A DNA stretch of 64,000 nucleotides. It comes from Novibacillus thermophilus (GTDB lineage: Bacteria > Bacillota > Bacilli > Thermoactinomycetales > Novibacillaceae). Location: positions 3,224,001 through 3,288,000 of the forward strand of contig NZ_CP019699.1 of NCBI RefSeq assembly GCF_002005165.1, written 5' to 3'. The translations under genes were made by a program, and so were the position numbers. The notes under the pieces were generated by a model, which searched no databases, was not told the DNA's origin, and saw only the letters and a program-made list of their open reading frames with translations. Position 1 is the first letter of the stretch, and each line of letters begins with the position of its first letter. This document shows, piece after piece, positions 1-64,000 of the stretch.

Positions 1-344
1 TGTATGACATAAATGTGGGCCTGTTTAAACTCATGTTTAATGGGAATTCCCGACTTGGCAAGCCAAAACGCTCTTTGATACATGTCCCGAACCTTGCCTT
101 TAATTTTCATCTTTTCATCATAATGGGGAAGCATCCCCATGTATTCAACCGAAAGCACCGGATAACCAAACCCATCCAGCCACTTCACTGTACAGGGGCG
201 TCCGACCTCATCATCAGGCAATTCAGCATGATCATTGATATACCCTTCGTAATACGCTTCCAGCGCATCCAGCCACCGATGGTACAGCTCAATTCTCATC
301 CTTTCAGCCAATTCGATAGACTTGGGATATGGTTTATAAAACAT
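1..344 (-). CDS. hypothetical protein, 3' end cut by window edge
   Basis: The frame is open from an ATG at 344-342, 7 bases after an AAGGAGG ribosome site, to the window edge, giving 114 visible residues that begin MFYKPYPKSIELAERMR. The protein is soluble, charged and rich in Trp and Tyr, with no signal peptide, membrane segment or motif that I recognise. It is the left-most visible gene of the ICE and has the same direction as the transfer genes. The plus-strand frame over the same bases is a shadow because only the minus frame has a ribosome site. Function unknown. Confidence 0.6.
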   Translation of the reverse strand, partial: MFYKPYPKSIELAERMRIELYHRWLDALEAYYEGYINDHAELPDDEVGRPCTVKWLDGFGYPVLSVEYMGMLPHYDEKMKIKGKVRDMYQRAFWLAKSGIPIKHEFKQAHIYVI

Positions 345-557
345 TTCTTTTCCTCCTTGTCTGACTATGTTTTCCTATCGAAAAAGGCATTCTAACGATT
401 GTCGTCCGACATGCTTCGACATGAAAAACATCGCAGATTCTATTGTCCGACACCATCTGCTTAAAACCCGTCTTGACGCTAAAAAATAAGAAAAACTAAT
501 TCGATCTGCTCAAATAAAAATACATGCTAACAGCTACAGCTAACGTATTCATAATAA

Positions 558-797
558 TTACAGAAGATTGTATCTATTTTTTCTAAAATATACTAATATG
601 CTTATCCATTGGATAACCAGTCTAAAGAATACTACAAATACATAGAGTACAGGTACTAAAACCGCCGTTAAATATAATATTGGTGTTGCGACTGTTGTCA
701 TAATAAAAAATGTGAATCCGGTTAACACTACCGCGTGTAAAAGAATCCAAACAATCAAATATTTTAATGGTTCCTGTTGAATTTTTTTTAAGGACAT
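558..797 (-). CDS. small hydrophobic membrane protein
   Basis: This 79-residue frame starts at an ATG behind GAAAGGAAGAG. Two or three long hydrophobic stretches (about residues 12-33, 38-58 and 60-70) separate short basic ends, so it should be an integral membrane protein with a Lys/Arg-rich start. It follows the parR-like gene by 27 bases on the same strand and may be its last operon partner. No family is recognised; small membrane proteins of this kind are common in conjugative elements, but entry exclusion or any other role would be a guess. Confidence 0.5.
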   Translation of the reverse strand: MSLKKIQQEPLKYLIVWILLHAVVLTGFTFFIMTTVATPILYLTAVLVPVLYVFVVFFRLVIQWISILVYFRKNRYNLL

Positions 798-824
798 TTT
801 TATACTCTTCCTTTCTGATCAATT

Positions 825-1217
825 CTAAAGTGATATATCGCCGAGTGACATCCCTAAAAAATCGACATTGTCCGCAAAGCCTTCCTGTTTCTCAGCCCTT
901 CGTTTTGATTGTTCTGGCTTGATTGTCGTACCTTTTAACATCGCGACTTGCTTATTTAATTCGGTCACCTGTTGAGATATCGTTTTTAGATTCCGTTCAA
1001 CCGCTTCCAACTTTCCGTCATACCGACTGAGCTTATTGATGAGATCCTGATGTTGATCCAGCAACACCTCAATCATGTGGCTTTGTTTCTCAAAAGCCGT
1101 TTTATACGTAAGGGTAAATTCCACGGCCTGGTTTAGAAATCTTGTCTTTTCACCCCTTTCCGTTAAGGTTTCAAAATAGGATTGAACCCTTTTATTCGGA
1201 CGAAAACCGATCTGCAT
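825..1217 (-). CDS. ParR-like centromere-binding protein
   Basis: A protein of 130 residues starting at the ATG at 1217, which sits behind GGGAGGTGGTGGT; the longer open frame upstream has no ribosome site. The N-terminus (about residues 1-45, MQIGFRPNKRVQSYFETL then Ala/Phe/Leu helices) fits a ribbon-helix-helix fold. Residues 60-100 are a predicted coiled coil with Leu/Ile/Val heptads, and the Lys/Arg-rich tail would be flexible. It lies downstream of an actin-like parM gene, with six TGTTTAACA repeats between them. By analogy with type II plasmid partition, this protein would bind the repeats and link the DNA to the ParM filament. The assignment rests mostly on context. Confidence 0.65.
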   Translation of the reverse strand: MQIGFRPNKRVQSYFETLTERGEKTRFLNQAVEFTLTYKTAFEKQSHMIEVLLDQHQDLINKLSRYDGKLEAVERNLKTISQQVTELNKQVAMLKGTTIKPEQSKRRAEKQEGFADNVDFLGMSLGDISL

Positions 1218-1230
1218 ACCACCACCTCCC

Positions 1231-1525
1231 TGTTTAACAGTATCAACCCTTGTGTCTATTGGCCTTATACCCTTGTTTTTCATGATATGTTTAACAAAAG
1301 TGTTTAACAGCTTAATCGCTTGATATGACAGCGCTCATTAAGCTTTTTCACGCACTCTGTACAACAACAAACCAATTCCCATCAAACTGTTGTTTAACAA
1401 AAACTAAAAAAACAGCTTTTAAACCCATTTGTACCAAGGGTTTTAGCTGTTAACGTGTTTGTTTAACAATTTCACGCAGAATGAGCAATAAAGCCTTTGC
1501 TGATGCACCTTTCTGCTGTTTAACA
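1231..1525. repeat. parC-like centromere: six TGTTTAACA direct repeats
   Basis: Identical 9-mers TGTTTAACA occur at 1231, 1288, 1301, 1391, 1460 and 1517, all in the same orientation. They fill the whole gap between the stop of the ParM-like gene and the start of the ParR-like gene. Repeats next to parM and parR genes act as the centromere in type II partition systems. The first copy also overlaps the leader of the ParR-like gene, so the repeats may also be its operator. The count and positions are read directly; the function is inferred. Confidence 0.7.
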
Positions 1526-1529
1526 AGAT

Positions 1530-2627
1530 TTACCCACTATACGAAAGTCTGTCTTGTGTTTCCTGTTCCATTCTAGGTTCATCTTGTCGTTGCTGTATCT
1601 CCATAAGTTGCAGCATACCGCGTGCCTCAGACAACTGTGGATCTTCTACAATATGAATTTGTTTGGATAGCGGATGCTGTCTCAAAAGGTGCCCAACATC
1701 CGCCGTTGTTCCGCCCGCAAAAAAGATTTTGCGAATAAAACTTATTTTGTTGCCCCACCTGTTTTGTAGGCTGTCTAATACTTTACGGGTGATATGCCGT
1801 TTGCTGTCTTCTATTGTGTTGGAAAAGTCGTACTCGACTCCGTCGTAAAAAACAATCCCGTCATCATTTATAATGTCCTCTGCTTCCATGACAGATATTG
1901 GTGCTCCTACTTTGCTGTGAAAAGCACGCTGAACCATTCGCCGAATTTCCATTGCGCCTACATCATCAAGTGTAAATGACAACTCGGATTGAAGGCGAAA
2001 ACCGTCACGACCGCTTTTAAATACGACAACATCTGCCGTTCGGGTTCCCCAATTAACCATGGCAACCAGACTTCCGTTTCGCATCAACTCAGGGTATCGA
2101 AAAGCCCCGTTTGGATAAAGGAGAGCGTCGTAAATGCTCGTTGCACCTTGTGCATAAATCGACACACGATCAAACGTAATTTTTCTGTCGTAACCGTTGC
2201 CCTTAAACCTCACCCTCGCATTAAAATCCATTAGGAGACGCTTCATTTCCTCTCCCTGAGCTTTAAAATACTCAAAGGGTAGTCCAACCCCTACCCACAA
2301 CCGATCGCCCTCAGAAGACAAAATAGCGGCTGTTGTCGCGATGAGTACTCTCGTATTGAGATGATTCACTTTATTCCGATCAAAAGAATAGGTGGCGTTT
2401 CGGCTTTCCCTTGCCAAGTCGCCTACAAAGAGCCTATAGACTCCCTCCGCATCTTCATATTCAATTTCTATTTCTTTGAGTGAATTCCCATTCGATACGC
2501 CACTCAGTACCTCTTCCATGGAACGGTCATGTGCCGGTGCTACAAGGGAAGGAAAACAAACAGCGTTTTTAAACTCATCAATTCCTTTCACATAACCATA
2601 ACCGGGATCAATTGCTATCTTTTTCAT
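1530..2627 (-). CDS. parM: ParM/StbA-family actin-like ATPase
   Basis: About 365 residues. The start AIDPGYGYVKG matches the phosphate-1 loop of ParM/StbA actin-like proteins (D-x-G-x-G-x-x-K). MVNWGTRTADVVVFKSG near residue 195 fits the phosphate-2 loop, and IFFAGGTTADVGHLL near residue 305 fits the adenosine motif. Length is typical of the family. It would polymerise on ATP to push element copies apart, together with the repeats and the ParR-like gene downstream. The ATG at 2627, behind GAAAGGAGTAAAG, is preferred to the in-frame GTG one codon earlier. It overlaps the end of the upstream lipoprotein gene. A segregation system suggests that the element has, or had, a plasmid-like replicating stage. 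Confidence 0.85.
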   Translation of the reverse strand: MKKIAIDPGYGYVKGIDEFKNAVCFPSLVAPAHDRSMEEVLSGVSNGNSLKEIEIEYEDAEGVYRLFVGDLARESRNATYSFDRNKVNHLNTRVLIATTAAILSSEGDRLWVGVGLPFEYFKAQGEEMKRLLMDFNARVRFKGNGYDRKITFDRVSIYAQGATSIYDALLYPNGAFRYPELMRNGSLVAMVNWGTRTADVVVFKSGRDGFRLQSELSFTLDDVGAMEIRRMVQRAFHSKVGAPISVMEAEDIINDDGIVFYDGVEYDFSNTIEDSKRHITRKVLDSLQNRWGNKISFIRKIFFAGGTTADVGHLLRQHPLSKQIHIVEDPQLSEARGMLQLMEIQQRQDEPRMEQETQDRLSYSG

Positions 2628-3279
2628 CACCTTTACTCCTTTCTAGATGAACGTCATACCAAAGGGTGGAGCCATCCGTATATACCACAGACATATGAAG
2701 TGAGCGCACCGTTTGGTTGTTCGGATTCACTTCAACAAAAATCTCCGCAGGATCAATGGGTGCCACATCCTCAATACCCGTAACCTCCACGACCTTTTCG
2801 GTGCCAGGTAATTTTTTCTCGTCCTTAACAAGGATCTTGTATACATTCTGCCTATCTGTTGTCTGAATGGTTAAATCCCGTTCCCGGAGACTTTTAGCTA
2901 ATTCAATCGGACTATTTGCAAAATCAAGTCCTAACATTTTGAGATCTTGTGCCGTTGTCTTCTGCCAATTCCCCGACTTTGGCAGTTTGATGTAAATCTC
3001 ATCATTTTCTCTCTTCACTTCCGCTAGTGTGCCAAAACCTGTCCCTTGTGTATCTATAGACATGGTGTATTCATCGCCGTCATGCTCCCCGTCATATTTG
3101 ACATGCAGTAAAGTACTGCCTCTTTCACTTTTAACAATATAAGAACCGTGCCATACGGACGGTTGGTCAAGTGTTTTTTCAATCGTGTCCTTTACAACCG
3201 TACTTGCATCCTTATCCGCAATGGAACATGCAGTGAACAACACCAGGATTATGGTACTTGAAACCAAAGTACGTATCAC
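2608..3279 (-). CDS. predicted lipoprotein
   Basis: About 223 residues from a GTG at 3279 behind GGAGGTAGAACATTA. The N-terminus is a short basic and hydrophobic signal ending in the lipobox LFTAC, so the mature Cys should be lipidated and anchored on the outer face of the membrane. The mature part (TLLHVKYDGEHDGDEYTMSIDTQG and onward) is beta-rich and resembles LolA/LppX-like or DUF6612-like lipoproteins, but no family is certain. It overlaps the upstream DUF488-like gene by one base and the downstream parM gene by about 20 bases, so all three are probably co-translated. Confidence 0.65.
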   Translation of the reverse strand: MIRTLVSSTIILVLFTACSIADKDASTVVKDTIEKTLDQPSVWHGSYIVKSERGSTLLHVKYDGEHDGDEYTMSIDTQGTGFGTLAEVKRENDEIYIKLPKSGNWQKTTAQDLKMLGLDFANSPIELAKSLRERDLTIQTTDRQNVYKILVKDEKKLPGTEKVVEVTGIEDVAPIDPAEIFVEVNPNNQTVRSLHMSVVYTDGSTLWYDVHLERSKGDEKDSN

Positions 3280-3758
3280 TAATGTTCTACCTCCAACAGC
3301 GTTAGTTGTTCTATGTTTGAAGGGGATATCTTTTTTCTCTCCTTGCGTATCTCCTTTCCTTGTACAACCGGGATACCCTGTTGATTGATCCATTCCCCAA
3401 TGATTTGTTTGTGGCAGTGTTGTTCATCGCCGCAATCGCAAGCAACCGCAACATCAAAACCTTGGTTTAGCCGTTTAAGCAAATGCCTTAAGTGTAGGTT
3501 CTTTAACGGTATTTTGATGAGTTCATGCTTATACAGCTTCTTATATTTAGGCCACATCCTTGGCCATTTTGAATCCCACTGCCACTTCTCAAGTTGTTTA
3601 AGTAATTCTTCACTTGGTGAAAGTCCTGGAACATTAATCCACCCAGGAATTTGTCGGTTCGTCACCTTAATGAGCAGATTGATGTCCCGATCAGGCGGGT
3701 CTTTGTCGACATGATAGATAAACAATTTTCCCGACAATGAACGATTAAGAGCTGTCAT
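3279..3758 (-). CDS. DUF488-like domain protein
   Basis: About 159 residues from the ATG at 3758. The C-terminal half holds the signature VAVACDCGDEQHCHK, which resembles the Cys/His segment of DUF488 proteins (usual form LLCxExxPxxCHR). The N-terminal half (IYHVDKDPPDRDINLLIKVTN) looks like the strand-helix start of the same fold. DUF488 proteins are short, often found near mobile elements, and of unknown biochemistry. It overlaps the lipoprotein gene by one base. A terminator hairpin lies upstream, between this gene and the 83-residue gene. Confidence 0.5.
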   Translation of the reverse strand: MTALNRSLSGKLFIYHVDKDPPDRDINLLIKVTNRQIPGWINVPGLSPSEELLKQLEKWQWDSKWPRMWPKYKKLYKHELIKIPLKNLHLRHLLKRLNQGFDVAVACDCGDEQHCHKQIIGEWINQQGIPVVQGKEIRKERKKISPSNIEQLTLLEVEH

Positions 3759-3792
3759 AAGTGTGCCCCCTGTTGAAAAATAGTTTCCAAAC

Positions 3793-3819
3793 AAAAAAGC
3801 CCGCTCTAAATTGAGCAGG
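3793..3819 (-). terminator. intrinsic terminator inside the gene train
   Basis: On the minus strand a stem CCTGCTC/GAGCGGG with a six-base loop is followed by CTTTTTTG. It lies between the 83-residue gene and the DUF488-like gene, which are transcribed in the same direction. It is one of at least seven such hairpins within this co-directional run. Confidence 0.75.
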
Positions 3820-3835
3820 AAAAGAGGCGTATGTG

Positions 3836-4087
3836 CTATTTCCTTTGAACTTCCTCGATTATTCGTTGTACATTTGCCAATGACTCATTATGAATTTCCA
3901 ACTCTTCCAGGGCTTTTTCGAGCGGCATTCCCATACTTAACGATAACTCACGAATAATCTTGACCGCTTCGCTAATCTCGAAATACGCATAACACTTATC
4001 TGTTTCACGGTTGTACACGAACGGATCATGCAGATTTAGAAAATCAGGGACGATTTCAACACTTGCCTCAATCGTCACTTTAAACAC
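3836..4087 (-). CDS. hypothetical protein, 83 aa
   Basis: An 83-residue frame starting MFKVTIEASVEIVPDFL behind AAGGGGTG. It has a strand-rich N-terminus and an acidic, helical C-terminus (LEKALEELEIHNESL). No motif is recognised. It is placed 24 bases after a 73-residue gene of the same direction and just before an intrinsic terminator, so the pair could be the end of a transcription unit. Confidence 0.55.
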   Translation of the reverse strand: MFKVTIEASVEIVPDFLNLHDPFVYNRETDKCYAYFEISEAVKIIRELSLSMGMPLEKALEELEIHNESLANVQRIIEEVQRK

Positions 4088-4111
4088 CCCTTATACAAGA
4101 TGTTAACGGTA

Positions 4112-4333
4112 TCATAAACCGGATTTTTTGAATGTCAAATCAGATTGAGCTCTAAAGTGATTCAGAACCAATGCTTTACAATCAAATTGTCCTTTCGCAT
4201 ATCCTTGTTGAAACGAGGCCTTTTTTTCCATCTCAATCAGGTTGATGATGAGTTCCTCAGCTTGAGCTACACTCAATTTCCGGTTATGCACACCCAGCAA
4301 CACAGGGGTCAGGTTATTCTGGGCTAACATCAT
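4112..4333 (-). CDS. hypothetical protein, 73 aa
   Basis: A 73-residue soluble frame whose ATG follows GGAGGAGAGACGAC. It is mostly helical, with the centre (VAQAEELIINLIEMEKKASFQ) predicted as an amphipathic helix. No family is recognised. It sits between the DUF4320-like gene upstream and the 83-residue gene downstream, all on the minus strand. Confidence 0.5.
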   Translation of the reverse strand: MMLAQNNLTPVLLGVHNRKLSVAQAEELIINLIEMEKKASFQQGYAKGQFDCKALVLNHFRAQSDLTFKKSGL

Positions 4334-4370
4334 GTCGTCTCTCCTCCTTTTTTGAAAAACCCCTACTTTT

Positions 4371-4769
4371 TTAACGAATATAGACTTGGCTCGCTTGTAC
4401 CTTTTGCGCCACCACAGGCAGTGTTAAAACGTCCGCCAATGCCCGCCCCATGGATTCTCCAAAAACATAAAAAGCGGTAATGTGGTAGTCCCGCTCCATT
4501 CTCAGGTATACGGTTTCCGGAGCGCCAACTCGACCTGCCGTGTGTTCCACTTGCCACCGATCAGGGTCCAAGTTATGTCTTCTTAGTTCGTTTTGAACCG
4601 CTTCAGCTACCTCTTCTGTCCATCCCCCTTCAATCGCCATACGTTCTACTGCAAAGTCTGCCACCTGATTCGCTTTAAATGTCACTTTAGCATACTGAAT
4701 CATATCCGGCATAAGGAAAAAGAAAAATGCCAATATCGTTATAAATACCACGTATTCGACAGCTCTCAT
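4371..4769 (-). CDS. DUF4320/TadE-like pseudopilin
   Basis: A protein of 132 residues with one N-terminal membrane helix (VEYVVFITILAFFFFLMPDMI, about residues 3-22) after a very short MRA leader, then a soluble domain. Size, the single N-terminal helix and the QVADFAVERMAIEGG segment fit DUF4320/TadE-type minor pilins, which Firmicutes elements often encode beside CpaB and TadC. The Glu at about position 4 resembles the conserved Glu of type IV pilin helices. It follows the Flp-like pilin and TadB/TadC genes of this locus. A hairpin terminator sits just upstream. Confidence 0.65.
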   Translation of the reverse strand: MRAVEYVVFITILAFFFFLMPDMIQYAKVTFKANQVADFAVERMAIEGGWTEEVAEAVQNELRRHNLDPDRWQVEHTAGRVGAPETVYLRMERDYHITAFYVFGESMGRALADVLTLPVVAQKVQASQVYIR

Positions 4770-4800
4770 TTCGTCACCTCACCATCCTTTTCACTAAGGG

Positions 4801-4827
4801 AAAAAGCAGGGCACATATGGCCCTGCT
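4801..4827 (-). terminator. intrinsic terminator after the Flp-like gene
   Basis: Minus-strand stem AGCAGGGC/GCCCTGCT with a seven-base loop, followed by a TTTTTCCC tract. It lies between the Flp-like pilin gene and the DUF4320-like gene of the same direction. A hairpin directly after a pilin gene could raise pilin mRNA relative to distal genes. Confidence 0.75.
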
Positions 4828-4836
4828 TGTCATGTA

Positions 4837-5058
4837 TCATTGCCACCCATCCACAATATCTGGAGGAGTATCGGGATCCATGCCTTCTGATGTATCGGCC
4901 ATATCTGTCAAGATATTGTGAGACGCCGGCTTGACATAGTACATGACCAGCCATACAACTCCAACAGCCGCCAACAGTCCGCCCAGGATTAACATCGCTT
5001 GTGTCGTAACATCCGATACCGACTTTTCACTTTTAAGCCACGCGATTACGCTTTTCAA
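4837..5058 (-). CDS. Flp-like small pilin candidate
   Basis: A 73-residue protein with one strong membrane helix (about residues 21-45, AMLILGGLLAAVGVVWLVMYYV) after a charged 18-residue leader, and an acidic, Pro/Asp-rich tail. Size and layout fit an Flp/Tad pilin or VirB2-size subunit, and the gene lies immediately downstream of tadC. The usual Gly-x4-Glu processing site of Flp pilins is not clear (KSVSDVTTQ is the nearest), so the call rests on position and size. The preceding 115-base gap holds an imperfect stem-loop. Confidence 0.5.
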   Translation of the reverse strand: MKSVIAWLKSEKSVSDVTTQAMLILGGLLAAVGVVWLVMYYVKPASHNILTDMADTSEGMDPDTPPDIVDGWQ

Positions 5059-5173
5059 TCATCTCACACTCCTTGAAGATTTTTTCAGTAATTAACCGGC
5101 ACAACACCTAAATCTGTCTTAGGGTGGTGCTCTGCCAGTGTGACCGTGAATGGTCTTCACTTAACTTCCCCCT

Positions 5174-5977
5174 TTAAAATGAACTGAATATTTGAATGAA
5201 GTTGATAGCAAACACCCCTAACGGAATCGCCAGTATCAAAGCGAAAATTCCCATGGACACAAACCGTACTTTCAGCGGTTTTTCTTTAATAATCTTTCGC
5301 ATCCTTTGTTGCCGTAACTGGCGCATCACTTCGGATTGGTTTTGAAAAATTTCATCAGCATGCTGACGATCTGTTGCCGCCGCCTGCCAAATCGCACGGA
5401 CGAACTGTCGCGCTTCAACAATGCCGACATAACAGGCAAAACGTTCTAACGCTTGCTCAGTGTCCATTGTGTCTAAATCAACAGACAATCTTTCCAGATC
5501 AGGCTGTAAAGCTTTAAATTTTGTTTGGCTTACTGCTTGCTTGATCGCTTCATACGGAATGAGCCCCGCCCGCATAAGCAAGATAATTAAGTCAATAAAA
5601 TCGGGAAGTTCCGCGAATACACCTTCCTCTTTTTCTCTAATAGCTTTATTGACATAAAGCATCGGAAAGGCATAAAAGAAGCCGCTCACCCCGACACCCA
5701 GCAGAAGCCAGATCGGCTGCCAAAACACAAGAGCGAGCAGGGCAAATAGTATAAATGCCGCGCCAGCCAGAAGCCATTGTCTGGCCTTGACATCTTCCGG
5801 TGTGTCATCCATTCCCAATCGTTCAAACTCCCATTCTAGTTCATCCCGAACGCTCTCTTTTACCTGTACTTTGTTTCTTAACCAGCGGTACAGATGTTTA
5901 TGGGTATCTGTATCCTTTGGTTGAATGTACAAAGCAAACAAGGCGGTCAAAAGTACCGCCCCTATAAACCAAAGCAT
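5174..5977 (-). CDS. tadC: TadC-like pilus assembly membrane protein
   Basis: A protein of 267 residues with an N-terminal membrane helix, a pair of helices near residues 80-120, a cytoplasmic T2SSF domain (FAELPDFIDLIILLMRAGLIPYEAIKQ) and a C-terminal helix (VSMGIFALILAIPLGVFAI). This is the layout of TadC, the platform protein that works with TadB and the TadA ATPase to assemble Flp pili. The length is normal and the frame is intact, unlike the second tadC copy near 29 kb. It follows tadB by 40 bases. Confidence 0.85.
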   Translation of the reverse strand: MLWFIGAVLLTALFALYIQPKDTDTHKHLYRWLRNKVQVKESVRDELEWEFERLGMDDTPEDVKARQWLLAGAAFILFALLALVFWQPIWLLLGVGVSGFFYAFPMLYVNKAIREKEEGVFAELPDFIDLIILLMRAGLIPYEAIKQAVSQTKFKALQPDLERLSVDLDTMDTEQALERFACYVGIVEARQFVRAIWQAAATDRQHADEIFQNQSEVMRQLRQQRMRKIIKEKPLKVRFVSMGIFALILAIPLGVFAINFIQIFSSF

Positions 5978-6017
5978 GAATGGTCCTCCTTTTTATCAAA
6001 AATTTACCTAGGAGTGT

Positions 6018-6914
6018 TCAAACTTGGGTGATTCGATCGACACGCTGAATACTCCAGGCAACGTACAGGAGTAACCCGCCGACCAAAATGTCACCTACTA
6101 CCGTTTGAGCAAAAGATAAATAAAAATCCGGTTGCATAAAACGGAAAAACAAAAGTACAACAGCTGCAACTCCAATCAAGAATCGATGCTCTTGACGTGA
6201 GTCCGCTAATTCCGTCCGCATCTCGGCCCGCAATAAGCGATTGTGTTGAATGACACGTGCTGTATTCTTAATGACATCACTCGCTTCACCGCCAGACTGT
6301 TCAATCAAGTTCATAATCGTTGCAAACGTTTGAAATCCTTCTACTTGTATGCCCTGCTGCATATCTTTCATAATCTCACTGAGCGGCCGTCCTGAACGGT
6401 ACTCCAGTACTGCCCGATCTAAATGCCCTTTTAGCGGTTCATCCACATCCTCTTTTGCTTTGTCCAGGGCATAGGCAATGTTGTGATTCAAACTGTAAGC
6501 ACTCGAAACAGAAGATATCATCAGTTCGACCTGATATTCCAAATAATCGCGAAATTGATTTTGTTTTTCTTTCAGCCACATCCACGGTATGGACAGACCC
6601 ACGAGCATCCCCGCGATGGTGGCCAAAAGGTTTCCAAGTATAAAGCCGAATACAGCACCTGCAACACCGCACCCATATAATAAAAATGGAGCGAACGCAG
6701 CCACGTTCCACTCCACTTTCTTTGCCTCGTGTATAAACTCTCCTACATTGATGTATCTTAAGAATTTAATTGTTAAAGAGAATGAAAAACGTTTCTTTGA
6801 ATTCTTCGTATCGTTTTGAACCGTATACCATATGCTTTTCTTCTTTTTGGGGATGATCAGATACAGCATGAGAAAAAGCCCGATAGCACCTATCGTGTAC
6901 AAAATGGCAATCAA
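6018..6914 (-). CDS. tadB: TadB-like pilus assembly membrane protein
   Basis: About 298 residues with a first membrane helix, a helix pair at about residues 75-125, the T2SSF domain (YLEYQVELMISSVSSAYSLN and GGEASDVIKNTARVIQ) and C-terminal helices. It pairs with TadC as the inner membrane platform. I place the start at the TTG at 6914 because it overlaps the stop of the ATPase gene (TTGA), which couples their translation; the longer frame upstream runs inside the ATPase gene. Confidence 0.85.
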   Translation of the reverse strand: MIAILYTIGAIGLFLMLYLIIPKKKKSIWYTVQNDTKNSKKRFSFSLTIKFLRYINVGEFIHEAKKVEWNVAAFAPFLLYGCGVAGAVFGFILGNLLATIAGMLVGLSIPWMWLKEKQNQFRDYLEYQVELMISSVSSAYSLNHNIAYALDKAKEDVDEPLKGHLDRAVLEYRSGRPLSEIMKDMQQGIQVEGFQTFATIMNLIEQSGGEASDVIKNTARVIQHNRLLRAEMRTELADSRQEHRFLIGVAAVVLLFFRFMQPDFYLSFAQTVVGDILVGGLLLYVAWSIQRVDRITQV

Positions 6915-8281
6915 GAGACCATTCCCCCTCTCATCCCGTTTGGTATCCACTTATCGAGTTCCATTTCAGTGATGCCTTTTCTTAATAACCTTTCTGTTAA
7001 TCCTTCGCTGAGGCTTGTATTCTTTACGAAAACATGTTTTCCATACGGTTTCCCGTTTTTCACATCCGAAATGTCAAACCGGTAAAGGTCGCGGATGCCG
7101 TCCGGTGTCACTTCCGCTATTTGCGTTATTCGCCTTGTACCGTCAAACATTTCCTCTTGGAAGACGACAATATCAATGGTGTCCATCACCAGTTCCCGGA
7201 TCAACTCAGCAGATAAATTTAACCCTGCACGCAAAATCATTTGAACCAAGCGTTTGATTGCGTCTTGGGCACTATTCGCATGCAAGGTCGTCATGGAGCC
7301 GGTGTGCCCCGTGTTCATCGCTTCGATCATGTCGTATGCCTCCGGCCCACGCACTTCCCCGACGATAATCCGGTTGGGTTGCTGTCGAAGGGCGTTTCTA
7401 ACCAAACGGGACATACTCACATTAGTATTTTCCTGCCCTGTCCCCCTGCATTCCATCGCAATCACGTTTTTGTCAGGATAATGGTCTTTCACACGTAATT
7501 CTTCTGTATCCTCAATTGTCACGATTCGCTCACGCAACGGGATATACTCCGTTAATTTACGGATCAGCGTTGTTTTCCCGCTGCCGGTTGCCCCGCTCGT
7601 GACAATATTGGCCCCTCCCCTCACCAATAATTTAAGGAGTATCATCATCTCTTCTGTTAACAGTCCGCTGTTGATCAGCTTCTCCTCAGACAAATTCACT
7701 TTTGAGAATCGGCGAATAGACAATGATGTTCCGGTTCGTGCCACAGGCGGAATGACAACATTAATACGCGTGCCTGGTAATCTTGCGTCGGCAATCGGCT
7801 CAGCTGTAGTCACCTGTTTTCCAGCTGCATTGAGCATTTTTCTTGCAATGTTTTGTAAAGTAGCTTCATCACGAAACCGGATGTTTGGATCCAATGACAT
7901 TGAACCGTTCTTTTTGACATATACTTCACACGGTCCGTTGACTAAAATATCCGTTACATTTTCGTCCTCAAAAAGGGGAGCCAGCGGGCCTACGCCCGCC
8001 AACTCGTCCACCACACGCTTCACTGTTTCTCCTACGCTCAGTCCTGGATGTTCTACCGATTCCTGCCTTAAATACCCCTCCACAACGACTTTTAATTGTT
8101 CCTGTCTTTCCGGATTCATGATCGCTTCGCCAAAAAGCTCTCGATGTTCTGTTCCCAAGTAGTCCCTGACCTTAGTCAGTAACCGGTCAAAATACCCTTC
8201 TAACGCAAAAGTGCTTTCCTCTGTCAATTGATCCTTGGATTCATCAGCTATCGCTAGCTTAATATCGCTCCAACTTTGCAC
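6911..8281 (-). CDS. tadA: TadA/CpaF-type secretion ATPase
   Basis: A protein of 456 residues. The N-terminal domain contains DILVNGPCEVYVKKNG, typical of CpaF. Walker A is GATGSGKTT at about residues 230-238. The Asp box (VTIEDTEELRV), Walker B (RIIVGEVRGPEAYDMI) and His box (MNTGHTGSMTTLHANS) are all present. It should be a hexameric ATPase that powers pilus assembly on the cytoplasmic side. CpaF and VirB11 are related, so it could also serve the type IV secretion module encoded nearby, which shows no VirB11 of its own. The start is a GTG after GGAGGGAGC. Confidence 0.9.
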   Translation of the reverse strand: MQSWSDIKLAIADESKDQLTEESTFALEGYFDRLLTKVRDYLGTEHRELFGEAIMNPERQEQLKVVVEGYLRQESVEHPGLSVGETVKRVVDELAGVGPLAPLFEDENVTDILVNGPCEVYVKKNGSMSLDPNIRFRDEATLQNIARKMLNAAGKQVTTAEPIADARLPGTRINVVIPPVARTGTSLSIRRFSKVNLSEEKLINSGLLTEEMMILLKLLVRGGANIVTSGATGSGKTTLIRKLTEYIPLRERIVTIEDTEELRVKDHYPDKNVIAMECRGTGQENTNVSMSRLVRNALRQQPNRIIVGEVRGPEAYDMIEAMNTGHTGSMTTLHANSAQDAIKRLVQMILRAGLNLSAELIRELVMDTIDIVVFQEEMFDGTRRITQIAEVTPDGIRDLYRFDISDVKNGKPYGKHVFVKNTSLSEGLTERLLRKGITEMELDKWIPNGMRGGMVS

Positions 8282-8298
8282 ACATGCTCCCTCCTGTC

Positions 8299-9600
8299 TT
8301 AAGAAGAAAATTTTAGAAAAGCCGCAAGCTCATTCGGCTTTTCCTCCGCTTTGTTTTTCCTTTTCTTCATCGCCTTGGAACCCAACCACTTCCGCTTCTT
8401 TTCCGGTTCCTGTATGAATCCTTCATCTCGCAAGAAGTCTATCAATACCGTGCGATACTCTTCACCCGGGCTTGGATTCAATTCCAGTGAACGTTTCCCC
8501 AGGGAGGTATCGAACGGTATATGCAATACAGCGTGTTTGTCCATCCCTTTTTGAATGTTTTTAACCTCTCCTTCATCTACACGATTCAACACCAAGTGAA
8601 ATGAGATGCCTAACTCTTTTTCTATGAAATCTACGGCCATCTTTGTCAATACGGCATGTGATCCTTTACCATCTACCACAACAAAGGAGTGATCTGCTTT
8701 TTGAAACGTGACAGCCGTAGCACTATGGGTCACTTCAGAAGGAACATCGACAATCACCATGGAAAAGCCGAGTTCTTTTACGTCTTCCAGCGTTTTTTTG
8801 ATCGTACCTACCTTGGAAGTCAGAGGTTCCCACGGTTTAATTTCGTTAGAAGGTGCCAGCACGTAAAAATTGTCTGGCAGTTTCTGAATCGCTTTCCGAA
8901 TGCCTCTGTCCTTATGCTCCGATAACCATCTTTCTTTATTCAACAGATAATCCTGTATTCGGGGATTTACCCCGCTTTCCACATCCATTACCCATTTTTC
9001 TAAGCATCTCGTCCGGTCGGCTAAACCAAAGGTAAAAGGCACAGACGGATACGTTGTGTCCCACTCAATTAACAGTGTCTTATGTCCTGCTTTGGCCAAT
9101 TCAATCGCAAGAGATTGCGTTAAGGTTGAAACCCCCATTCCCGGCTTAGCCGACCAAAATGCCCACACATTTGTTTTCTGAATCGTGTCTTCAAGTTTTG
9201 TTTCAGTCGGGTCATCCGTAAAGATTAATTGAGGCGTTGCCTCCCTTTCTGTCTGTTTTAGCGAGTCTTCAATGATGTTGAACAGCCGCTTAATCGGAAC
9301 GTTGTTGTTTGTTATCGGAACCAATCCGGTAAAACCATCTTTCTCCAGTTCATAAATCCAATCCTCATATGGACAGAGAAAGACGGATGTTATCTTTTCC
9401 TGCCTGAAATGTACCAGCCACTGCCGCACCCGTTCCTTCTTTTGCGCGTTATTCCGTCCGTTTATCAGGTAATAACTCCACACAACGAGCGGTGTGTGGA
9501 GTGTGTTCAACTGATCTTCGGTTTTCAGGATCGTCGATTCGGTGAACGTCTCAGCGATTTTGTGATCTAAAGCCGGTACCCCCGTTGCAATAGTGATCAA
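8299..9600 (-). CDS. TadZ/CpaE-like MinD-family localisation protein
   Basis: About 433 residues from a TTG at 9600 behind AGGAGGGATTATA. The N-terminal 130 residues form a receiver-like domain and the rest a ParA/MinD fold. The deviant Walker A reads AKPGMGVSTL (about residues 151-160): it keeps the early signature Lys but has Val where the P-loop Lys should be. TadZ/CpaE proteins are often catalytically atypical in this way and place the pilus at the pole. Walker B-like (FSMVIVDVPSEV) and the final strand are present. It sits between cpaB and tadA. Confidence 0.75.
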   Translation of the reverse strand: MITIATGVPALDHKIAETFTESTILKTEDQLNTLHTPLVVWSYYLINGRNNAQKKERVRQWLVHFRQEKITSVFLCPYEDWIYELEKDGFTGLVPITNNNVPIKRLFNIIEDSLKQTEREATPQLIFTDDPTETKLEDTIQKTNVWAFWSAKPGMGVSTLTQSLAIELAKAGHKTLLIEWDTTYPSVPFTFGLADRTRCLEKWVMDVESGVNPRIQDYLLNKERWLSEHKDRGIRKAIQKLPDNFYVLAPSNEIKPWEPLTSKVGTIKKTLEDVKELGFSMVIVDVPSEVTHSATAVTFQKADHSFVVVDGKGSHAVLTKMAVDFIEKELGISFHLVLNRVDEGEVKNIQKGMDKHAVLHIPFDTSLGKRSLELNPSPGEEYRTVLIDFLRDEGFIQEPEKKRKWLGSKAMKKRKNKAEEKPNELAAFLKFSS

Positions 9601-9611
9601 TATAATCCCTC

Positions 9612-10415
9612 CTATTGTTGTTCGATCCATTCCAAAATTTCTTGTTGTTCTTCGCTCGGCTTATCTTTTAACCCACTGTCAACTTCTTCTTCCTCATCCT
9701 TCTCTTCATCCAAAATACTGACAATCGGACCGCTTTGGGGAATGTACGTCAATTCCCCAATTTGGCTCGCTTTTTGGATAATACCTATCTGTTCGTCGGA
9801 TAACGCCAATTGAATGACAGACGCATACAGGTCTTTACGTGTGCTGGAGTCATTTTCTTCCTCATCTGATGAGGTGGTATTCATTTTCACGATATCCTGC
9901 GCCCGCCGATCCTTTGCTCCCACAACAAGGACGTCTTCAAACAACTTTCCATTAATCACTTTCTTGCTGTCTGGATCTTTTCCTGTAAACCATACATCGA
10001 CTAAAACCCCAGGCACGAGGTTTCCTGCATGGCTCTCCACAATGTCCGCTTTTACTGTCCACAAACGCTGTCCGTCTTTGAGCTTCATCCGTTCCGCATC
10101 CAGAAGTTCCTCTTGTGTGACGACTTTTCCTTGATAAAAATATCCGTTTTTCGGTATACCGTAATCGACTTGCGTATACTTGCCAATGATCTCTTCCTGA
10201 TCGAGAATGGCATTCGGTGGTATCCCTTCTCTAGGCACAACAACCGACGTATTGAGCATGTCTTCTGTAATTTCCGTATGTGGCGGAATGTCCACTTTGG
10301 CGACAATGACTTCTGTCGGTTTGATCTCCGCCTTGACTTTAAATTCCGTCGCGCCGTACAGGAGTAAAATCACTCCAACAGCCAGTACTGATGCCAGTAA
10401 AATACGTTTAACCAT
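9612..10415 (-). CDS. cpaB: CpaB/RcpC-like pilus assembly protein
   Basis: A protein of 267 residues with one N-terminal membrane anchor (residues 4-22), then a SAF domain (VIVAKVDIPPHTEITEDML, about residues 38-100) and an RcpC-type beta domain (GQRLWTVKADIVESHAGNLVPGVLVDVW). The acidic C-terminal tail is rich in Asp and Glu. CpaB is a periplasm-side assembly factor in Gram-negative Tad systems; in a Gram-positive cell it would face the wall. It is the first gene of the ATPase cluster after the 138-residue protein. Confidence 0.85.
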   Translation of the reverse strand: MVKRILLASVLAVGVILLLYGATEFKVKAEIKPTEVIVAKVDIPPHTEITEDMLNTSVVVPREGIPPNAILDQEEIIGKYTQVDYGIPKNGYFYQGKVVTQEELLDAERMKLKDGQRLWTVKADIVESHAGNLVPGVLVDVWFTGKDPDSKKVINGKLFEDVLVVGAKDRRAQDIVKMNTTSSDEEENDSSTRKDLYASVIQLALSDEQIGIIQKASQIGELTYIPQSGPIVSILDEEKDEEEEVDSGLKDKPSEEQQEILEWIEQQ

Positions 10416-10421
10416 GGTTCA

Positions 10422-10838
10422 CTACCTTTCCTCATTTTTTTGATCCCAAATCACAACGACACGATCCCTTACATGTGTCATACTTGGTTGATTCATCATT
10501 TTTAAAGCCTTACTTTCAATTGGTGATTGCACTGCAAACGCCAATAGCGGTTGCTCTTCATTCAGCTCTTCCAGTTGGACAGTCGCATATTGAGAGATGT
10601 TGTTCCTTACCCAATAAGGCAAGTTCTCCATGACTTCATCCGGATTCACTCTCACTTTCTTTTGGGTTCTCAGATCCCCTTCATATATCGATTGTTGCAG
10701 AACAGAATTGCCACTTTTGCGAATGCCGTTTCGCATTTCATCCCCTTTTACCCCAAAATGGAGAATATCTCCCCCAAAAAACGCCAGGATGACAAGCGAC
10801 AAGGTGAAAAGGAGTATTTTAGGTGCATCCAATGTCAT
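10422..10838 (-). CDS. hypothetical membrane-anchored protein
   Basis: A protein of 138 residues whose ATG follows GAAGGAGGA. One N-terminal helix (about residues 8-27, LLFTLSLVILAFFGGDIL) anchors a soluble domain that should face outside. No family is recognised. It lies between the prepilin peptidase and cpaB genes with gaps under 10 bases, so it is probably a lineage-specific Tad assembly part. Confidence 0.6.
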   Translation of the reverse strand: MTLDAPKILLFTLSLVILAFFGGDILHFGVKGDEMRNGIRKSGNSVLQQSIYEGDLRTQKKVRVNPDEVMENLPYWVRNNISQYATVQLEELNEEQPLLAFAVQSPIESKALKMMNQPSMTHVRDRVVVIWDQKNEER

Positions 10839-10845
10839 TCCTCCT

Positions 10846-11364
10846 TCAGATCGTGACTAGTAGGGTCAACCCCACTGCGCATGCAATAGGCACTGCTCCC
10901 GGAAAACTTAACAAGGTTCCGTCCGTTTTACGAAGCGAGACGCGTGTATACAGGGATCGCAGCATCGCCTTCCAGCCAAATTTGCGGACAGTAAGGAAAA
11001 CACTTACCGCCAAATAACTCAAAATGAACCAAAAGGCTAATAGCCACAACGTCTCTTGAACCCCCTCCCATTGACCGGATTGATACGATAAAAGGGACAC
11101 CCAAAACGCATTCACAACCAGCATTTTGGTGTCCCCAGGAGAAAAGAAACGAAAAGATTCAAAAAACAGTCCTGCCAACAACCATAAAACGACGGCAATA
11201 CCTAAAAACTGGAGCATCTCTATACTCCAAAAAGGTGGCCCTACCATTTGTAACAATACAAACGAAGCAAGAAAATAGAGCAAGTGCCAGGCGTTTTTCG
11301 TCTTCCGCCAGCGCATGTCCGTGTAGACATTCACTGCGTTATACAAGATGAGTGGCCATATCAA
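10846..11364 (-). CDS. A24 prepilin peptidase (TadV-like)
   Basis: About 172 residues with several membrane helices. The two Asp motifs of A24 aspartic prepilin peptidases are visible: an Asp after the first helix (NVYTDMRWRKTKNAWH) and SPGDTKML, the GxGD-type loop with Ser-Pro in place of Gly-x. It should remove the leader of the Flp-type pilins. The short length without a methylase domain fits TadV. I choose the TTG at 11364 behind AAAGGAGGTTGTCTC. It heads the intact Tad cluster, after a terminator. Confidence 0.75.
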   Translation of the reverse strand: MIWPLILYNAVNVYTDMRWRKTKNAWHLLYFLASFVLLQMVGPPFWSIEMLQFLGIAVVLWLLAGLFFESFRFFSPGDTKMLVVNAFWVSLLSYQSGQWEGVQETLWLLAFWFILSYLAVSVFLTVRKFGWKAMLRSLYTRVSLRKTDGTLLSFPGAVPIACAVGLTLLVTI

Positions 11365-11408
11365 GAGACAACCTCCTTTCTCCAAACACCCTTCTACCTT
11401 AGAGAAAC

Positions 11409-11444
11409 AAAAAAGCCCTTCGACATTTTTTCGTCGACAGAGCT
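11409..11444 (-). terminator. intrinsic terminator before the intact Tad cluster
   Basis: Minus-strand stem AGCTCTGTCGAC/GTCGAAGGGCT with an A-rich loop, followed by TTTTTTGTTTC. The genes on both sides run in the same direction. The sequence after the T-tract (TCTCTAAGGTAG) is shared with another internal terminator near 23.87 kb (TCCCTAAGGGTAG). Confidence 0.75.
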
Positions 11445-11475
11445 AATCTCAAAATCTATTAACACATAGAAAAAG

Positions 11476-11576
11476 TAACCCACCCTGAAAGAGGGTGGTT
11501 ATTTGAAGCCCTTTGATTCTGACCGTCCATCGGTCAGACAGTTGTACCTCTGGCCGGGGTGTTGCCGCATCCCGGC
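11476..11576 (-). other. structured gap: three hairpins, IS200/IS605 right-end-like
   Basis: Three stems lie side by side in a 270-base gap with no gene. They are GCCGGGG..CCCGGC (11553-11576), CTGACCG/CGGTCAG with a five-base loop (11519-11537), and a bulged 10-bp stem TAACCACCCT..AGGGTGGGTTA followed by CTTTTTC (11476-11501) on the minus strand. The last may be a terminator of the upstream large surface protein. The group also resembles the right end and guide-RNA scaffold of IS200/IS605 tnpB elements, but no tnpB frame is beside it. The structures are seen; the origin is inference. Confidence 0.35.
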
Positions 11577-11637
11577 TTTAACATTTTACGCTTTCTTACT
11601 TTATTTTACTTTCTTTACTCAATTTGTGCAAAGATTA

Positions 11638-14430
11638 CTATTCTCTGCCTTCATACCAATCCAGAAGATCCGTCAGGAGATGTTCGTGACCTTCCCACAT
11701 GGGGGTTACACCAAACGGAAACGGATTGCCCGGATACACACGCCGGACATAGAAATCATCGTACAACATGCCGTCCACAATGACTTCCCCCTCCATACAC
11801 ATTTCCAAATTATTTCTCCCCGCTTCGTACACTTTGACAGTAAACGGATAGGGACCGTCTTGTGTATCCATCGGTGTATAGAACGCTCGTCCTCCATCGA
11901 GCCACTCTCCATGTGGTTTATTTTGTTGATACTTCACTTCATACCCGTTCCGTTCAACCCATGCTTGGGAAAGACGCCACTCGTTATAATCAGAGCCGGC
12001 AGGGTACACGTGATCCATGTCGGAACGCGTTCCGTCAGGCACTTCCATATGGGCTTTTCTTGGTCCGCTGTAACGACCACTTTCATCAACATATTCGCTT
12101 TCGATTTCAAAGTTAAATCCTTGGCCGGCTTCTACTACATTAGTCCCTTGCCGTTCAATATTTCCGTCGTCATCGACAAAACTTCCTTCCGGTTTGTTCT
12201 TGTATGAGGCGTGGAGATGTTCGTAATAGTAACCTGTGATCGTTTCATACTCCCATCGTTCTCTGTCCTCATTCCACCTGGCGTTTCCTTGATACTGGAA
12301 CGTCCCCGTGATACCGTAAGTCCCACTGGGGCTCACTCCACACAATGCTGCGCTTTGCTTATCCCAAACTGTAAGCGGCGCACGGGCAATATCGTTGCTG
12401 TACGTCGTCTCTTTAATGCTTCTACTCGGATTAATTTCCGCAATCAACTCATAATCTCCCGCACGATCGGCTGTCCATTCAAAGTACAATGAACGTGCTT
12501 GTCCACGGACAAGTGAAACAGACTGTTCTCCCAATGTTCTGGTGCTGCCGTTTTCTTTGTTACGGAGTGTGAGTCGCACTTTTGTGTCAGTATTCGGCGC
12601 TTCTCCTTTGTTCATGCGTCCGACATTTACCCGCGTCAGTAGTTTTTGTGTCTCAAAATATTTACCACCCGTAACCGAATCCGTATAAAGATCAATACCA
12701 CCGTATAACGGGAAGTTTTTGGTCATGGCATTATCACTGTATGTTTCTTCATTATCCGGTTTGTTTTCGTCCGGATTAATTTTTGCCCATACCTGTAAGA
12801 CAGTTGCGTCATCTGATAAAGTTCCTGCCCTTATGGTTGGCCCTCGTACCCATTTCCTTTCGTTCGCCTGTAATGTGAAGTTTCCTGTCTTTTGAATGGA
12901 CCCGTTCTGTATCCTCCATCCCATGTTAGTCGTCATTGCACGCCCTGATTCATTTTCTACTTGCGCCTCGATTATGATGTCCTCTTCCCTGTTAGGCTCA
13001 GATGGTCGAGTACGAATATCGTGAATTTTAAGGTTTGGAAGACCTGCCGAATACGCAAACAAATAGCCGTTAGTACCACTCGAATTTGGCAGTGAACCTG
13101 AGTTCCCTCCAACTAACAAATGTTGGGCCGCAGGCATTGTTTCAGTCGCTAACCCCATACCGGGGAAGAATGAACCTTCTCCGCTTGAACTCACTACACG
13201 CACTTTCTGTTGTGGTTTCCCATTATAATCATGCGTAATCGTTCTCCGGTTACCCGTAAATAAATCTAATACATGGAGATAACCGTCAGTTGTTCCAAAT
13301 AGGACATAATAGTCATTCCTGCTTTCTCTAATAATCGTTGGCGAGTTCGCGACTTCGACACCGGGATTATGAACCCAACGGGTACTTCCATTGCGAGCAT
13401 CAAAAGCAACGATACGACCGCTTCCCCTCCCGTTCATATAGCGATATGGCACGACGATGTAATTGCCTACTATGGATGGAGAGTTATTGACTAACGTGAC
13501 GGTATTATTTCCTGTTTGGTGTTGCTGATTTTGCCATATTAACTTCCCATTATTAGCGTTAACCGCATACATTCCACCGGACTTGTCTGAAAAATAAACA
13601 ACACCGTCTCGGTAGACGGTACTGGTGGCAACGCCGTTTCTGGTTTTAAATTGCCATGCCAAACTTACAGATGGTTTACTTCCACTCTTACTTACATCGA
13701 TGGCGACAACTCTACCTTCCTTGTTTTTGGCAGAGTAGGTTATAGGTATAAACATTCGGTTATCATGAACAGCAGGTGAACCCGTAATAGTTATGGAGCT
13801 GTCCCCATCACGAAAACTAACAATCGTACTTTTATTTGTCACACCTTTATATAAATCTTTATACAAACGAAGATTTGCGTTGGCATCCGCAATCGCTAAC
13901 GTACCATTAACTATCGGTGTAGGCGCAGAAACTAAACGCCCTCCTGATGTTTGGATCCATCCTTTTGATTTTAAAGTTACAGGATCTAATGCATAAACTC
14001 TATCATTTCCCGTACCCACGAACAAAGTATCATAAGCAACTGAATATGACAATTGACTTCGTCCCTCATAATTCGACGTTAAAAACCTACTTTTTCCTCC
14101 TTTTGAAATAAAGTCTTGATATATTGTTGACTCTGCTTCACCTTTAGGATGGAAGTCCATATTTATTGGTATTTTAAAAATAATCCCACCTGCAAAATGG
14201 TAGAAAAAATCACCCACATGAATAGGTTGTGAAATACTCCACCCTAAGTTCATCGCCCATTTATAATACAAAGGCGGTTTCGTCATACCATCGTCTGTTA
14301 TACGTTCTCGTTTTCTCGTTTGTCCAAAATTGTACCAAGTGCTATTTGCCGCTAAAACCTCAAAAGGAAAAGTGGATAACACTAGAAGAAAACACAACAA
14401 AACAATACTCCATATTTTCTTTCGTCTCAA
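11638..14430 (-). CDS. large secreted beta-propeller / CARDB surface protein
   Basis: About 930 residues from a TTG at 14430 behind AAAGGAGGTTGTCAAGTA. A signal peptide ends near VLAANS. Residues about 90-440 are PQQ-like blades (RVYALDPVTL, GGMYAVNANNGKLIWQ, RIVAFDARNGSTRWV, GYLHVLDLFTGN). Two or more CARDB-like Ig domains follow (NLKIHDIRTRPSEPN near residue 465), then a C-terminal part rich in Trp, Tyr and Asp. There is no LPxTG or C-terminal membrane helix, so anchoring is unclear; it may bind the pilus or wall. Its place between transfer and Tad genes suggests contact between mating cells. Terminators flank it on both sides. Confidence 0.7.
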   Translation of the reverse strand: MRRKKIWSIVLLCFLLVLSTFPFEVLAANSTWYNFGQTRKRERITDDGMTKPPLYYKWAMNLGWSISQPIHVGDFFYHFAGGIIFKIPINMDFHPKGEAESTIYQDFISKGGKSRFLTSNYEGRSQLSYSVAYDTLFVGTGNDRVYALDPVTLKSKGWIQTSGGRLVSAPTPIVNGTLAIADANANLRLYKDLYKGVTNKSTIVSFRDGDSSITITGSPAVHDNRMFIPITYSAKNKEGRVVAIDVSKSGSKPSVSLAWQFKTRNGVATSTVYRDGVVYFSDKSGGMYAVNANNGKLIWQNQQHQTGNNTVTLVNNSPSIVGNYIVVPYRYMNGRGSGRIVAFDARNGSTRWVHNPGVEVANSPTIIRESRNDYYVLFGTTDGYLHVLDLFTGNRRTITHDYNGKPQQKVRVVSSSGEGSFFPGMGLATETMPAAQHLLVGGNSGSLPNSSGTNGYLFAYSAGLPNLKIHDIRTRPSEPNREEDIIIEAQVENESGRAMTTNMGWRIQNGSIQKTGNFTLQANERKWVRGPTIRAGTLSDDATVLQVWAKINPDENKPDNEETYSDNAMTKNFPLYGGIDLYTDSVTGGKYFETQKLLTRVNVGRMNKGEAPNTDTKVRLTLRNKENGSTRTLGEQSVSLVRGQARSLYFEWTADRAGDYELIAEINPSRSIKETTYSNDIARAPLTVWDKQSAALCGVSPSGTYGITGTFQYQGNARWNEDRERWEYETITGYYYEHLHASYKNKPEGSFVDDDGNIERQGTNVVEAGQGFNFEIESEYVDESGRYSGPRKAHMEVPDGTRSDMDHVYPAGSDYNEWRLSQAWVERNGYEVKYQQNKPHGEWLDGGRAFYTPMDTQDGPYPFTVKVYEAGRNNLEMCMEGEVIVDGMLYDDFYVRRVYPGNPFPFGVTPMWEGHEHLLTDLLDWYEGRE

Positions 14431-14452
14431 TACTTGACAACCTCCTTTCAAC

Positions 14453-14482
14453 AAAAAGAAGCCCTCTGTAGAGAGAGCTTCT
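14453..14482 (-). terminator. intrinsic terminator before the large surface protein
   Basis: Minus-strand stem AGAAGCTCTCTC/GAGGGCTTCT with a four-base loop, followed by TTTTTGTT. It separates the proline-rich protein gene from the large surface protein gene in the same direction. Confidence 0.7.
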
Positions 14483-14496
14483 TAGCTTATTAACAA

Positions 14497-15234
14497 CTAA
14501 TCTAACTCAATAATGATTACATCGGCATCTTCATCTGAACCTCCTGGCCCAGAATCAGGATCATCAGGTACGGTTGGATTTCTCCAAGGATTATCCTCCT
14601 CCGGCGGTTTCGGCTGAGGCTTCGGCTTTGGTTTTTCCGGCTTCTTCGGTTTCTCAGGTTGTTTCGGTGGTTTCGGCGGTTTCACTGTTCCTTTATTCTT
14701 ATCTTTGGGCTTGTCTTGTTTTGGTTTAGACTTTGGTTTACTTTCTGACTTCGATTTGGTATTACTGTCCGACTTAGATGACGTTGATTTAGAAGATGAC
14801 TGTTTAGATGTACTCTTTCCAGAATCTTTCTTCACCGCACTACTGTTTGCCTTATCACTGGCTTTCTTACTTACAGCCGCATCTTTGTCCTTCGTGTCAT
14901 CACGGTCCTCTAACTTCCCGCTGTTATCCTTATCGGCCCCGTCATCACTAACGGACTGAACCCCATCGTCTTTTTTTCCGTCGTCACCCGTTTTAACACC
15001 GTCGTCCTCACTGTTGAGGGCATCTTTTACTTTGCTGTCGTCAATTTCAACAGTATCTTTCTCATCGGGAAAACCCATACTATCCAAGTCATCATTGCCG
15101 AATACTAATGCCGTCCCCCCGATAAACAACACACCGATCACCGAAAACACGACAACATACGTCAGTTGCGTCCAGTTCTTTGGCGATAGTCTCTTCCAAA
15201 GACTCTCCTTTTGCCTATCCTCTTTTCGTTTCAT
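14497..15234 (-). CDS. membrane-anchored Ser/Lys/Pro-rich wall-spanning protein
   Basis: A protein of 245 residues. A basic N-terminal segment and one membrane helix (about residues 25-48, YVVVFSVIGVLFIGGTALVF) precede an acidic Asp/Lys stretch, a Ser-Lys repeat region and a Lys-Pro region with about ten KPP/KPEKP units. It ends in an acidic tail (DADVIIIELD). Topology should be type II with a long extended outside part, well suited to crossing the cell wall. No enzyme domain is present. The gene lies between the CpaE-like ATPase and the large surface protein and may tether or space the pilus or adhesin. Confidence 0.6.
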   Translation of the reverse strand: MKRKEDRQKESLWKRLSPKNWTQLTYVVVFSVIGVLFIGGTALVFGNDDLDSMGFPDEKDTVEIDDSKVKDALNSEDDGVKTGDDGKKDDGVQSVSDDGADKDNSGKLEDRDDTKDKDAAVSKKASDKANSSAVKKDSGKSTSKQSSSKSTSSKSDSNTKSKSESKPKSKPKQDKPKDKNKGTVKPPKPPKQPEKPKKPEKPKPKPQPKPPEEDNPWRNPTVPDDPDSGPGGSDEDADVIIIELD

Positions 15235-15438
15235 TGGTAAAATTCACCTCCAAAGGTTTTTATTCAATCAAAACACGGATTCTCCAAAAATCAAGCGCTT
15301 TCTCTGCCATACACGAATAAAACTTCCTATTTTTGTATATCGACATATCACGTGGCATCATATACTCGAAATACAAAAGTGCGCGAACACACCGTATTCT
15401 TCCATATTTTTTTTGCATTTTTTTGGGTTAGTTCTCAC

Positions 15439-16173
15439 TCACACTGTCGCAACTGGCGACATCTCTCTGACATGCTTCTTATTTGGAACTTGATCCCGCA
15501 CAAACTGATAGATTTCCTTACTCCACGCATGCCGTTTTTTTACCTCGACCATGAGTTTTCCTTGCCAGGATAAACGGGTCACCTTCGGTGTTTCAGGCAA
15601 AACCATACTCACCGGACATCCCGTCACTTCTTCCAATTCAGATACTTTGTACGGCAATTTTCGGCTTGAACGGTTTAAGACAATATCCACCTGCGCCTCT
15701 TGATTATCTATCCATTTCAAGAAGTTTAAACTGTTAATGATGCTCATTTGATCAGGCGTTGTCACGAGCAAAATCCGATTTGCTAATCGGCACACTTCCT
15801 CTAAATAGTCACTTAACCATGACCCGTTATCCACAATGACAAACCCGCATTCACGCCGCATAGCCTCTATTCCGTCAATCGCTTTCTCCACCAAAGGAGA
15901 CTTTGGTTTCATATTCGGTTCGTTCTGTGCACTCATCAAATAAACATTCTCCCGAATCCGATTACTTCTGCGCACTATCGAGTCTTCAGGATCCCAATCC
16001 TCCCAAGTAAACGTCGGTTTATACCGGAATAAACTGGCCATATTCGCAAACGGTACATCCAAATCCACAAGCCCAACCGGCCGATTAAGTGCCACTGCTA
16101 AATTGGCAGCAATGGTCGTTTTCCCTACACCTCCTTTCGGACCAACGACGGCCCAGACTTCGCCTCCAGCCAT
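15439..16173 (-). CDS. CpaE/ParA-family ATPase with intact Walker A
   Basis: About 244 residues from the ATG at 16173 behind GATCGGAGC. It has a canonical deviant Walker A KGGVGKTT (about residues 13-20), a switch Asp (VGLVDLDVPFANMAS) and Walker B (GFVIVDNGSWL), so it is probably an active ATPase. It lacks the N-terminal receiver domain of CpaE. Its start overlaps the end of the upstream CpaE-like gene by about 49 bases. Together the two may make a split CpaE pair, with the upstream protein giving the regulatory half. The longer open frame upstream, rich in Gly, Arg and Thr, is a shadow of that gene. Confidence 0.7.
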   Translation of the reverse strand: MAGGEVWAVVGPKGGVGKTTIAANLAVALNRPVGLVDLDVPFANMASLFRYKPTFTWEDWDPEDSIVRRSNRIRENVYLMSAQNEPNMKPKSPLVEKAIDGIEAMRRECGFVIVDNGSWLSDYLEEVCRLANRILLVTTPDQMSIINSLNFLKWIDNQEAQVDIVLNRSSRKLPYKVSELEEVTGCPVSMVLPETPKVTRLSWQGKLMVEVKKRHAWSKEIYQFVRDQVPNKKHVREMSPVATV

Positions 16174-17321
16174 GCTCCGATCTGATGGACGGTTCTCTCT
16201 ATTTCTCCAATATTCATCTTCGTGAGTACCGGAATGTCCAGTACCTCCCACGGAAGTTTCTTCCCGTGTATGTCCTCCACCAAAAGGACTGAATCCTCCA
16301 GTAATACTCCCTGCTTGACCAAAGTCTCTATCTGTACGTCGGCCATCCCCAAGTCCACTTCCGTATCCTGTACCATCCAAATATTTGCGCTCGACCAGCT
16401 CATCACTTCTTTGAGTACGGGTATCGGCATTTGTCTTCCCAAGTGAAGCACGATCATCCGTCCCCGAAAATAGTCCTCGATGATTTTCAACCATTCCTTG
16501 ACCACCTCCGAATTCCACTTCTGACGCACGGGATAAACGACTGGCGAACTGATGATCGGTACCCCCTCCATTTCCCAAACCGGGTTTTGCTTGACCCTCT
16601 CTTCCGGTGGCATAAGCGTCACAGGAGGAATGGATTGGAGAAAAGCTGCCAGTTCGCTGTACGGATATGTGATCTCCGCTAAAGCCCCGTTCGTCCCCGC
16701 TGACTGCGCGATAGTCCAACTGAGCATGACGGAATGTGTGCTCGCTTTCGGTGCGTAAATGACGAGACGGTTCGGGATGAGCATCCAACTGTTCGATCTT
16801 TTCTCCCTTCTCAATTCTTTCGGGAACCAATCTTTCACCCCCTTGACTTTGCTCATTTTCCCGAAAAAATCCATCCCTTCTTTTTTCCGGTTTTCTAATT
16901 TCCCTTTGTTTTGTATGAGTGCTGGTTTTTCTCTAGATACTCTACTTAATTCTTTCACGGGTTGAATTTCATTTTCATTAATGGTAAACATTTCCTCATC
17001 TTCGTCCACTGTCGGCTCGCTCTTCACGTGTTCTTTTTCTGCTCTCGAGAGCTCTTCTTGAAGATCCTTTAGGCAATGTTCAAAATCTGACCTAAAGTCT
17101 CGGATGCTTCCCTTATACACGACTTTTGGGAGCGGCAAGCTGGAGATGGTATCCGCAAATGGAATACTCATGTCTATGACAAGCAACTGAGCGCCTGATT
17201 CTACCCAATCTATGGCTTGATCCCATTTTGTTAGCGGCGGCGATACCTCCCCACCTGCCTCCTTCACCACTTTAATCAGAGCCTCATACGTTTTTTCATG
17301 ACACACCATTGCGATTCTCAC
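16125..17321 (-). CDS. CpaE-like protein without a functional P-loop
   Basis: A protein of 398 residues. Residues 1-110 resemble a receiver-like domain (MRIAMVCHEKTYEALIKVV and LLVIDMSIPFAD). A charged linker and a ParA-like domain from about residue 175 follow, where the expected Walker A position reads APKASTHSVML, with no GKT/S. It is therefore probably a non-catalytic partner of the active ATPase encoded just downstream. It follows the small membrane protein of the secretion module by 13 bases. Family assignment is by layout and context. Confidence 0.5.
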   Translation of the reverse strand: MRIAMVCHEKTYEALIKVVKEAGGEVSPPLTKWDQAIDWVESGAQLLVIDMSIPFADTISSLPLPKVVYKGSIRDFRSDFEHCLKDLQEELSRAEKEHVKSEPTVDEDEEMFTINENEIQPVKELSRVSREKPALIQNKGKLENRKKEGMDFFGKMSKVKGVKDWFPKELRREKRSNSWMLIPNRLVIYAPKASTHSVMLSWTIAQSAGTNGALAEITYPYSELAAFLQSIPPVTLMPPEERVKQNPVWEMEGVPIISSPVVYPVRQKWNSEVVKEWLKIIEDYFRGRMIVLHLGRQMPIPVLKEVMSWSSANIWMVQDTEVDLGMADVQIETLVKQGVLLEDSVLLVEDIHGKKLPWEVLDIPVLTKMNIGEIERTVHQIGAWLEAKSGPSLVRKEV

Positions 17322-17333
17322 ACGATCAACCTC

Positions 17334-17702
17334 CTATTTAAAATAAGAAGCTAGATGCTCAAAAAATCCTTTTGTCCACCCCACGGCCGTACTGAGATCA
17401 GAAAGTAAAAAGAAAACAAACCCGGATGCAATGGAAAGAAAAAATCCGCCTTTTGCCATGCGTTTAGAGAAAATCAATCCTAGAATGACCATGACAGCCC
17501 CAATCAAAAATCCACCAAACGCTAACACTGGAGCCATACCGGAACTCAATGTATCTAAGTCTCGACTCATTTGTTGAAATCCTTCCGCCGCTTTACTCGG
17601 GTCTTGCGGCGAAACATTTATCCCCTCAGCAAACGCAACACCCGATAAAGACCATAAAAAAAGCGCACATATCCATGCACAGAGCAGCCATTTTTTTGTC
17701 AT
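17334..17702 (-). CDS. small secretion-module membrane protein (VirB2-like size)
   Basis: About 122 residues with a signal peptide (LSGVAFAEG) and two membrane helices (about residues 58-80 and 85-105) joined by a short basic loop. This matches the layout of VirB2/TrbC-type subunits, although a better VirB2 candidate lies at 24.2 kb, so this may be a second membrane component. Its ATG overlaps the stop of the VirB1/M23 gene (TGATG), so translation is coupled. Confidence 0.5.
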   Translation of the reverse strand: MTKKWLLCAWICALFLWSLSGVAFAEGINVSPQDPSKAAEGFQQMSRDLDTLSSGMAPVLAFGGFLIGAVMVILGLIFSKRMAKGGFFLSIASGFVFFLLSDLSTAVGWTKGFFEHLASYFK

Positions 17703-18916
17703 CACGATTCTCCCTTCGCTAATAATGAAAAAAACCGGAGCGGATCAACAGCATTTTGAGCAAGATTGTTTCCGACCCGCACTTCCCAATGTAAGTGCGG
17801 ACCCGTACTCTTCCCTGTATTGCCGCTTAGTGCGATCATGTCACCTGCCTTCACTTTTTGCCCTTTTTTCACGGTGTAATGAGAGAGATGCCCGTACAGC
17901 GTATAGAACCCGTCGTGTTTGATATAAATTCTTTTGCCGTACCCTTTTGAACACCCCTGAGTGTCACACCCGACCAAGATCACTTCACCGTCAGCCGGTA
18001 CGTAAACAGGAGTCCCGACGGGAACAGCAAAATCCACACCGCGATGCATTCTTCCCGGCTCTCCCGTTACCGGATCGGTCCGCCGGCCAAAAGGTGATGA
18101 AATGACATCCCCTCCATTTTGGACTGGATAACTCCCTATCGCTCCTCCGGCAAATACGGGTATCCCCTCCATATTCCCGATACTCGCGGCAAATACAGTC
18201 GCATATCCCATGACATTTTGTGCGTATTCCTGTCCAGCTGGACTATTTGCGCTTCCTGCGTTGTATGCCGCTAAAGCACCTGACGGATCACGGTCATACC
18301 CAAGGGATTTTAAGTATTTCGCCGCCGTAAAGATTGCATCATATGCATCCCACGGGTCTGCTTTTCCGTCACCGTTGGCATCCATGCCAATCCCGCCATA
18401 TCGTTTAATCAACTCAGGATCAGTTAATTGGTGTGACGGTATCCCTCCTTTCGGACTCCCTTTTGTTCCTTGACACCCCGGATATTTCCATCCCACCCAC
18501 GTGCAGGGCATGAATTGCATATGTCCAATAGCCCCTGCAGGGGAAACATTTCGATTCCGGCCAAAATCAGATTCTACCTTATGCACTCCTGCCAGAACCG
18601 TCCACGGGATGCCGTACTCCTTTTCCGCCTCCAAATAAATGGTGTAATAGAGATACATCACCTCTTCGTATCCCGCATACTCTTCACCCTCAAAAGGGGA
18701 AGAAAAAGAGAGCACCGCAACAGACACCAGCATGACCACGATCAGGAGAAGGAGTAAAACACCCAAAATCACCAGAATAATTGGACCTGCCGCAGCAAGA
18801 ACAGATCCTCCTGCTTTGGCCATCAGTTTTTTTCCGACTTTCCGAACAGCAAACGACGCGCCTTTTTTCGCGATTTTTTTGGCGCGCTCCCGTTGTTTGG
18901 TATCCGTTTGTTCCAC
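17702..18916 (-). CDS. bifunctional cell-wall hydrolase: transglycosylase plus M23 peptidase
   Basis: A protein of 404 residues from a GTG behind GAAGGAGGTGGGTGAAC. A membrane anchor lies at about residues 40-70. It is followed by a lytic transglycosylase domain (VLAGVHKVESDFGRN with the catalytic Glu, then AIGHMQFMPCTWVG and LAAYNAGS) and a C-terminal LytM/M23 domain (PFGRRTDP, RMHRGVDFAVPVGTP, GPHLHWEVRVG: the H-x3-D and H-x-H zinc ligands). Such VirB1-type proteins open peptidoglycan for the secretion channel in Gram-positive conjugation. Both active sites look intact. Confidence 0.9.
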   Translation of the reverse strand: MEQTDTKQRERAKKIAKKGASFAVRKVGKKLMAKAGGSVLAAAGPIILVILGVLLLLLIVVMLVSVAVLSFSSPFEGEEYAGYEEVMYLYYTIYLEAEKEYGIPWTVLAGVHKVESDFGRNRNVSPAGAIGHMQFMPCTWVGWKYPGCQGTKGSPKGGIPSHQLTDPELIKRYGGIGMDANGDGKADPWDAYDAIFTAAKYLKSLGYDRDPSGALAAYNAGSANSPAGQEYAQNVMGYATVFAASIGNMEGIPVFAGGAIGSYPVQNGGDVISSPFGRRTDPVTGEPGRMHRGVDFAVPVGTPVYVPADGEVILVGCDTQGCSKGYGKRIYIKHDGFYTLYGHLSHYTVKKGQKVKAGDMIALSGNTGKSTGPHLHWEVRVGNNLAQNAVDPLRFFSLLAKGES

Positions 18917-18933
18917 CGTTCACCCACCTCCTT

Positions 18934-21144
18934 CTAACGCTTGGAAGGTGGATGAGAACGATCCACCGTCTGATCGGGAAATGGTGGTTGTATGTCAATA
19001 TGTTTTTGCGCGTCTTTATAATGCGGCTCATCTATTACATCCGGTTGATTGCGTTGCGATACCCCTCTCTGAGTTTGCTGTTGTTTAACACTAGGTCCTG
19101 TTGGCCGGTAATGGGTTGGTTCCGCCACATTTTCTGCATTTTCTTGTCCCTTTGGCATTACATGTTCTTTCAATGACGGGATCAAGTGAACCGCACGTTG
19201 TTGTTGCTCTGGTGTCATTTCTTTAAAAGACATGACAGCTTTATCTGCCACATCCTCACGGGCACTATCTGTATTGAGCAAGTCAGCCGCAATACGTGAT
19301 TGCGTTTTTTCAGGTAATTGCCCATAGTCGTTTAATGCCGGAATCATGTGAGCCAGTTGTTTTTGAATGTCCGGTGACGCGTTTCTGTATTCGCTTGCCA
19401 GCTGAGATGCGACGGCATTCGGTGACCGGTTATTGAACTGGACTCTTGGGAACAATTCTTGAATGGCTTTTTGTTTTTCCGGTGTTAACCCTTGTACTTG
19501 CTTGGCCAATTTTGATGCCAAAGGCGCCGTTTTCTTTTCAAGATCCTCAAAGTTCACATTCGGAAACAGCCGCTGAAGTTCTTGTCTTTGTTCTGCATTT
19601 AAATGGTTGAAATCTGATGCTAATTTATCAGATAGCGGTATGTCGTCTGTATCCGCATCCTCCATCGGCAACTCCGGTTTGTGTTGTGCTAATCCCATCA
19701 AGCCTGTCACGGCTGAAGCCGTTCCTGTCGCGCGCTCATCTCCCGTGGCAGCCGCCACCATCATGCCCGCGCCTGTACCGGCTCCGACCGCTGTCATCAG
19801 TTTCCCGGCAGTTTTTGCCCTATCACCGAGTTGCCCCATCCCTTTTCGGAATGCATGGCGAAAACCAGCCCGATTTTGAGCCCCTGCTACATTGGTAGAT
19901 CGGGTTTTCGGCAACGCTTTGACGTTTTCCCCTTTTCCGGTTTCACTACCTCCTGTTCCTTTAATCACAGATTCTGAACCGCCTTTCGCAGTCCCTTTGC
20001 CCTGTAATGACCGAACCATTGATGTAACTGCCATAACCGTTCCTGCTCCCATCGCACCACCTACCGCACCGAGCGTACCACTGGGCATTTGTGCCCCGAA
20101 CATGATGCGAACAAGTGACGTCAAGGCAGGGATGGAAAACAGCATCGGGATTAGTATCCAGAACGACGCTTTATTGTATAGCAACAATAAAAAAAACGCC
20201 CAAATGATGGCGTGTGCCCCATTCATAAATACTTGCGAGGCAAACTCTCTTGCCCAAAGATCAAATGCTTTTTGCCGGGCCGGAAAGATAGAAGCAAAGG
20301 CGACTATAGGATAAATAATAATTAAGATCCCGATCGATACCATTCTTACGGCATATTGATAGTTAATCAGCCCGATGATGACGACCATAATCAACAAAAC
20401 GACCAATAACGCGATGGTTCCCAGCACTAAATTGGTTTCACTGTAAACTTTTGTTCCTGTAGCAGCCAATATGATGTTGAGAAAGCTCACCCCGTCTGCC
20501 GTAATTTTCACGCCGTTTGACAGATTAAACGATCCCACAACAGACTTGGCCCACTTCACCATAAGGTCATTGACCGTGAAAAACAGTTCAATGAAATAAC
20601 TCATGCCGAGCATTAATACAAAGAATGTCACGAACCCTTTGAGCATTTCACCGATATTGTATTGCCCCAAAGTCGATTCTGAACGAAACACGAATAAAAA
20701 TCCCCATATGGCGAGGGCGACAACCAGTAAGTATATGATGGTGCCGCGGACAATTTCATAGAACGTGTCAATGATTTTCCACGTTGACGGTGTAAATGTG
20801 TTATAGATCGACGCCTTTTCTTTATCTTTCGTATCGCTTACGGCTTTCCCGATGGCCGTGGAATTATTAAAAATTAATTGTCCCGGGTCCGCTAACCCTA
20901 AAGCTTCGATGAAACCCGTGACTAAATCTCCCAAAAACCACGAAACGCCTTCGATCATTTTGTTGACCGGCCATCCGGGGCCATCGTTCTCCCCTTCCTC
21001 TTCTTCCGTCCCGAAAAGCCCGTCACTGATATACTGTTCGGCTTGATTCAGTTTGACGTCTTCTTGTGCCGACACAGTAGGCGCGCAACCCATCACCAAG
21101 ATGATGATGACAAGAAAGGCGCTTGCCCTTCGCTTCCACATCAC
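18934..21144 (-). CDS. VirB6/TrbL-like channel protein with long tail
   Basis: A protein of 736 residues with a signal peptide (LVIIILVMGCAPTVSAQ), then five or six membrane helices between residues 60 and 365. Next comes a Gly/Thr-rich linker and a long soluble tail with a repeat motif LFPNVNFEDL, LFPRVQFNNR, MIPALNDY, LIPSLKEH that recurs about every 38 residues after QxLTPEKQK-like helices. The membrane part fits VirB6/TrbL, the inner channel of the type IV secretion system. The tail repeats are not familiar to me and may bind a partner in the cytoplasm. It lies between the VirB4 and VirB1 genes. Confidence 0.75.
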   Translation of the reverse strand: MMWKRRASAFLVIIILVMGCAPTVSAQEDVKLNQAEQYISDGLFGTEEEEGENDGPGWPVNKMIEGVSWFLGDLVTGFIEALGLADPGQLIFNNSTAIGKAVSDTKDKEKASIYNTFTPSTWKIIDTFYEIVRGTIIYLLVVALAIWGFLFVFRSESTLGQYNIGEMLKGFVTFFVLMLGMSYFIELFFTVNDLMVKWAKSVVGSFNLSNGVKITADGVSFLNIILAATGTKVYSETNLVLGTIALLVVLLIMVVIIGLINYQYAVRMVSIGILIIIYPIVAFASIFPARQKAFDLWAREFASQVFMNGAHAIIWAFFLLLLYNKASFWILIPMLFSIPALTSLVRIMFGAQMPSGTLGAVGGAMGAGTVMAVTSMVRSLQGKGTAKGGSESVIKGTGGSETGKGENVKALPKTRSTNVAGAQNRAGFRHAFRKGMGQLGDRAKTAGKLMTAVGAGTGAGMMVAAATGDERATGTASAVTGLMGLAQHKPELPMEDADTDDIPLSDKLASDFNHLNAEQRQELQRLFPNVNFEDLEKKTAPLASKLAKQVQGLTPEKQKAIQELFPRVQFNNRSPNAVASQLASEYRNASPDIQKQLAHMIPALNDYGQLPEKTQSRIAADLLNTDSAREDVADKAVMSFKEMTPEQQQRAVHLIPSLKEHVMPKGQENAENVAEPTHYRPTGPSVKQQQTQRGVSQRNQPDVIDEPHYKDAQKHIDIQPPFPDQTVDRSHPPSKR

Positions 21145-21158
21145 GTATCCCCTCCCTT

Positions 21159-23027
21159 CTAATCGTTCGGATTGGTGGTATACAGCCAGTATTCCTGCGG
21201 GGTTGCTTGAATCTGCACCACGGTGCTTTCTTCATCCACTTTCAGTATGCCAAGCCCATCTGAAGCTGAAAGCAAAAACTTCGCCTCCCCTTCACTTAAT
21301 GCAAATCGGCCTTGTACAGAATCGATGTCAATCGGTTCTTGCCGCAAAAGAAGTTTTGTTGGTGCGTTTTTCAAAATCCCCATGCCTTGTTCCTTACGCA
21401 TGAACACCTCAAAGCCCTGCGTTACCGCGCACATTCCCGTATTCAATTTCCTTGCACGACGGTACGCATTCTCAAACCAATTGGCTTCTTCGTCATGTGC
21501 CATGAAAGTTTGCGCTTCATCAACGATGAGCCGTTTTTTCTGCTTTGGATTTTTCTTGGCAAACCGCTCCCACGTCCATTTAGTCGCGACCAGATTTCCG
21601 ATCGGTTTAATCATTTCCTCGTCTAAATCCGCAACGGATATGCCGAACGCCATCGGATTTTTCAGGTCAACGGTACTCTGTCCGTCAAAGATGGATTGCT
21701 GCTTGTTGCCGTAGTCGCGCGTGAACAGCCGTATGATATTTGCGACGTCTTTCAGTTCAGGATGTTCCTTCATTAAGGCGTAATGATCAGACAGTGTCGG
21801 CATCTTTTTTTTGCGTGTCGCCGTTTCATAGAGACTGTTTGGGTTTTCCGTTATCCCGAACTTGTTGACATACAGATCTCGCAACGTATCATGAAACGCG
21901 ACTTTGACTTGTCCGGTTAAAGCTTCGGGATCAACCATGCGAATCATCTTGTACAGGACCGCCCGTACGGATTGCATGGCCTCTTCTAAATTGACTTCCA
22001 CCCGTCCGTCCTCGTTTTCCTCTTCCTCTACGTCGTAAATGTTAAGACGGCTCGGATTTTCGCTTCGCGGCGACAATTCAATATACGGGCATCCCATCGC
22101 ATTCAGTATGTTTCGATATTCCCTCTCCGGCTCAATGATAGCCGTCCGAATCCCTACAATGGCTGAACGCCGCGTAATCGTCTTGATGGCAAAACTTTTT
22201 CCAGCACCGGAACGCCCGAATATGACCATGTTGTAGTTGGATAGCCTGCGATCCCAGTTATCGTAAAAAACAGGACGATTGTAATGGTCAAGTCCTAAAA
22301 TCACCCCTGTCCGATGGGACAAACCGCCATACCCAAACGGAAACAAATCGGCAACATTGCTCGACTCCATGTCTCCGAAAGTATCCCGGAACACTTCACG
22401 ATCACCGACACCCAGTCCCTCCCGCCACGCCTCCAGTTGTCGTGTATCTGCCGTTTTGAAATGTATGCCCTGGCTTCCCATCCTTTTCACGAGCGTCCGT
22501 CCCAACTTACGCAGCCGATCCGGGTCTTTGGCACTGTAACTGACCATCATGGAGACATTGAATTTCTTTTCCGCATTGACGCGAAGACGTGCAATCTGCT
22601 GTTCCAAATCATGTAATTCCTGCTGAATCTCACTGATTTTGGTTGGGCTCTCCTCCAACAATAAATCTGCCCGTAATTTAGCATCGCGAATACTCAATTT
22701 GCGCATTTCGGTATACGTATCTTTCGGATCGATTGTTAAGCTGACATCAATGTCACCCTCTCCCGACTCCGCTATGAATAGTGGATCTAGCATGCCTAAC
22801 CATGTCGTTCTTCCGTTAAATTGTGCAAATAAGCTCCGGACATATCGCGGACCGGAGCCCGCATCATCTATTTCCACCCAATAGTCTGTGCATTCTCCAC
22901 CCAGTCCGTCGCCTTCTCCCGGTCGTCGTTCAATAACAAGAGGCGGTCCAATCACCCTCGCTTCTCTTTCTTCGATACCGTGTAACTTGTCCCGGGTCTT
23001 TTTCTTTTTAAACCATTGTTTGATCAA
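21159..23027 (-). CDS. VirB4-family conjugation ATPase
   Basis: A protein of 622 residues. The N-terminal VirB4 domain (GRTTWLGMLDPLFIAESGEG, about residues 70-220) precedes a RecA-like core with Walker A GRSGAGKS at 271-278, Walker B (RLIVDEAQTF near residue 500) and the final NAPTKLLLRQEP/LSASDG motifs of the family. It is the main energising ATPase of the transfer channel. The start is an ATG at 23027, 3 bases after the TrsD-like gene. A full-length, intact gene shows that this part of the module is not decayed. Confidence 0.92.
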   Translation of the reverse strand: MIKQWFKKKKTRDKLHGIEEREARVIGPPLVIERRPGEGDGLGGECTDYWVEIDDAGSGPRYVRSLFAQFNGRTTWLGMLDPLFIAESGEGDIDVSLTIDPKDTYTEMRKLSIRDAKLRADLLLEESPTKISEIQQELHDLEQQIARLRVNAEKKFNVSMMVSYSAKDPDRLRKLGRTLVKRMGSQGIHFKTADTRQLEAWREGLGVGDREVFRDTFGDMESSNVADLFPFGYGGLSHRTGVILGLDHYNRPVFYDNWDRRLSNYNMVIFGRSGAGKSFAIKTITRRSAIVGIRTAIIEPEREYRNILNAMGCPYIELSPRSENPSRLNIYDVEEEENEDGRVEVNLEEAMQSVRAVLYKMIRMVDPEALTGQVKVAFHDTLRDLYVNKFGITENPNSLYETATRKKKMPTLSDHYALMKEHPELKDVANIIRLFTRDYGNKQQSIFDGQSTVDLKNPMAFGISVADLDEEMIKPIGNLVATKWTWERFAKKNPKQKKRLIVDEAQTFMAHDEEANWFENAYRRARKLNTGMCAVTQGFEVFMRKEQGMGILKNAPTKLLLRQEPIDIDSVQGRFALSEGEAKFLLSASDGLGILKVDEESTVVQIQATPQEYWLYTTNPND

Positions 23028-23030
23028 TTC

Positions 23031-23834
23031 TTAATGACCTCCTTCAAACCTGAGTTTTCCAACGCTCACTTTCTCACTTTCCCGGAACACACCGTGATCC
23101 TCCATCTCCTCCCACGTGAGAAGCGGCGACGTATCCCGGTTAGACGAGCGGTACAGATAATCGAGCACATCCTTTTTCTCCATCTGTTTGATGTTAACCC
23201 CGACCCGGTTAAAGTAATTTCTGACGACGCGGTAAGTGTTCGTTAGCTCTTGTCTAGCCAGGTCACGCATCTCTTCATCGGAAACCGTGTCCTGTTTTTT
23301 GGTTTTCTTGAGTAACTCTTCTACGGTCGGGTTGCCAAACGTAAAACCAAAATCCGATAAGTCCTCTCGGTTGATTTCCAACCGTAGAATATATTGCAGA
23401 TCCCGAACAGATTGTTGTTCCATCAGTGATATAAAATAGTCGCGCAGTTCATCCGCATAGCGAATGAAATCCGCATCTTCTGTCTGTATCGCTTGAGCTT
23501 TATACTCTTGAAAATAATCCTGTATGTCATAGTGGTGGGACTCCGCACGACACGTCATGCGGTGGGACAGCGTATTGACAATATCCCGGAAACTGTTCCA
23601 AATCATGCTTTGTTCTTGTGGAGACTTTAACGGTAAAGCCACCGGTGTTACCCGGAAATACATGACATACCAGCCGTCTTCTGTCTCCACTAATCCATCA
23701 CTATCAATACGTTCCACCTGAATTAAATCACTGGTATTTTCTTTCGGTGCTTTCAGCTTTTTACTGCTCCGGAACAGAAAAAAAGCCGCGATCCCAAGGA
23801 CAACTAACAATAAATCACTCCATGACAATGTCAT
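23031..23834 (-). CDS. TrsD/TraD-like conjugation protein
   Basis: A protein of 267 residues with one N-terminal membrane helix (about residues 8-23). A domain (GWYVMYFRVTPVALPLKSPQEQ) resembles the N-terminal part of VirB4/TrbE proteins, but there is no ATPase core. The order PrgI-like, this gene, VirB4 matches the trsC-trsD-trsE order of Gram-positive conjugative plasmids, so TrsD is the best comparison. It should sit at the membrane beside VirB4. Confidence 0.6.
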   Translation of the reverse strand: MTLSWSDLLLVVLGIAAFFLFRSSKKLKAPKENTSDLIQVERIDSDGLVETEDGWYVMYFRVTPVALPLKSPQEQSMIWNSFRDIVNTLSHRMTCRAESHHYDIQDYFQEYKAQAIQTEDADFIRYADELRDYFISLMEQQSVRDLQYILRLEINREDLSDFGFTFGNPTVEELLKKTKKQDTVSDEEMRDLARQELTNTYRVVRNYFNRVGVNIKQMEKKDVLDYLYRSSNRDTSPLLTWEEMEDHGVFRESEKVSVGKLRFEGGH

Positions 23835-23871
23835 CTCGCTTCTCCTTTCCTCTTTCTACCCTTAGGGAAAC

Positions 23872-23894
23872 AAAAAAAGCCGCAAAATGCGGCT
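23872..23894 (-). terminator. intrinsic terminator inside the secretion operon
   Basis: Minus-strand perfect stem AGCCGC/GCGGCT (loop ATTTT) followed by TTTTTTTGTTTCCC, between the PrgI-like and TrsD-like genes. A strong terminator in the middle of a secretion operon would need read-through for VirB4, VirB6 and VirB1 to be made. Confidence 0.85.
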
Positions 23895-24196
23895 TAAGGT
23901 CTGAAATATACTCTTTGTCTTCGCGCACACTTTACCCACTCCGCGATAAACGTCCCAAATGTCATCCCTGTCCCAGGATGTCTCACAAAAGCAAATATGG
24001 CACTCACGCCAAAAGGAAGCCAGTAGGGAAAATATCCCCAAATGCCCAATCCCGGAATGGGAGGAAATGCAGTCGCTAACTTTACACTGATGACGGAACC
24101 GGCGGCTAGCCAACCGAGTTGCCGGAAGGAGAACCGCCAGACAATTTCATTCTCACCTTGAGATTTATATGGCAACACATGGTGTTCTCCAAACAT
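23894..24196 (-). CDS. PrgI/VirB3-like membrane protein
   Basis: A 100-residue protein with a short N-terminus (HVLPYKSQGENEIVWRFSFRQL), then a membrane helix pair (about residues 30-75, WLAAGSVISVKLATAFP and GIWGYFPYWLPFGVSAIFAF) and a C-terminal tail FGTFIAEWVKCARR. This is the layout of PrgI/VirB3 proteins, which join VirB4 to the channel. It lies between the VirB2-like and TrsD-like genes, as in other Gram-positive conjugation modules. Confidence 0.7.
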   Translation of the reverse strand: MFGEHHVLPYKSQGENEIVWRFSFRQLGWLAAGSVISVKLATAFPPIPGLGIWGYFPYWLPFGVSAIFAFVRHPGTGMTFGTFIAEWVKCARRQRVYFRP

Positions 24197-24208
24197 GGCA
24201 TTCCCCCT

Positions 24209-24579
24209 TTAAAGTTTTAATCCAAACAGACCCATAATCAACGAGACAATCCTGTCCGCCATGAAGACGACAATCAGCGCAAGGATAGCGTAACCGAATT
24301 TCGACTTAGCAGACGCCATGCGTTGTGGATTGCTTGACCCCCTAATAACAGAAACGCCCCCCAAACGAAGAGAACCGCTACAATGACACCAAAGATGGTG
24401 CGGACAAAAGTGACAATATTATCTGCCGCGGTATTCACTTCATTTTTAAGGGCGTTTTTATTGGGCTTCACATCTAGCGCAGCTTCAGCGGGGCTTGCGA
24501 CAAATATGCTCACTAATACCGCCGCCAAAACTGCTAAAATCAAGACTTTCCTTCTCTCCATTAACTTGACGATCGCCAC
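24209..24579 (-). pseudogene. VirB2/TrbC-like pilin, one apparent frameshift
   Basis: GTG at 24579 behind GAGGTCTAAAAA. A signal peptide (SIFVASPAEAALD) and one membrane helix (IFGVIVAVLFVWGAFLLLGG) are read in the first frame. At the five-G run at 24338-24342 the frame must shift by one base to continue into SSNPQRMASAKSKFGYAIL and the second helix, ending FGLKL at 24209. The joined product of about 123 residues has the VirB2/TrbC two-helix form. One lost G in a G run explains it, so a sequencing error is as likely as a real mutation. If real, the secretion module would lack its main pilin. Confidence 0.7.
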
Positions 24580-24669
24580 TTTTTAGACCTCCTCTTGCGT
24601 GAACGAGTTTTTTTTAACAGCCAATAATCCTTTTTCTACATCAGTCTCACCCCCTCACCCTAAGAGAAT

Positions 24670-24695
24670 AAAAAAAAGAACGCGGATAGGCGTTC
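24670..24695 (-). terminator. intrinsic terminator after the Kelch surface protein
   Basis: Minus-strand perfect stem GAACGC/GCGTTC followed by TTTTTTTT, two bases after the stop codon of the surface protein gene and before the VirB2-like gene of the same direction. Confidence 0.85.
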
Positions 24696-24696
24696 C

Positions 24697-26937
24697 TTAA
24701 TAGGTACGGTGCACTTTAACACTTAATTTGCCTCTTATGGTTATTGGTACATTCACACTCTCCTCGTACCCGTTATGGTATCTCGATGTCACTTTAAATT
24801 CATACGTTCCAGGCGTGAGATTTTCATATACGGGATCGTAAAAAGAACTTCTCCACTCATCCCCATCTTTAGTTAATTCCACCCTTTTTGGCCCCGTATC
24901 GAAAGGCGATTCCACAAACACCTCTACCGCTTTATCACTCGTCTCGGCGACGATAATAAACGGCTCACCGGCGAGAAACTCATGCTCTGCACGACCGGTT
25001 TCCCGACGAAGTTCCTCCCACCTCGGGCATGTTCCACACGTGCTTCTAACTGTTTGGGGACTACAAAGGATTGGACTGGAGACCAACTCGACCAATCGCC
25101 GTGTACATCCCTTCCCATTACACTCCAATAGTACGTCTGGTTCGGGTTTCGATGAGAAAAGTCGAAGGTGTAAGTTGTGATCCAATTTCCGGAAATACTT
25201 AATACGTCATCTCCACCCGGAGTTGTCCCGATTTTTAACCGGTACTGATTCATTCCGTCTTTTTCCGGATCGTTCGCCCGCCACTTTAATTCGACTTTTG
25301 TTTGACCCATCTCTGTCACATAACCTGATGGAGGAAATAATGGTTCGATCTCAGGTGCTAGATTATATATCTCCAATCCGGTTTTTGTATTGGAATGAGA
25401 TGCGCCATACGGGTCGGTTACCGTTAAGCGCAGGTCATATATACCAACCTCTGGGAACTTAACACGCGGTTCTTTTGTTGTTGAAAACTGCTTCCAACCC
25501 GATGATCCCTGCAAACGGTACTCCCATTTGTACGTCAAGCTGTCGCCATCTGGATCACTTGACATGTTAACAAACGAGACATCGCGCAATCTGTCCGTTT
25601 TACTGGGACTAAACTGAAAGACTGCTTCAGGCGTTCTGTTTCGCACTGTAAACGACCTTGTTGGTGCCCAGTCCGACCAGTCCCCTAACTCGTCACGGGC
25701 CATGACTGTCCAGTAGTAAGTTTGATTAGGTGGACGTTCGGAAAAATCGAAGGTGTAGGATGTGCGCCAACTTCCGGAGGTATTGGCAACGTCGGAGGCC
25801 CCCGGCGATGTTCCGATTTTTAGCCTGTAGTTCGTAATACGATCTCCTTCTATATCGCTAGCCGTCCACCTTAGTTCGATTCGGTTGTTGTTGGCATTTG
25901 TGACGGAATCATTAGCCGGTGAGGACAGTTTTACAATGGGAGCATGGTTGAAGTATCCGATTTCTGCCGTTTTCAACTCTTTATTGTTACGGTTCCTCCC
26001 TCCAGCTGCAATGACGTGGCCGTCCGGAAGAATAGCAGCAGCCGGAAGCCTGCGCACTGAAGTCAGTTCGCCTATCTTCTCCCAGGAGTTGTCTTCAGGA
26101 CGATAGACTTCTACCGTATCTAAGTTAGTTCCACTCCTCCGGCCCCCCATTACCAAAATTCTGCCGTCTCTTAGTCTACCCGATTTGACCGCTGCTTTCG
26201 CTTCCGTCATACTGGCAGCGGTTGTCCACTTTTTGTTTGAGGGTCATATATTTCAGCTGAGCTTGGTATTTACCGTTATCATCGGTCCCGCCAGCAAAAA
26301 GGATTTTTCCGTTTGCCAATACTTCCATCACAAAACTAAAGCGTGTCGTTCTCATATTTCCGACCGATGACCACGTGTTCGATTTAGGATCATAGATCTC
26401 CATCGATCGTATCCGTTGGGTCTCATCATTGCGACCACCGGCAACCAATACACGTCCGTCAAGAAGTTTGACCATCCGGTAATTACGTCTGGGCGTTTTC
26501 ATTGGGGCCGCATACGACCAGGTATTGGTTTTGGGGTTGTATATTTCAACTGTATTTGTCGCTCTTGGCTTCGGATCTGGGCTAAATTTGGTTCGACCGC
26601 CAGGTACTAATACTCTCCCGTCATCCAGTGTAACGGCTTCTATTTCTAACCGCCTTTCTTTCATAGGGGCTTTGTATACCCACCTGTCCCGGTTTTTGTC
26701 ATATAACTCAACTGTCCTTGAAATTTGATTTGTTTTTTCTCCCGACGCACCCCCAATTACAAGAAAATCTCCATTATTCAGTACTACCCCCGCTGGCCCA
26801 TGCCCCCTTGCTTCATTCATATCGGCAATACGCCGCCAATTTCCGTCAGCTGCCTGTACACCTTCATGAGGGAACATTATAGAGGTAAAGAGGACGAGAG
26901 TGACGATAACTATTAATCCCCTTTTTCCTTTAAACAA
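24697..26937 (-). pseudogene. secreted Kelch / fibronectin-III / PKD surface protein, frameshifted
   Basis: Three frames together make one protein of about 745 residues. A signal peptide (HEGVQAADG) is followed by Kelch blades (VELYDKNRDRWVYKAPM, VEIYNPKTNTWSYAAPM, MEIYDPKSNTWSSVGNM). After single-base shifts near 26.22-26.26 kb come further Kelch units, then two fibronectin-III-like domains (YRLKIGTSPGASDV and YRLKIGTTPGGDDV) with a PKD domain between them (DPDGDSLTYKWEYRL). A last shift near 25.0 kb leads to a C-terminal Ig-like domain ending VKVHRTY. It is likely an adhesin. The shifts lie in or near A runs, so error and decay cannot be told apart. Confidence 0.65.
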
Positions 26938-26952
26938 TAAGAAAACCTCCCC

Positions 26953-27461
26953 CTACACCATAAAAAACTTTTGCACTACACCAGCGACGATTACACTCAT
27001 ACCAATTAAAAAAGCCGCAGGAAAGCGGACAGGTTGGATACCAGATCCTGTTTTGCTGACAAACCCCCTTACGTCTTGTATTAACAAAGTCAAAATTTGC
27101 CCCGGCTTATAATCGGCTTGTTTAACTAAATGAACAATCCCGATCAAAAGATGCCCTGTCATGTAAAGGATAAAAGCGAGCCCCATCATACGAATGTCTG
27201 CTGTAATGCTACCCAAAACGGCAAACAGCTTCACGTCTCCCGCACTCGTCATTTTAATCAGGTAAATAACGAAAAAGATCGTAAAACTAACGGCCAGCGT
27301 TTCAATGGACGCTCGCCATGTCCCTTGCAATACGTGCAACATTATAGCTAGTCCCAAATGAATAGGAGCACCTTGTTATAGATTTTGAAATACTTAAAAT
27401 CAGTATAAGACGTGTAGGCGACGGCAAAGCCCAACAGTAACAAAAGCAAAGGTTCAATCAT
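26953..27461 (-). pseudogene. second prepilin peptidase (A24), one frameshift
   Basis: Starts at an ATG at 27461 that overlaps the stop of the upstream TadE-like gene (ATGATTGA). The first frame gives IEPLLLLLGFAVAYTSYTDF with the first catalytic Asp. After a one-base loss in a T run near 27,360 the second frame gives TSAGDVKLFAVLG with the second Asp. Together this is a TadV-like peptidase of about 168 residues. It belongs to the second, damaged Tad locus. Confidence 0.65.
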
Positions 27462-27963
27462 CAACCGTGACCGCCACCTCAGCTATTGCCGATGTATAAA
27501 GGGTAGTCATCCCGCCGCCGAATTTGGGGATGTCAGCCTTTACAACCGCCCAAATCCCCGGATTTTCAAACATATGGGTTAATCTCCCATCGGAAACACT
27601 TCTCGGGAATGTTCCTCCTTCTACGACTTGAAACGTCTCCACATCCCACATGTCTATTCCTCTTATATTGTCTTCAAGGTACTGATCAAACTTTTGCCTC
27701 GCCTCCGCCTCATCAAAGTCTACATTGCCTTCAAGTGCTAAAACATCATCTGAATACGCATGAGCTGCGGCTTTAACGGCCCGATTGACGGCACTTTTTA
27801 GTTGGTGTTGAGCGGTTATGTTAACCGCTTGTGTCACAACAAAAAACATAAAAAGGGTGATGGTCACGATCACAAACATGTATTGAATCGTGGCCATCCC
27901 TTGCTCATTGCGGAATATATTCCGAGATAATGGTGCCTTTAAGATAGAGATAATCGTTGTCAA
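27454..27963 (-). CDS. TadE/TadF-like minor pilin
   Basis: About 169 residues from a TTG at 27963 behind GGAGGTGATAACC. A leader of about 20 residues ends in RNEQG, followed by MATIQYMFVIVTITLFMFFVV: a class III pilin-type cut after Gly with a downstream hydrophobic helix. A soluble domain follows. The frame is intact. It would be a minor pilin of the second Tad locus, processed by the peptidase encoded downstream. Confidence 0.65.
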   Translation of the reverse strand: MTTIISILKAPLSRNIFRNEQGMATIQYMFVIVTITLFMFFVVTQAVNITAQHQLKSAVNRAVKAAAHAYSDDVLALEGNVDFDEAEARQKFDQYLEDNIRGIDMWDVETFQVVEGGTFPRSVSDGRLTHMFENPGIWAVVKADIPKFGGGMTTLYTSAIAEVAVTVDD

Positions 27964-28330
27964 GGTTATCACCTCCGATTAATCCCATAATGGCACCATA
28001 TAAATTTTTTCCTGGGCGAGGAGCTGTAATCCCTACTTCGATGACACTTCCTTTTTCTACCCGACCTCTGGTTGTATCTGATGTGAAACTGGCATTTTGT
28101 ATTCCCTGTCGTTCTAAGTCGCTTTTGATTGTATTTTCTATTGCGGTCGTTACCCCTCCTTCAACCGCCGCCATTTCAAGTGCACGGTCGAGTTGTTGCT
28201 GCAAGGTGTTAATGGATTGGAATTCAACCAACACCGCTATTGGAAAGAACATGACAAATGTCATGACTAAAGCACCAACCATAAACTCTACAGTTGACAT
28301 TCCGCGTTCATCTATAATGCATCGTTTAAT
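27905..28330 (-). CDS. TadE-like minor pilin with apparent AUU start
   Basis: An ATG at 28300 lies exactly where the pilin cut should be (DERG before MSTVEFMVGAL), so the leader must be encoded upstream. In frame upstream is ATT at 28330, five bases after GGGGAG, which gives a 10-residue leader KRCIIDERG; no ATG, GTG or TTG is available there. The mature part has the Glu at position 5 and a membrane helix, then a 100-residue soluble domain resembling the DUF4320-like gene near 4.4 kb. The start codon is inferred from the pilin signal and the ribosome site. Confidence 0.6.
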   Translation of the reverse strand: MKRCIIDERGMSTVEFMVGALVMTFVMFFPIAVLVEFQSINTLQQQLDRALEMAAVEGGVTTAIENTIKSDLERQGIQNASFTSDTTRGRVEKGSVIEVGITAPRPGKNLYGAIMGLIGGDNLDNDYLYLKGTIISEYIPQ

Positions 28331-28351
28331 AACTTCTCCCCTTCCGGCTAT

Positions 28352-28402
28352 AAAAAAAAGTCGAAGGGAGGAAAATCCCCCCTGTGATGGGCATGGGAGG
28401 CG
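28352..28402 (-). terminator. possible terminator between Flp and TadE genes
   Basis: The gap between the first Flp gene and the TadE-like gene holds a GGGGGG/CCTCCC stem (minus strand) followed after six bases by TTTTTTTT, with an A run at the other side. The T-tract is not directly next to the stem, so this is less certain than the other hairpins. Confidence 0.45.
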
Positions 28403-28407
28403 TTTTT

Positions 28408-28599
28408 TTATCTTGTTGCCTCTGTACCCGCTTCTTCTATCGCTTGTCCAACTTTATCCGCTGTCCCTTCAATCTCAGGTTTAAATACTCCGGTAAATAC
28501 GAAGAGGGCTAATAACACCATAACACCTGCGCCCACAATGTACTCCAGCGTGCTTAATCCACTTTCATCTTTCCAGAACTGTTGAATGCTTCTTACCAT
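28408..28599 (-). CDS. Flp-type pilin 1
   Basis: About 63 residues. The leader VRSIQQFWKDESG ends in Gly and is followed by LSTLEYIVGAGVMVLLALFVF: the Gly cut with Glu at mature position 5 and a hydrophobic helix, as in Flp/Fap pilins. The ATG at 28599 is chosen because it is nine bases after GGAGGA. It forms a pair with the next upstream gene and is the likely major pilin of the second Tad locus. The frame is intact. Confidence 0.85.
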   Translation of the reverse strand: MVRSIQQFWKDESGLSTLEYIVGAGVMVLLALFVFTGVFKPEIEGTADKVGQAIEEAGTEATR

Positions 28600-28622
28600 A
28601 CAAATCATTCCTCCTAGATCGT

Positions 28623-28811
28623 TTAATTTGGTTGATACCAGTCTGTTTCATACTGATCCGGCGCCAGTTCCTTTTGTTCTTTGACAACTGGTTGAATCGC
28701 AAATACAAAAGCGGCAATGGCAATCGCGGCCACAGCTGCTGATCCAATCAAAAATTCGAGTGTGCTCACCCCCTCGTGATCCTTCCAACAACGTTGGAGC
28801 TTCCGCCTCAT
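28623..28811 (-). CDS. Flp-type pilin 2
   Basis: A 62-residue protein with leader MRRKLQRCWKDHEG followed by VSTLEFLIGSAAVAAIAIAAF. It has the same Gly cut, Glu at position 5 and helix as the neighbouring pilin, and the two are clearly paralogues. The ribosome site is ATGGAGGG before the ATG. A strong terminator lies upstream, so this pair may be made at a different level from the assembly genes. Confidence 0.85.
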   Translation of the reverse strand: MRRKLQRCWKDHEGVSTLEFLIGSAAVAAIAIAAFVFAIQPVVKEQKELAPDQYETDWYQPN

Positions 28812-28877
28812 GCAATCCCTCCATTCTCTTTAATCTCTCTTCTTAAATCTTCACCACCACCTTTCACTTATAGGCAT

Positions 28878-28912
28878 AAAAAAAGGAAACGTTGATCAAT
28901 AACGTTTCCTTT
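28878..28912 (-). terminator. strong intrinsic terminator upstream of the Flp pair
   Basis: Minus-strand perfect 12-bp stem AAAGGAAACGTT/AACGTTTCCTTT with a seven-base loop and a following T run. It separates the tadC copy from the two pilin genes, which run in the same direction. Confidence 0.85.
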
Positions 28913-28929
28913 GGATGTGTTAATTTAGA

Positions 28930-29718
28930 TTAACCTATCGTAAACCCATCAAACATGCTTAATGCCTGAACAATAAGGGGATAAAACCACGAGATTACGG
29001 CCGCGCTGAACGGTACCATGAGTAACAACGTGTGGTAAACAGGCTTTTTAGTAGCGTTTTGTATCCGCTTATAGTGATTGGTCTGAGACACCTGTTCTTT
29101 GTAGTTTTCTAACATCACAATGGCATGTTCACTTCCTTGTGCCAGCTGAACGAGCAAACCAGATAGTAATTGCAACTGAATCACATCGCTTTTTTCCAGC
29201 CTTATGATAGCTTCAATGGACCTTTTGGGTTGTGCCATGCGTCCAAAACAGGTTTCATTTGCCTATAAATCGGTTGAGATACATGGATGGAATCCCTCAA
29301 CGCTTGTTCCATAGTACTGCCTGATTTCACAAGACTAATAAAGGCATCTAAAAAGATTGGCAATTCAAAGGCAAGTTTTCTTCTTCCTTTTTGGATAGAT
29401 GAATCAAAATCCGCTTTAAAAAGGTCGCAGAAAAGAAAAATGCGGCAAATATTAAGTAGCCGGTCATCCACTCCCCCGTAAGAAAGAAATATAACCCAAG
29501 TAATATTCCTGTATAAAACAGGCACTTTTCCACGATCACAACCGATTTGGAGTCACGGTAAAAGGCAACTCTAACTTTGCAAGAGCCTTTTCAAGTTTAG
29601 GATCAGATTTAATAGGGTTGTCTCGATTTTGTTCTTGAACCCGGTTAGCAATTGATAAACACCATACCCAAAAACAGGCTCCAACCCCTAAGGAAACTGC
29701 TGCTGTCAGCACGTTCAT
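28930..29718 (-). pseudogene. second tadC copy, several frameshifts
   Basis: Fragments in order are MNVLTAAVSLGVGACFWVW (29718 on), a helix pair YFFLTGEWMTGYLIFAAFFF (near 29.45 kb), the T2SSF part FELPIFLDAFISLVKSGSTM (near 29.33 kb) and the C-terminal part VSQTNHYKRIQ with the last helix (to 28930). Together they cover a TadC of about 260 residues like the intact copy near 5.5 kb. At least three shifts are needed. Its upstream end overlaps the tadB copy. Confidence 0.6.
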
Positions 29719-30559
29719 TCCACCTCTTTTCTATCCAAATAATAAAGATCGCTAAACTCACCAAGAGAAGAACGGCTACAACCGTCACGATACTGCGTCC
29801 CAGCGGTTCAGTGGTAACAAACCCATAATTCCCTGGCAGATTGTAAAGAAACAGCCCCATCGCCGATATCATGAGGATCAAATGAATCATGCGCGTTTGC
29901 GCCATCTCCGCTTTTTCCCGCTGTGTTTCAATTTGGCTCGTTTTCATCTGTTTCACTAAATTAAACAGACCATCCTCGATGTCTGCTCCCCGTTCTTCCC
30001 TGAGTAACAAAAGATTCACAAACTGTCTTGCCCACCGGTTATTTACACGTCGCCCTAAACCCTTCCAGTACTTCATGCACCCGATACCCCGTATACATCT
30101 CTCTTGCGATTCGCGCAAACTCCGATTTGATCGGTTCCGGCAGTTGTTTTGACGCATGATCAAAACTCCTGGCCAGATTTTTTACCGCCACATATTCGGC
30201 ACTAAACACTTCAATGCTGACGATAAACTATCCATCATATTCATACGGTAACGTGTGGCTTTGTAAGCGATAAAGAAAGTTGGAAGATACCCAAACAGAA
30301 TACACAGCAACATACCGACAAAGACATTCTTTAATCCATATCCACCGATTGCGCCGGCCACCACGCCAATAGCGGTATAAAAGAGCCATCTGTCTGCAGT
30401 TATAGAGAGGCCTGCGGCGTCGATAATTGAGCAATCGGCCGAAACCATTTCGGTGCTTTTTTTACATGTTGCTTTGGTTCGTGCATTCTTCCTGTTCATG
30501 AACATATAGGATACTGAGAAAATCAAAACAAAAAGCAGGACTGGAACAGCAACATTCAA
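29645..30559 (-). pseudogene. second tadB copy, frameshifted
   Basis: The first frame from 30559 has a membrane anchor, a helix pair (WLFYTAIGVVAGAIGGYG, LCILFGYLPTFFIAY) and YRMNMMDSLSSAL. A second frame (FSAEYVAVKNLARSFDHA, REMYTGYRVHEVLEGF) and a third frame (RERGADIEDGLFNLVKQM, then C-terminal helices) complete a TadB. The junctions near 30.20 and 30.06 kb are single-base changes at GG/GGG runs. It is the partner of the tadC copy downstream. Confidence 0.6.
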
Positions 30560-30588
30560 TAAAAAAACTCTACTCCTCCTTCCTTGCC

Positions 30589-31820
30589 TTAAGCTAACTT
30601 AAAAGTGTCCTCGGGCGGATCAAACAGGTTGAGTTTAGCCTGCAGTAGATCAGATATCGCGTTTGGCATTTCCCATGTGTCACCCGTAAACCGGCACAAA
30701 TCACGAAACTGCACGTTGTTGTCCGTCTCCGTGCAATGGACTTCGGTTATGCGCCATACCCTGCGAATTCCTGTTCCCGGTTCCACATGAAGCTGTATGA
30801 CCACATCGACGGATCGCGCAACACGAAGATACAAGTGGCTGGAATCCCAGCTGCGACCGTCTTCCATAATCATGTCTACCAGATCCTGTATGGACGCTTC
30901 CGGTGAATTAGAATGGATTGTCCCCATCGAACCTGGATGTCCGCGGCGGAATGTTTTAACTAATTGATCGGCCTCTGCTCCCCGTGCTTCCCCTAAAATG
31001 ACAATATCCGGCGACAGGCGCAACATGGTATGAAATTGGTTGAGTAACGTCCTGTCAAGGTGTTTTTGTTCTTCAAAACGTAATGATGTTCCTCCCTTTT
31101 AATATTGATCTAACGCTAATTCATAGGTACTTTCCAATACCCCAATGCGTAAATTAGGGTCAATAAATTGGGTCAACCAACGCAATAAACTCGTTTTTCC
31201 TGATGACGTTGGCCCGATGAGAAGAATATTCGCCCGTCCTCTCACCAGTTGCGCAAGGAGATCTACCACTTCTTGGTTCAACGTGCCATAATACAATAAT
31301 TTTTCCGTCGTCAATCCTTTTATCCGGTGTTTGCGAATAGTAATGGTGGGATGTGGTGTTTCATCCCGGGCGCGTCAGGGTAATGCGTGATCCATCTGCC
31401 ATCTTGGCTTCTACTACCGGGTGGAACGGTTAATTTCTTTGTTCTCGTTCGACAATAGCCTTGCCTGTATTTCCATAACTTCATCGTCATGTTGGAACAT
31501 GACGCCATGTGCTTTTACCCGTCGCCCTTCCCTTTCAACCCATACATTTTCTCCTGCACCGTTGACCCATATTTCGTTGACTTCCGGATCGTCATACAGG
31601 TGTTGAATCTGTCCTAACCCCCAAATGACATTAAAAATATCCTGTATCAAGTCATTCGTTGCATTAATCCGCATGTCGTACAATTGCTCACGCACTAATG
31701 TCTTGGTCTCGGCGACGGCTTTTTATCCCCTGCACGAGCTAAACGAAACAAATCATTATTGTCCGTGTTTTGAATGATCCGTTCTTTGACACGTTCAGCA
31801 AGTTGAGAAACGCCTTCCAT
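30589..31820 (-). pseudogene. second TadA/CpaF ATPase, in at least four frames
   Basis: The ATG at 31820 (MEGVSQLAERVKER) starts a CpaF-like protein. Parts follow in shifted frames: LYDDPEVNEIWVNGAGENVW (N-domain), GPTSSGKTSLLRW (Walker A, near 31.2 kb), then DIVILGEARGAEADQ (Walker B) and RGHPGSMGTIHSNSPEA (His box) near 30.97 kb. All catalytic motifs can be read, so decay or error is recent. One shift is a lost A in the AAAAA run near 31.73 kb. Compare the intact copy at 6911-8281. Confidence 0.65.
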
Positions 31821-32394
31821 CAATGGACATCCTCACCTTTCACTACTAAAAAAAGCGGAGCTTGTGCTCGCGCTGTTTCCAGTGCCTCTATCTCTTTTTG
31901 GTGAACCTGTAAGGTCACCCCTACATCCGATCCCAATTCAATCGGTTCTTCCTTCCGATGATTGAATAGACTGTGGATTCTGTTACGAGAGCAGCCGGTC
32001 TCTCCTCTGTTGCCTGAACCCACACTTCAACATTCATTCCCGGTTCAATTACAGGACCATTAGCCGTTGTGTATGTAGCATCGACTGTGTAAAGCCTTGT
32101 GTTTTCATCGGTTATTTCAGTGACTAACTCTGGTATTATAAACTCCCCTGCTTTAATATCCTTTTTTGCTGATTTCCCTAATAATTCAGCAGGATCAAGT
32201 GCTTGAACTGCCTCCCCCATAACAGCCACTTGATTGAGGTGGTGGTCTTCTATCGTTTCCCCAGCTGATATATCTTTCGCGGCAACGACGATTCGCACAT
32301 CGCTCTCTTGAGAAGCCTGAACATAATAGGCGTATCCTCCTGCTACGACCACGGCCATCAGGAATGATAAAACGATTTTCACAGTTTTCCCCAC
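31820..32394 (-). pseudogene. second CpaB-like gene, one frameshift
   Basis: Starts at a GTG at 32394 behind GGAGGACTTACTT. A membrane anchor is followed by a SAF domain (RIVVAAKDISAGETIEDHHL) and the RcpC part (LYTVDATYTTANGPVIEPGM). Near 31.96 kb one A appears lost, after which the other frame continues RKEEPIELGSDVGVTLQVHQ to a stop overlapping the ATG of the tadA copy. It is the first gene of the second Tad locus. Confidence 0.65.
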
Positions 32395-32419
32395 AAGTAA
32401 GTCCTCCTTTAAAAATTTT

Positions 32420-32853
32420 TCATATCCAAGAAAACCATTCTGAAAGATACGTGTTCCATACAAAAACCAAAGCTACGGCCGCTAATCCAATCCGTGTGAT
32501 TAAATCAACCACAACATAGAGGGCATACGGCATTTTTACACCGATTTTTAATTCGTAAGGAAAGAAAAATTGTACTCTTCCGACGAACATGTCGAGCAAA
32601 ATATGTGAAGAGAATCCTGTTAAAATGGCTAATGTGACCCACCTTCCCATATAAGGGCACAAATGGTCAGTAACAAAACCGGTATCCATGAGTGAAAAAG
32701 AGTGCGATGCCCTACGATATGCCGCAATGGCCATGATATAAAGAAAAATACCCTGCCCGCAAAGCTGCGATTATCGTCAATATCCGGCAGGAGACCCGCT
32801 ACACCTCCTATCACAGCACCAGTGATGGAAGGGTAGACGGTGTAGCCTACCAC
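32420..32853 (-). pseudogene. YdjM-like membrane-bound metal-dependent hydrolase, frameshifted
   Basis: The first frame from 32853 has GAVIGGVAGLLPDIDDNRS and VGHRTLFHSW, the Asp and His metal ligands of the YdjM/DUF457 family. After a one-base loss in a GG run near 32.65 kb, the second frame gives LAILTGFSSHILLDMFVG, with the later His/Asp pair, and C-terminal membrane helices. Together they make a normal protein of about 145 residues. The family is poorly understood. It is just upstream of the second Tad locus. Confidence 0.65.
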
Positions 32854-32966
32854 TACCCTCCTAAAAAGTGTGTAGATGCTTTCATGCCAGATATTTCACT
32901 CCAATACTCTTCTATTAATAACAAAATATGGGATAAGCCGCCACCAAAGCCGGCCTTATCCGTCTT

Positions 32967-33176
32967 TTACTCAAAACAGCGGTAGCAAACAAATCTTTTG
33001 TTCCTTGGCCTTTTTCTGTTTTCAACTTTCCACATCACCTCTTCTCCTAATGCAATTGAATTACCACATTCCATACAACTAGGTAACACTTTATGCACAA
33101 TATACCAGGCTTGTAAAAAACTTTTATCAGCCTTAAACGGTATGTTGTAAAAAGAAACCTGTTCCGTTTTTGTGAT
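32967..33176 (-). CDS. zinc-ribbon-like small protein, apparent AUC start
   Basis: A frame of 69 residues with SCMECG near residue 34 and VCYRCFE at the end, two Cys-x2-Cys pairs that can hold one zinc ion. An ATG at 33074 is also in frame but falls inside the first Cys pair and would remove the first ligand. The in-frame ATC at 33176 follows AAAGGAAGTGATTAACC and would give a full-length protein. It lies divergent from the plus-strand gene at 33278. Function unknown. Confidence 0.4.
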   Translation of the reverse strand: MTKTEQVSFYNIPFKADKSFLQAWYIVHKVLPSCMECGNSIALGEEVMWKVENRKRPRNKRFVCYRCFE

Positions 33177-33277
33177 GGTTAATCACTTCCTTTCGTTCAC
33201 CTTCTTTCTGACCTCCCAGGTTGAGACATTTCTTTTGCTCATGTACAATTTTTCCAAACGGGCAATGAGGTGATAGA

Positions 33278-33802
33278 ATGAAAGACTTTAACACACTGAT
33301 GGCAAACAATATCGTAAAAGACAGCCCACCCACTTATCGTCAATCCTGTTTGGTCTTGACGTGTACCCGCTGTTTGCAAAAACGAACAGCAGATCATTCT
33401 CCTTCCATACTTCTGTTTGAAAGTGAAATTAAACGGCTTGATGAAGGAATAGCCTGTCCTACATGCACTAGCAAGTGCCTCCCTGACCTCTGTTTTACTG
33501 AAATGGTTCAAAAGCTGATGTACGGTCCGTTCAACATTTACTCCAAAGACGCTGCCATCAACTTTGAAAGCCAGAATAACAGCATCACGATCCCGCTTGA
33601 GTTGCACACATCCGAGTGGACCCTTCCGGAAACGGCAACACATGACTTGTTTGAATGGTTTCTGGACATCGGGGTAGAACATTATCCCGCTTTTGGGACG
33701 GGTCTCAAGCATTTCGACTTCAAAAACTGGTCTTTCAGAATCCTGAGCCAAAACTGCAATACCATCCATGCTGAAGATTTCATTGACTTTGTGATGGAAT
33801 GA
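33278..33802 (+). CDS. hypothetical protein with Cys pairs
   Basis: A protein of 174 residues and one of very few plus-strand genes inside the ICE. The ribosome site GAGGTGATAG precedes the ATG. Cys pairs CTRC (near residue 29) and CPTC-TSKC (near residue 61) suggest a zinc-bound N-terminal part; the rest is soluble and acidic. The minus-strand frame over the same bases has no ribosome site and is judged a shadow. Its 3' end overlaps the end of the rusA-like gene by about 22 bases, tail to tail. Family unknown. Confidence 0.55.
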   Translation: MKDFNTLMANNIVKDSPPTYRQSCLVLTCTRCLQKRTADHSPSILLFESEIKRLDEGIACPTCTSKCLPDLCFTEMVQKLMYGPFNIYSKDAAINFESQNNSITIPLELHTSEWTLPETATHDLFEWFLDIGVEHYPAFGTGLKHFDFKNWSFRILSQNCNTIHAEDFIDFVME

Positions 33803-34160
33803 CCGTTTTTTCCAGCGGGCGCACCTCTATCTCCGCCCGTTCTTCTCTCTTGTTTTTCACCGCCTGCTTCGTCACATGCAATACTTCTACTTGCACGTCA
33901 TCCACATAACAGATGCCGCACATGCCGTCCAAAATGCTCTTGGCCACATTGTCCAGATCAAATCGGCTTCGGGAAAACAATTTCATGGAAACTTCCACCG
34001 GACCTGTTAACGGCTGTTTACAGACCTTCCTTGCCTCCCATCCCACCAACTGCTGGTATGCTTTTGTCTTCTCCGGGGTGTACACAAAAGCCGCTCGTCC
34101 TCTCATCCCCAACCTTGGCCGGCTCTTGGGAACGGGACGTCCGCTCACAATAATCTTGAT
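33780..34160 (-). CDS. RusA-family Holliday junction resolvase, apparent AUC start
   Basis: About 126 residues with the RusA signature: the start KIIVSGRPVPKSRPRLG and the catalytic Asp segment RFDLDNVAKSILDGMCGICYVDDVQV. RusA cuts four-way junctions. ATC at 34160 lies eight bases after GGAGGGAGG and gives exactly the usual RusA N-terminus (K-I-I-V-x-G-R-P-V-P-K). The next in-frame normal starts are a GTG four codons later, too close to the conserved motif, or an ATG 60 bases upstream without a ribosome site. Presumably part of the element's replication or recombination set. Confidence 0.8.
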   Translation of the reverse strand: MKIIVSGRPVPKSRPRLGMRGRAAFVYTPEKTKAYQQLVGWEARKVCKQPLTGPVEVSMKLFSRSRFDLDNVAKSILDGMCGICYVDDVQVEVLHVTKQAVKNKREERAEIEVRPLEKTVIPSQSQ

Positions 34161-34177
34161 TGTTTCTACCTCCCTCC

Positions 34178-34564
34178 TTAAGCCACAATGTCCTGTATCT
34201 CCCTGGATGAAAGACAACATGCGGCAAAACCGGGCAATGATGTTTTGTCAGCCAAACATGACGCAAAACGTTCGTCCGTCATCTCTTCGTACGGAAAAAC
34301 GACTCTGCTCGTTTCTGCCAGCATCCGGATGTGTTCTGCTAAAGCTATGAGTTGGTATACATCCAGTTTGGATACATCACACGCTTTTACGTCAACCAAA
34401 ATGCAGACACGTTTCTCTAAATGGGCGAACCTGAAAAAATGTTCAGGACCACCTTTGGCGTTGTAGATATGCCAGAACTGAACCATCCATACCGATTCGT
34501 CAAACTGTTTCCGCATGACTTCCAACGCTTGAAACTGGTCATTCAACTGTTTCAGAATGCCCAA
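34178..34564 (-). CDS. hypothetical protein, 128 aa
   Basis: Starts at a TTG at 34564 behind GGGGGTG and overlaps the end of the DUF6075-like gene by 26 bases. The protein is soluble with alternating helices and strands (FRFAHLEKRVCILVDVKACD, LDVYQLIALAEHIRML). No motif is recognised, but its form and place suggest that it is a distant partner or paralogue of the neighbouring DUF6075-like protein. Confidence 0.5.
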   Translation of the reverse strand: MGILKQLNDQFQALEVMRKQFDESVWMVQFWHIYNAKGGPEHFFRFAHLEKRVCILVDVKACDVSKLDVYQLIALAEHIRMLAETSRVVFPYEEMTDERFASCLADKTSLPGFAACCLSSREIQDIVA

Positions 34565-34934
34565 CTGAACACCCCCTTTCGTGTGTCGTTAATCTGAACC
34601 GGATCGCTTCCAAAGCCAATTCCAGATTATGAACATCCAGTTTGAACAATTCATTGACCGTCACTTCCATCCCCCGGTTGTACAAAACCACTGCCAGCTT
34701 TGCCAGTATACGCATACCACTTGAAAAATCCTGCTCGGCAAACATCTCCGTAAATTCAAACACCCCCTTGTCCGGCTTGTAGTACGGGAATGCTTTCTGT
34801 CTCAGTTCTTCATTTCCGCTGATGAGGTAGACGAGTGACAAATGCTCTTTGTTGTTTCTGTACCGTTCAGGCAACATGGAACGCAATTGGCCAAAGTGAA
34901 CCGCATGGTCTTTGGAAAGAAAGTTGGTACCCAA
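34539..34934 (-). CDS. DUF6075-like protein
   Basis: A protein of 131 residues from a TTG at 34934 behind AGGAGGGGAAAT. The start NFLSKDHAVHFGQLRSML and the segment LVYLISGNEELRQKAFPYY resemble DUF6075 proteins from Firmicutes mobile elements, whose role is unknown. It is mostly helical. It is the first gene of a short run (this gene, the 128-residue gene, rusA) that follows a 600-base gap. Confidence 0.5.
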   Translation of the reverse strand: MGTNFLSKDHAVHFGQLRSMLPERYRNNKEHLSLVYLISGNEELRQKAFPYYKPDKGVFEFTEMFAEQDFSSGMRILAKLAVVLYNRGMEVTVNELFKLDVHNLELALEAIRFRLTTHERGCSVGHSETVE

Positions 34935-35536
34935 ATTTCCCCTCCTTTTCGTGGTATGCCTAACTGGAATCGTTTAGCCAACAGAAGCTCTGAGGGGCTG
35001 GAAGGCGAAGACTGAAACAGACTCACCCATCGGAAACATCTGTCTCCAGCCCCAAATGTCCCCTACCAGGTTCCAGTCTTTTTGGGCTGGACAGGCCACT
35101 TTTCCCGTTCCCTCACCAGCCCTTTGAAAGAATATTTTTTTCGCAACAGAAGCACCTGCAAAAGAAGTGGTGTGAGGTATCAGGCTTTTTACCATTTCCT
35201 TGCCATTCAGGCCGTTTACGCGTCTTTGTTTCCCACCGGATACGCCACGGTATAGCGAAACCTTTGTACGTGGACATGGAGCCACGGGATGGTTGCCATC
35301 AAAAAAACACGCCTTTGATCGTATTTCCCATTTTCCGGAAGTCGATTGTATACTTAGAGAGTGAGAATAGGGGCGACCAGCCAAAACGTCATAAACATTG
35401 ATTTGACAAGGTTTTTGGCCAATATGAGGTGTGAACGATTGTTCACACATGTGTGAACGATAATTCACACTTCTTTTTTACTCCAATCCCTTGTACGGCA
35501 AGGGTTTCCTCAAATTATACATGTCGATTTATAGGG
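34935..35536. other. 602-base gap without a supported gene
   Basis: One 164-codon minus-strand frame crosses the gap, but it has no ribosome site, an unusual composition and reads through a palindrome pair, so I treat it as non-coding. Apart from the two 20-bp palindromes at 35429-35470 I see no clear promoter. Such a gap, between a winged-helix gene and replication-type genes, could hold an origin of replication or transfer, but no nick-site motif is evident. Confidence 0.4.
35429..35470. promoter_or_regulatory. tandem 20-bp palindromes, likely operator or iteron pair
   Basis: Unit one is GTGTGAAC-GATT-GTTCACAC (perfect arms). Unit two, two bases later, is GTGTGAAC-GATA-ATTCACAC (one mismatch). 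The centres are 22 bp apart, two turns of the helix, so dimers would bind on the same face. The pair lies about 67 bases past the stop of the winged-helix gene, a natural candidate for the binding protein. Confidence 0.7.
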
Positions 35537-36193
35537 TTATTTTTTCGATTTTTGCTCTTTCTTATATTTCAGGAATGTTTTGCGCTTGACGAGCTTCCCG
35601 TACTCCTTTCCACTATGGAGCCACACTTTCCATTCCAGTAACACCCCTTTCTTTTCCAGCTTGTCATACCGCATAGCGAGTCGGGCCAACGTGGGGTTGA
35701 TTCTGTTTCGCTCTCCGCAAAACACGATCTCCGGATTAACAAAAAGAGGACGTTCGGTTACTGGACGCCCGAATTCTCGTATCTCATCAGTATTGGCAAA
35801 CTCATAGACGATCCCCTTCTCTATGAGTTTGTTAATTATCTTGCTTACATGTTCTCTTGTACAGTTCAAGCACTCTGCGATCTCACTCACGGACATAAAC
35901 CGTTTGGTTTCCGGGTGTACGATGGCGTTTGAATGCATCTCGTACAGATCGGTCATCCCAATCAAAAAGCCAAGCTCGTTAAATGACAGGTAATCCTTCT
36001 CGATTAAAACCCGGATGTTGCCTTTCAGCGTCTGCACAAACCCGGCACTGTTTGTTTCCTTCTTTTTGACTATCACAAACCCTTTCTCATTCGCCTTCTG
36101 CTCTTCTTGATTGACAACATCAAGGTTAATATGACTGTTCAATAAGTCTCTTTCCCTTGCGTTACGTTCAGCTTGATCCCATGCCTCTTTCAC
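35537..36193 (-). CDS. winged-helix DNA-binding protein, possible replication initiator
   Basis: A protein of 218 residues from a GTG at 36193 behind AAGAGGTGAAGTGCC. After a charged N-terminus it has LSFNELGFLIGMTDLYEMHSN and a winged-helix segment FMSVSEIAECLNCTREHVSK with KIINKLIEKGIVYEF and a wing; the tail is very Lys-rich. A helix of this kind occurs in MarR-like and in some plasmid replication proteins. Next to the palindrome pair it could be a repressor or an initiator. Its GTG overlaps the stop of the 49-residue gene. Confidence 0.6.
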   Translation of the reverse strand: MKEAWDQAERNARERDLLNSHINLDVVNQEEQKANEKGFVIVKKKETNSAGFVQTLKGNIRVLIEKDYLSFNELGFLIGMTDLYEMHSNAIVHPETKRFMSVSEIAECLNCTREHVSKIINKLIEKGIVYEFANTDEIREFGRPVTERPLFVNPEIVFCGERNRINPTLARLAMRYDKLEKKGVLLEWKVWLHSGKEYGKLVKRKTFLKYKKEQKSKK

Positions 36194-36339
36194 GGCACTT
36201 CACCTCTTTTTTTGGGCAGAATGTGGCATCCGTGCTTCTTGCAGGATCGAACCCACAGGCAGTTGTGGCAACCCCTTTCTCCTTTGCCAAACCTGAAATA
36301 CAAAAAACATCTGTTAGCTGTACGTTGCGATGTCGTCAT
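36190..36339 (-). CDS. 49-residue Cys-rich small protein
   Basis: A short frame with a perfect ribosome site (AAAGGAGGTGCAAC then ATG at 36339). It encodes CHNC near residue 24, then RSCKKHGCHI: four Cys spaced C-x2-C-x5-C-x4-C with His nearby, suitable for one zinc ion. It overlaps the end of the HNH gene by 26 bases and its TGA overlaps the GTG of the winged-helix gene, a tightly packed trio. No family is recognised. Confidence 0.55.
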   Translation of the reverse strand: MTTSQRTANRCFLYFRFGKGERGCHNCLWVRSCKKHGCHILPKKRGEVP

Positions 36340-37156
36340 GTTGCACCTCCTTTGGCCAATCAAAAAGAGCCGCCATCTGACCTTTAAGCCAGTCGGCAGG
36401 CTCCCCGCCTATTCGGATGATTTCTTCCACCTGCTGATAGATTCGTTTGGCATGCTCTAACTGCTGTTCCGTTTCGGTTCGGACAATACGTCCCTTGCCT
36501 TCGTCTTCCAATATCTTTTTCCTCAGTTCTCTTGTCGAAAGCCCCTCGTCATTGGCTTTCTGAATGTATTTTGAAGGATCGGGCGAATTGGCGGCCACCC
36601 GATGATGATACCAGCTTAGGGACGGTATCCTCATCTCCGGCTTAGGAAAAGCCCTGTACACCTTGACCAGTTCCCTGATCTGCGCCGGGCTGATCCCCAA
36701 TTGGGACGAGAGCCACGTCTGTTTGACTCCCCGTTTGAACATTTCATCCAACAGTTGGCCCTTGATCCAACGGGCCTCCTGCTCGCTTTCCTCCACTTGA
36801 ACGTAAGCAGTCAGCAATTCTTCCAGAGAAGGATCGCTGGCCGGTTCGTTAATAGGCCGGATATTTTCCGGTTGTATCAGTTTCAGCGTGTCGTACATCT
36901 CATCAACGGTCTTGTTTTCCCTCCGAGCCACCGCCACAATAAGATGGTGGCGGTCAATGTTTCCGCCGTGTATCTGTGCATGGTGAACCCCACACAGGTG
37001 AATCAGATTCTCCCGAACATCCTTACCGCCAGCCCCTCTGGTGCGAATGTGGTGTGGTTCACCGGGGGCCGGCTGATTGCAACGAAGGCCCGTGTCCGGA
37101 TCAATGTATTCGCAAAACCCGCCGGATTCCTGCCGGATGTCGTGCACAACACTCAT
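36314..37156 (-). CDS. HNH nuclease fused to a ParB-like HTH region
   Basis: A protein of 280 residues. Residues 1-70 are an HNH domain with zinc Cys (FCEYIDPDTGLRCNQP), the catalytic pair PHHIRTRGAGG and the end NLIHLCGVHHAQIHGG. From about residue 130 a helical part (VKQTWLSSQLGISPAQIRELV) looks like the HTH of ParB/KorB-type proteins, followed by GLSTRELRKKIL. The ATG overlaps the TGA of recD2 (ATGA). The HNH part alone is common in phage and ICE genomes; this fusion is less usual. It may process DNA at a specific site. Confidence 0.65.
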   Translation of the reverse strand: MSVVHDIRQESGGFCEYIDPDTGLRCNQPAPGEPHHIRTRGAGGKDVRENLIHLCGVHHAQIHGGNIDRHHLIVAVARRENKTVDEMYDTLKLIQPENIRPINEPASDPSLEELLTAYVQVEESEQEARWIKGQLLDEMFKRGVKQTWLSSQLGISPAQIRELVKVYRAFPKPEMRIPSLSWYHHRVAANSPDPSKYIQKANDEGLSTRELRKKILEDEGKGRIVRTETEQQLEHAKRIYQQVEEIIRIGGEPADWLKGQMAALFDWPKEVQHDDIATYS

Positions 37157-39366
37157 GGAACCACCTCTTTTTCAGGCACAACCTCTGCCAATCCATTGAT
37201 CAACCGTTCTGTTAGTTTAGTGTTCCGTTCGGCGATCTTGTTGTTACGAATGGCTATATTAAGGGCCTTTTTGGTCCCAATCATGACCACTTTCTGTTCA
37301 GCCCTTGTCATGCCTGTATAGATCAAATTTCTTGCCAGCATAATGTAGTGGCTTGTGGAAACCGGCATGATTACGATAGGGGCCTGACCACCTTGAGACT
37401 TGTGAATAGTGATACAATAGGCCAATTGTAGTTCCTTCAATTCATCTTTGAGGTAGAACACTTCCTGCCCCATAAAAGTGCAATACAATGCTTCATGGGC
37501 TTGTCCGTCCTCGTCATAATAAACACCTACACGTTTCACAACGCCCATCTCACCGTTATTCAGGCCCTTCTTCCGGTTGTTTTTGGTGTGGATCACCTTG
37601 TCTCCCTGACGGAAAATGGTCTTTCCCACTTTCCATTCGTCTTTGGAAGGATGGGCGGGATTGACGGCCTCCTGCAAAATGCGGTTCAATTCTTTTGTCC
37701 CGATCACCCCTTTTTTCATGGGGCTTAAAACGAGAATGTCCTCAATACGGTAACCTAACTGCACGAAACGGAGAACGCTTTTTTTGATCAATTGAGCGAT
37801 ATATTCCGGCTTTTCCTGGTGGATAAAGTAAAAATCCTTTTTCGCCTCGTCGATGACAACAGGAAGACCCTGATTGACCCGGTGGGCATTGACGACTATC
37901 TGACTCTCCTGTGCCTGCCGGAAGATTTCCGTGAGCCTGACCGTTGGTATACCGGCTTCAATCATATCTTTCAGGAAATTACCCGGATTGACAGATGGCA
38001 ACTGATCCACGTCTCCCACAAACAGGACTTTGGTTCCCGGTTTAACAGCGTCCAAAAGAAAATGGGCCAACTGAATGTCCATCATGGACACTTCATCCAC
38101 GATGATGAAGTCATAGGGTAACGGATTGTGCCGGTCGTATTCGAGTTCCTCCCCTTGCCGGAAACCGATCATGGAATGGATGGTGGATGCCCCCATTTCT
38201 GTAATTTCAGCCAGTCTCCGTGCTGCCCTTCCCGTTGGGGCACATAAGCCAATATAAGCATCCCTGTTCTTTTGTCGATAAATGTCGATCAAGGCCTTCG
38301 TGACTGTTGTCTTCCCAGTACCAGGTCCGCCTGTCAGGATAAGGACATTGTACGCCAATAACCGTCGAATGGCGTCCCGTTGCCGTTCCGCCAGAACAAT
38401 GCCGTTTCTGCGTTGATAATCCTTGATCCATGCGTCCAGTTGTTCAGGCATCGCTCCGTCCCCATCCCGGCAATCTGTCAGTTTTGACAGTTTGCAGGCC
38501 GTGAGTGTCTCATATGTGTGTAAGTACTTGGGATAAACAGAACCTTCCTCAAAGATCAACCGCCCTTTGAGTTCCAACTGGTAAATGGATCGACTCACAT
38601 CCTCCCATGTGACTTGCTCGTTTTCCGACTGGTTATGGTTTAAAACTTTAAGTGTCTGTTCTATCAGTTCGTTTTCCGGCAGATAACAATGTCCCAGTGA
38701 CAAACATTTCTCTTTCAGCACATAGTCGGCACACGCCTCTACCCGATAGCCGGATAAGGGAGATACGCCCACTTTTCTTGCGATCTCATCTGCCTTCAGA
38801 AAACCAACCAAGTCCAGCTTTGTAAGCAGGTACGGGTTTTCCTTGACCACACTGACGGTGTTTGAACCAAACTCTTTGTAAATTTTCATAGCCATGTTTG
38901 TGCTGATTCCGTACTGGCTGAGTTTACCAATGATTTTCTGTACTTCAAAATTGGATTTTACGCTTTTAATAATGGTACGGGCATTCTTTTCCCCTATGCC
39001 CTTGATGTGCCGGATGGCGGATTCACCCTGTTCCATCATCACTTCAACAGCAGACGCTCCCAAATGGTTAACGATCACTTTGGCCCGTTTAGGGCCGCAA
39101 CCTTTAATCAATCCGCTTGAGAGGAAGGCAATCGCCTGTTCTTTTGTGGCTGGAAGGGGACGCTCCCACCGCTCTATTTCAAACTGTCGACCATACCTTG
39201 GATGTACCGACCATTCGCCATGTACCATGATTTTTTCGCCCTTTTCTACGCCAAGTACTGATCCCTTTACGATATGTTGGCCATCATCGGTTATTAGGAG
39301 CGCAATGAGAAAATCATCGTTGCGGTAGATAATACGGCCAAGTTCGCCCTGTAAACACTTTGACAC
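37153..39366 (-). CDS. recD2: RecD2-type 5'-3' DNA helicase
   Basis: About 737 residues from a GTG at 39366 behind AGGAGGTGACTTTT. An N-terminal OB-like part (GSVLGVEKGEKIMVHGEWSV) and helix-hairpin-helix repeats (GLIKGCGPKRAKVIV, IKGIGEKNARTII) precede the SF1 core: Walker A ILTGGPGTGKTTVTK, Walker B FIIVDEVSMMD, VLFVGDVDQLP and the C-terminal YCITIHKSQGGQAP and YTGMTRAEQKV. It should unwind the element or repair DNA during replication and transfer. It heads the DNA-processing genes after the NusG-like gene. Confidence 0.92.
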   Translation of the reverse strand: MSKCLQGELGRIIYRNDDFLIALLITDDGQHIVKGSVLGVEKGEKIMVHGEWSVHPRYGRQFEIERWERPLPATKEQAIAFLSSGLIKGCGPKRAKVIVNHLGASAVEVMMEQGESAIRHIKGIGEKNARTIIKSVKSNFEVQKIIGKLSQYGISTNMAMKIYKEFGSNTVSVVKENPYLLTKLDLVGFLKADEIARKVGVSPLSGYRVEACADYVLKEKCLSLGHCYLPENELIEQTLKVLNHNQSENEQVTWEDVSRSIYQLELKGRLIFEEGSVYPKYLHTYETLTACKLSKLTDCRDGDGAMPEQLDAWIKDYQRRNGIVLAERQRDAIRRLLAYNVLILTGGPGTGKTTVTKALIDIYRQKNRDAYIGLCAPTGRAARRLAEITEMGASTIHSMIGFRQGEELEYDRHNPLPYDFIIVDEVSMMDIQLAHFLLDAVKPGTKVLFVGDVDQLPSVNPGNFLKDMIEAGIPTVRLTEIFRQAQESQIVVNAHRVNQGLPVVIDEAKKDFYFIHQEKPEYIAQLIKKSVLRFVQLGYRIEDILVLSPMKKGVIGTKELNRILQEAVNPAHPSKDEWKVGKTIFRQGDKVIHTKNNRKKGLNNGEMGVVKRVGVYYDEDGQAHEALYCTFMGQEVFYLKDELKELQLAYCITIHKSQGGQAPIVIMPVSTSHYIMLARNLIYTGMTRAEQKVVMIGTKKALNIAIRNNKIAERNTKLTERLINGLAEVVPEKEVVP

Positions 39367-39576
39367 AAAAGTCACCTCCTTCTGTTGGAAAATAATGGTT
39401 ATCAATTGAGCATAGCTTCGCTATCCCACAATCCGGAACAGATTCAGGCAGTAGCAGTAATCGATTCAGTTTTGTTTACCACACCGTCACAATTATCCGC
39501 CTGCTTTAACGCAACCCTCGCAATGAAATCCGTCTCACAACTGACAGGTCCAAATACGGCCAATACTTTAACCTAC

Positions 39577-40206
39577 TCAACAGACCATTTTCTCATTTAA
39601 GTACATGGATAATCTGTTCCAAATCCTTCTGAAACCTGTCCCCCTTTCGTTCATCAAAAATTCAAGGGTCGCGTTATCGAAAAGATCTTTGACCAAATGG
39701 ACCGACACGGCTAACCACCGTTTTGTTCTTGTCCTCTTTTGTTCAACAAATTCTCTGCATTTAGCGATTTGATGCTTCAGCCTTTCTGCCAGTTCCTCTT
39801 TATCCTCAGTAATTTCCACTGCCACCTCATCTTCTGAACGGGACATCCAGGGAACCAGTTTGTCTTTAGACATGATGCCGGTGCCATAATATGTATATTT
39901 GGGTCTTTTGTCCCCTTTTCGCCATACATGGTGCGGGATTAATTGCCCCATCAATACGCGTATAACCCCATAAGTGTCTTTGATTATACGGTACAGCCGA
40001 TCTTCCCAGCACTCAAAACCAACAAAGACATAACCGGGAATCTCTGCAACATGTATACCATCCACTTTTTTCTCGTCATACTTGCTGACATCTTTTCCCG
40101 GTACGAAAACGTCCAATTTGACACCGTGACGTTCACCTTCCTTTTCGATCATGCACGCTATCCTGGATTCCTTTTTCGTCAGAACCTGCACGGCCAGATA
40201 AAACAC
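39577..40206 (-). CDS. NusG-like NGN-domain protein, possible LoaP-type antiterminator
   Basis: About 209 residues from a GTG at 40206 behind AAGGAGGGAATCACC. Residues 1-95 fit the NusG N-terminal domain: the first strand FYLAVQVLTKKESR, a helix, KLDVFVPGKDV, the hallmark EIPGYVFVGFE and RLYRIIKDTYGVIRVLMG. No KOW domain is seen; instead the C-terminal half is helical and basic. Special NusG paralogues (RfaH, LoaP, TaA) at the start of long operons stop early termination. Its position at the head of a co-directional run of about 40 kb with many internal terminators fits this. The function is inferred. Confidence 0.7.
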   Translation of the reverse strand: MFYLAVQVLTKKESRIACMIEKEGERHGVKLDVFVPGKDVSKYDEKKVDGIHVAEIPGYVFVGFECWEDRLYRIIKDTYGVIRVLMGQLIPHHVWRKGDKRPKYTYYGTGIMSKDKLVPWMSRSEDEVAVEITEDKEELAERLKHQIAKCREFVEQKRTRTKRWLAVSVHLVKDLFDNATLEFLMNERGTGFRRIWNRLSMYLNEKMVC

Positions 40207-40522
40207 GGTGATTCCCTCCTTTTCCATAACGGACATGCGAATTGATGTGTCCCAAAGCATAGGCAATGTTACTTTTGCAAGACGATATAATTTCTTTATG
40301 CAAAAGGTACTCTCTGAACGCTTTCGTCCCCGGCTTTGCCATAACCGGGACTCCCAGTTGCTTGCGTGCCGAAAGATAAGCAAACTTGACACGTTCCATA
40401 TCCAGTTGTTTTTTTATCCTTTCGTTTTGTAAATGGCTCCTTATTCTATATTCCTCAGAATTTTGTTGAGACATACCGCAGTGTTTTCGCAAGTTTTTAT
40501 TTTGTTCCGAAGGAGTACGCAC
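40133..40522 (-). CDS. hypothetical protein, 129 aa, first gene of the long run
   Basis: Starts at a GTG at 40522 behind AAAGGAGGAAACGCC. It is basic and helical (NERIKKQLDMERVKFAYLSA, RKQLGVPVMAKPGTKAF) with no known motif. Its 3' end overlaps the start of the NusG-like gene by 74 bases, an unusually long overlap; the last 25 residues (Gly/Arg/Ser/Asp) have the look of a read-through shadow, so a frameshift near 40.2 kb is possible. Confidence 0.45.
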   Translation of the reverse strand: MRTPSEQNKNLRKHCGMSQQNSEEYRIRSHLQNERIKKQLDMERVKFAYLSARKQLGVPVMAKPGTKAFREYLLHKEIISSCKSNIAYALGHINSHVRYGKGGNHRVLSGRAGSDEKGIQDSVHDRKGR

Positions 40523-40589
40523 GGCGTTTCCTCCTTTATGTTTGGGTTTTAGTTCCTCCAACTAAATCCGATTAGCTACCAATAAATGA

Positions 40590-40660
40590 AATTAACTGTT
40601 AATATAAAAACAAAGGTCATGCTGACGGCATCATCTTTGGGCCGCCTTACTCATAGAGAG
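40590..40660 (-). promoter_or_regulatory. structured leader between excisionase-like gene and long operon
   Basis: The 155-base gap contains a GC-rich hairpin GGCGGCCC..GATGCCGTC in an otherwise AT-rich sequence, followed on the minus strand by TTTGTTTTTATATTAAC and then the genes. It is upstream of the NusG-like gene, where a leader hairpin bound by a LoaP-type factor would be expected. No clear -35/-10 pair was identified. Confidence 0.3.
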
Positions 40661-40677
40661 TGAAAGATCGGTCATAT

Positions 40678-40983
40678 TTAAATTGCTTTGTCAAAGTATG
40701 ATGTATTTTTTTCGACCCATTGAGTGTGTTCTTCAATCCATTTCATTAGCAAATGAGTAGGAACTTTTGGATGACCAAATTCTCGTGTTACTGGAAAATC
40801 CTGACGATTAAGCAATTCACTGGCCTTGTTCGCTTTTATACCGAGAAATTCCATTAATTGATTTCGGGAAAGCAGCGGAGGCCATTTCGTATAGTTCTGC
40901 TTTTTTGATTCCCATTTTTCAAGTTCTTCTTGGAGAACCTTACGGAACTGTTCATTATCAAAGTCAATGTCAACTTTAATCAA
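40678..40983 (-). CDS. DUF771-like excisionase-type protein
   Basis: About 101 residues from a TTG at 40983 behind AAGGAGGTCTTATT. After an acidic start, WPPLLSRNQLMEFLGIKANKASELLNRQDFP looks like a MerR/excisionase-type HTH, and FGHPKVPTHLLMKWIEEHTQW matches the end of DUF771 family proteins in Firmicutes phages and ICEs. In ICEBs1 the excisionase gene is in the same place, divergent from immR. It may act with the integrase in excision. Confidence 0.65.
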   Translation of the reverse strand: MIKVDIDFDNEQFRKVLQEELEKWESKKQNYTKWPPLLSRNQLMEFLGIKANKASELLNRQDFPVTREFGHPKVPTHLLMKWIEEHTQWVEKNTSYFDKAI

Positions 40984-41021
40984 AATAAGACCTCCTTCAT
41001 GCATTCTTTAATTTTTTATTT

Positions 41022-41246
41022 CTATTTTAGCAACATTTTTTCCAAAAATAAGTCATTCATATTGCAGTGTAATACCTTGCATAAAATTGGAAGGTGTTCA
41101 GCCTTAAATGAATAAACTCCTTTTTCATACTTTAAATATGTCGATGGTGATTTAAAACCAAACTCCTTTGCCATATCATTAAGTGTAAGATTAAAAATCA
41201 AACGACGGCTTTTTATAAAATCTAAATCAATCAATTTTACAACCAT
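41022..41246 (-). CDS. Cro/XRE-type HTH regulator
   Basis: A 74-residue single HTH protein: LIFNLTLNDMAKEFGFKSPSTYLKYEKGVYSFKAEHLPILCK is an XRE fold. The ATG is only one base after AGGAGGT, so a slightly later TTG may be used instead. It is divergent from the ImmR-like gene and shares the operator region with a 15-bp inverted repeat. It probably opposes the ImmR-like repressor. Confidence 0.7.
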   Translation of the reverse strand: MVVKLIDLDFIKSRRLIFNLTLNDMAKEFGFKSPSTYLKYEKGVYSFKAEHLPILCKVLHCNMNDLFLEKMLLK

Positions 41247-41257
41247 ACCTCCTTTAT

Positions 41258-41311
41258 ATTGCTATATTAGAAACGTAACTTAATCTAATTGTACAGTTCT
41301 AATATAGCAAT
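41258..41311. promoter_or_regulatory. operator: 15-bp inverted repeat between divergent regulators
   Basis: Arm one ATTGCTATATTAGAA (41258-41272) and arm two TTCTAATATAGCAAT (41297-41311) are perfect reverse complements, with 24 bases between. They lie between the two divergent HTH genes and upstream of the leftward regulator, so the HTH proteins are the likely ligands. Confidence 0.8.
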
Positions 41312-41353
41312 GTCAATACCTAGTAATTCTGTTTTAGAAATAATTGTCTTTTT

Positions 41354-41381
41354 CTTTTGAGAAAAAACATGTTATTATAAT
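41354..41381 (+). promoter_or_regulatory. promoter of the ImmR-like gene
   Basis: A perfect -10 box TATAAT at 41376-41381 has a weak -35 CTTTTG at 41354-41359 with a 16-base spacer. The start codon is 31 bases further on. The distance to the inverted repeat suggests that this promoter is near, but not inside, the operator. Confidence 0.6.
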
Positions 41382-41411
41382 GAGTGCAATTATAGAAAGA
41401 TGGTGTTGTAA

Positions 41412-41783
41412 ATGTCTTCGGTTGTAGGAAATAGAATAAAATTAAGAAGAAATATAAAAGGTTGGTCACAAAGGGAGTTAGCTCGAAGAGTTGGGCTCAA
41501 TTATAGTGTTATGAATAGAATTGAATCTGGCAAAAGACCTGTGGGAGATACTGAACTTAGAAAGATTGCGGAGGTACTGGATGTCTCAACCGATTACCTT
41601 CTCGGTCGGACAGACGATCCTATCCCTGATAAAGCAGAAAAAACATTTGAAGAATGGATAAACGATCCAGAAACAGTCATTTTTTTTAAGGATTACCTAA
41701 AGGCTCCTGAAGAACGCAAAGAGGAATTAAGGCGGTTTTGGGAGTTTATGAAGGAACAGGAAAATCAAAAAAGGAAAAAATAG
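41412..41783 (+). CDS. ImmR-like XRE repressor
   Basis: A protein of 123 residues. The N-terminal HTH (GNRIKLRRNIKGWSQRELARRV, then GLNYSVMNRIESGKRPVGD and DVSTDYLLGRTD) is of the SinR/ImmR kind; the C-terminal part is acidic and helical for dimer formation. It is followed by a gene for a metalloprotease, the usual ImmR-ImmA pair, in which DNA damage or cell signals lead the protease to cut the repressor and start excision. Confidence 0.8.
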   Translation: MSSVVGNRIKLRRNIKGWSQRELARRVGLNYSVMNRIESGKRPVGDTELRKIAEVLDVSTDYLLGRTDDPIPDKAEKTFEEWINDPETVIFFKDYLKAPEERKEELRRFWEFMKEQENQKRKK

Positions 41784-41804
41784 AGTAATATCAAATTTTC
41801 TTTA

Positions 41805-41859
41805 ATATAGGTCGATATATCTGTTAGGCGGGTATATCGGCCTATATATTTTTTACCAT
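41805..41859 (+). terminator. intrinsic terminator between immR-like and immA-like genes
   Basis: A long stem ATATAGGTCGATATA/TATATCGGCCTATAT with a 13-base loop, followed by a TTTTTT run. It would reduce or uncouple transcription of the protease from that of the repressor. Confidence 0.75.
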
Positions 41860-41898
41860 TAAACAGAACACATGTTTGGTCAGGAGGTTGTAAATTCA

Positions 41899-42420
41899 AT
41901 GGATGTTAGTAAACCCAAATCATTAGCCCATTCTATTGAGTACCTTTATGATCACCTAAACATTACCCATCCTTCGGAACTGGATATGTTTTATATTGCT
42001 GAAAAGTTTTCGCTAAATATTCACTTATTCCCTATACAAAGCCGTACATTTAAAAAAGATAGTGTCTATTATATCATTATTGATAGCCGATACCCTCAAA
42101 AACAGTGGCAAGATTTTGGACATGAGATAGCACACATTTTTTTACATGGATGGTTACCCGAAATTATAAATTACGGAGGGAACCAGTTGTTTTTGACTAA
42201 CCAATTTATTCAGTATCAAGAGATAAAAGCGGATTTATTTTCTTACGAGTTCTGCATTCCCACATTCATGCTAAGAAAGATGGAGATCCCCAATCATGTG
42301 CAAAGGGCCGCTAGTTATATCGCTGAACAGTTTTGTGTTACGAATGAATTTGCATACAAGCGTTTAAACCGTTTAAAGCAGAATATGATAAAATCTAATA
42401 TTGCAAATATTATGGGATAG
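41899..42420 (+). CDS. ImmA/IrrE-type metalloprotease
   Basis: About 173 residues from the ATG at 41899 behind AGGAGGTTGTAAATTCA. The zinc motif is FGHEIAHIFLHGW (HExxH), followed by EIKADLFSYEFCIPTFML with the third ligand Glu. This is the ImmA/IrrE COG2856 fold. It should cut the ImmR-like repressor encoded upstream. It ends 11 bases before the integrase gene. Confidence 0.85.
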   Translation: MDVSKPKSLAHSIEYLYDHLNITHPSELDMFYIAEKFSLNIHLFPIQSRTFKKDSVYYIIIDSRYPQKQWQDFGHEIAHIFLHGWLPEIINYGGNQLFLTNQFIQYQEIKADLFSYEFCIPTFMLRKMEIPNHVQRAASYIAEQFCVTNEFAYKRLNRLKQNMIKSNIANIMG

Positions 42421-42699
42421 GAGGAAATTATTTGAGAGGTCACATTCGCAAGCGGGGAAACAAATGGTGTTTTGTGTTGGATGTCGGGATTGACGAAGAG
42501 ACCGGAAAACGAAAGCAGAAATGGTTTTCGGGGTATCGCACAAGTAAAGAAGCTGAACGCGCGATGATTGCAACAATTAAAGAGATTAACGAAGGTACTT
42601 TTATCGAACCATCAAAGGAGAAACTCGGCGATTACATGATTAAATGGTTAAATGAACGAAAAGACAGTTTACGCGAAACCACTTATACGAATTACAGAC

Positions 42700-42704
42700 A
42701 TTAT
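42700..42704. repeat. 5-bp target duplication ATTAT, left copy (right copy 44289-44293)
   Basis: ATTAT directly precedes the left inverted repeat and directly follows the right inverted repeat of the IS1380-family insertion. Removing one copy restores the integrase frame exactly. Confidence 0.8.
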
Positions 42705-44288
42705 CCTGAATTTCGAAAGTAAAGTTGCTTGATCCAGTAATAAAGGTGCTCCAATCCTTGGTATAATGGTGTTTGAACGAACAACAAAACCCAAAGAGAG
42801 GGGCACCCGTTAGGTGAAGTCTACCACAAACATCGCCAAAATGAAAACAGAATTCACGCTAAAGAATGCAACCTCACACGCAGGGAGTAAACCCTTGCTT
42901 GCGTACCTTGAAAAAATCAAACTGGAAGACGCTTTTCGTCAGATAGGTTGCGGGAAAGGCCGGAATACGCTTTTTCCGTTCTTCAAGATCTTGATGTACC
43001 TTTTAGTCGGATGGCTACTGGGTTGCGAACGTATATTCCATTTCCGCTCATTGCGAGACGATTCGCTGGTACGTCGATTTTTAGGTGGACGTTGTCCCCA
43101 TCACACTCTTTTGTATAAAGAACTGTGCCGCGCTGCTGTCTCCATGCCCACGATCCGTCGGGACTTGAAGGCATTAAACCTTGATCTCATCACTCCCTGC
43201 CTATCCGACGAATGCATTCTCGACCTCGATTCCACCGTTGAGACGGTGTACGGGAATCAGGAAGGGGCCGAAGTTGGGACAAACGCTCAAAAGCCCGGAC
43301 GTAAAAGCTTCCAACCACTCATCGCCTTTGAAGGAAAGTCCCGTCTTTACCTTAATGCCGAACTGCGTTCAGGCAATACGCATTGTTCCCGCAATGCCCA
43401 TACTTTCGCGAAGGAAACCCTTCAACGTCTTCCTAAATCGTGTAAAGTCAAGTATGCCCGATTCGACAAAGGATTCGGCGGCGAAACCTTCTATAGTTTT
43501 TGGGAAGGCAAACAGATCGGCTACGTTGGCAAACTCAAATGGACGCATCGGTTAGCCAAAGAAGTCGCCAAATGTCCTCATTGGAAACGCTATGTGGACG
43601 GAGACGTCATCATCGAAGGCCTTTGTTTAGTGTACAAAGCCACTTCTTGGAAAAAGGCTCGAATGGTGGTCGTCATCAGGAAAGCCGAACGCTACGATGG
43701 TGATCAACTCCAATTCGACTTTCTTTGGGATTACGAAGCAATCGTGACCAATTTGGATTGGGAGCCCATCGACATTTGGCGTTTTTACAATCAGCGCGCG
43801 TGCATGGAGAACTACATCAAAGAAGTGAAGCACGGCTTTTCGATTCACCGTATTCCGACAGATTCGTTTAAAGCCAATGAAATCGATCTGTTGCTGAAGC
43901 TGTTGGCCTACAATGTATTCGAGCGTTTTAAGATGGACTGCTGTGAACCGGTTCATCGCCGCTATACCATTGCACGATTTCGTAAGGAGTTTTTCCATGT
44001 CCCTGGTACGATCATCTATCGCAGTCGCCAAGTCATTCTAAAAATCGCGGCAGCCTTCCAAAATGAGTACAGTTGGCGGCGCATGGAAGAACGGGTGGTT
44101 CTCCTACAATAATGCCTATCCAAACTTTTACATGGAAATAACCGAGCCCGCTTGTGTGGGGAGGGGGAAAGTGTATCCCAAGAACAAGAAACCCCATCGA
44201 AAGGACAAGTTTAGTTTCCACTTTTACTGTTTGTTTCCATGTGGGTAATGCTAGAAATAGCTGATGTTATCCACATTCGAAATTCGGG
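42705..44288 (+). mobile_element. IS1380-family insertion sequence, 1584 bp
   Basis: The left end CCTGAATTTCGAAAGT and the right end, read inward, CCCGAATTTCGAATGT form imperfect inverted repeats of about 16 bp. The ATTAT target duplication flanks the element and one long transposase gene fills it. It disrupts the ICE integrase after codon 91. Confidence 0.9.
42814..44112 (+). CDS. IS1380-family DDE transposase
   Basis: A protein of 432 residues starting at a GTG. The family hallmark CILDLDSTVETVYGNQEGA holds the first catalytic Asp, with later RFDKGFGGETFYSF and the C-terminal NQRACMENYIKEVKHGF carrying the last acidic residue (Glu). Length is normal for IS1380 transposases. The frame is intact, so the element may still be active. 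Confidence 0.9.
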   Translation: MKSTTNIAKMKTEFTLKNATSHAGSKPLLAYLEKIKLEDAFRQIGCGKGRNTLFPFFKILMYLLVGWLLGCERIFHFRSLRDDSLVRRFLGGRCPHHTLLYKELCRAAVSMPTIRRDLKALNLDLITPCLSDECILDLDSTVETVYGNQEGAEVGTNAQKPGRKSFQPLIAFEGKSRLYLNAELRSGNTHCSRNAHTFAKETLQRLPKSCKVKYARFDKGFGGETFYSFWEGKQIGYVGKLKWTHRLAKEVAKCPHWKRYVDGDVIIEGLCLVYKATSWKKARMVVVIRKAERYDGDQLQFDFLWDYEAIVTNLDWEPIDIWRFYNQRACMENYIKEVKHGFSIHRIPTDSFKANEIDLLLKLLAYNVFERFKMDCCEPVHRRYTIARFRKEFFHVPGTIIYRSRQVILKIAAAFQNEYSWRRMEERVVLLQ

Positions 44289-45177
44289 ATTATATTAATT
44301 CATATATCAATCCTGGATTGGGACATCATCGACTTGATCGACTTAACACCGACCATTTAAAGAGATTTTATAATCAAATGGGCAAAAAATATTCAAGATC
44401 TACCGTCGCCAGCTTACATCGTGTCATAAAAGCCGCTCTAAACCGTGCACCAATCAAACAAAACCCCGCAAAATTAGTCAATCCTCCTAAAATCCCTAAA
44501 CCAAAAATGCGCGTATGGTCGGAAGATGAAGTAACCCAATTTTTGGAGGTTGCAAAATCTAACCGGTTGTACATTGCATTTTTACTTGCTCTAACCACAG
44601 GTATGAGACGCGGGGAGATACTTGGATTATCATGGGAAAATATTGACTTTAAAAACCGAACAATATATGTTGAGCAATCTTTAACAATGTTGGGCGAAAT
44701 ACAAGAACTTAAGTCCGATTCAGCTCGTCGTCCCATATCACTGCCGAAAACAACGGTTGATGAACTAAGAAAGCACAAACTTACTTTGCAACATGAAAAA
44801 TCTATAGCAGGACCTTCTTATGAAGATAGTGGCTTAGTTGTATGTACAAGGTATGGAACAAAAGTATTGCCGCGCAATTTAAATCGTACATGGTATAAAC
44901 TACGGGATAAAGCAGGTGTTACATCGATCCGATTTCATGATCTTCGCCACACACATGCTACACTAATGCTCAAACAAGGAATACACCCAAAAATTGTAAG
45001 CGAACGATTAGGACACTCAAGTATCCGTGTTACATTAGATACCTATTCCCACGTCGTACCCGGATTACAAAAAGCAGCAGCTGATCAATTTGGAAAGATG
45101 TTGTTCGGAAGATAAAAAAATCGCCTTAGCATACTAAAGGTTTGCAAAATGTTTGCAAGTGAGCCTTTCATAATAAA

Positions 45178-45211
45178 ACGGCGCGGTTTCTTGAAATCGA
45201 TAAACCGCGCC
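45178..45211 (+). terminator. intrinsic terminator after the integrase
   Basis: Stem GGCGCGGTTT/AAACCGCGCC (45180-45210), followed a few bases on by TTTTTT. The same stem with a different loop occurs at 55.23-55.26 kb beside the decayed integrase copy. Confidence 0.7.
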
Positions 45212-45228
45212 ATATCAATGTTTTTTAG

Positions 45229-45271
45229 TGGTGCTGACGGAGGGATTCGAACCCCCGACCCCTTCATTACG
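45229..45271. other. attachment site: 43-bp copy of the tRNA-Thr 3' half
   Basis: The 43 bases from TGGTGCTGACGG to CCTTCATTACG are identical to 55282-55324, the 3' half of the intact tRNA-Thr(CGT) from the CCA end to the anticodon. The preceding context (terminator hairpin and GTTTTTT) is also shared. It is the right end of the ICE next to its integrase gene. Confidence 0.9.
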
Positions 45272-45397
45272 CCCGAAGTGGTACAGCACCTTCGCCCGAG
45301 GTTGCCCTGTTTCGGGATGACGCTCATTATGTGCCAATTGCACATACTTCGTCACCGATCCGTTTTTATTTTTACGGGAGATTGTTCGAATATACAT
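45272..45397 (-). pseudogene. IS1634-family transposase, N-terminal fragment cut at the att site
   Basis: An ATG at 45397 starts YIRTISRKNKNGSVTKYVQL, then HNERHPETGQPRAKVLYHFGR, the N-terminus of IS1634-family transposases. After about 42 codons the frame runs into the tRNA-derived att sequence and the rest of the gene (normally over 500 codons) is missing. The break coincides with the att core, so site-specific recombination or a deletion ending there removed it. Confidence 0.7.
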
Positions 45398-45657
45398 GTC
45401 TACATTATACAACATGTACTACAATATTCAAACTAAAACATATACTTATTTATCCACAATTTATAAGATATAAATAGTCAAAATAACACCGAGTTATCCA
45501 CATTATTTTAGTGCCTACGGGTTTTGGATCAAAATCAGCATGTGATACCTGTGCAAAAGATCGTGAAACCGTTGGTATATAAGGATTCTTACTTATCCAC
45601 AGATGATAATTTAGTACTTATTTTTGGCTACAACTGTCGAACCCGGGATTAAATTAA

Positions 45658-47046
45658 AGTTATGTCCTTAAAATTGTGTAAAATAGGTTTCTAAATAATA
45701 AGAGCCAATTTCAAAATCCTCGGTTAGAATGGAGTTGTCGGAAAATACCATTCTGGAGAGGAGAATTTTGAAATGGCTCAATACCAGATTACCGTAGATC
45801 AAGAACTTTTGCAGCAACTTTTTTTAGGACATTCTCAAGATGCTGGTGTGTCTAAGCTTCTGGAATCTGTATTAAACCAAATTCTCCAAGCGCAGGTGAC
45901 GGAACAGTTGGGAGCTGAACGCTATGAACGTACAGATTCCCGTCAAGGCTACCGCAATGGGGCCTATCCTCATCAGTTAACCACTCGGGTGGGAACCATT
46001 ACGTTACGTGTTCCTCGGATACGAAATGGTCAGTTTTCTACTGAATTGTTTGCCCGTTACCAACGGAGTGAGCAGGCTTTAGTATTAGCCTTGATGGAGA
46101 TGGTCATAAACGGGGTTTCTACACGCAAAGTCTCCCAGATTACCGAAGAGCTTTGTGGTACCCATTTCTCTAAATCAACGGTTTCCGAACTGTGTAAGCA
46201 GTTAGATCCCATCGTCGAAGCCTGGAATGGGCGCCCGCTTTCCGACAGCCCGTTTCCGTTTGTGCTGGTGGATGCCTTGTATCTGAAAGTACGGGAGGAC
46301 GGTCGCGTCCGATCCCGGGGAGTGATGGTGGGCATCGGTGTCAACACTGACGGTTATCGAGAAGTCCTTGGTCTCATGACTGGTGATACGGAGTCGGAAG
46401 CCGATTGGCGTGAATTCTTTGGTTGGCTCAAACAACGTGGCCTGCGTGGTGTGGATTTCATCACGTCTGATGACCATGGCGGTCTCGTGCGTGCGATTCG
46501 CCAGCATTTCCAGGGGGTCACCTGGCAACGATGCCAAGCCCATTTTATACGCAATATACTGGATGCGACTCCCAAAGTCCTGAAGGATGAGGTATACAGC
46601 CGTGTGCGTACGCTTTTAGATGCTCCTGATCTTGAGACGGCTAGGTTGTTGCTTTCTCAAACCTTGGAAGCTTATGAAGAAAAAGCGCCCAGAGCCATGC
46701 GCATCCTGGAGGCCGGGTTTGACGATGCGACGGCTGTTCTATCCCTTCCGGAAAGGTATCGCAAGCGTCTGCGTACCACTAACAGCATAGAACGATTGAA
46801 TGAAGAGATTCGCAGACGGGAACGAGTGATCCGGATATTCCCAAATCGTCAGTCCGTCATTCGATTGCTTGGTGCTTTGCTCATGGAACAGGATGAAAAA
46901 TGGGCCAGTGGACGAAAATATCTCAACATGGAGGAATACTGGTCCTGGTATAAAAACAATCCCAAAAAGCAAAACGCTAGCGTAACAAGGATCATGTGAC
47001 AACTTCTCTAACCGAGGAATTTTTACACACAATTTTGGACTTGATC
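45658..47046 (+). mobile_element. IS256-family insertion sequence
   Basis: Inverted ends share AAAATTGTG and CCTCGGTTAGA. Flanking bases TTAAATTAA occur at 45649-45657 and 47047-47055 and fit the 8-9 bp target duplication of IS256. One intact transposase gene is inside. The exact ends are my estimate from the inverted repeats. Confidence 0.8.
45773..46999 (+). CDS. IS256-family (mutator type) transposase
   Basis: A protein of 408 residues. Typical segments are SRQGYRNGAYPHQLTTRVG and TITLRVPRIRNGQF, the first catalytic Asp in FVLVDALYLKVREDG, the second in VDFITSDDHGGLVRA, and the end RTTNSIERLNEEIRRRERV with the last Glu. The frame and length are normal, so it may be active. Confidence 0.92.
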   Translation: MAQYQITVDQELLQQLFLGHSQDAGVSKLLESVLNQILQAQVTEQLGAERYERTDSRQGYRNGAYPHQLTTRVGTITLRVPRIRNGQFSTELFARYQRSEQALVLALMEMVINGVSTRKVSQITEELCGTHFSKSTVSELCKQLDPIVEAWNGRPLSDSPFPFVLVDALYLKVREDGRVRSRGVMVGIGVNTDGYREVLGLMTGDTESEADWREFFGWLKQRGLRGVDFITSDDHGGLVRAIRQHFQGVTWQRCQAHFIRNILDATPKVLKDEVYSRVRTLLDAPDLETARLLLSQTLEAYEEKAPRAMRILEAGFDDATAVLSLPERYRKRLRTTNSIERLNEEIRRRERVIRIFPNRQSVIRLLGALLMEQDEKWASGRKYLNMEEYWSWYKNNPKKQNASVTRIM

Positions 47047-47055
47047 TTAAATTAA

Positions 47056-47482
47056 TGCCTTATACTACAAGGGATTGGAAGCCTAAAAAAGGACTTCACC
47101 CCTGCTTGGAGAATTCTTCAAGTGACCAAACAATCTAAAACCCAAGAGGAGAAGTCACTTTGTATATTCATTCTCCAATAAAGTCTGTTTTCCTTCGAAA
47201 TTGTTTGTAGAACAGGCTCCTTATTCCACTTACGGGCTCTTTGCCGATCACTTTTATCACTGTTACAGGTTATGTGCCAGGTAAGTGGTTACCAAGCCCA
47301 AAATCCCATAAGAGAGGGAAGGAAAAGGAAAAACAGGTAGAAAATCAATACCCCATTTCATCTTAAAATTAAAAGGTATCCAGGGAGTCTGTTATTTTCC
47401 CCATATACCTTAATTCGAGAATGGAAAACCCTGACTGGTCTAATGGATGTCCATCCATACCGATCATGGATCTACGATTCCT
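47056..47482. other. gap without an intact gene
   Basis: No frame over 60 codons with a ribosome site is present. A short frame beginning YIHSPIKSVF after AAGAGGAGAAGTCAC is stopped within about 15 codons and may be the start of a decayed transposase. I see nothing else that I can support. Confidence 0.35.
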
Positions 47483-48055
47483 TTAAGAGACAAGGAAGTC
47501 CATTCCATGGGTAACATAGGGTAAAGCAAATTTAATATATTCTTCCGGCGGCATCGTGCAATTGTCTTGACAATCCATAGAAGCCCCGTAAATGCCCCAA
47601 CTTAACATAACAGCGGCAACTCGTAGAGAATGGTCACTGACATTAGACCCTTGCTTTAATAACATCTGGTAAAAAATATCTTTAAGTTCTTTCATGATAA
47701 TGGCTTCAATGGTTGTTCTAAATGCCTCGAAGCTTCTTGGGCAATTCTTTTGCAAAGATTTTTGGAAGTTCGTTACAGATAAGAAAATACTGACAATGGT
47801 TTCTTGGTTAAGTTCATCATGCTTAGCGATTTCATTGGTTACACTGAGCATCAAATCTTCCTTTAACACCCTTTCCATTAGGTCATATTTATCCGTGAAA
47901 TGATAATAAAATGTCGCTCGATTGACTGTTGCTTCCGACGTAATATCTTTGATCGTAATATCTTTAAACTCTTTTTTCCCTGAAAGTTTAATAAATGCAT
48001 CCATGATTAACTTACGAGTACGCAGAATACGAGGATCTGTTTTCACTTGAGGCAT
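47483..48055 (-). CDS. TetR/AcrR-family regulator
   Basis: About 190 residues from the ATG at 48055 behind GAAGGGAGACC. The N-terminal HTH reads RTRKLIMDAFIKLSGKKEFK, DITIKDITSEATVNRATFYYHFTDKYDLM. The ligand domain behind it is of the AcrR/FrrA type. The upstream open frame is non-coding leader. The gene is divergent from the yceI-like gene, about 275 bases apart, so it may control that gene and the flavin enzymes after it. Confidence 0.85.
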   Translation of the reverse strand: MPQVKTDPRILRTRKLIMDAFIKLSGKKEFKDITIKDITSEATVNRATFYYHFTDKYDLMERVLKEDLMLSVTNEIAKHDELNQETIVSIFLSVTNFQKSLQKNCPRSFEAFRTTIEAIIMKELKDIFYQMLLKQGSNVSDHSLRVAAVMLSWGIYGASMDCQDNCTMPPEEYIKFALPYVTHGMDFLVS

Positions 48056-48331
48056 GAAAGGGTCTCCCTTCAATTTTTTAGACATTTTAATAAAATTGTT
48101 GTTTATACGATAAAAAGCAAAAAGTATTGGTTGAGCCAATTTCATACGAATCCTATAATAAATTTTACAACATATGTTGGAAAAACAAAAGGTGTTAAAA
48201 ATAAACGTTTGGAGGGATTGGAACAAGTCATGTGGTTCCTGCATTCGAATGGAACACTTTAAAAGAGCCCTCTGAAATTTTTTTGAGGTGGATCCAGCAT
48301 ATGGGAAAAATGATGGAGGGAGAAATTTATC

Positions 48332-48865
48332 ATGACAAAAACAAAATGGACGGTCGATACGGCACACAGTAGTCTGGACTTCTCAGTGAAACATATGATG
48401 GTTTCAAAAACAAAAGGTACGTTTCATAACTTCGAATCAACAATTGAAGCGGATCCTGACGATTTAACGACTGCAAATATTGAATTCGTCATCGATGTGG
48501 CAAGTGTTGATACTCGAAATGAGGGACGGGACAATCATCTGCGTTCTGAAGATTTCTTTGATGTGGAACAGCATCCGAAAATGACGTTCAAAGCAACCAA
48601 TATAGAAAGAACAGGTGAGGATGAGTATAAAGTGACCGACGACCTGACGATTTGTGGCATAACCAACTCCGAAACGTTCTCCGTGACATCGGAAGGACAA
48701 AGGAAAGACCCTTGGGGCAATGAAGTGGCCGGATTTAGTGGAGAAGGGAAAATCAACCGTAGTGATTACGGGTTGACATATAATGCCGTATTGGAAACAG
48801 GCGGCGTCGTTGTAGGAGACGAAGTTAAAATATCGATTGAAATTGAAGCGCAAAAAGCCACTTGA
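48332..48865 (+). CDS. YceI-family lipid-binding-like protein
   Basis: A protein of 177 residues after GGAGGGAGAAATTTATC. Typical YceI pattern: WTVDTAHSSLDFSVKHMMVSK, TFHNFESTIEADPDD, then LRSEDFFDVEQHPKMTF and the last strands VVGDEVKISIEIEA. Family proteins are lipocalin-like barrels that bind isoprenoids. No signal peptide is seen, so it should be cytoplasmic. It lies between the TetR gene and the flavin oxidoreductase genes. Confidence 0.88.
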   Translation: MTKTKWTVDTAHSSLDFSVKHMMVSKTKGTFHNFESTIEADPDDLTTANIEFVIDVASVDTRNEGRDNHLRSEDFFDVEQHPKMTFKATNIERTGEDEYKVTDDLTICGITNSETFSVTSEGQRKDPWGNEVAGFSGEGKINRSDYGLTYNAVLETGGVVVGDEVKISIEIEAQKAT

Positions 48866-49071
48866 ACACGTTAGGAGATGCGGAGAAATAATCTTAACGA
48901 CAGCGTTGTTGAGTGCAACTGACCATCAGTGGGGGACGAGAAAACCCCACTGATGGAGGTTTTACTTTACGTCGGTTGATTGGATAGTTGATATCCGGGG
49001 TAAAATCTTGGTTCTCTGTTATGTAAACCTACAGGGATTATGAATATAAATTGGAAGGAGCGGAAGAACAG

Positions 49072-50145
49072 ATGGAAAAATATCGTATTGATGAAAGTAA
49101 AGGATTGGAGTTTGGTGTGTTTTCACTGGGAGATCACTTGCCAAATCCTTTAACGGGAAAAAGGGTTTCGGCAGAACAGCGCATACACGAATTCATTGAA
49201 TTTGCAAAACTCGCTGAGCAGGCAGGTATTGATTTTTTTGGCATAGGAGAAAGTCATCAGAAGTACTTTGTCGCACAAGCACACGCTGTTGTTCTTGCGG
49301 CTGTTGCCCAGGCGACAGAAAAAATAAAACTCGGAAGTACTTCCACAATTATTAGTACATCGGACCCCGTGCGTGTATATGAGAACTTCGCGACGATTGA
49401 TTTGATTTCGAAGGGCCGCGCAGAAATTGTGGCAGGGCGGGCCTCAAGAGTCGGGCTCTACGATTTATTGGGCTACGATCTTCGTGATTATGAAGAATTA
49501 TACGAAGAAAAGTTTGATCTGTTATTAAAGATTAATGAAGAAAAAAAGGTGAATTGGCATGGACAATTTCGTGCCCCATTAAAAAATGCGGAAGTTCTTC
49601 CTCGTCCCAAAAACGATTGGATGCCGATTTGGCGTGCAGTTGGTGGGACACCGGCGAGTGCCATTAAGGCGGGGCTTGCCGGTGTGCCGGCGTATTTTGC
49701 CGGTCTGGCTGGCCCCGCTTCGGGTGTAAAACAAAGGATAGATGCCTATCGGGAAGCTGCACGAAGCAACGGTTTTGATCCTTCGAACTTACCCGTAGCA
49801 ATGGCAGGCCATTTATATGTAGCTGAAACAACACAACAGGCATTAAAAGAATATTGGCCTCTCTTCAGTGAAGGGACTAAGCGAACGAACGGTCTGACCT
49901 TTCCAAAGCAAGTTTTTGCCCAGGCGGCTCATCCTCATAATGTTTTGAATATCGGAAGCCCTCAGGAAATCATTGAAAGAATCCTTTACCATCATGAACT
50001 ATTTGGCCATCAGCGTTATATCGCGCAAATCGACTTTGGGGGGATGCCTTTTGATAAAGCCATGAATAACATTGAGCTGATTGGCACGGAAATCATGCCC
50101 GCCGTCAAGAAATATACAGCCAAAAGGAAGGAGGAAGTGAAATGA
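49072..50145 (+). CDS. LLM-class flavin-dependent oxidoreductase
   Basis: About 357 residues from the ATG at 49072 behind GGAAGGAGCGGAAGAAC. The luciferase-like TIM barrel is clear (LEFGVFSLGDHLPNPLTG, FIEFAKLAEQAGIDFFGIGE, KIKLGSTSTIISTSDPVRVY, GRAEIVAGRASR). It resembles the alkanal monooxygenase-like group of Firmicutes; the substrate cannot be told. Its stop overlaps the ATG of the flavin reductase gene (ATGA), a typical two-component pair. Confidence 0.88.
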   Translation: MEKYRIDESKGLEFGVFSLGDHLPNPLTGKRVSAEQRIHEFIEFAKLAEQAGIDFFGIGESHQKYFVAQAHAVVLAAVAQATEKIKLGSTSTIISTSDPVRVYENFATIDLISKGRAEIVAGRASRVGLYDLLGYDLRDYEELYEEKFDLLLKINEEKKVNWHGQFRAPLKNAEVLPRPKNDWMPIWRAVGGTPASAIKAGLAGVPAYFAGLAGPASGVKQRIDAYREAARSNGFDPSNLPVAMAGHLYVAETTQQALKEYWPLFSEGTKRTNGLTFPKQVFAQAAHPHNVLNIGSPQEIIERILYHHELFGHQRYIAQIDFGGMPFDKAMNNIELIGTEIMPAVKKYTAKRKEEVK

Positions 50146-50876
50146 AGATTGTTGGGTTATCTGGTTCAAGTGTCGGTACGAAAACAAGAACGGCTATGGA
50201 CTACACCATAAAAACCGTCAAGAAAAACTACCCCGACACTGAAGTGACATTGATTGATTTAGCAGAATACGATGTTCAATTTAGTGACGGACGTGACTAT
50301 TGGGAATACGAAGGAGATACTGCATATGTGGCACGAACAGTCATGGAAGCCGATGCCATCATTATTGGAACGCCTATTTTTCAGGCGTCTATCCCAGCCA
50401 CATTGAAGAATATATTTGATTTACTTCCCGTCAATGCCTTTCGTGATAAAGTGGTCAGTATGCTTGTAACGGCAGGTTCACCCAAGCATTACTTAATTGC
50501 AGAACAGCAACTAAAGCCGATCTTATCTTATATGAAGGCACAAGTGGTTCAGGCCTATGTGTTTATCGAAGAAAAGGATTTTTATAGAAAAGAAATTACG
50601 AATGATGATGTGATTTTCCGAATCGAACGTTTGGTTGAGGATACAGTTATATTAACAGAAACCTATACGAAAATTCGTGAAGAAAAAGGTAGCATACGGC
50701 TTTTAGCAGAATCCATCAAACCTACCGTTATCATCCACGGGATAGGTTCTTTGGTGACTTGGTTCGTTTGGTCAACCCATCTACGTCAAGGAGCCTATCC
50801 TTATTTCAATCCTGAAAAGGCTGGAACAAAAGGACTGTTTCCTTATCATCCTTTTTCAGTTTCTTTTTTAAAGTGA
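50142..50876 (+). CDS. NADPH-dependent FMN reductase
   Basis: A protein of 244 residues. The flavodoxin-like domain (residues 1-180) has VGLSGSSVGTKTRTAMDYTI as the FMN phosphate loop, ADAIIIGTPIFQASIPATLKN and VSMLVTAGSPKHYL. It should give reduced FMN to the neighbouring LLM enzyme, with which it overlaps by four bases. The last 60 residues (VIIHGIGSLVTWFVWST, FNPEKAGTKGLFPYHPF) are not part of the usual domain and may be a frameshifted or joined tail. Confidence 0.85.
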   Translation: MKIVGLSGSSVGTKTRTAMDYTIKTVKKNYPDTEVTLIDLAEYDVQFSDGRDYWEYEGDTAYVARTVMEADAIIIGTPIFQASIPATLKNIFDLLPVNAFRDKVVSMLVTAGSPKHYLIAEQQLKPILSYMKAQVVQAYVFIEEKDFYRKEITNDDVIFRIERLVEDTVILTETYTKIREEKGSIRLLAESIKPTVIIHGIGSLVTWFVWSTHLRQGAYPYFNPEKAGTKGLFPYHPFSVSFLK

Positions 50877-51347
50877 TTAACTCACTTTCGGATACGACCG
50901 AGCAAGGTTGTGTAACAATTTAGCAGGTGGAACCCCTGCTTGGTAAGACTTTAGCCAAGTCGACAATAGCGAGTCTTGGATCTCCAAGAGTAATTTTGTA
51001 GATTAGCGTAGATAGTCAGTTTTAGTAGGATTGAATGTGATTGAGCCTCGAAATGACTAATAATTTAGCTTGTATACAGGTATCTTTTCAACACTCGGAA
51101 AGGTGGTTTAAGTGGTAGAACAACAGATGGTGGTTGATTTACAAATAATAACGAGTATTCGGCGAAGCAAGTGTGGGAATTATTAACAAACGAAGATGAT
51201 GTAAATAAGTGACATCCGAGGTAAGAGTGCCGAAAATAACTAGCCACGGATCGCGGTTTTGCATCCCCCTGACAATAGTATATTATCTATTTCATGATGG
51301 TAGATGACGGCCCAGGTGAATGAGCAGGCGTTAAATAATATTGTAAT
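50877..51347. other. gap without a supported gene
   Basis: Only short frames are present and none has a ribosome site. No hairpin terminator was seen after the flavin reductase gene. The sequence is AT-rich and looks like decayed insertion material, but I cannot assign it. Confidence 0.35.
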
Positions 51348-52276
51348 TCACCTTAGAGCGTTAAGTGCAACCTTGGCAGCCTTCGCAATCAGCGTATCGT
51401 CATATTTGGCATTCTTCGTATCATAGCGGGACATAATCGCAATGACGATTGGTTCTCTGTTTGGTGGCCAAACAACTGCAATGTCATTTCTCGTTCCGTA
51501 ACTTCCGGCCCCACTCTTATCACCGACCTCCCATCCTTCAGGTGCACCCGCACGATCAGTGTATCTCCTGTCGCATTGCCCTGCATCCAATTCGTGAACC
51601 GTTCACGCTCATCATTCGAAAGCAAGTCGTTGACTGCGAATGCCTGAAGATCGAAGGCAAGAGCTCTCGGTGTACTGGTGTCACGAGTATCTCCCGGTGT
51701 GAATTCATTCAAATCTGGTTCGTATCGGTCCGACTGGGTAACGTTATCGCCGATTTGCCTTAAGGCTTGTTCAAATCCATCAAGACCTCCTAGTGCCTTA
51801 AGTAAGAGGTTCCCTGCGGTGTTGTCACTGGACCGGACCGCGGCCTCACTTAGTTCCAAAAGTGTCATCCCGGTATTCACGTGTTTCTTGGTAATCGGAG
51901 AATAGGGAACCAAATCATCCTCGGTGTAAATGATGACTTCCTTAAGCTCTTCCATAGAATTCTGCCGCAGCACGATGGCAGCGGCCAAAGCCTTGTAGGT
52001 GGATGCAAAAGCGAAACGTTCCTCTGGTCGATATTCGACGGTCTGATTCGAGCCCGTATCGATCGCATAGACACCGAGCCGAGCATCAAACTCATTCTCG
52101 AGCTGGGCAAACTTTTCATCTGTATTTTCTGTTTGTCCCACTTCGTTCCCCTCTTTAGATGAGGAATCGGTTGAACTGTCTGCATCCGCGCAAGCGGCGA
52201 GTGTAATCAATGCGAGCAACGACATAAACAATGTAAACTTACGCATGCTGAATTTGGATTTGCATGTTTTTTTCAA
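51348..52276 (-). pseudogene. class A beta-lactamase, one frameshift
   Basis: A TTG at 52276 behind GAAAGAGGTTATCAA, or the ATG at 52246, starts a lipoprotein signal (LLALITLAAC). The class A set is readable: FASTYKAL (Ser70-x-x-Lys), RSSDNTAGN (Ser130-Asp-Asn), YEPDLNEF (Glu166) and, after a one-base loss near 51.56 kb (CCG to CG), the KSG motif [13 protein letters not shown] in the second frame, ending AKVALNALR. If the shift is real, the last third, with the KSG strand, is lost and the enzyme is inactive. No blaI or blaR genes lie nearby. Confidence 0.8.
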
Positions 52277-52309
52277 ATTGATAACCTCTTTCTGTTTTTG
52301 ATCTATCAA

Positions 52310-52646
52310 AAATTGAACTGGCCTCTTTTGGTCTTAAAAATGGTTAAGTCTGTACATGTTTGCCATTAAGAAGCTATCCAATAATTCCGCCGCCCTTTTG
52401 CTCTTCATACATTTTTATGCGTTCGACTAAACTTATATCCCCATGGATAAATCAGGGGCTTTACGGCTTGATTCGGTAATTAATTACATTTCTTGTTCCA
52501 TGCGGTCGATCACAGGGAGTGCAGAGGGCATCTCCCTTCCTTTTGAAAGATTGATTTAGCGCACAATATCAACGGAATATGTAGCAACTTTTTACTTCTG
52601 TTTCACAGTTTAAATGCACTTCGACCTGGTAGGAACGTTGAAGATA
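52310..52646. other. gap between beta-lactamase and ars genes
   Basis: There is no supported gene. It separates two divergent-in-function cargo blocks on the same strand. The sequence upstream of the beta-lactamase has no clear regulator site and I see no strong hairpin. Confidence 0.35.
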
Positions 52647-53066
52647 CTATTTCCCTTCTATAGCAAATTGCTTTATACGCTTCTCAATTTCATCGCGAAC
52701 TCGCCGGAAGACGGCCCACTTTTCCTCCTCTGTCCCTTCTGCTTTGGCCGGATCGTCAAATCCCCAGTGGTACCGTTTAACGTGAGGAGGTGTCGTCGGA
52801 CATGCGTCTTCGGCATCCCCGCAAAGGGTAATCACATAGTCTGCACGGTTCAAAAGCTCAGAATCAATTGTTTTTGATTTTTGATTGGAAATGTCAATCC
52901 CAACTTCTTTCATCACCTTGACAGCATTCGGGTTGACACCGTGCGCTTCGATGCCAGCTGAGTGAATGTCATACTTGTCCCCAAGATACTTACGGCCAAA
53001 TCCTTCGGCCATTTGACTACGGCAAGAATTCCCTGTGCACAAGAAGTAAATAATCGGTTTGGACAT
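52647..53066 (-). CDS. arsC: thioredoxin-coupled arsenate reductase
   Basis: About 139 residues from the ATG at 53066 behind AGGAGGGTATAGGC. The P-loop [13 protein letters not shown] holds the first Cys and Arg; the second and third Cys of the relay are in [12 protein letters not shown], so it belongs to the Staphylococcus pI258-type (LMW phosphatase-like) ArsC. It reduces arsenate to arsenite for export by ArsB. It is the third gene of arsR-arsB-arsC. Confidence 0.93.
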
Positions 53067-53157
53067 GCCTATACCCTCCTTTGGTTTATACTTCATATTG
53101 CACGAGCTGAGCGACTTTTTTTGTAAAATGACGTATGGGAAATGGTATCAATACTCT

Positions 53158-54453
53158 TTAAATGATCAACAACCACAGGTAGAGTCCGACAAGCGTCATG
53201 AACAATGTTGGGATCGTTAGTACAATACCGACTTTAAAATAGTACCCCCAAGAAATCTTAACACCTTTCGTTGCGAGTACGTGTAACCATAATAACGTCG
53301 CCAGTGATCCGATGGGCGTAATTTTCGGACCGAGGTCCGATCCGATGACATTGGCGTACACGAGCGCTTCCCGCATCAATCCTGACGTGTTTGTCTCCGC
53401 AATCGCAAGGGCGTCAATCATGACAGTGGGCATGTTGTTCATAATAGATGATAGGAAAGCGGCGATAAAGCCCATCGCGACTGTCCCGGCGAACAAACCA
53501 CCCTCTGCTGCAGCTTGTATCTCTTTTGCCAACAGAGCGGTTAACCCGACATTTTGCAACCCATAGACGACAACGTACATCCCGACAGAAAAGAATACAA
53601 TCGCCCAAGGCGCCCCCTTGATGACCTCGTTGGTCGGTACGGCAGGACTCCTTTTGGCCATAATCAAAAAGAAGACCGCAATAACGCCGGCGACAATAGA
53701 AACCGGGATGTCCAGAAGTTCGCCTCCGAAATATCCGATGAGCAGGATCGCCAGAACGAACCAGGACAAACGAAACATCCGATGGTCTTTGATTGCTTCC
53801 CCCGGCTCCTTTAGTTGCGATATCGCATAATGGCACGGAATGTTTTTACGAAAGTACACATACAAAACGAGCATACTGGCACCGAGTGCAAAAACGTTCG
53901 GTACAATCATACGGGACGCATATTCGGAAAAACCAATCCCGAAAAAATCCGCCGACACAATGTTAACCAAGTTGCTGACAACGAGAGGCAGAGAGGTAGT
54001 GTCGGCAATAAAGCCGCTGGCCATAATGAACGGCAATACCATCTCCTCCTTGAATTTCAAGTTCCGCACCATGGCGAGTACAATCGGAGTCAAGATCAAC
54101 GCCGCTCCGTCGTTGGCGAAGAAAGCCGCCACGACGGCCCCAAGTACGGTAATGTACACAAACATTTTAATCCCGTTGCCTTTCGCCACTCTGGCCATGT
54201 GCAAGGCAGCCCATTCAAAGAACCCAATCTCATCGAGAATGAGCGAAATAAGAATCACGGCGACAAACGTCAAGGTCGCATTCCACACAATGCCTGTTAC
54301 GGTCACTACATCGTGAAGATCAACCACACCGACAAGTAAGGCCAGGACCGCGCCGCCGCAGGCCGTCCAGCCGATTCCTAACCCTTTCGGCTGCCAAATA
54401 ACGAGGATCAATGTTGCGACAAATATAACGGATGCTAATAGTACAGTTGACAA
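53158..54453 (-). CDS. arsB: ArsB-type arsenite efflux permease
   Basis: About 431 residues from a TTG at 54453 behind GGAGGTCGTTAGA. Twelve or so membrane helices are present with the ion-transporter-superfamily segments [39 protein letters not shown] and [35 protein letters not shown], which are ArsB family signatures. It exports arsenite by the membrane potential. It starts 14 bases after arsR ends. Confidence 0.93.
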
Positions 54454-54467
54454 TCTAACGACCTCCA

Positions 54468-54812
54468 CTATTCACATATGACTCGTAATCCTTCTGCCTC
54501 CAATGCTTCCAGCTTTTCCTTTTGATCCGGTAGGTGATAGAGTATATCTTGTATGAGCGGATAGGTTTCATGTTCTTTGTTTAGCTTGTAAAAAATCCAT
54601 TGTCCTTTTCGGCGTTCTCTCACTAAACCTGCATCTCTTAATTTCCTAAGATGCTGGCTGATGGCAGGCTGGCTCATTTGAAAAATTTCTACGAACTCAC
54701 ACACACAACATTCATGGTCTTCCAGAAGTCCGATCATTGTGAGGCGCGTTTTATCGCCTAATAGCTTAAGAATGTTTACGGCTTTTTCAATATCTACAAC
54801 AGTATTTTCCAT
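54468..54812 (-). CDS. arsR: ArsR-family metalloregulator
   Basis: A protein of 114 residues with a winged helix ([34 protein letters not shown] and [14 protein letters not shown]) and the arsenite site ECCVCEF in the alpha-3 region. It is a repressor released by arsenite binding to the Cys. It is the first gene of the ars operon and sits behind a perfect 22-bp palindrome. Confidence 0.93.
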
Positions 54813-54844
54813 AACAAGAACCTCCCTTCACACTCCAACATCAG

Positions 54845-54866
54845 TATATAAGGATATCCTTATATA
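54845..54866. promoter_or_regulatory. ars operator, 22-bp palindrome
   Basis: The palindrome TATATAAGGAT/ATCCTTATATA is perfect and lies 33 bases upstream of the arsR start. It fits an ArsR operator, which would overlap the -10 region of the operon promoter. Confidence 0.8.
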
Positions 54867-54959
54867 TGCAACAAAGATATGTAGACATCGTCAGGAAAAT
54901 GCCCATAGAAAATCATGTGCCCATTTTCGACGACATCATCTAAATATACCCCCACTGCT

Positions 54960-55178
54960 ACATCTTTAACGATGTTGGGCGAAATTCAAGAACTGAAGTC
55001 TGATTCAGCCCGTCGCCCTATATCACTACCAAAAGCGACGGTTGATGAACTAAAAAAGCACAAAAGTATTTTGCAACATGAAAAATCTACGGCAGGAGCT
55101 TCTTACGAAGATAGTGGCTTAGTTGTATGTACACGGTACGGAACAAAAGTATTGCCGCGCAATCTAAATCGTACACTT
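54960..55178 (+). pseudogene. decayed second copy of the ICE integrase
   Basis: The frame SLTMLGEIQELKSDSARRPI to RYGTKVLPRNLNRT matches the middle of the first integrase (about residues 220-290), with several substitutions. Both ends are lost: the N-terminal part and the catalytic His/Arg/Tyr part. Directly after it the sequence joins the same downstream context as at 45.12 kb (TTAGCATACTAAAGG and the GGCGCGGTTT stem), so it is the right end of a second related element. Confidence 0.88.
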
Positions 55179-55281
55179 TAGCATACTAAAGGTTTGCAAA
55201 ATGTTTGCAAGTGAGCCTTTCATAATAAAATGGCGCGGTTTCCATAACTTTTGGAAACCGCGCCGTATCAACGTTTTTTGG

Positions 55282-55357
55282 TGGTGCTGACGGAGGGATT
55301 CGAACCCCCGACCCCTTCATTACGAGTGAAGTGCTCTGCCAGCTGAGCTACGTCAGC
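55282..55357 (-). tRNA. tRNA-Thr (anticodon CGT)
   Basis: Minus strand, 76 bases: acceptor GCTGACG/CGTCAGC, D-arm GCTC..GAGC, anticodon stem around CTCGTAA (anticodon CGT for ACG), T-arm with GTTCGAATCCC, and encoded ACCA. It is intact and serves as the integration target: its 3' half is repeated as the att site at 45229-45271. Confidence 0.93.
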
Positions 55358-55368
55358 ATATTTTGTTT

Positions 55369-55733
55369 TGGTGGAGGCGAGCGGAGTCGAACCGCTGTCC
55401 GAAGACATCGCCACGCCAGCTTCTCCGAGCGCAGTCACTGTTTTGGGATTTAACTGTTTGATCTGCCCAGTGACAGGCGTATCAAACAGCGAGTTACCTT
55501 CGTTTCGCTTTCCGGCCGGTAACGTTCCGGTCAGCTAGCCCACTGAGTGTGAGACCCGGTTGCACCACATGGGCGATGGTACAGCGGATCCTGGCTGAAC
55601 TTTATTAAGCAGCCAGAGCGTAGTTTTGTTGTTTGCCAGTTACATTTGGCGTTCTGCGTTTTTACGAGGTACGCAGCCCCTCGGCTCGCTACTGACGCTC
55701 GATCCATCTCCGTCGAATCCAAAAAACGCCCCC
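55369..55733 (-). ncRNA. ssrA: transfer-messenger RNA (tmRNA)
   Basis: Minus strand, about 365 bases. The 5' end GGGGGCG pairs with CGCCTCC before the ACCA end, and the T-arm reads GGTTCGACTCC. The tag frame reads GKQQNYALAA then TAA, giving the tag (A)GKQQNYALAA with the usual ALAA end. It rescues stalled ribosomes with SmpB, encoded next to it. It lies 11 bases upstream of tRNA-Thr on the same strand, so they may be co-transcribed. Confidence 0.93.
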
Positions 55734-55825
55734 GGATTCAACAGATGGTACGAGGCTTTTTTTCAGCCTCGGTATATCATTATATAATGGGTCCACCTCC
55801 ATGTAAAGAGGGAATTTCAGGGGAG

Positions 55826-56299
55826 TCAGGACCGCTGCCGTTCTTTGAAGGCCCGCTCCATTTCCCGCTGGGCATCGCGTTTGGCCATGTCTTGCCTTTT
55901 GTCGTACAGTTTTTTCCCTTTTGCCAACGCCAGTTCCACTTTGCAAAAGCCGTTCCGCAAGTGTAAGTCGAGGGGGATTAAAGAATACCCTTTGAGTTTC
56001 GTTTTCCCGATCAATTTCCGGATTTCGTCTTTGTGCAAAAGGAGTTTGCGCGTCCGCGTCGGCTCATGGTTGAAACGGTTGCCTTGCTCAAACGGGCTAA
56101 TGTGCAAATTCAAAAGGAAAACTTCACCGTCTTTAATGCGGGCGTAACTGTCCTGCAAGTTCACTTTTCCCGCGCGTACAGACTTTATTTCCGTCCCGGT
56201 GAGCACGATCCCGGCCTCGTACGTTTCCTCGATTGTGTAATCGTGACGGGCTTTTTTGTTCCGCGCCACCACTTTCACTTTGACGCCGCCTTTTCCCAT
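55826..56299 (-). CDS. smpB: SmpB, tmRNA-binding protein
   Basis: About 157 residues from the ATG at 56299 behind GGGAGGTGAGCAC. Characteristic segments are [40 protein letters not shown] and the Lys-rich tail [20 protein letters not shown]. It carries tmRNA to the ribosome. The order rnr-smpB-ssrA is conserved in Bacillales. Confidence 0.97.
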
Positions 56300-56377
56300 G
56301 TGCTCACCTCCCACAGAACGCTAAAGACTAATGGTCAGTATAGCAAGGGAACACCGTTTCGTCAATGAATGGAGGCT

Positions 56378-58660
56378 TCACCGTTCTCTTGTCCTCCTTT
56401 TCTTCGCCGTTTTTTCGTAAAACGGTGTAACCGCCTTTTGTCGGCGCCGTTTTTTTCCCTTGCGTCCGTTGTTTTGATGGAACTCTTCCCCGGCGATAAC
56501 GGCCGCCTGTCTGTTTTTTCGCTTTTTCCTCGGTTTGATGTCCACCAGTTCAAAATCGACCGACCGCTCGTCTACATTCACGTTCGTCACGCGAATTTTC
56601 ACTTCATCCCCGATGCGGTACTGTTTGCCCGTTCGCTCTCCGACGAGCATGAACTGATCGTCCAGAAAGTGATAGTAGTCGTCCACCATGTAGCTGACGT
56701 GCACCATTCCTTCAACGGTGTTCTCCAGTTCGACGAATATGCCGAACGACGTCACGCTGCTAATGATGCCGGTAAACTCTTCACCCACTTTGTCCAGCAT
56801 AAACTCGGCTTTTTTCAAGTCGTCCGTTTCCCGCTCTGCATCGACGGCAACGCGTTCCCGCTCGGATGACTGTTCGGCGATCGATGGTAATGTTTCGCTC
56901 CAATGGGCCGTTCGCTCATCTGAAAGGGTGTGGTCTGTTAACACTTCGCGGATGATGCGGTGAACGACTAAGTCGGGATAGCGCCGAATCGGAGAGGTGA
57001 AATGGGTGTAATGTTTGGCTGCTAATCCGTAATGCCCGTCGTTTTTTGCCGCATAGCGCGCCTGTTGCATGGACCTTAACATGACGCGGCTGATGACCGT
57101 TTCCTCGGGCTCGCCCCTCACCGTTTCCAGCAACTGTTGCAAGGCACGGGGGTGGAGGTCGTCAGCTTTGCCGCGCACCGAATAGCCGAAATGCGTGACA
57201 AATGAGAAAAAGGACATCAGTTTCTCACTGTCCGGGTGTTCGTGAATTCGGTAGATGAACGGCACGTTGAGCCAGTGGAAATGCTCGGCCACCGTTTCGT
57301 TGGCGACGAGCATGAATTCCTCTATGATTTGTTCTGCGATCGTCCGGGGGCGTTCCACAATGTCCGTCGGCTTCCCAGCTTCGTCTACAATGATCTTTGC
57401 TTCAGCAAAGTCAAAATCGATGGCCCCACGCTGCAGCCTTTTTTGGCGCAATGTGAGGGCCAACTGCTTCATTAACTGGAAATGGGGTACGAGCTCCGCA
57501 TAGCGCGCTGTCACTTCCGGATCTTCTTCTTCGAGTATTTTCCACACATCGCGGTAAGTCATTCGGGCGTTCGAGCGGATCACACTGGGAAAGATGTCGT
57601 AACGCACCACAGTGCCTTGCCGGTCGATTTCCATCTCGCACGACATTGTCAACCGGTCGACGTGGGGATTTAAGCTGCAGATCCCGTTAGACAAGCGCGG
57701 CGGCAACATCGGGATGACCCGGTCCACCAAATACACGCTGCAGCCACGGCGGTACGCTTCTCGATCCAAGGCAGATCCTTCCCGGACGTAGTAACTGACG
57801 TCGGCGATGTGGACGCCGAGACGGATGTGACCGTTGTCCAACGGCTCCACTGACACCGCATCGTCCAAATCTTTGGCATCGTCTCCGTCTATCGTCACTG
57901 TGGTCCTTTCTCTGAGATCCCGACGTCCCGAGATTTCTTCCGGCGCAATCTCATCCGGCACTTGACGCGCTTCTTCCATCACTTCTTCTGGAAATTTTTC
58001 GGGTAAATCGTATTTGCGGATGATGGACACAATATCGACACCTGGATCGTTTTTGTGCCCGAGAATTTCCACCACTTCACCGGCAGCGCTTTTGCGGTCA
58101 TCCGGGTAGTCTTTAATCTCGACGACGACTTTTTGGCCGTCAACGGCGCCGTTTAATCCGTCTGGCGGAATGAAGACATCTGCCGTCAACCGTTTATCGT
58201 CCGGAATGACAAAGCCGAAGTTGTGGCTGGCGGAAAATGTGCCGACGATTTTCGTCTGGCCGCGGCCGATAATGCGGACGATCTCCCCCTCCATCCGCTT
58301 TTCACCCGTGTGTTGCTTGTTGATGCGGGCGATGACGGTATCGCCGTCCATCGCCCCTTTCATATCGTTGGGGTGAATGAAAATGTCCGGGTGATCCGTT
58401 TCGGAAGGGAGGACAAAACCGAACCCTTTCGGGTGTACTTGCAATTTGCCGCGAATGAGATTCAACCGCTCTGGAATGCCGTAACGGTTAGTACGGGTGC
58501 GGACGATTTGCCCGCTCTCTTCCAATTGATTCAATGTTTTAACGAGTTGGCGGAAGCCGTCCGATCCTTCGACGCCAAATACTTGTTCCAATTCTTTGAC
58601 CGTCAACGGTCTATACGCCTTTTCCCGCATAAAGGCGACAATGTCTTCAGCCTGTACCAA
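56378..58660 (-). CDS. rnr: ribonuclease R
   Basis: About 760 residues. I place the start at a TTG at 58660 (AAGGAGCTGCAGGTG upstream). Domains in order: an N-terminal HTH, cold-shock domains (VHPKGFGFVLPSE), the RNB catalytic core with the Asp cluster DGDDAKDLDDAVSVE, a C-terminal S1 domain (GEEFTGIISSVTSFGIFVEL) and a Lys/Arg-rich tail. It is a 3'-5' exonuclease and also degrades faulty mRNA in trans-translation, in line with its smpB and ssrA neighbours. Confidence 0.97.
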   Translation of the reverse strand: MVQAEDIVAFMREKAYRPLTVKELEQVFGVEGSDGFRQLVKTLNQLEESGQIVRTRTNRYGIPERLNLIRGKLQVHPKGFGFVLPSETDHPDIFIHPNDMKGAMDGDTVIARINKQHTGEKRMEGEIVRIIGRGQTKIVGTFSASHNFGFVIPDDKRLTADVFIPPDGLNGAVDGQKVVVEIKDYPDDRKSAAGEVVEILGHKNDPGVDIVSIIRKYDLPEKFPEEVMEEARQVPDEIAPEEISGRRDLRERTTVTIDGDDAKDLDDAVSVEPLDNGHIRLGVHIADVSYYVREGSALDREAYRRGCSVYLVDRVIPMLPPRLSNGICSLNPHVDRLTMSCEMEIDRQGTVVRYDIFPSVIRSNARMTYRDVWKILEEEDPEVTARYAELVPHFQLMKQLALTLRQKRLQRGAIDFDFAEAKIIVDEAGKPTDIVERPRTIAEQIIEEFMLVANETVAEHFHWLNVPFIYRIHEHPDSEKLMSFFSFVTHFGYSVRGKADDLHPRALQQLLETVRGEPEETVISRVMLRSMQQARYAAKNDGHYGLAAKHYTHFTSPIRRYPDLVVHRIIREVLTDHTLSDERTAHWSETLPSIAEQSSERERVAVDAERETDDLKKAEFMLDKVGEEFTGIISSVTSFGIFVELENTVEGMVHVSYMVDDYYHFLDDQFMLVGERTGKQYRIGDEVKIRVTNVNVDERSVDFELVDIKPRKKRKNRQAAVIAGEEFHQNNGRKGKKRRRQKAVTPFYEKTAKKRRTRER

Positions 58661-58734
58661 ACACCTGCAGCTCCTTCCCTCACAGTTTCTGCTTCTTTTC
58701 ACAGTGTACCCTTAACCTTTTCGCCTTTAAACAC

Positions 58735-58768
58735 AAAAAGAAACAGCCAGGGCAAAACCCCGCTGTTT
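58735..58768 (-). terminator. intrinsic terminator after secG
   Basis: Minus-strand stem AAACAGCGGGG/CCCTGGCTGTTT, with a TTTTG loop and a CTTTTTG tract. It follows the secG stop by about 17 bases. Confidence 0.75.
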
Positions 58769-58785
58769 CCCGAGTACTCGCCGCT

Positions 58786-59019
58786 TTATCGCAAGAAGTA
58801 ACCCACGATCAAAGTAATAATGAAAAATAACGTGGACAATACGATGGTCAACTTTCCGAGTAATGCGTCGATCCCGCGGGCTTTCTGTTTCCCCATTAAG
58901 TGTTCGGCACCGCCGGCGATGGCTCCAGAGAGGCCAGCACTTCTTCCGGACTGCAGGACAACGACGAGAATAAGGGCAATCGAAACGATAATGAGTACTA
59001 TTTTGGCTGCGAGTTCCAT
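58786..59019 (-). CDS. secG: SecG, Sec translocase subunit
   Basis: A 77-residue protein with two membrane helices (VLIIVSIALILVVVLQSGR and LSTLFFIITLIVGYF) and the SecG loop SAGLSGAIAGGAEHLMGKQKARG between them. It supports the SecYEG channel. Its place upstream of rnr is usual for Bacillales; the carboxylesterase gene often found between them is absent here. Confidence 0.95.
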   Translation of the reverse strand: MELAAKIVLIIVSIALILVVVLQSGRSAGLSGAIAGGAEHLMGKQKARGIDALLGKLTIVLSTLFFIITLIVGYFLR

Positions 59020-59087
59020 CCCTCACACCTCCTGATGTCCGTTCCATCCCACTTTTGTTAATGTACCATAAGTAAGCGGAGAGTTCA

Positions 59088-59105
59088 AGAAAGGGATGTC
59101 CCGGT
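59088..59105. repeat. 18-bp target duplication, left copy (right copy 60683-60700)
   Basis: AGAAAGGGATGTCCCGGT occurs on both sides of the insertion sequence. It includes the imperfect palindrome GGGATGTCCC. A long target duplication is known for the IS1202 group. Confidence 0.75.
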
Positions 59106-60682
59106 GTTGTTCGTCAGTGATATTGTCATATTGTAACGCGTCAGTGAAAATGTCACATATGGGAGAGAACATATTCATGAGCAGACAAGAGCTGAAGCGT
59201 TACACCGTCATTGATCGCTGGATTCAAGGTTTGATCACAGGAGGTGAAGCCGCTGAACTCCTTGGGTTAAGTTACCGCCAGGTTTGTCGTCTCAAAAAAC
59301 GGGTGCTTGAGGAGGGGGAAACGGGGATTATCCACAAAAACAAAGGACGCAAACCGGCACACGCACTGTCTGACAATACACGTCAAAGAATTCTGGAGCT
59401 CCACCAAAGCGATGCGTATCAAGGGTGTAATGATGTGCATTTTGCCGAATTGTTGGCCAAGTACGAAGGAATTCACGTCAGTCCGTCAACCGTGCGTCGC
59501 ATTCGCTCTGAGGCCGGCATCAAACCGAAACGCAAACGGCGCCCGCCGAAAGTGCATCGCCCGCGACAGCGCAAACCGCAGCCAGGCATGTTGGTCCAAA
59601 TGGACGGCAGTCCTCACCCTTGGCTGGAAGATCGGGCAGAACCGATGTCCCTGCTTGCCGCCATTGATGATGCCACCGGTCACATTGTGGCTGCGCTTTT
59701 CCGGCCACAAGAAGACACGGAAGGTTATTTCAGGCTCACACAACAGATGATCGAGCAGAAAGGTATTCCGATGAGTGTGTATTCGGATCAACACATGATT
59801 TTCCGTTCCCCTCACGAAAAGCAAACGATCGAGCAGGAATTGGCGGGAGAACCCGTTCCGTTGTCGCCATTCGGACAAGCTTTGGAGGAGTTAGGCATAA
59901 CCCACATCAAGGCCTTAACCCCCAAGCCAAAGGTCGGATTGAACGGCTGTTTCAAACGCTACAAGACCGTTGGATTGTCGAATTGCGCCTCCGGGGGATT
60001 TACACCATTGAGGAGGCCAACACGGTGCTGCAGGAGTTCATCGAAGCCCATAATCCACAGTTTGCTGTTGCGCCACGTGATACGGAAAGTGCCTTTGTCC
60101 CCTTAGAACCAGGGCAGTCTTTAGATTTGATTCTTTGCTACCGTGATCAACGCACGTTGAGCACGGGAGAAACGATCTCCTACGAAGGCAAAACGTACAG
60201 GATCGATATCGCAGGAAACAAACAAGTTATCCCGATCAAAACACGTGTCGAGGTGCGAAAAACACTGGACGGCCAGTTGTTTGTCCGGTACAAAGGGAAA
60301 GATTATCCCCTAAAGGAAACGGTGAAGCCAAAGCGTGAGCCATCGCCAAAACAAAAGGCGAGCTCGGAGAGGAAACCTCACAAGCCCGCACCCCATCATC
60401 CTTGGCGCCAATATGGGCGCACCCAATCTAACTCTAGGATACGACAACGGGCTTAAAAAATCTAGTCTGTGCCGTTAGAATACGGACTGTGATCCCTTCA
60501 TCCCTTTTAGCCAGGGAGCTTGTCGTGGGCATTTTTATCAAGGGCGAGTGAATCTCGGGCGCAAGCCTTTACCCTTGATGAAAGGGCCACTACAAGCTAC
60601 GCTCCTGAACGGGATGGAGGGAACAACTAAAATAGGACAGAATCACTGACGAGTTAATAGGACATTTTCACTGACGCTTGAC
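59106..60682 (+). mobile_element. IS1202-like (ISNCY) insertion sequence, about 1577 bp
   Basis: Each end carries two copies of a CGTCAGTGA-n-TGTC motif in inverted orientation (59.11-59.16 kb and 60.62-60.68 kb), and the 18-bp duplication flanks the element. It splits the usual eno to secG neighbourhood without breaking a gene. The transposase inside is frameshifted. Confidence 0.75.
59177..60456 (+). pseudogene. IS1202-like DDE transposase, one frameshift
   Basis: The ATG at 59177 (MSRQELKRYTVIDRWIQG) follows GGGAGAGAAC. An N-terminal HTH (GGEAAELLGLSYRQVCRL) and the rve-like core with first Asp (MLVQMDGSPHPWLED) and second Asp (YSDQHMIF) are in frame one. Near 59,930 one G is missing (AAGCCAAAGG for AAGGCCAAAGG), after which the other frame continues RIERLFQTLQDRWIVEL, with the last Glu, to RTQSNSRIRQRA. 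The joined product is about 425 residues. Confidence 0.8.
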
Positions 60683-60702
60683 AGAAAGGGATGTCCCGGT
60701 TG

Positions 60703-60745
60703 CTCCGATGTCTGCTCGACGTTGTGGAAATGACCATAGAGGTTG
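60703..60745. repeat. 43-bp duplication of the eno 3' end
   Basis: Bases 60703-60745 repeat 60786-60828, the last codons of eno, with one mismatch (A for G). The copy lacks the stop codon. A GC-rich hairpin CTGGCGC-TCCC-GCGCCAG lies between the copies at about 60748-60765. The duplication adjoins the insertion sequence's right target copy. Confidence 0.8.
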
Positions 60746-60782
60746 CACTGGCGCTCCCGCGCCAGCACTCCTGATGTCATGT

Positions 60783-63673
<2,891 letters not shown>

Positions 63674-63683
63674 CACGGTCCTC

Positions 63684-64000
63684 CTATCCCCGTCCTCCTT
63701 CTACGAGAGCCCTGAACGATGCCGGATCCAGGCTGGCACCGCCGACCAGCGCTCCGTCAATGTCGGGCTGAGCCATGAAGCGTTCGACGTTATCCGGTTT
63801 TACACTGCCGCCGTACTGAATGCGCACTTCGTTCGCCACTTGCTGGTCGTACAAATCAGCAATCACCTTGCGAATATAGGCAATGACGTCGTTGGCGTCT
63901 TCTGCCGTCGCAGTCTTCCCGGTGCCGATCGCCCAAACGGGTTCATACGCGACGACGAGACGCTTCACGTCGCGGGAACGCAAGCCGTCTAACGCCTGTG
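63684..64000 (-). CDS. tpiA: triosephosphate isomerase, C-terminal part (cut by window edge)
   Basis: The frame is open at the right edge. The active-site Glu segment [14 protein letters not shown] and the phosphate loop [12 protein letters not shown], then [10 protein letters not shown], identify TpiA. It ends about 10 bases before the gpmI start, the usual tpiA-gpmI-eno order. Confidence 0.97.

Follow-up and report, generated by a model that had tools for sequence, protein, structure and literature searches.

Two ICEs with a common transfer module, one cut by an IS1380-family element in its integrase gene, and a probable 1.7-Mb assembly inversion in Novibacillus thermophilus

Introduction

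Mobile elements commonly end up with an IS inserted in their integrase gene. Elements of the IS1380 family have short imperfect inverted ends and leave target duplications of 4-5 bp. In ICEBs1 of Bacillus subtilis, immR, immA and int form an arrangement that is divergent from the transfer genes.

Published cases offer partial parallels to the locus described here. In Streptococcus suis, an IME has its integrase gene interrupted by a small inserted element. The interrupted gene encodes a serine integrase, the inserted element carries erm(B) and is not an IS1380 element, and the IME was called likely defective by the authors (PMC7168690). For SXT/R391 ICEs, recombination between co-resident ICEs is reported to exchange modules and form hybrid ICEs; both partners share one integration site (PMC2786100), whereas the ICEs described here occupy two sites and encode two integrase types.

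The window, the whole 64,000-nt stretch of DNA that was analysed, covers positions 3224001-3288000 of the N. thermophilus chromosome, a single contig of 3,629,225 bp. Our preferred reading, to which we give a probability of about three in four, is that an IS-cut ICE at tRNA-Thr and a second ICE in comM have a transfer module in common, and that the 1.7 Mb between the two module copies is flipped in the record, most likely by an assembly error. Unless marked as chromosomal or given in Mb, coordinates of two to five digits are those of the window and longer ones those of the chromosome.

The interrupted integrase

The integrase gene is present in two pieces on either side of the insertion.

42432-42704, + strand: upstream integrase piece, 91 codons, with the arm-binding domain and the start of the core-binding domain
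42700-42704: left copy of the target-site duplication ATTAT
42705-44288, + strand: 1,584-bp insertion sequence of the IS1380 family, bounded by imperfect inverted ends of 16 bp
42814-44112, + strand: IS1380 transposase, 432 aa, full-length match
44289-44293: right copy of ATTAT
44289-45115, + strand: downstream integrase piece, with the remaining core-binding domain and the entire tyrosine-recombinase catalytic domain

The first-pass annotation had described an IS1380-family element with 16-bp ends and an ATTAT duplication that cuts an integrase. The coordinates confirm this, as do the ends, which agree at 14 of 16 positions, and the transposase, which scores 264.5 bits against the NCBIfam IS1380 model NF033539 (cut-off 180) and also matches PF13701. 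With this transposase, imperfect ends and 5-bp duplications, the element has the features of its family and shows no notable difference from known IS1380 elements. Taken alone, its insertion into an integrase is ordinary.

The insertion had been placed after codon 91, with 364 residues expected once the IS and one ATTAT are discounted, and the coordinates agree. By position, 273 nt (91 codons) of integrase precede the IS, and by coordinate arithmetic on unjoined flanks, 2,684 - 1,589 nt leaves 1,095 nt, or 364 codons and a stop. The two pieces also align adjacently (within 8 residues) on intact relatives at 10 of 11 loci, these 11 being the loci fetched from 27 match rows outside the element's own genome; the single locus lacking an adjacent pair has a stop codon. 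Named relatives of the integrase came from 13 loci, with a best identity of 33%, and among more distant proteins an adjacent pair was found at E<1e-3 in one locus only. On phrog_1, the pieces meet at position 191. Every catalytic residue had been claimed to survive, and this too was borne out: alignment to solved integrases places what we take to be the signature residues (R, K, H-x-x-R, H and Y) in the downstream piece, which matches Pfam Phage_integrase.

Judged from the gene's structure, the IS very probably abolishes the ICE's own integration and excision. The ICE could still be mobile if the downstream frame or another cellular recombinase excised it. An in-frame ATG at 44264, within the IS, opens a frame of 283 aa ahead of the complete catalytic domain, and the genome encodes one full-length, distant tyrosine recombinase elsewhere (32% identity). 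Continued mobility is nevertheless highly improbable: the downstream frame is severed from the arm-binding domain, a scan of the right end of the IS found no promoter-like site, promoter-like sites did not exceed shuffles (8 found versus 11.2 expected), and the sole close relative of the integrase elsewhere in the genome is a remnant at 54960-55229.

Regulatory genes and attachment sites

Next to the integrase lie the following regulatory genes.

40678-41004, - strand: small HTH protein, labelled 'xis-like'; phrog_668 'HTH DNA binding protein'
41412-41783, + strand: ImmR-like HTH repressor gene (HTH_3)
41872-42420, + strand: ImmA-like metalloprotease gene (Peptidase_M78)

An HTH repressor and an M78 protease next to int make up a gene set of the ICEBs1 type, and the likeness extends to their layout, in line with int and divergent from the transfer genes. 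The difference lies in the transfer module, which is of another type, with Tad-type genes and Replic_Relax. Within the annotated immR/immA/xis-like module, the ImmR- and ImmA-like genes are complete; the 'xis-like' protein is only a putative excisionase, giving a weak, below-cut-off HTH match (20.3 bits versus 27).

Downstream of the integrase, the attachment region comprises four features.

45126-45228: att arm on the side of the integrase, carrying TTTGCAAAATGTTTGCAA as well as a tRNA-terminator-like hairpin
45229-45271: right att core of 43 nt, a perfect match to the 3' end of tRNA-Thr
54960-55229, + strand: related integrase remnant, 76% aa identity, with two stops nearby
55282-55357, - strand: intact tRNA-Thr(CGT), the 3' 43 nt of which are the att core

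The integrase-side arm is ~90% identical to the arm at 55178-55281. Across chromosomal positions 3186000-3288000, the only perfect core besides the right-hand one is that within the tRNA gene. A further perfect core lies at 1605724 in the opposite orientation, followed by a different arm carrying TTTGCAAAAATGTTTGCA. Only at this site, 1.6057 Mb, does the other arm accompany a perfect core and, as assembled, the att cores of the tRNA-Thr ICE are inverted and 1.66 Mb apart.

A degraded core at chromosomal positions 3190152-3190238 has a tRNA-terminator-like arm and sits beside a transposase fragment; it was considered as an ICE end and set aside as unsupported, the core being damaged. Between the two att cores of the window, the 10-kb stretch 45272-55281 holds an IS256 element, the integrase remnant, genes for a class A beta-lactamase (51389-52309) and arsB (53158-54468), and luciferase-like and FMN-reductase genes. 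It is probably an older island at the same tRNA-Thr.

A transfer module common to two ICEs

The left part of the window, up to the regulatory genes, divides as follows.

1-11634, - strand: left flank with Tad-type pilus genes and a ParM-like gene, part of the comM ICE in the re-inverted order
11635-40451, - strand: transfer module common to the second ICE, 98.5% identical to an inverted copy at chromosomal positions 1476364-1505185
24337-32855: central part of the repeat, to which all 28 indels are confined (22 with bases lacking in the window copy, 6 in the other copy)

A complete serine integrase lying within comM marks the start of the second ICE; ImmA- and ImmR-like genes come next. In the record comM is split between 1.47 Mb (+ strand) and 3.197 Mb (- strand, the C-part), and both parts match a single Pfam model, at its positions 1-162 and 157-206. 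That the missing half of the tRNA-Thr ICE had merely moved to 1.5 Mb was considered and dropped, the locus there being a second related element with the same backbone. Outside the repeat, the alignable parts of the two ICE loci are ~65-71% alike. VirB4 occurs in two copies in this genome and in none of 41 other genomes of the order (E 1e-80).

Within the repeat, window positions 15151-39990 differ from the other copy by 3 substitutions and 28 indels in 24.8 kb. In the central patch the indels fall mostly in short homopolymers, accompanied by one substitution, and open frames are fragmented in the window (longest 439 codons versus 752 in the 1.48-Mb copy). These frame breaks are probably sequence errors rather than decay, to judge from the pattern of differences. 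The indel patch starts ~9 kb from the unique sequence on one side of the repeat and ~7 kb from that on the opposite side, as expected if reads were anchored only that far and the centre was left unpolished. Because the indels are all central and the frames longer in the other copy, assembly error is favoured.

The same stretch bears on the idea that the ICE of the window is old and decayed, with its left end already lost and the IS a late and irrelevant arrival. The fragmented frames at 24-33 kb would fit such a history, as would the integrase remnant next door and the lack of a left att site in 3186000-3288000 other than the degraded core. Yet the fragmentation coincides with the indel patch and gives way to longer frames in the other copy, and at 1605724 the other arm retains a perfect core, which leaves decay a quite improbable account.

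Near window positions 13-15 kb, identical stretches enclose a divergent patch in which mismatches reach 32% per 500 bp, so both copies of the repeat exist on that side. The patch suggests mosaic exchange between the two ICEs.

The order of the chromosome

If the ~1.7 Mb separating the repeat copies is flipped, the tRNA-type cores stand in direct orientation at a distance of ~134 kb, and both parts of comM come to lie on one strand, ~73 kb from each other. A single inversion of ~1.7 Mb with breakpoints inside the shared repeat thus makes comM whole again, along with the two ICEs of 134 and 73 kb. IS256 copies were considered as inversion points and rejected: none like those adjacent to the window occur at 1445-1476 kb, and the shared module explains the breaks.

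The replication arms point the same way. On the origin side, dnaA lies at 3628213. GC skew is positive in all 18 sampled 12-kb stretches within 1-2892000 and negative in both of those beyond. Among 13 further stretches of 8 kb, the three up to 2.948 Mb are positive, the two at 2.955-2.978 Mb near zero and the eight beyond negative; near-zero values also occur at 2224000, 3264001 and 3272001, in stretches sampled for other purposes. With the switch taken at 2.95 Mb and the terminus placed by GC skew alone, the arms stand at ~4.3:1 as assembled and 1.03:1 when re-inverted. Either order yields a single skew switch, so it is the length of the arms and not the sign of the skew that carries the argument. 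The B. subtilis-type dif pattern gave no match. Reasoning from arm balance has a precedent in Bacillus thuringiensis 4Q7, which is a different case (PMC8116677), and a narrow literature query on misassembly and skew returned no paper.

Alternatively, the assembled order may be real, recombination in the common module having recently inverted ~1.7 Mb and left the att sites of both ICEs far apart and opposed. Both ICEs would then be disabled, with or without working integrases. An inverted repeat of 24.8 kb with near-identical copies is ample substrate for such an event, and the genome is a single contig reported as 100% complete. Against it stand arms of ~4.3:1 and the 28 indels versus 3 substitutions, all central, which point to sequence left unresolved by reads. 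We consider a real inversion unlikely, although less so than decay, and the flip is likelier to be an artefact.

Under the preferred reading of an assembly error, the tRNA-Thr ICE (~134 kb), with metal-resistance cargo, a Tad- and VirB4-type transfer module and ImmR/ImmA-type control, has recently taken up an IS1380-family element in its tyrosine integrase gene. The second ICE (~73 kb) is integrated in comM via its serine integrase. Both carry the near-identical, inverted 25-kb transfer module, and the record flips the 1.7 Mb between its copies, most likely through an error inside an unspanned repeat. The window would then be a chimera, with its left part from the comM ICE, its middle common to both and its right part from the tRNA-Thr ICE. 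The insertion, the repeat, the inverted cores, the split comM and the uneven arms are observations, whereas loss of integrase function and an artefactual origin of the flip are inferences.

Two co-resident ICEs have thus probably led to a 1.7-Mb inversion in the assembly of a finished-looking chromosome, and ICE borders, cargo assignment and 'broken' genes taken from the record would therefore be partly wrong. If the inversion is real, a transfer module that two ICEs have in common despite their different integrases can rearrange a chromosome and put both out of action, one flip also unbalancing the replication arms. The serine integrase, if active with a directionality factor, would in that case invert a chromosome-scale segment instead of excising its ICE. 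It is unlikely, though conceivable, that in one cell two ICEs with unrelated integrases, a tyrosine enzyme for tRNA-Thr and a serine enzyme for comM, have recently homogenised their 25-kb module and that recombination there truly flips nearly half the chromosome.

The order of the chromosome also decides how far the IS can be said to trap the ICE, as the first-pass annotation had proposed for a recent insertion event. The cut integrase and the near-identical IS copies agree with that proposal; the ICE, however, is not whole at the assembled locus. With the chromosome ordered as assembled, even a working integrase would invert ~1.66 Mb and not excise the ICE, and the IS would therefore not be the trap. 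It is the trap if the assembled order is wrong, the likelier case; after re-inversion, no lesion other than the IS is seen in the recombination module of the tRNA-Thr ICE.

Backbone, cargo and relatives

The ICE carries a VirB4-like ATPase, a TraG P-loop protein, a T4CP and a Replic_Relax relaxase candidate; re-inversion assigns to the tRNA-Thr ICE the T4CP and relaxase candidate located at 1.517-1.521 Mb. Profiles and gene types set the transfer module apart from the ICEBs1/Tn916 type, as it has Tad-type genes and its VirB4 falls below all listed NCBIfam cut-offs. At 5174-10415 in the window, Tad-type pilus genes (CpaB-, TadZ-, secretion-ATPase- and T2SSF-like) adjoin VirB4 and Replic_Relax in an ICE of the Bacillota, and a literature search for ICEs with a Tad pilus in Firmicutes returned no paper.

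The nearest backbone seen is that of a 101-kb plasmid of Brevibacillus marinus SCSIO 07484 (NZ_CP034542.1), and the match at the window locus ends near 3218.3 kb. Gene order is the same (Replic_Relax, T4CP, ParM, CpaB, secretion ATPase, M23, VirB4, NusG-like, RecD-like), with identities of 52.6% for VirB4 and 51.7% for the RecD-like protein. Unlike the ICE, this element is recorded as a circular plasmid, typed as non-mobilizable in PLSDB, and the tyrosine integrase that it encodes resembles that of the window only locally. Two further backbone proteins, tested singly, were located at 1.53 Mb.

From the cargo at 1.538-1.600 Mb, 11 larger proteins outside the backbone and other than transposases were picked. 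They comprise four P-type metal ATPases, three multicopper oxidases, two sensor kinases, one mercuric-reductase-like flavoprotein and one CcmF-type protein. In the re-inverted order, this metal-resistance cargo is that of the tRNA-Thr ICE.

Copies of the insertion sequence

Across the order, the IS was found in one of 42 genomes, its own, and in none of the other 41, with up to 8 candidates scored per genome; the plasmid collection gave no match. The whole genome holds eight near-full and three partial matches. Seven of the eight near-full copies have their own 5-bp duplication. Compared with the window copy, four of the other seven are identical, two differ by one nucleotide and one has a 4-nt deletion; the other six that bear duplications are 0-1 nt from it. 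Multiple near-identical copies, seven of them with a 5-bp duplication of their own, exclude a chance origin of the pattern. The integrase-borne copy is part of a recent burst, recent being meant in relative terms only.

The copy without a duplication, at 1602517 (locus 1602359-1604101), abuts a partial inverted copy. Its locus sits 1.6 kb from the att core at 1605724 and, in the re-inverted order, shares both ICE and orientation with the integrase-borne copy. At 2716891-2726745, a full inverted IS1380 copy lies between two partial pieces, an arrangement that suggests nested insertion or rearrangement.
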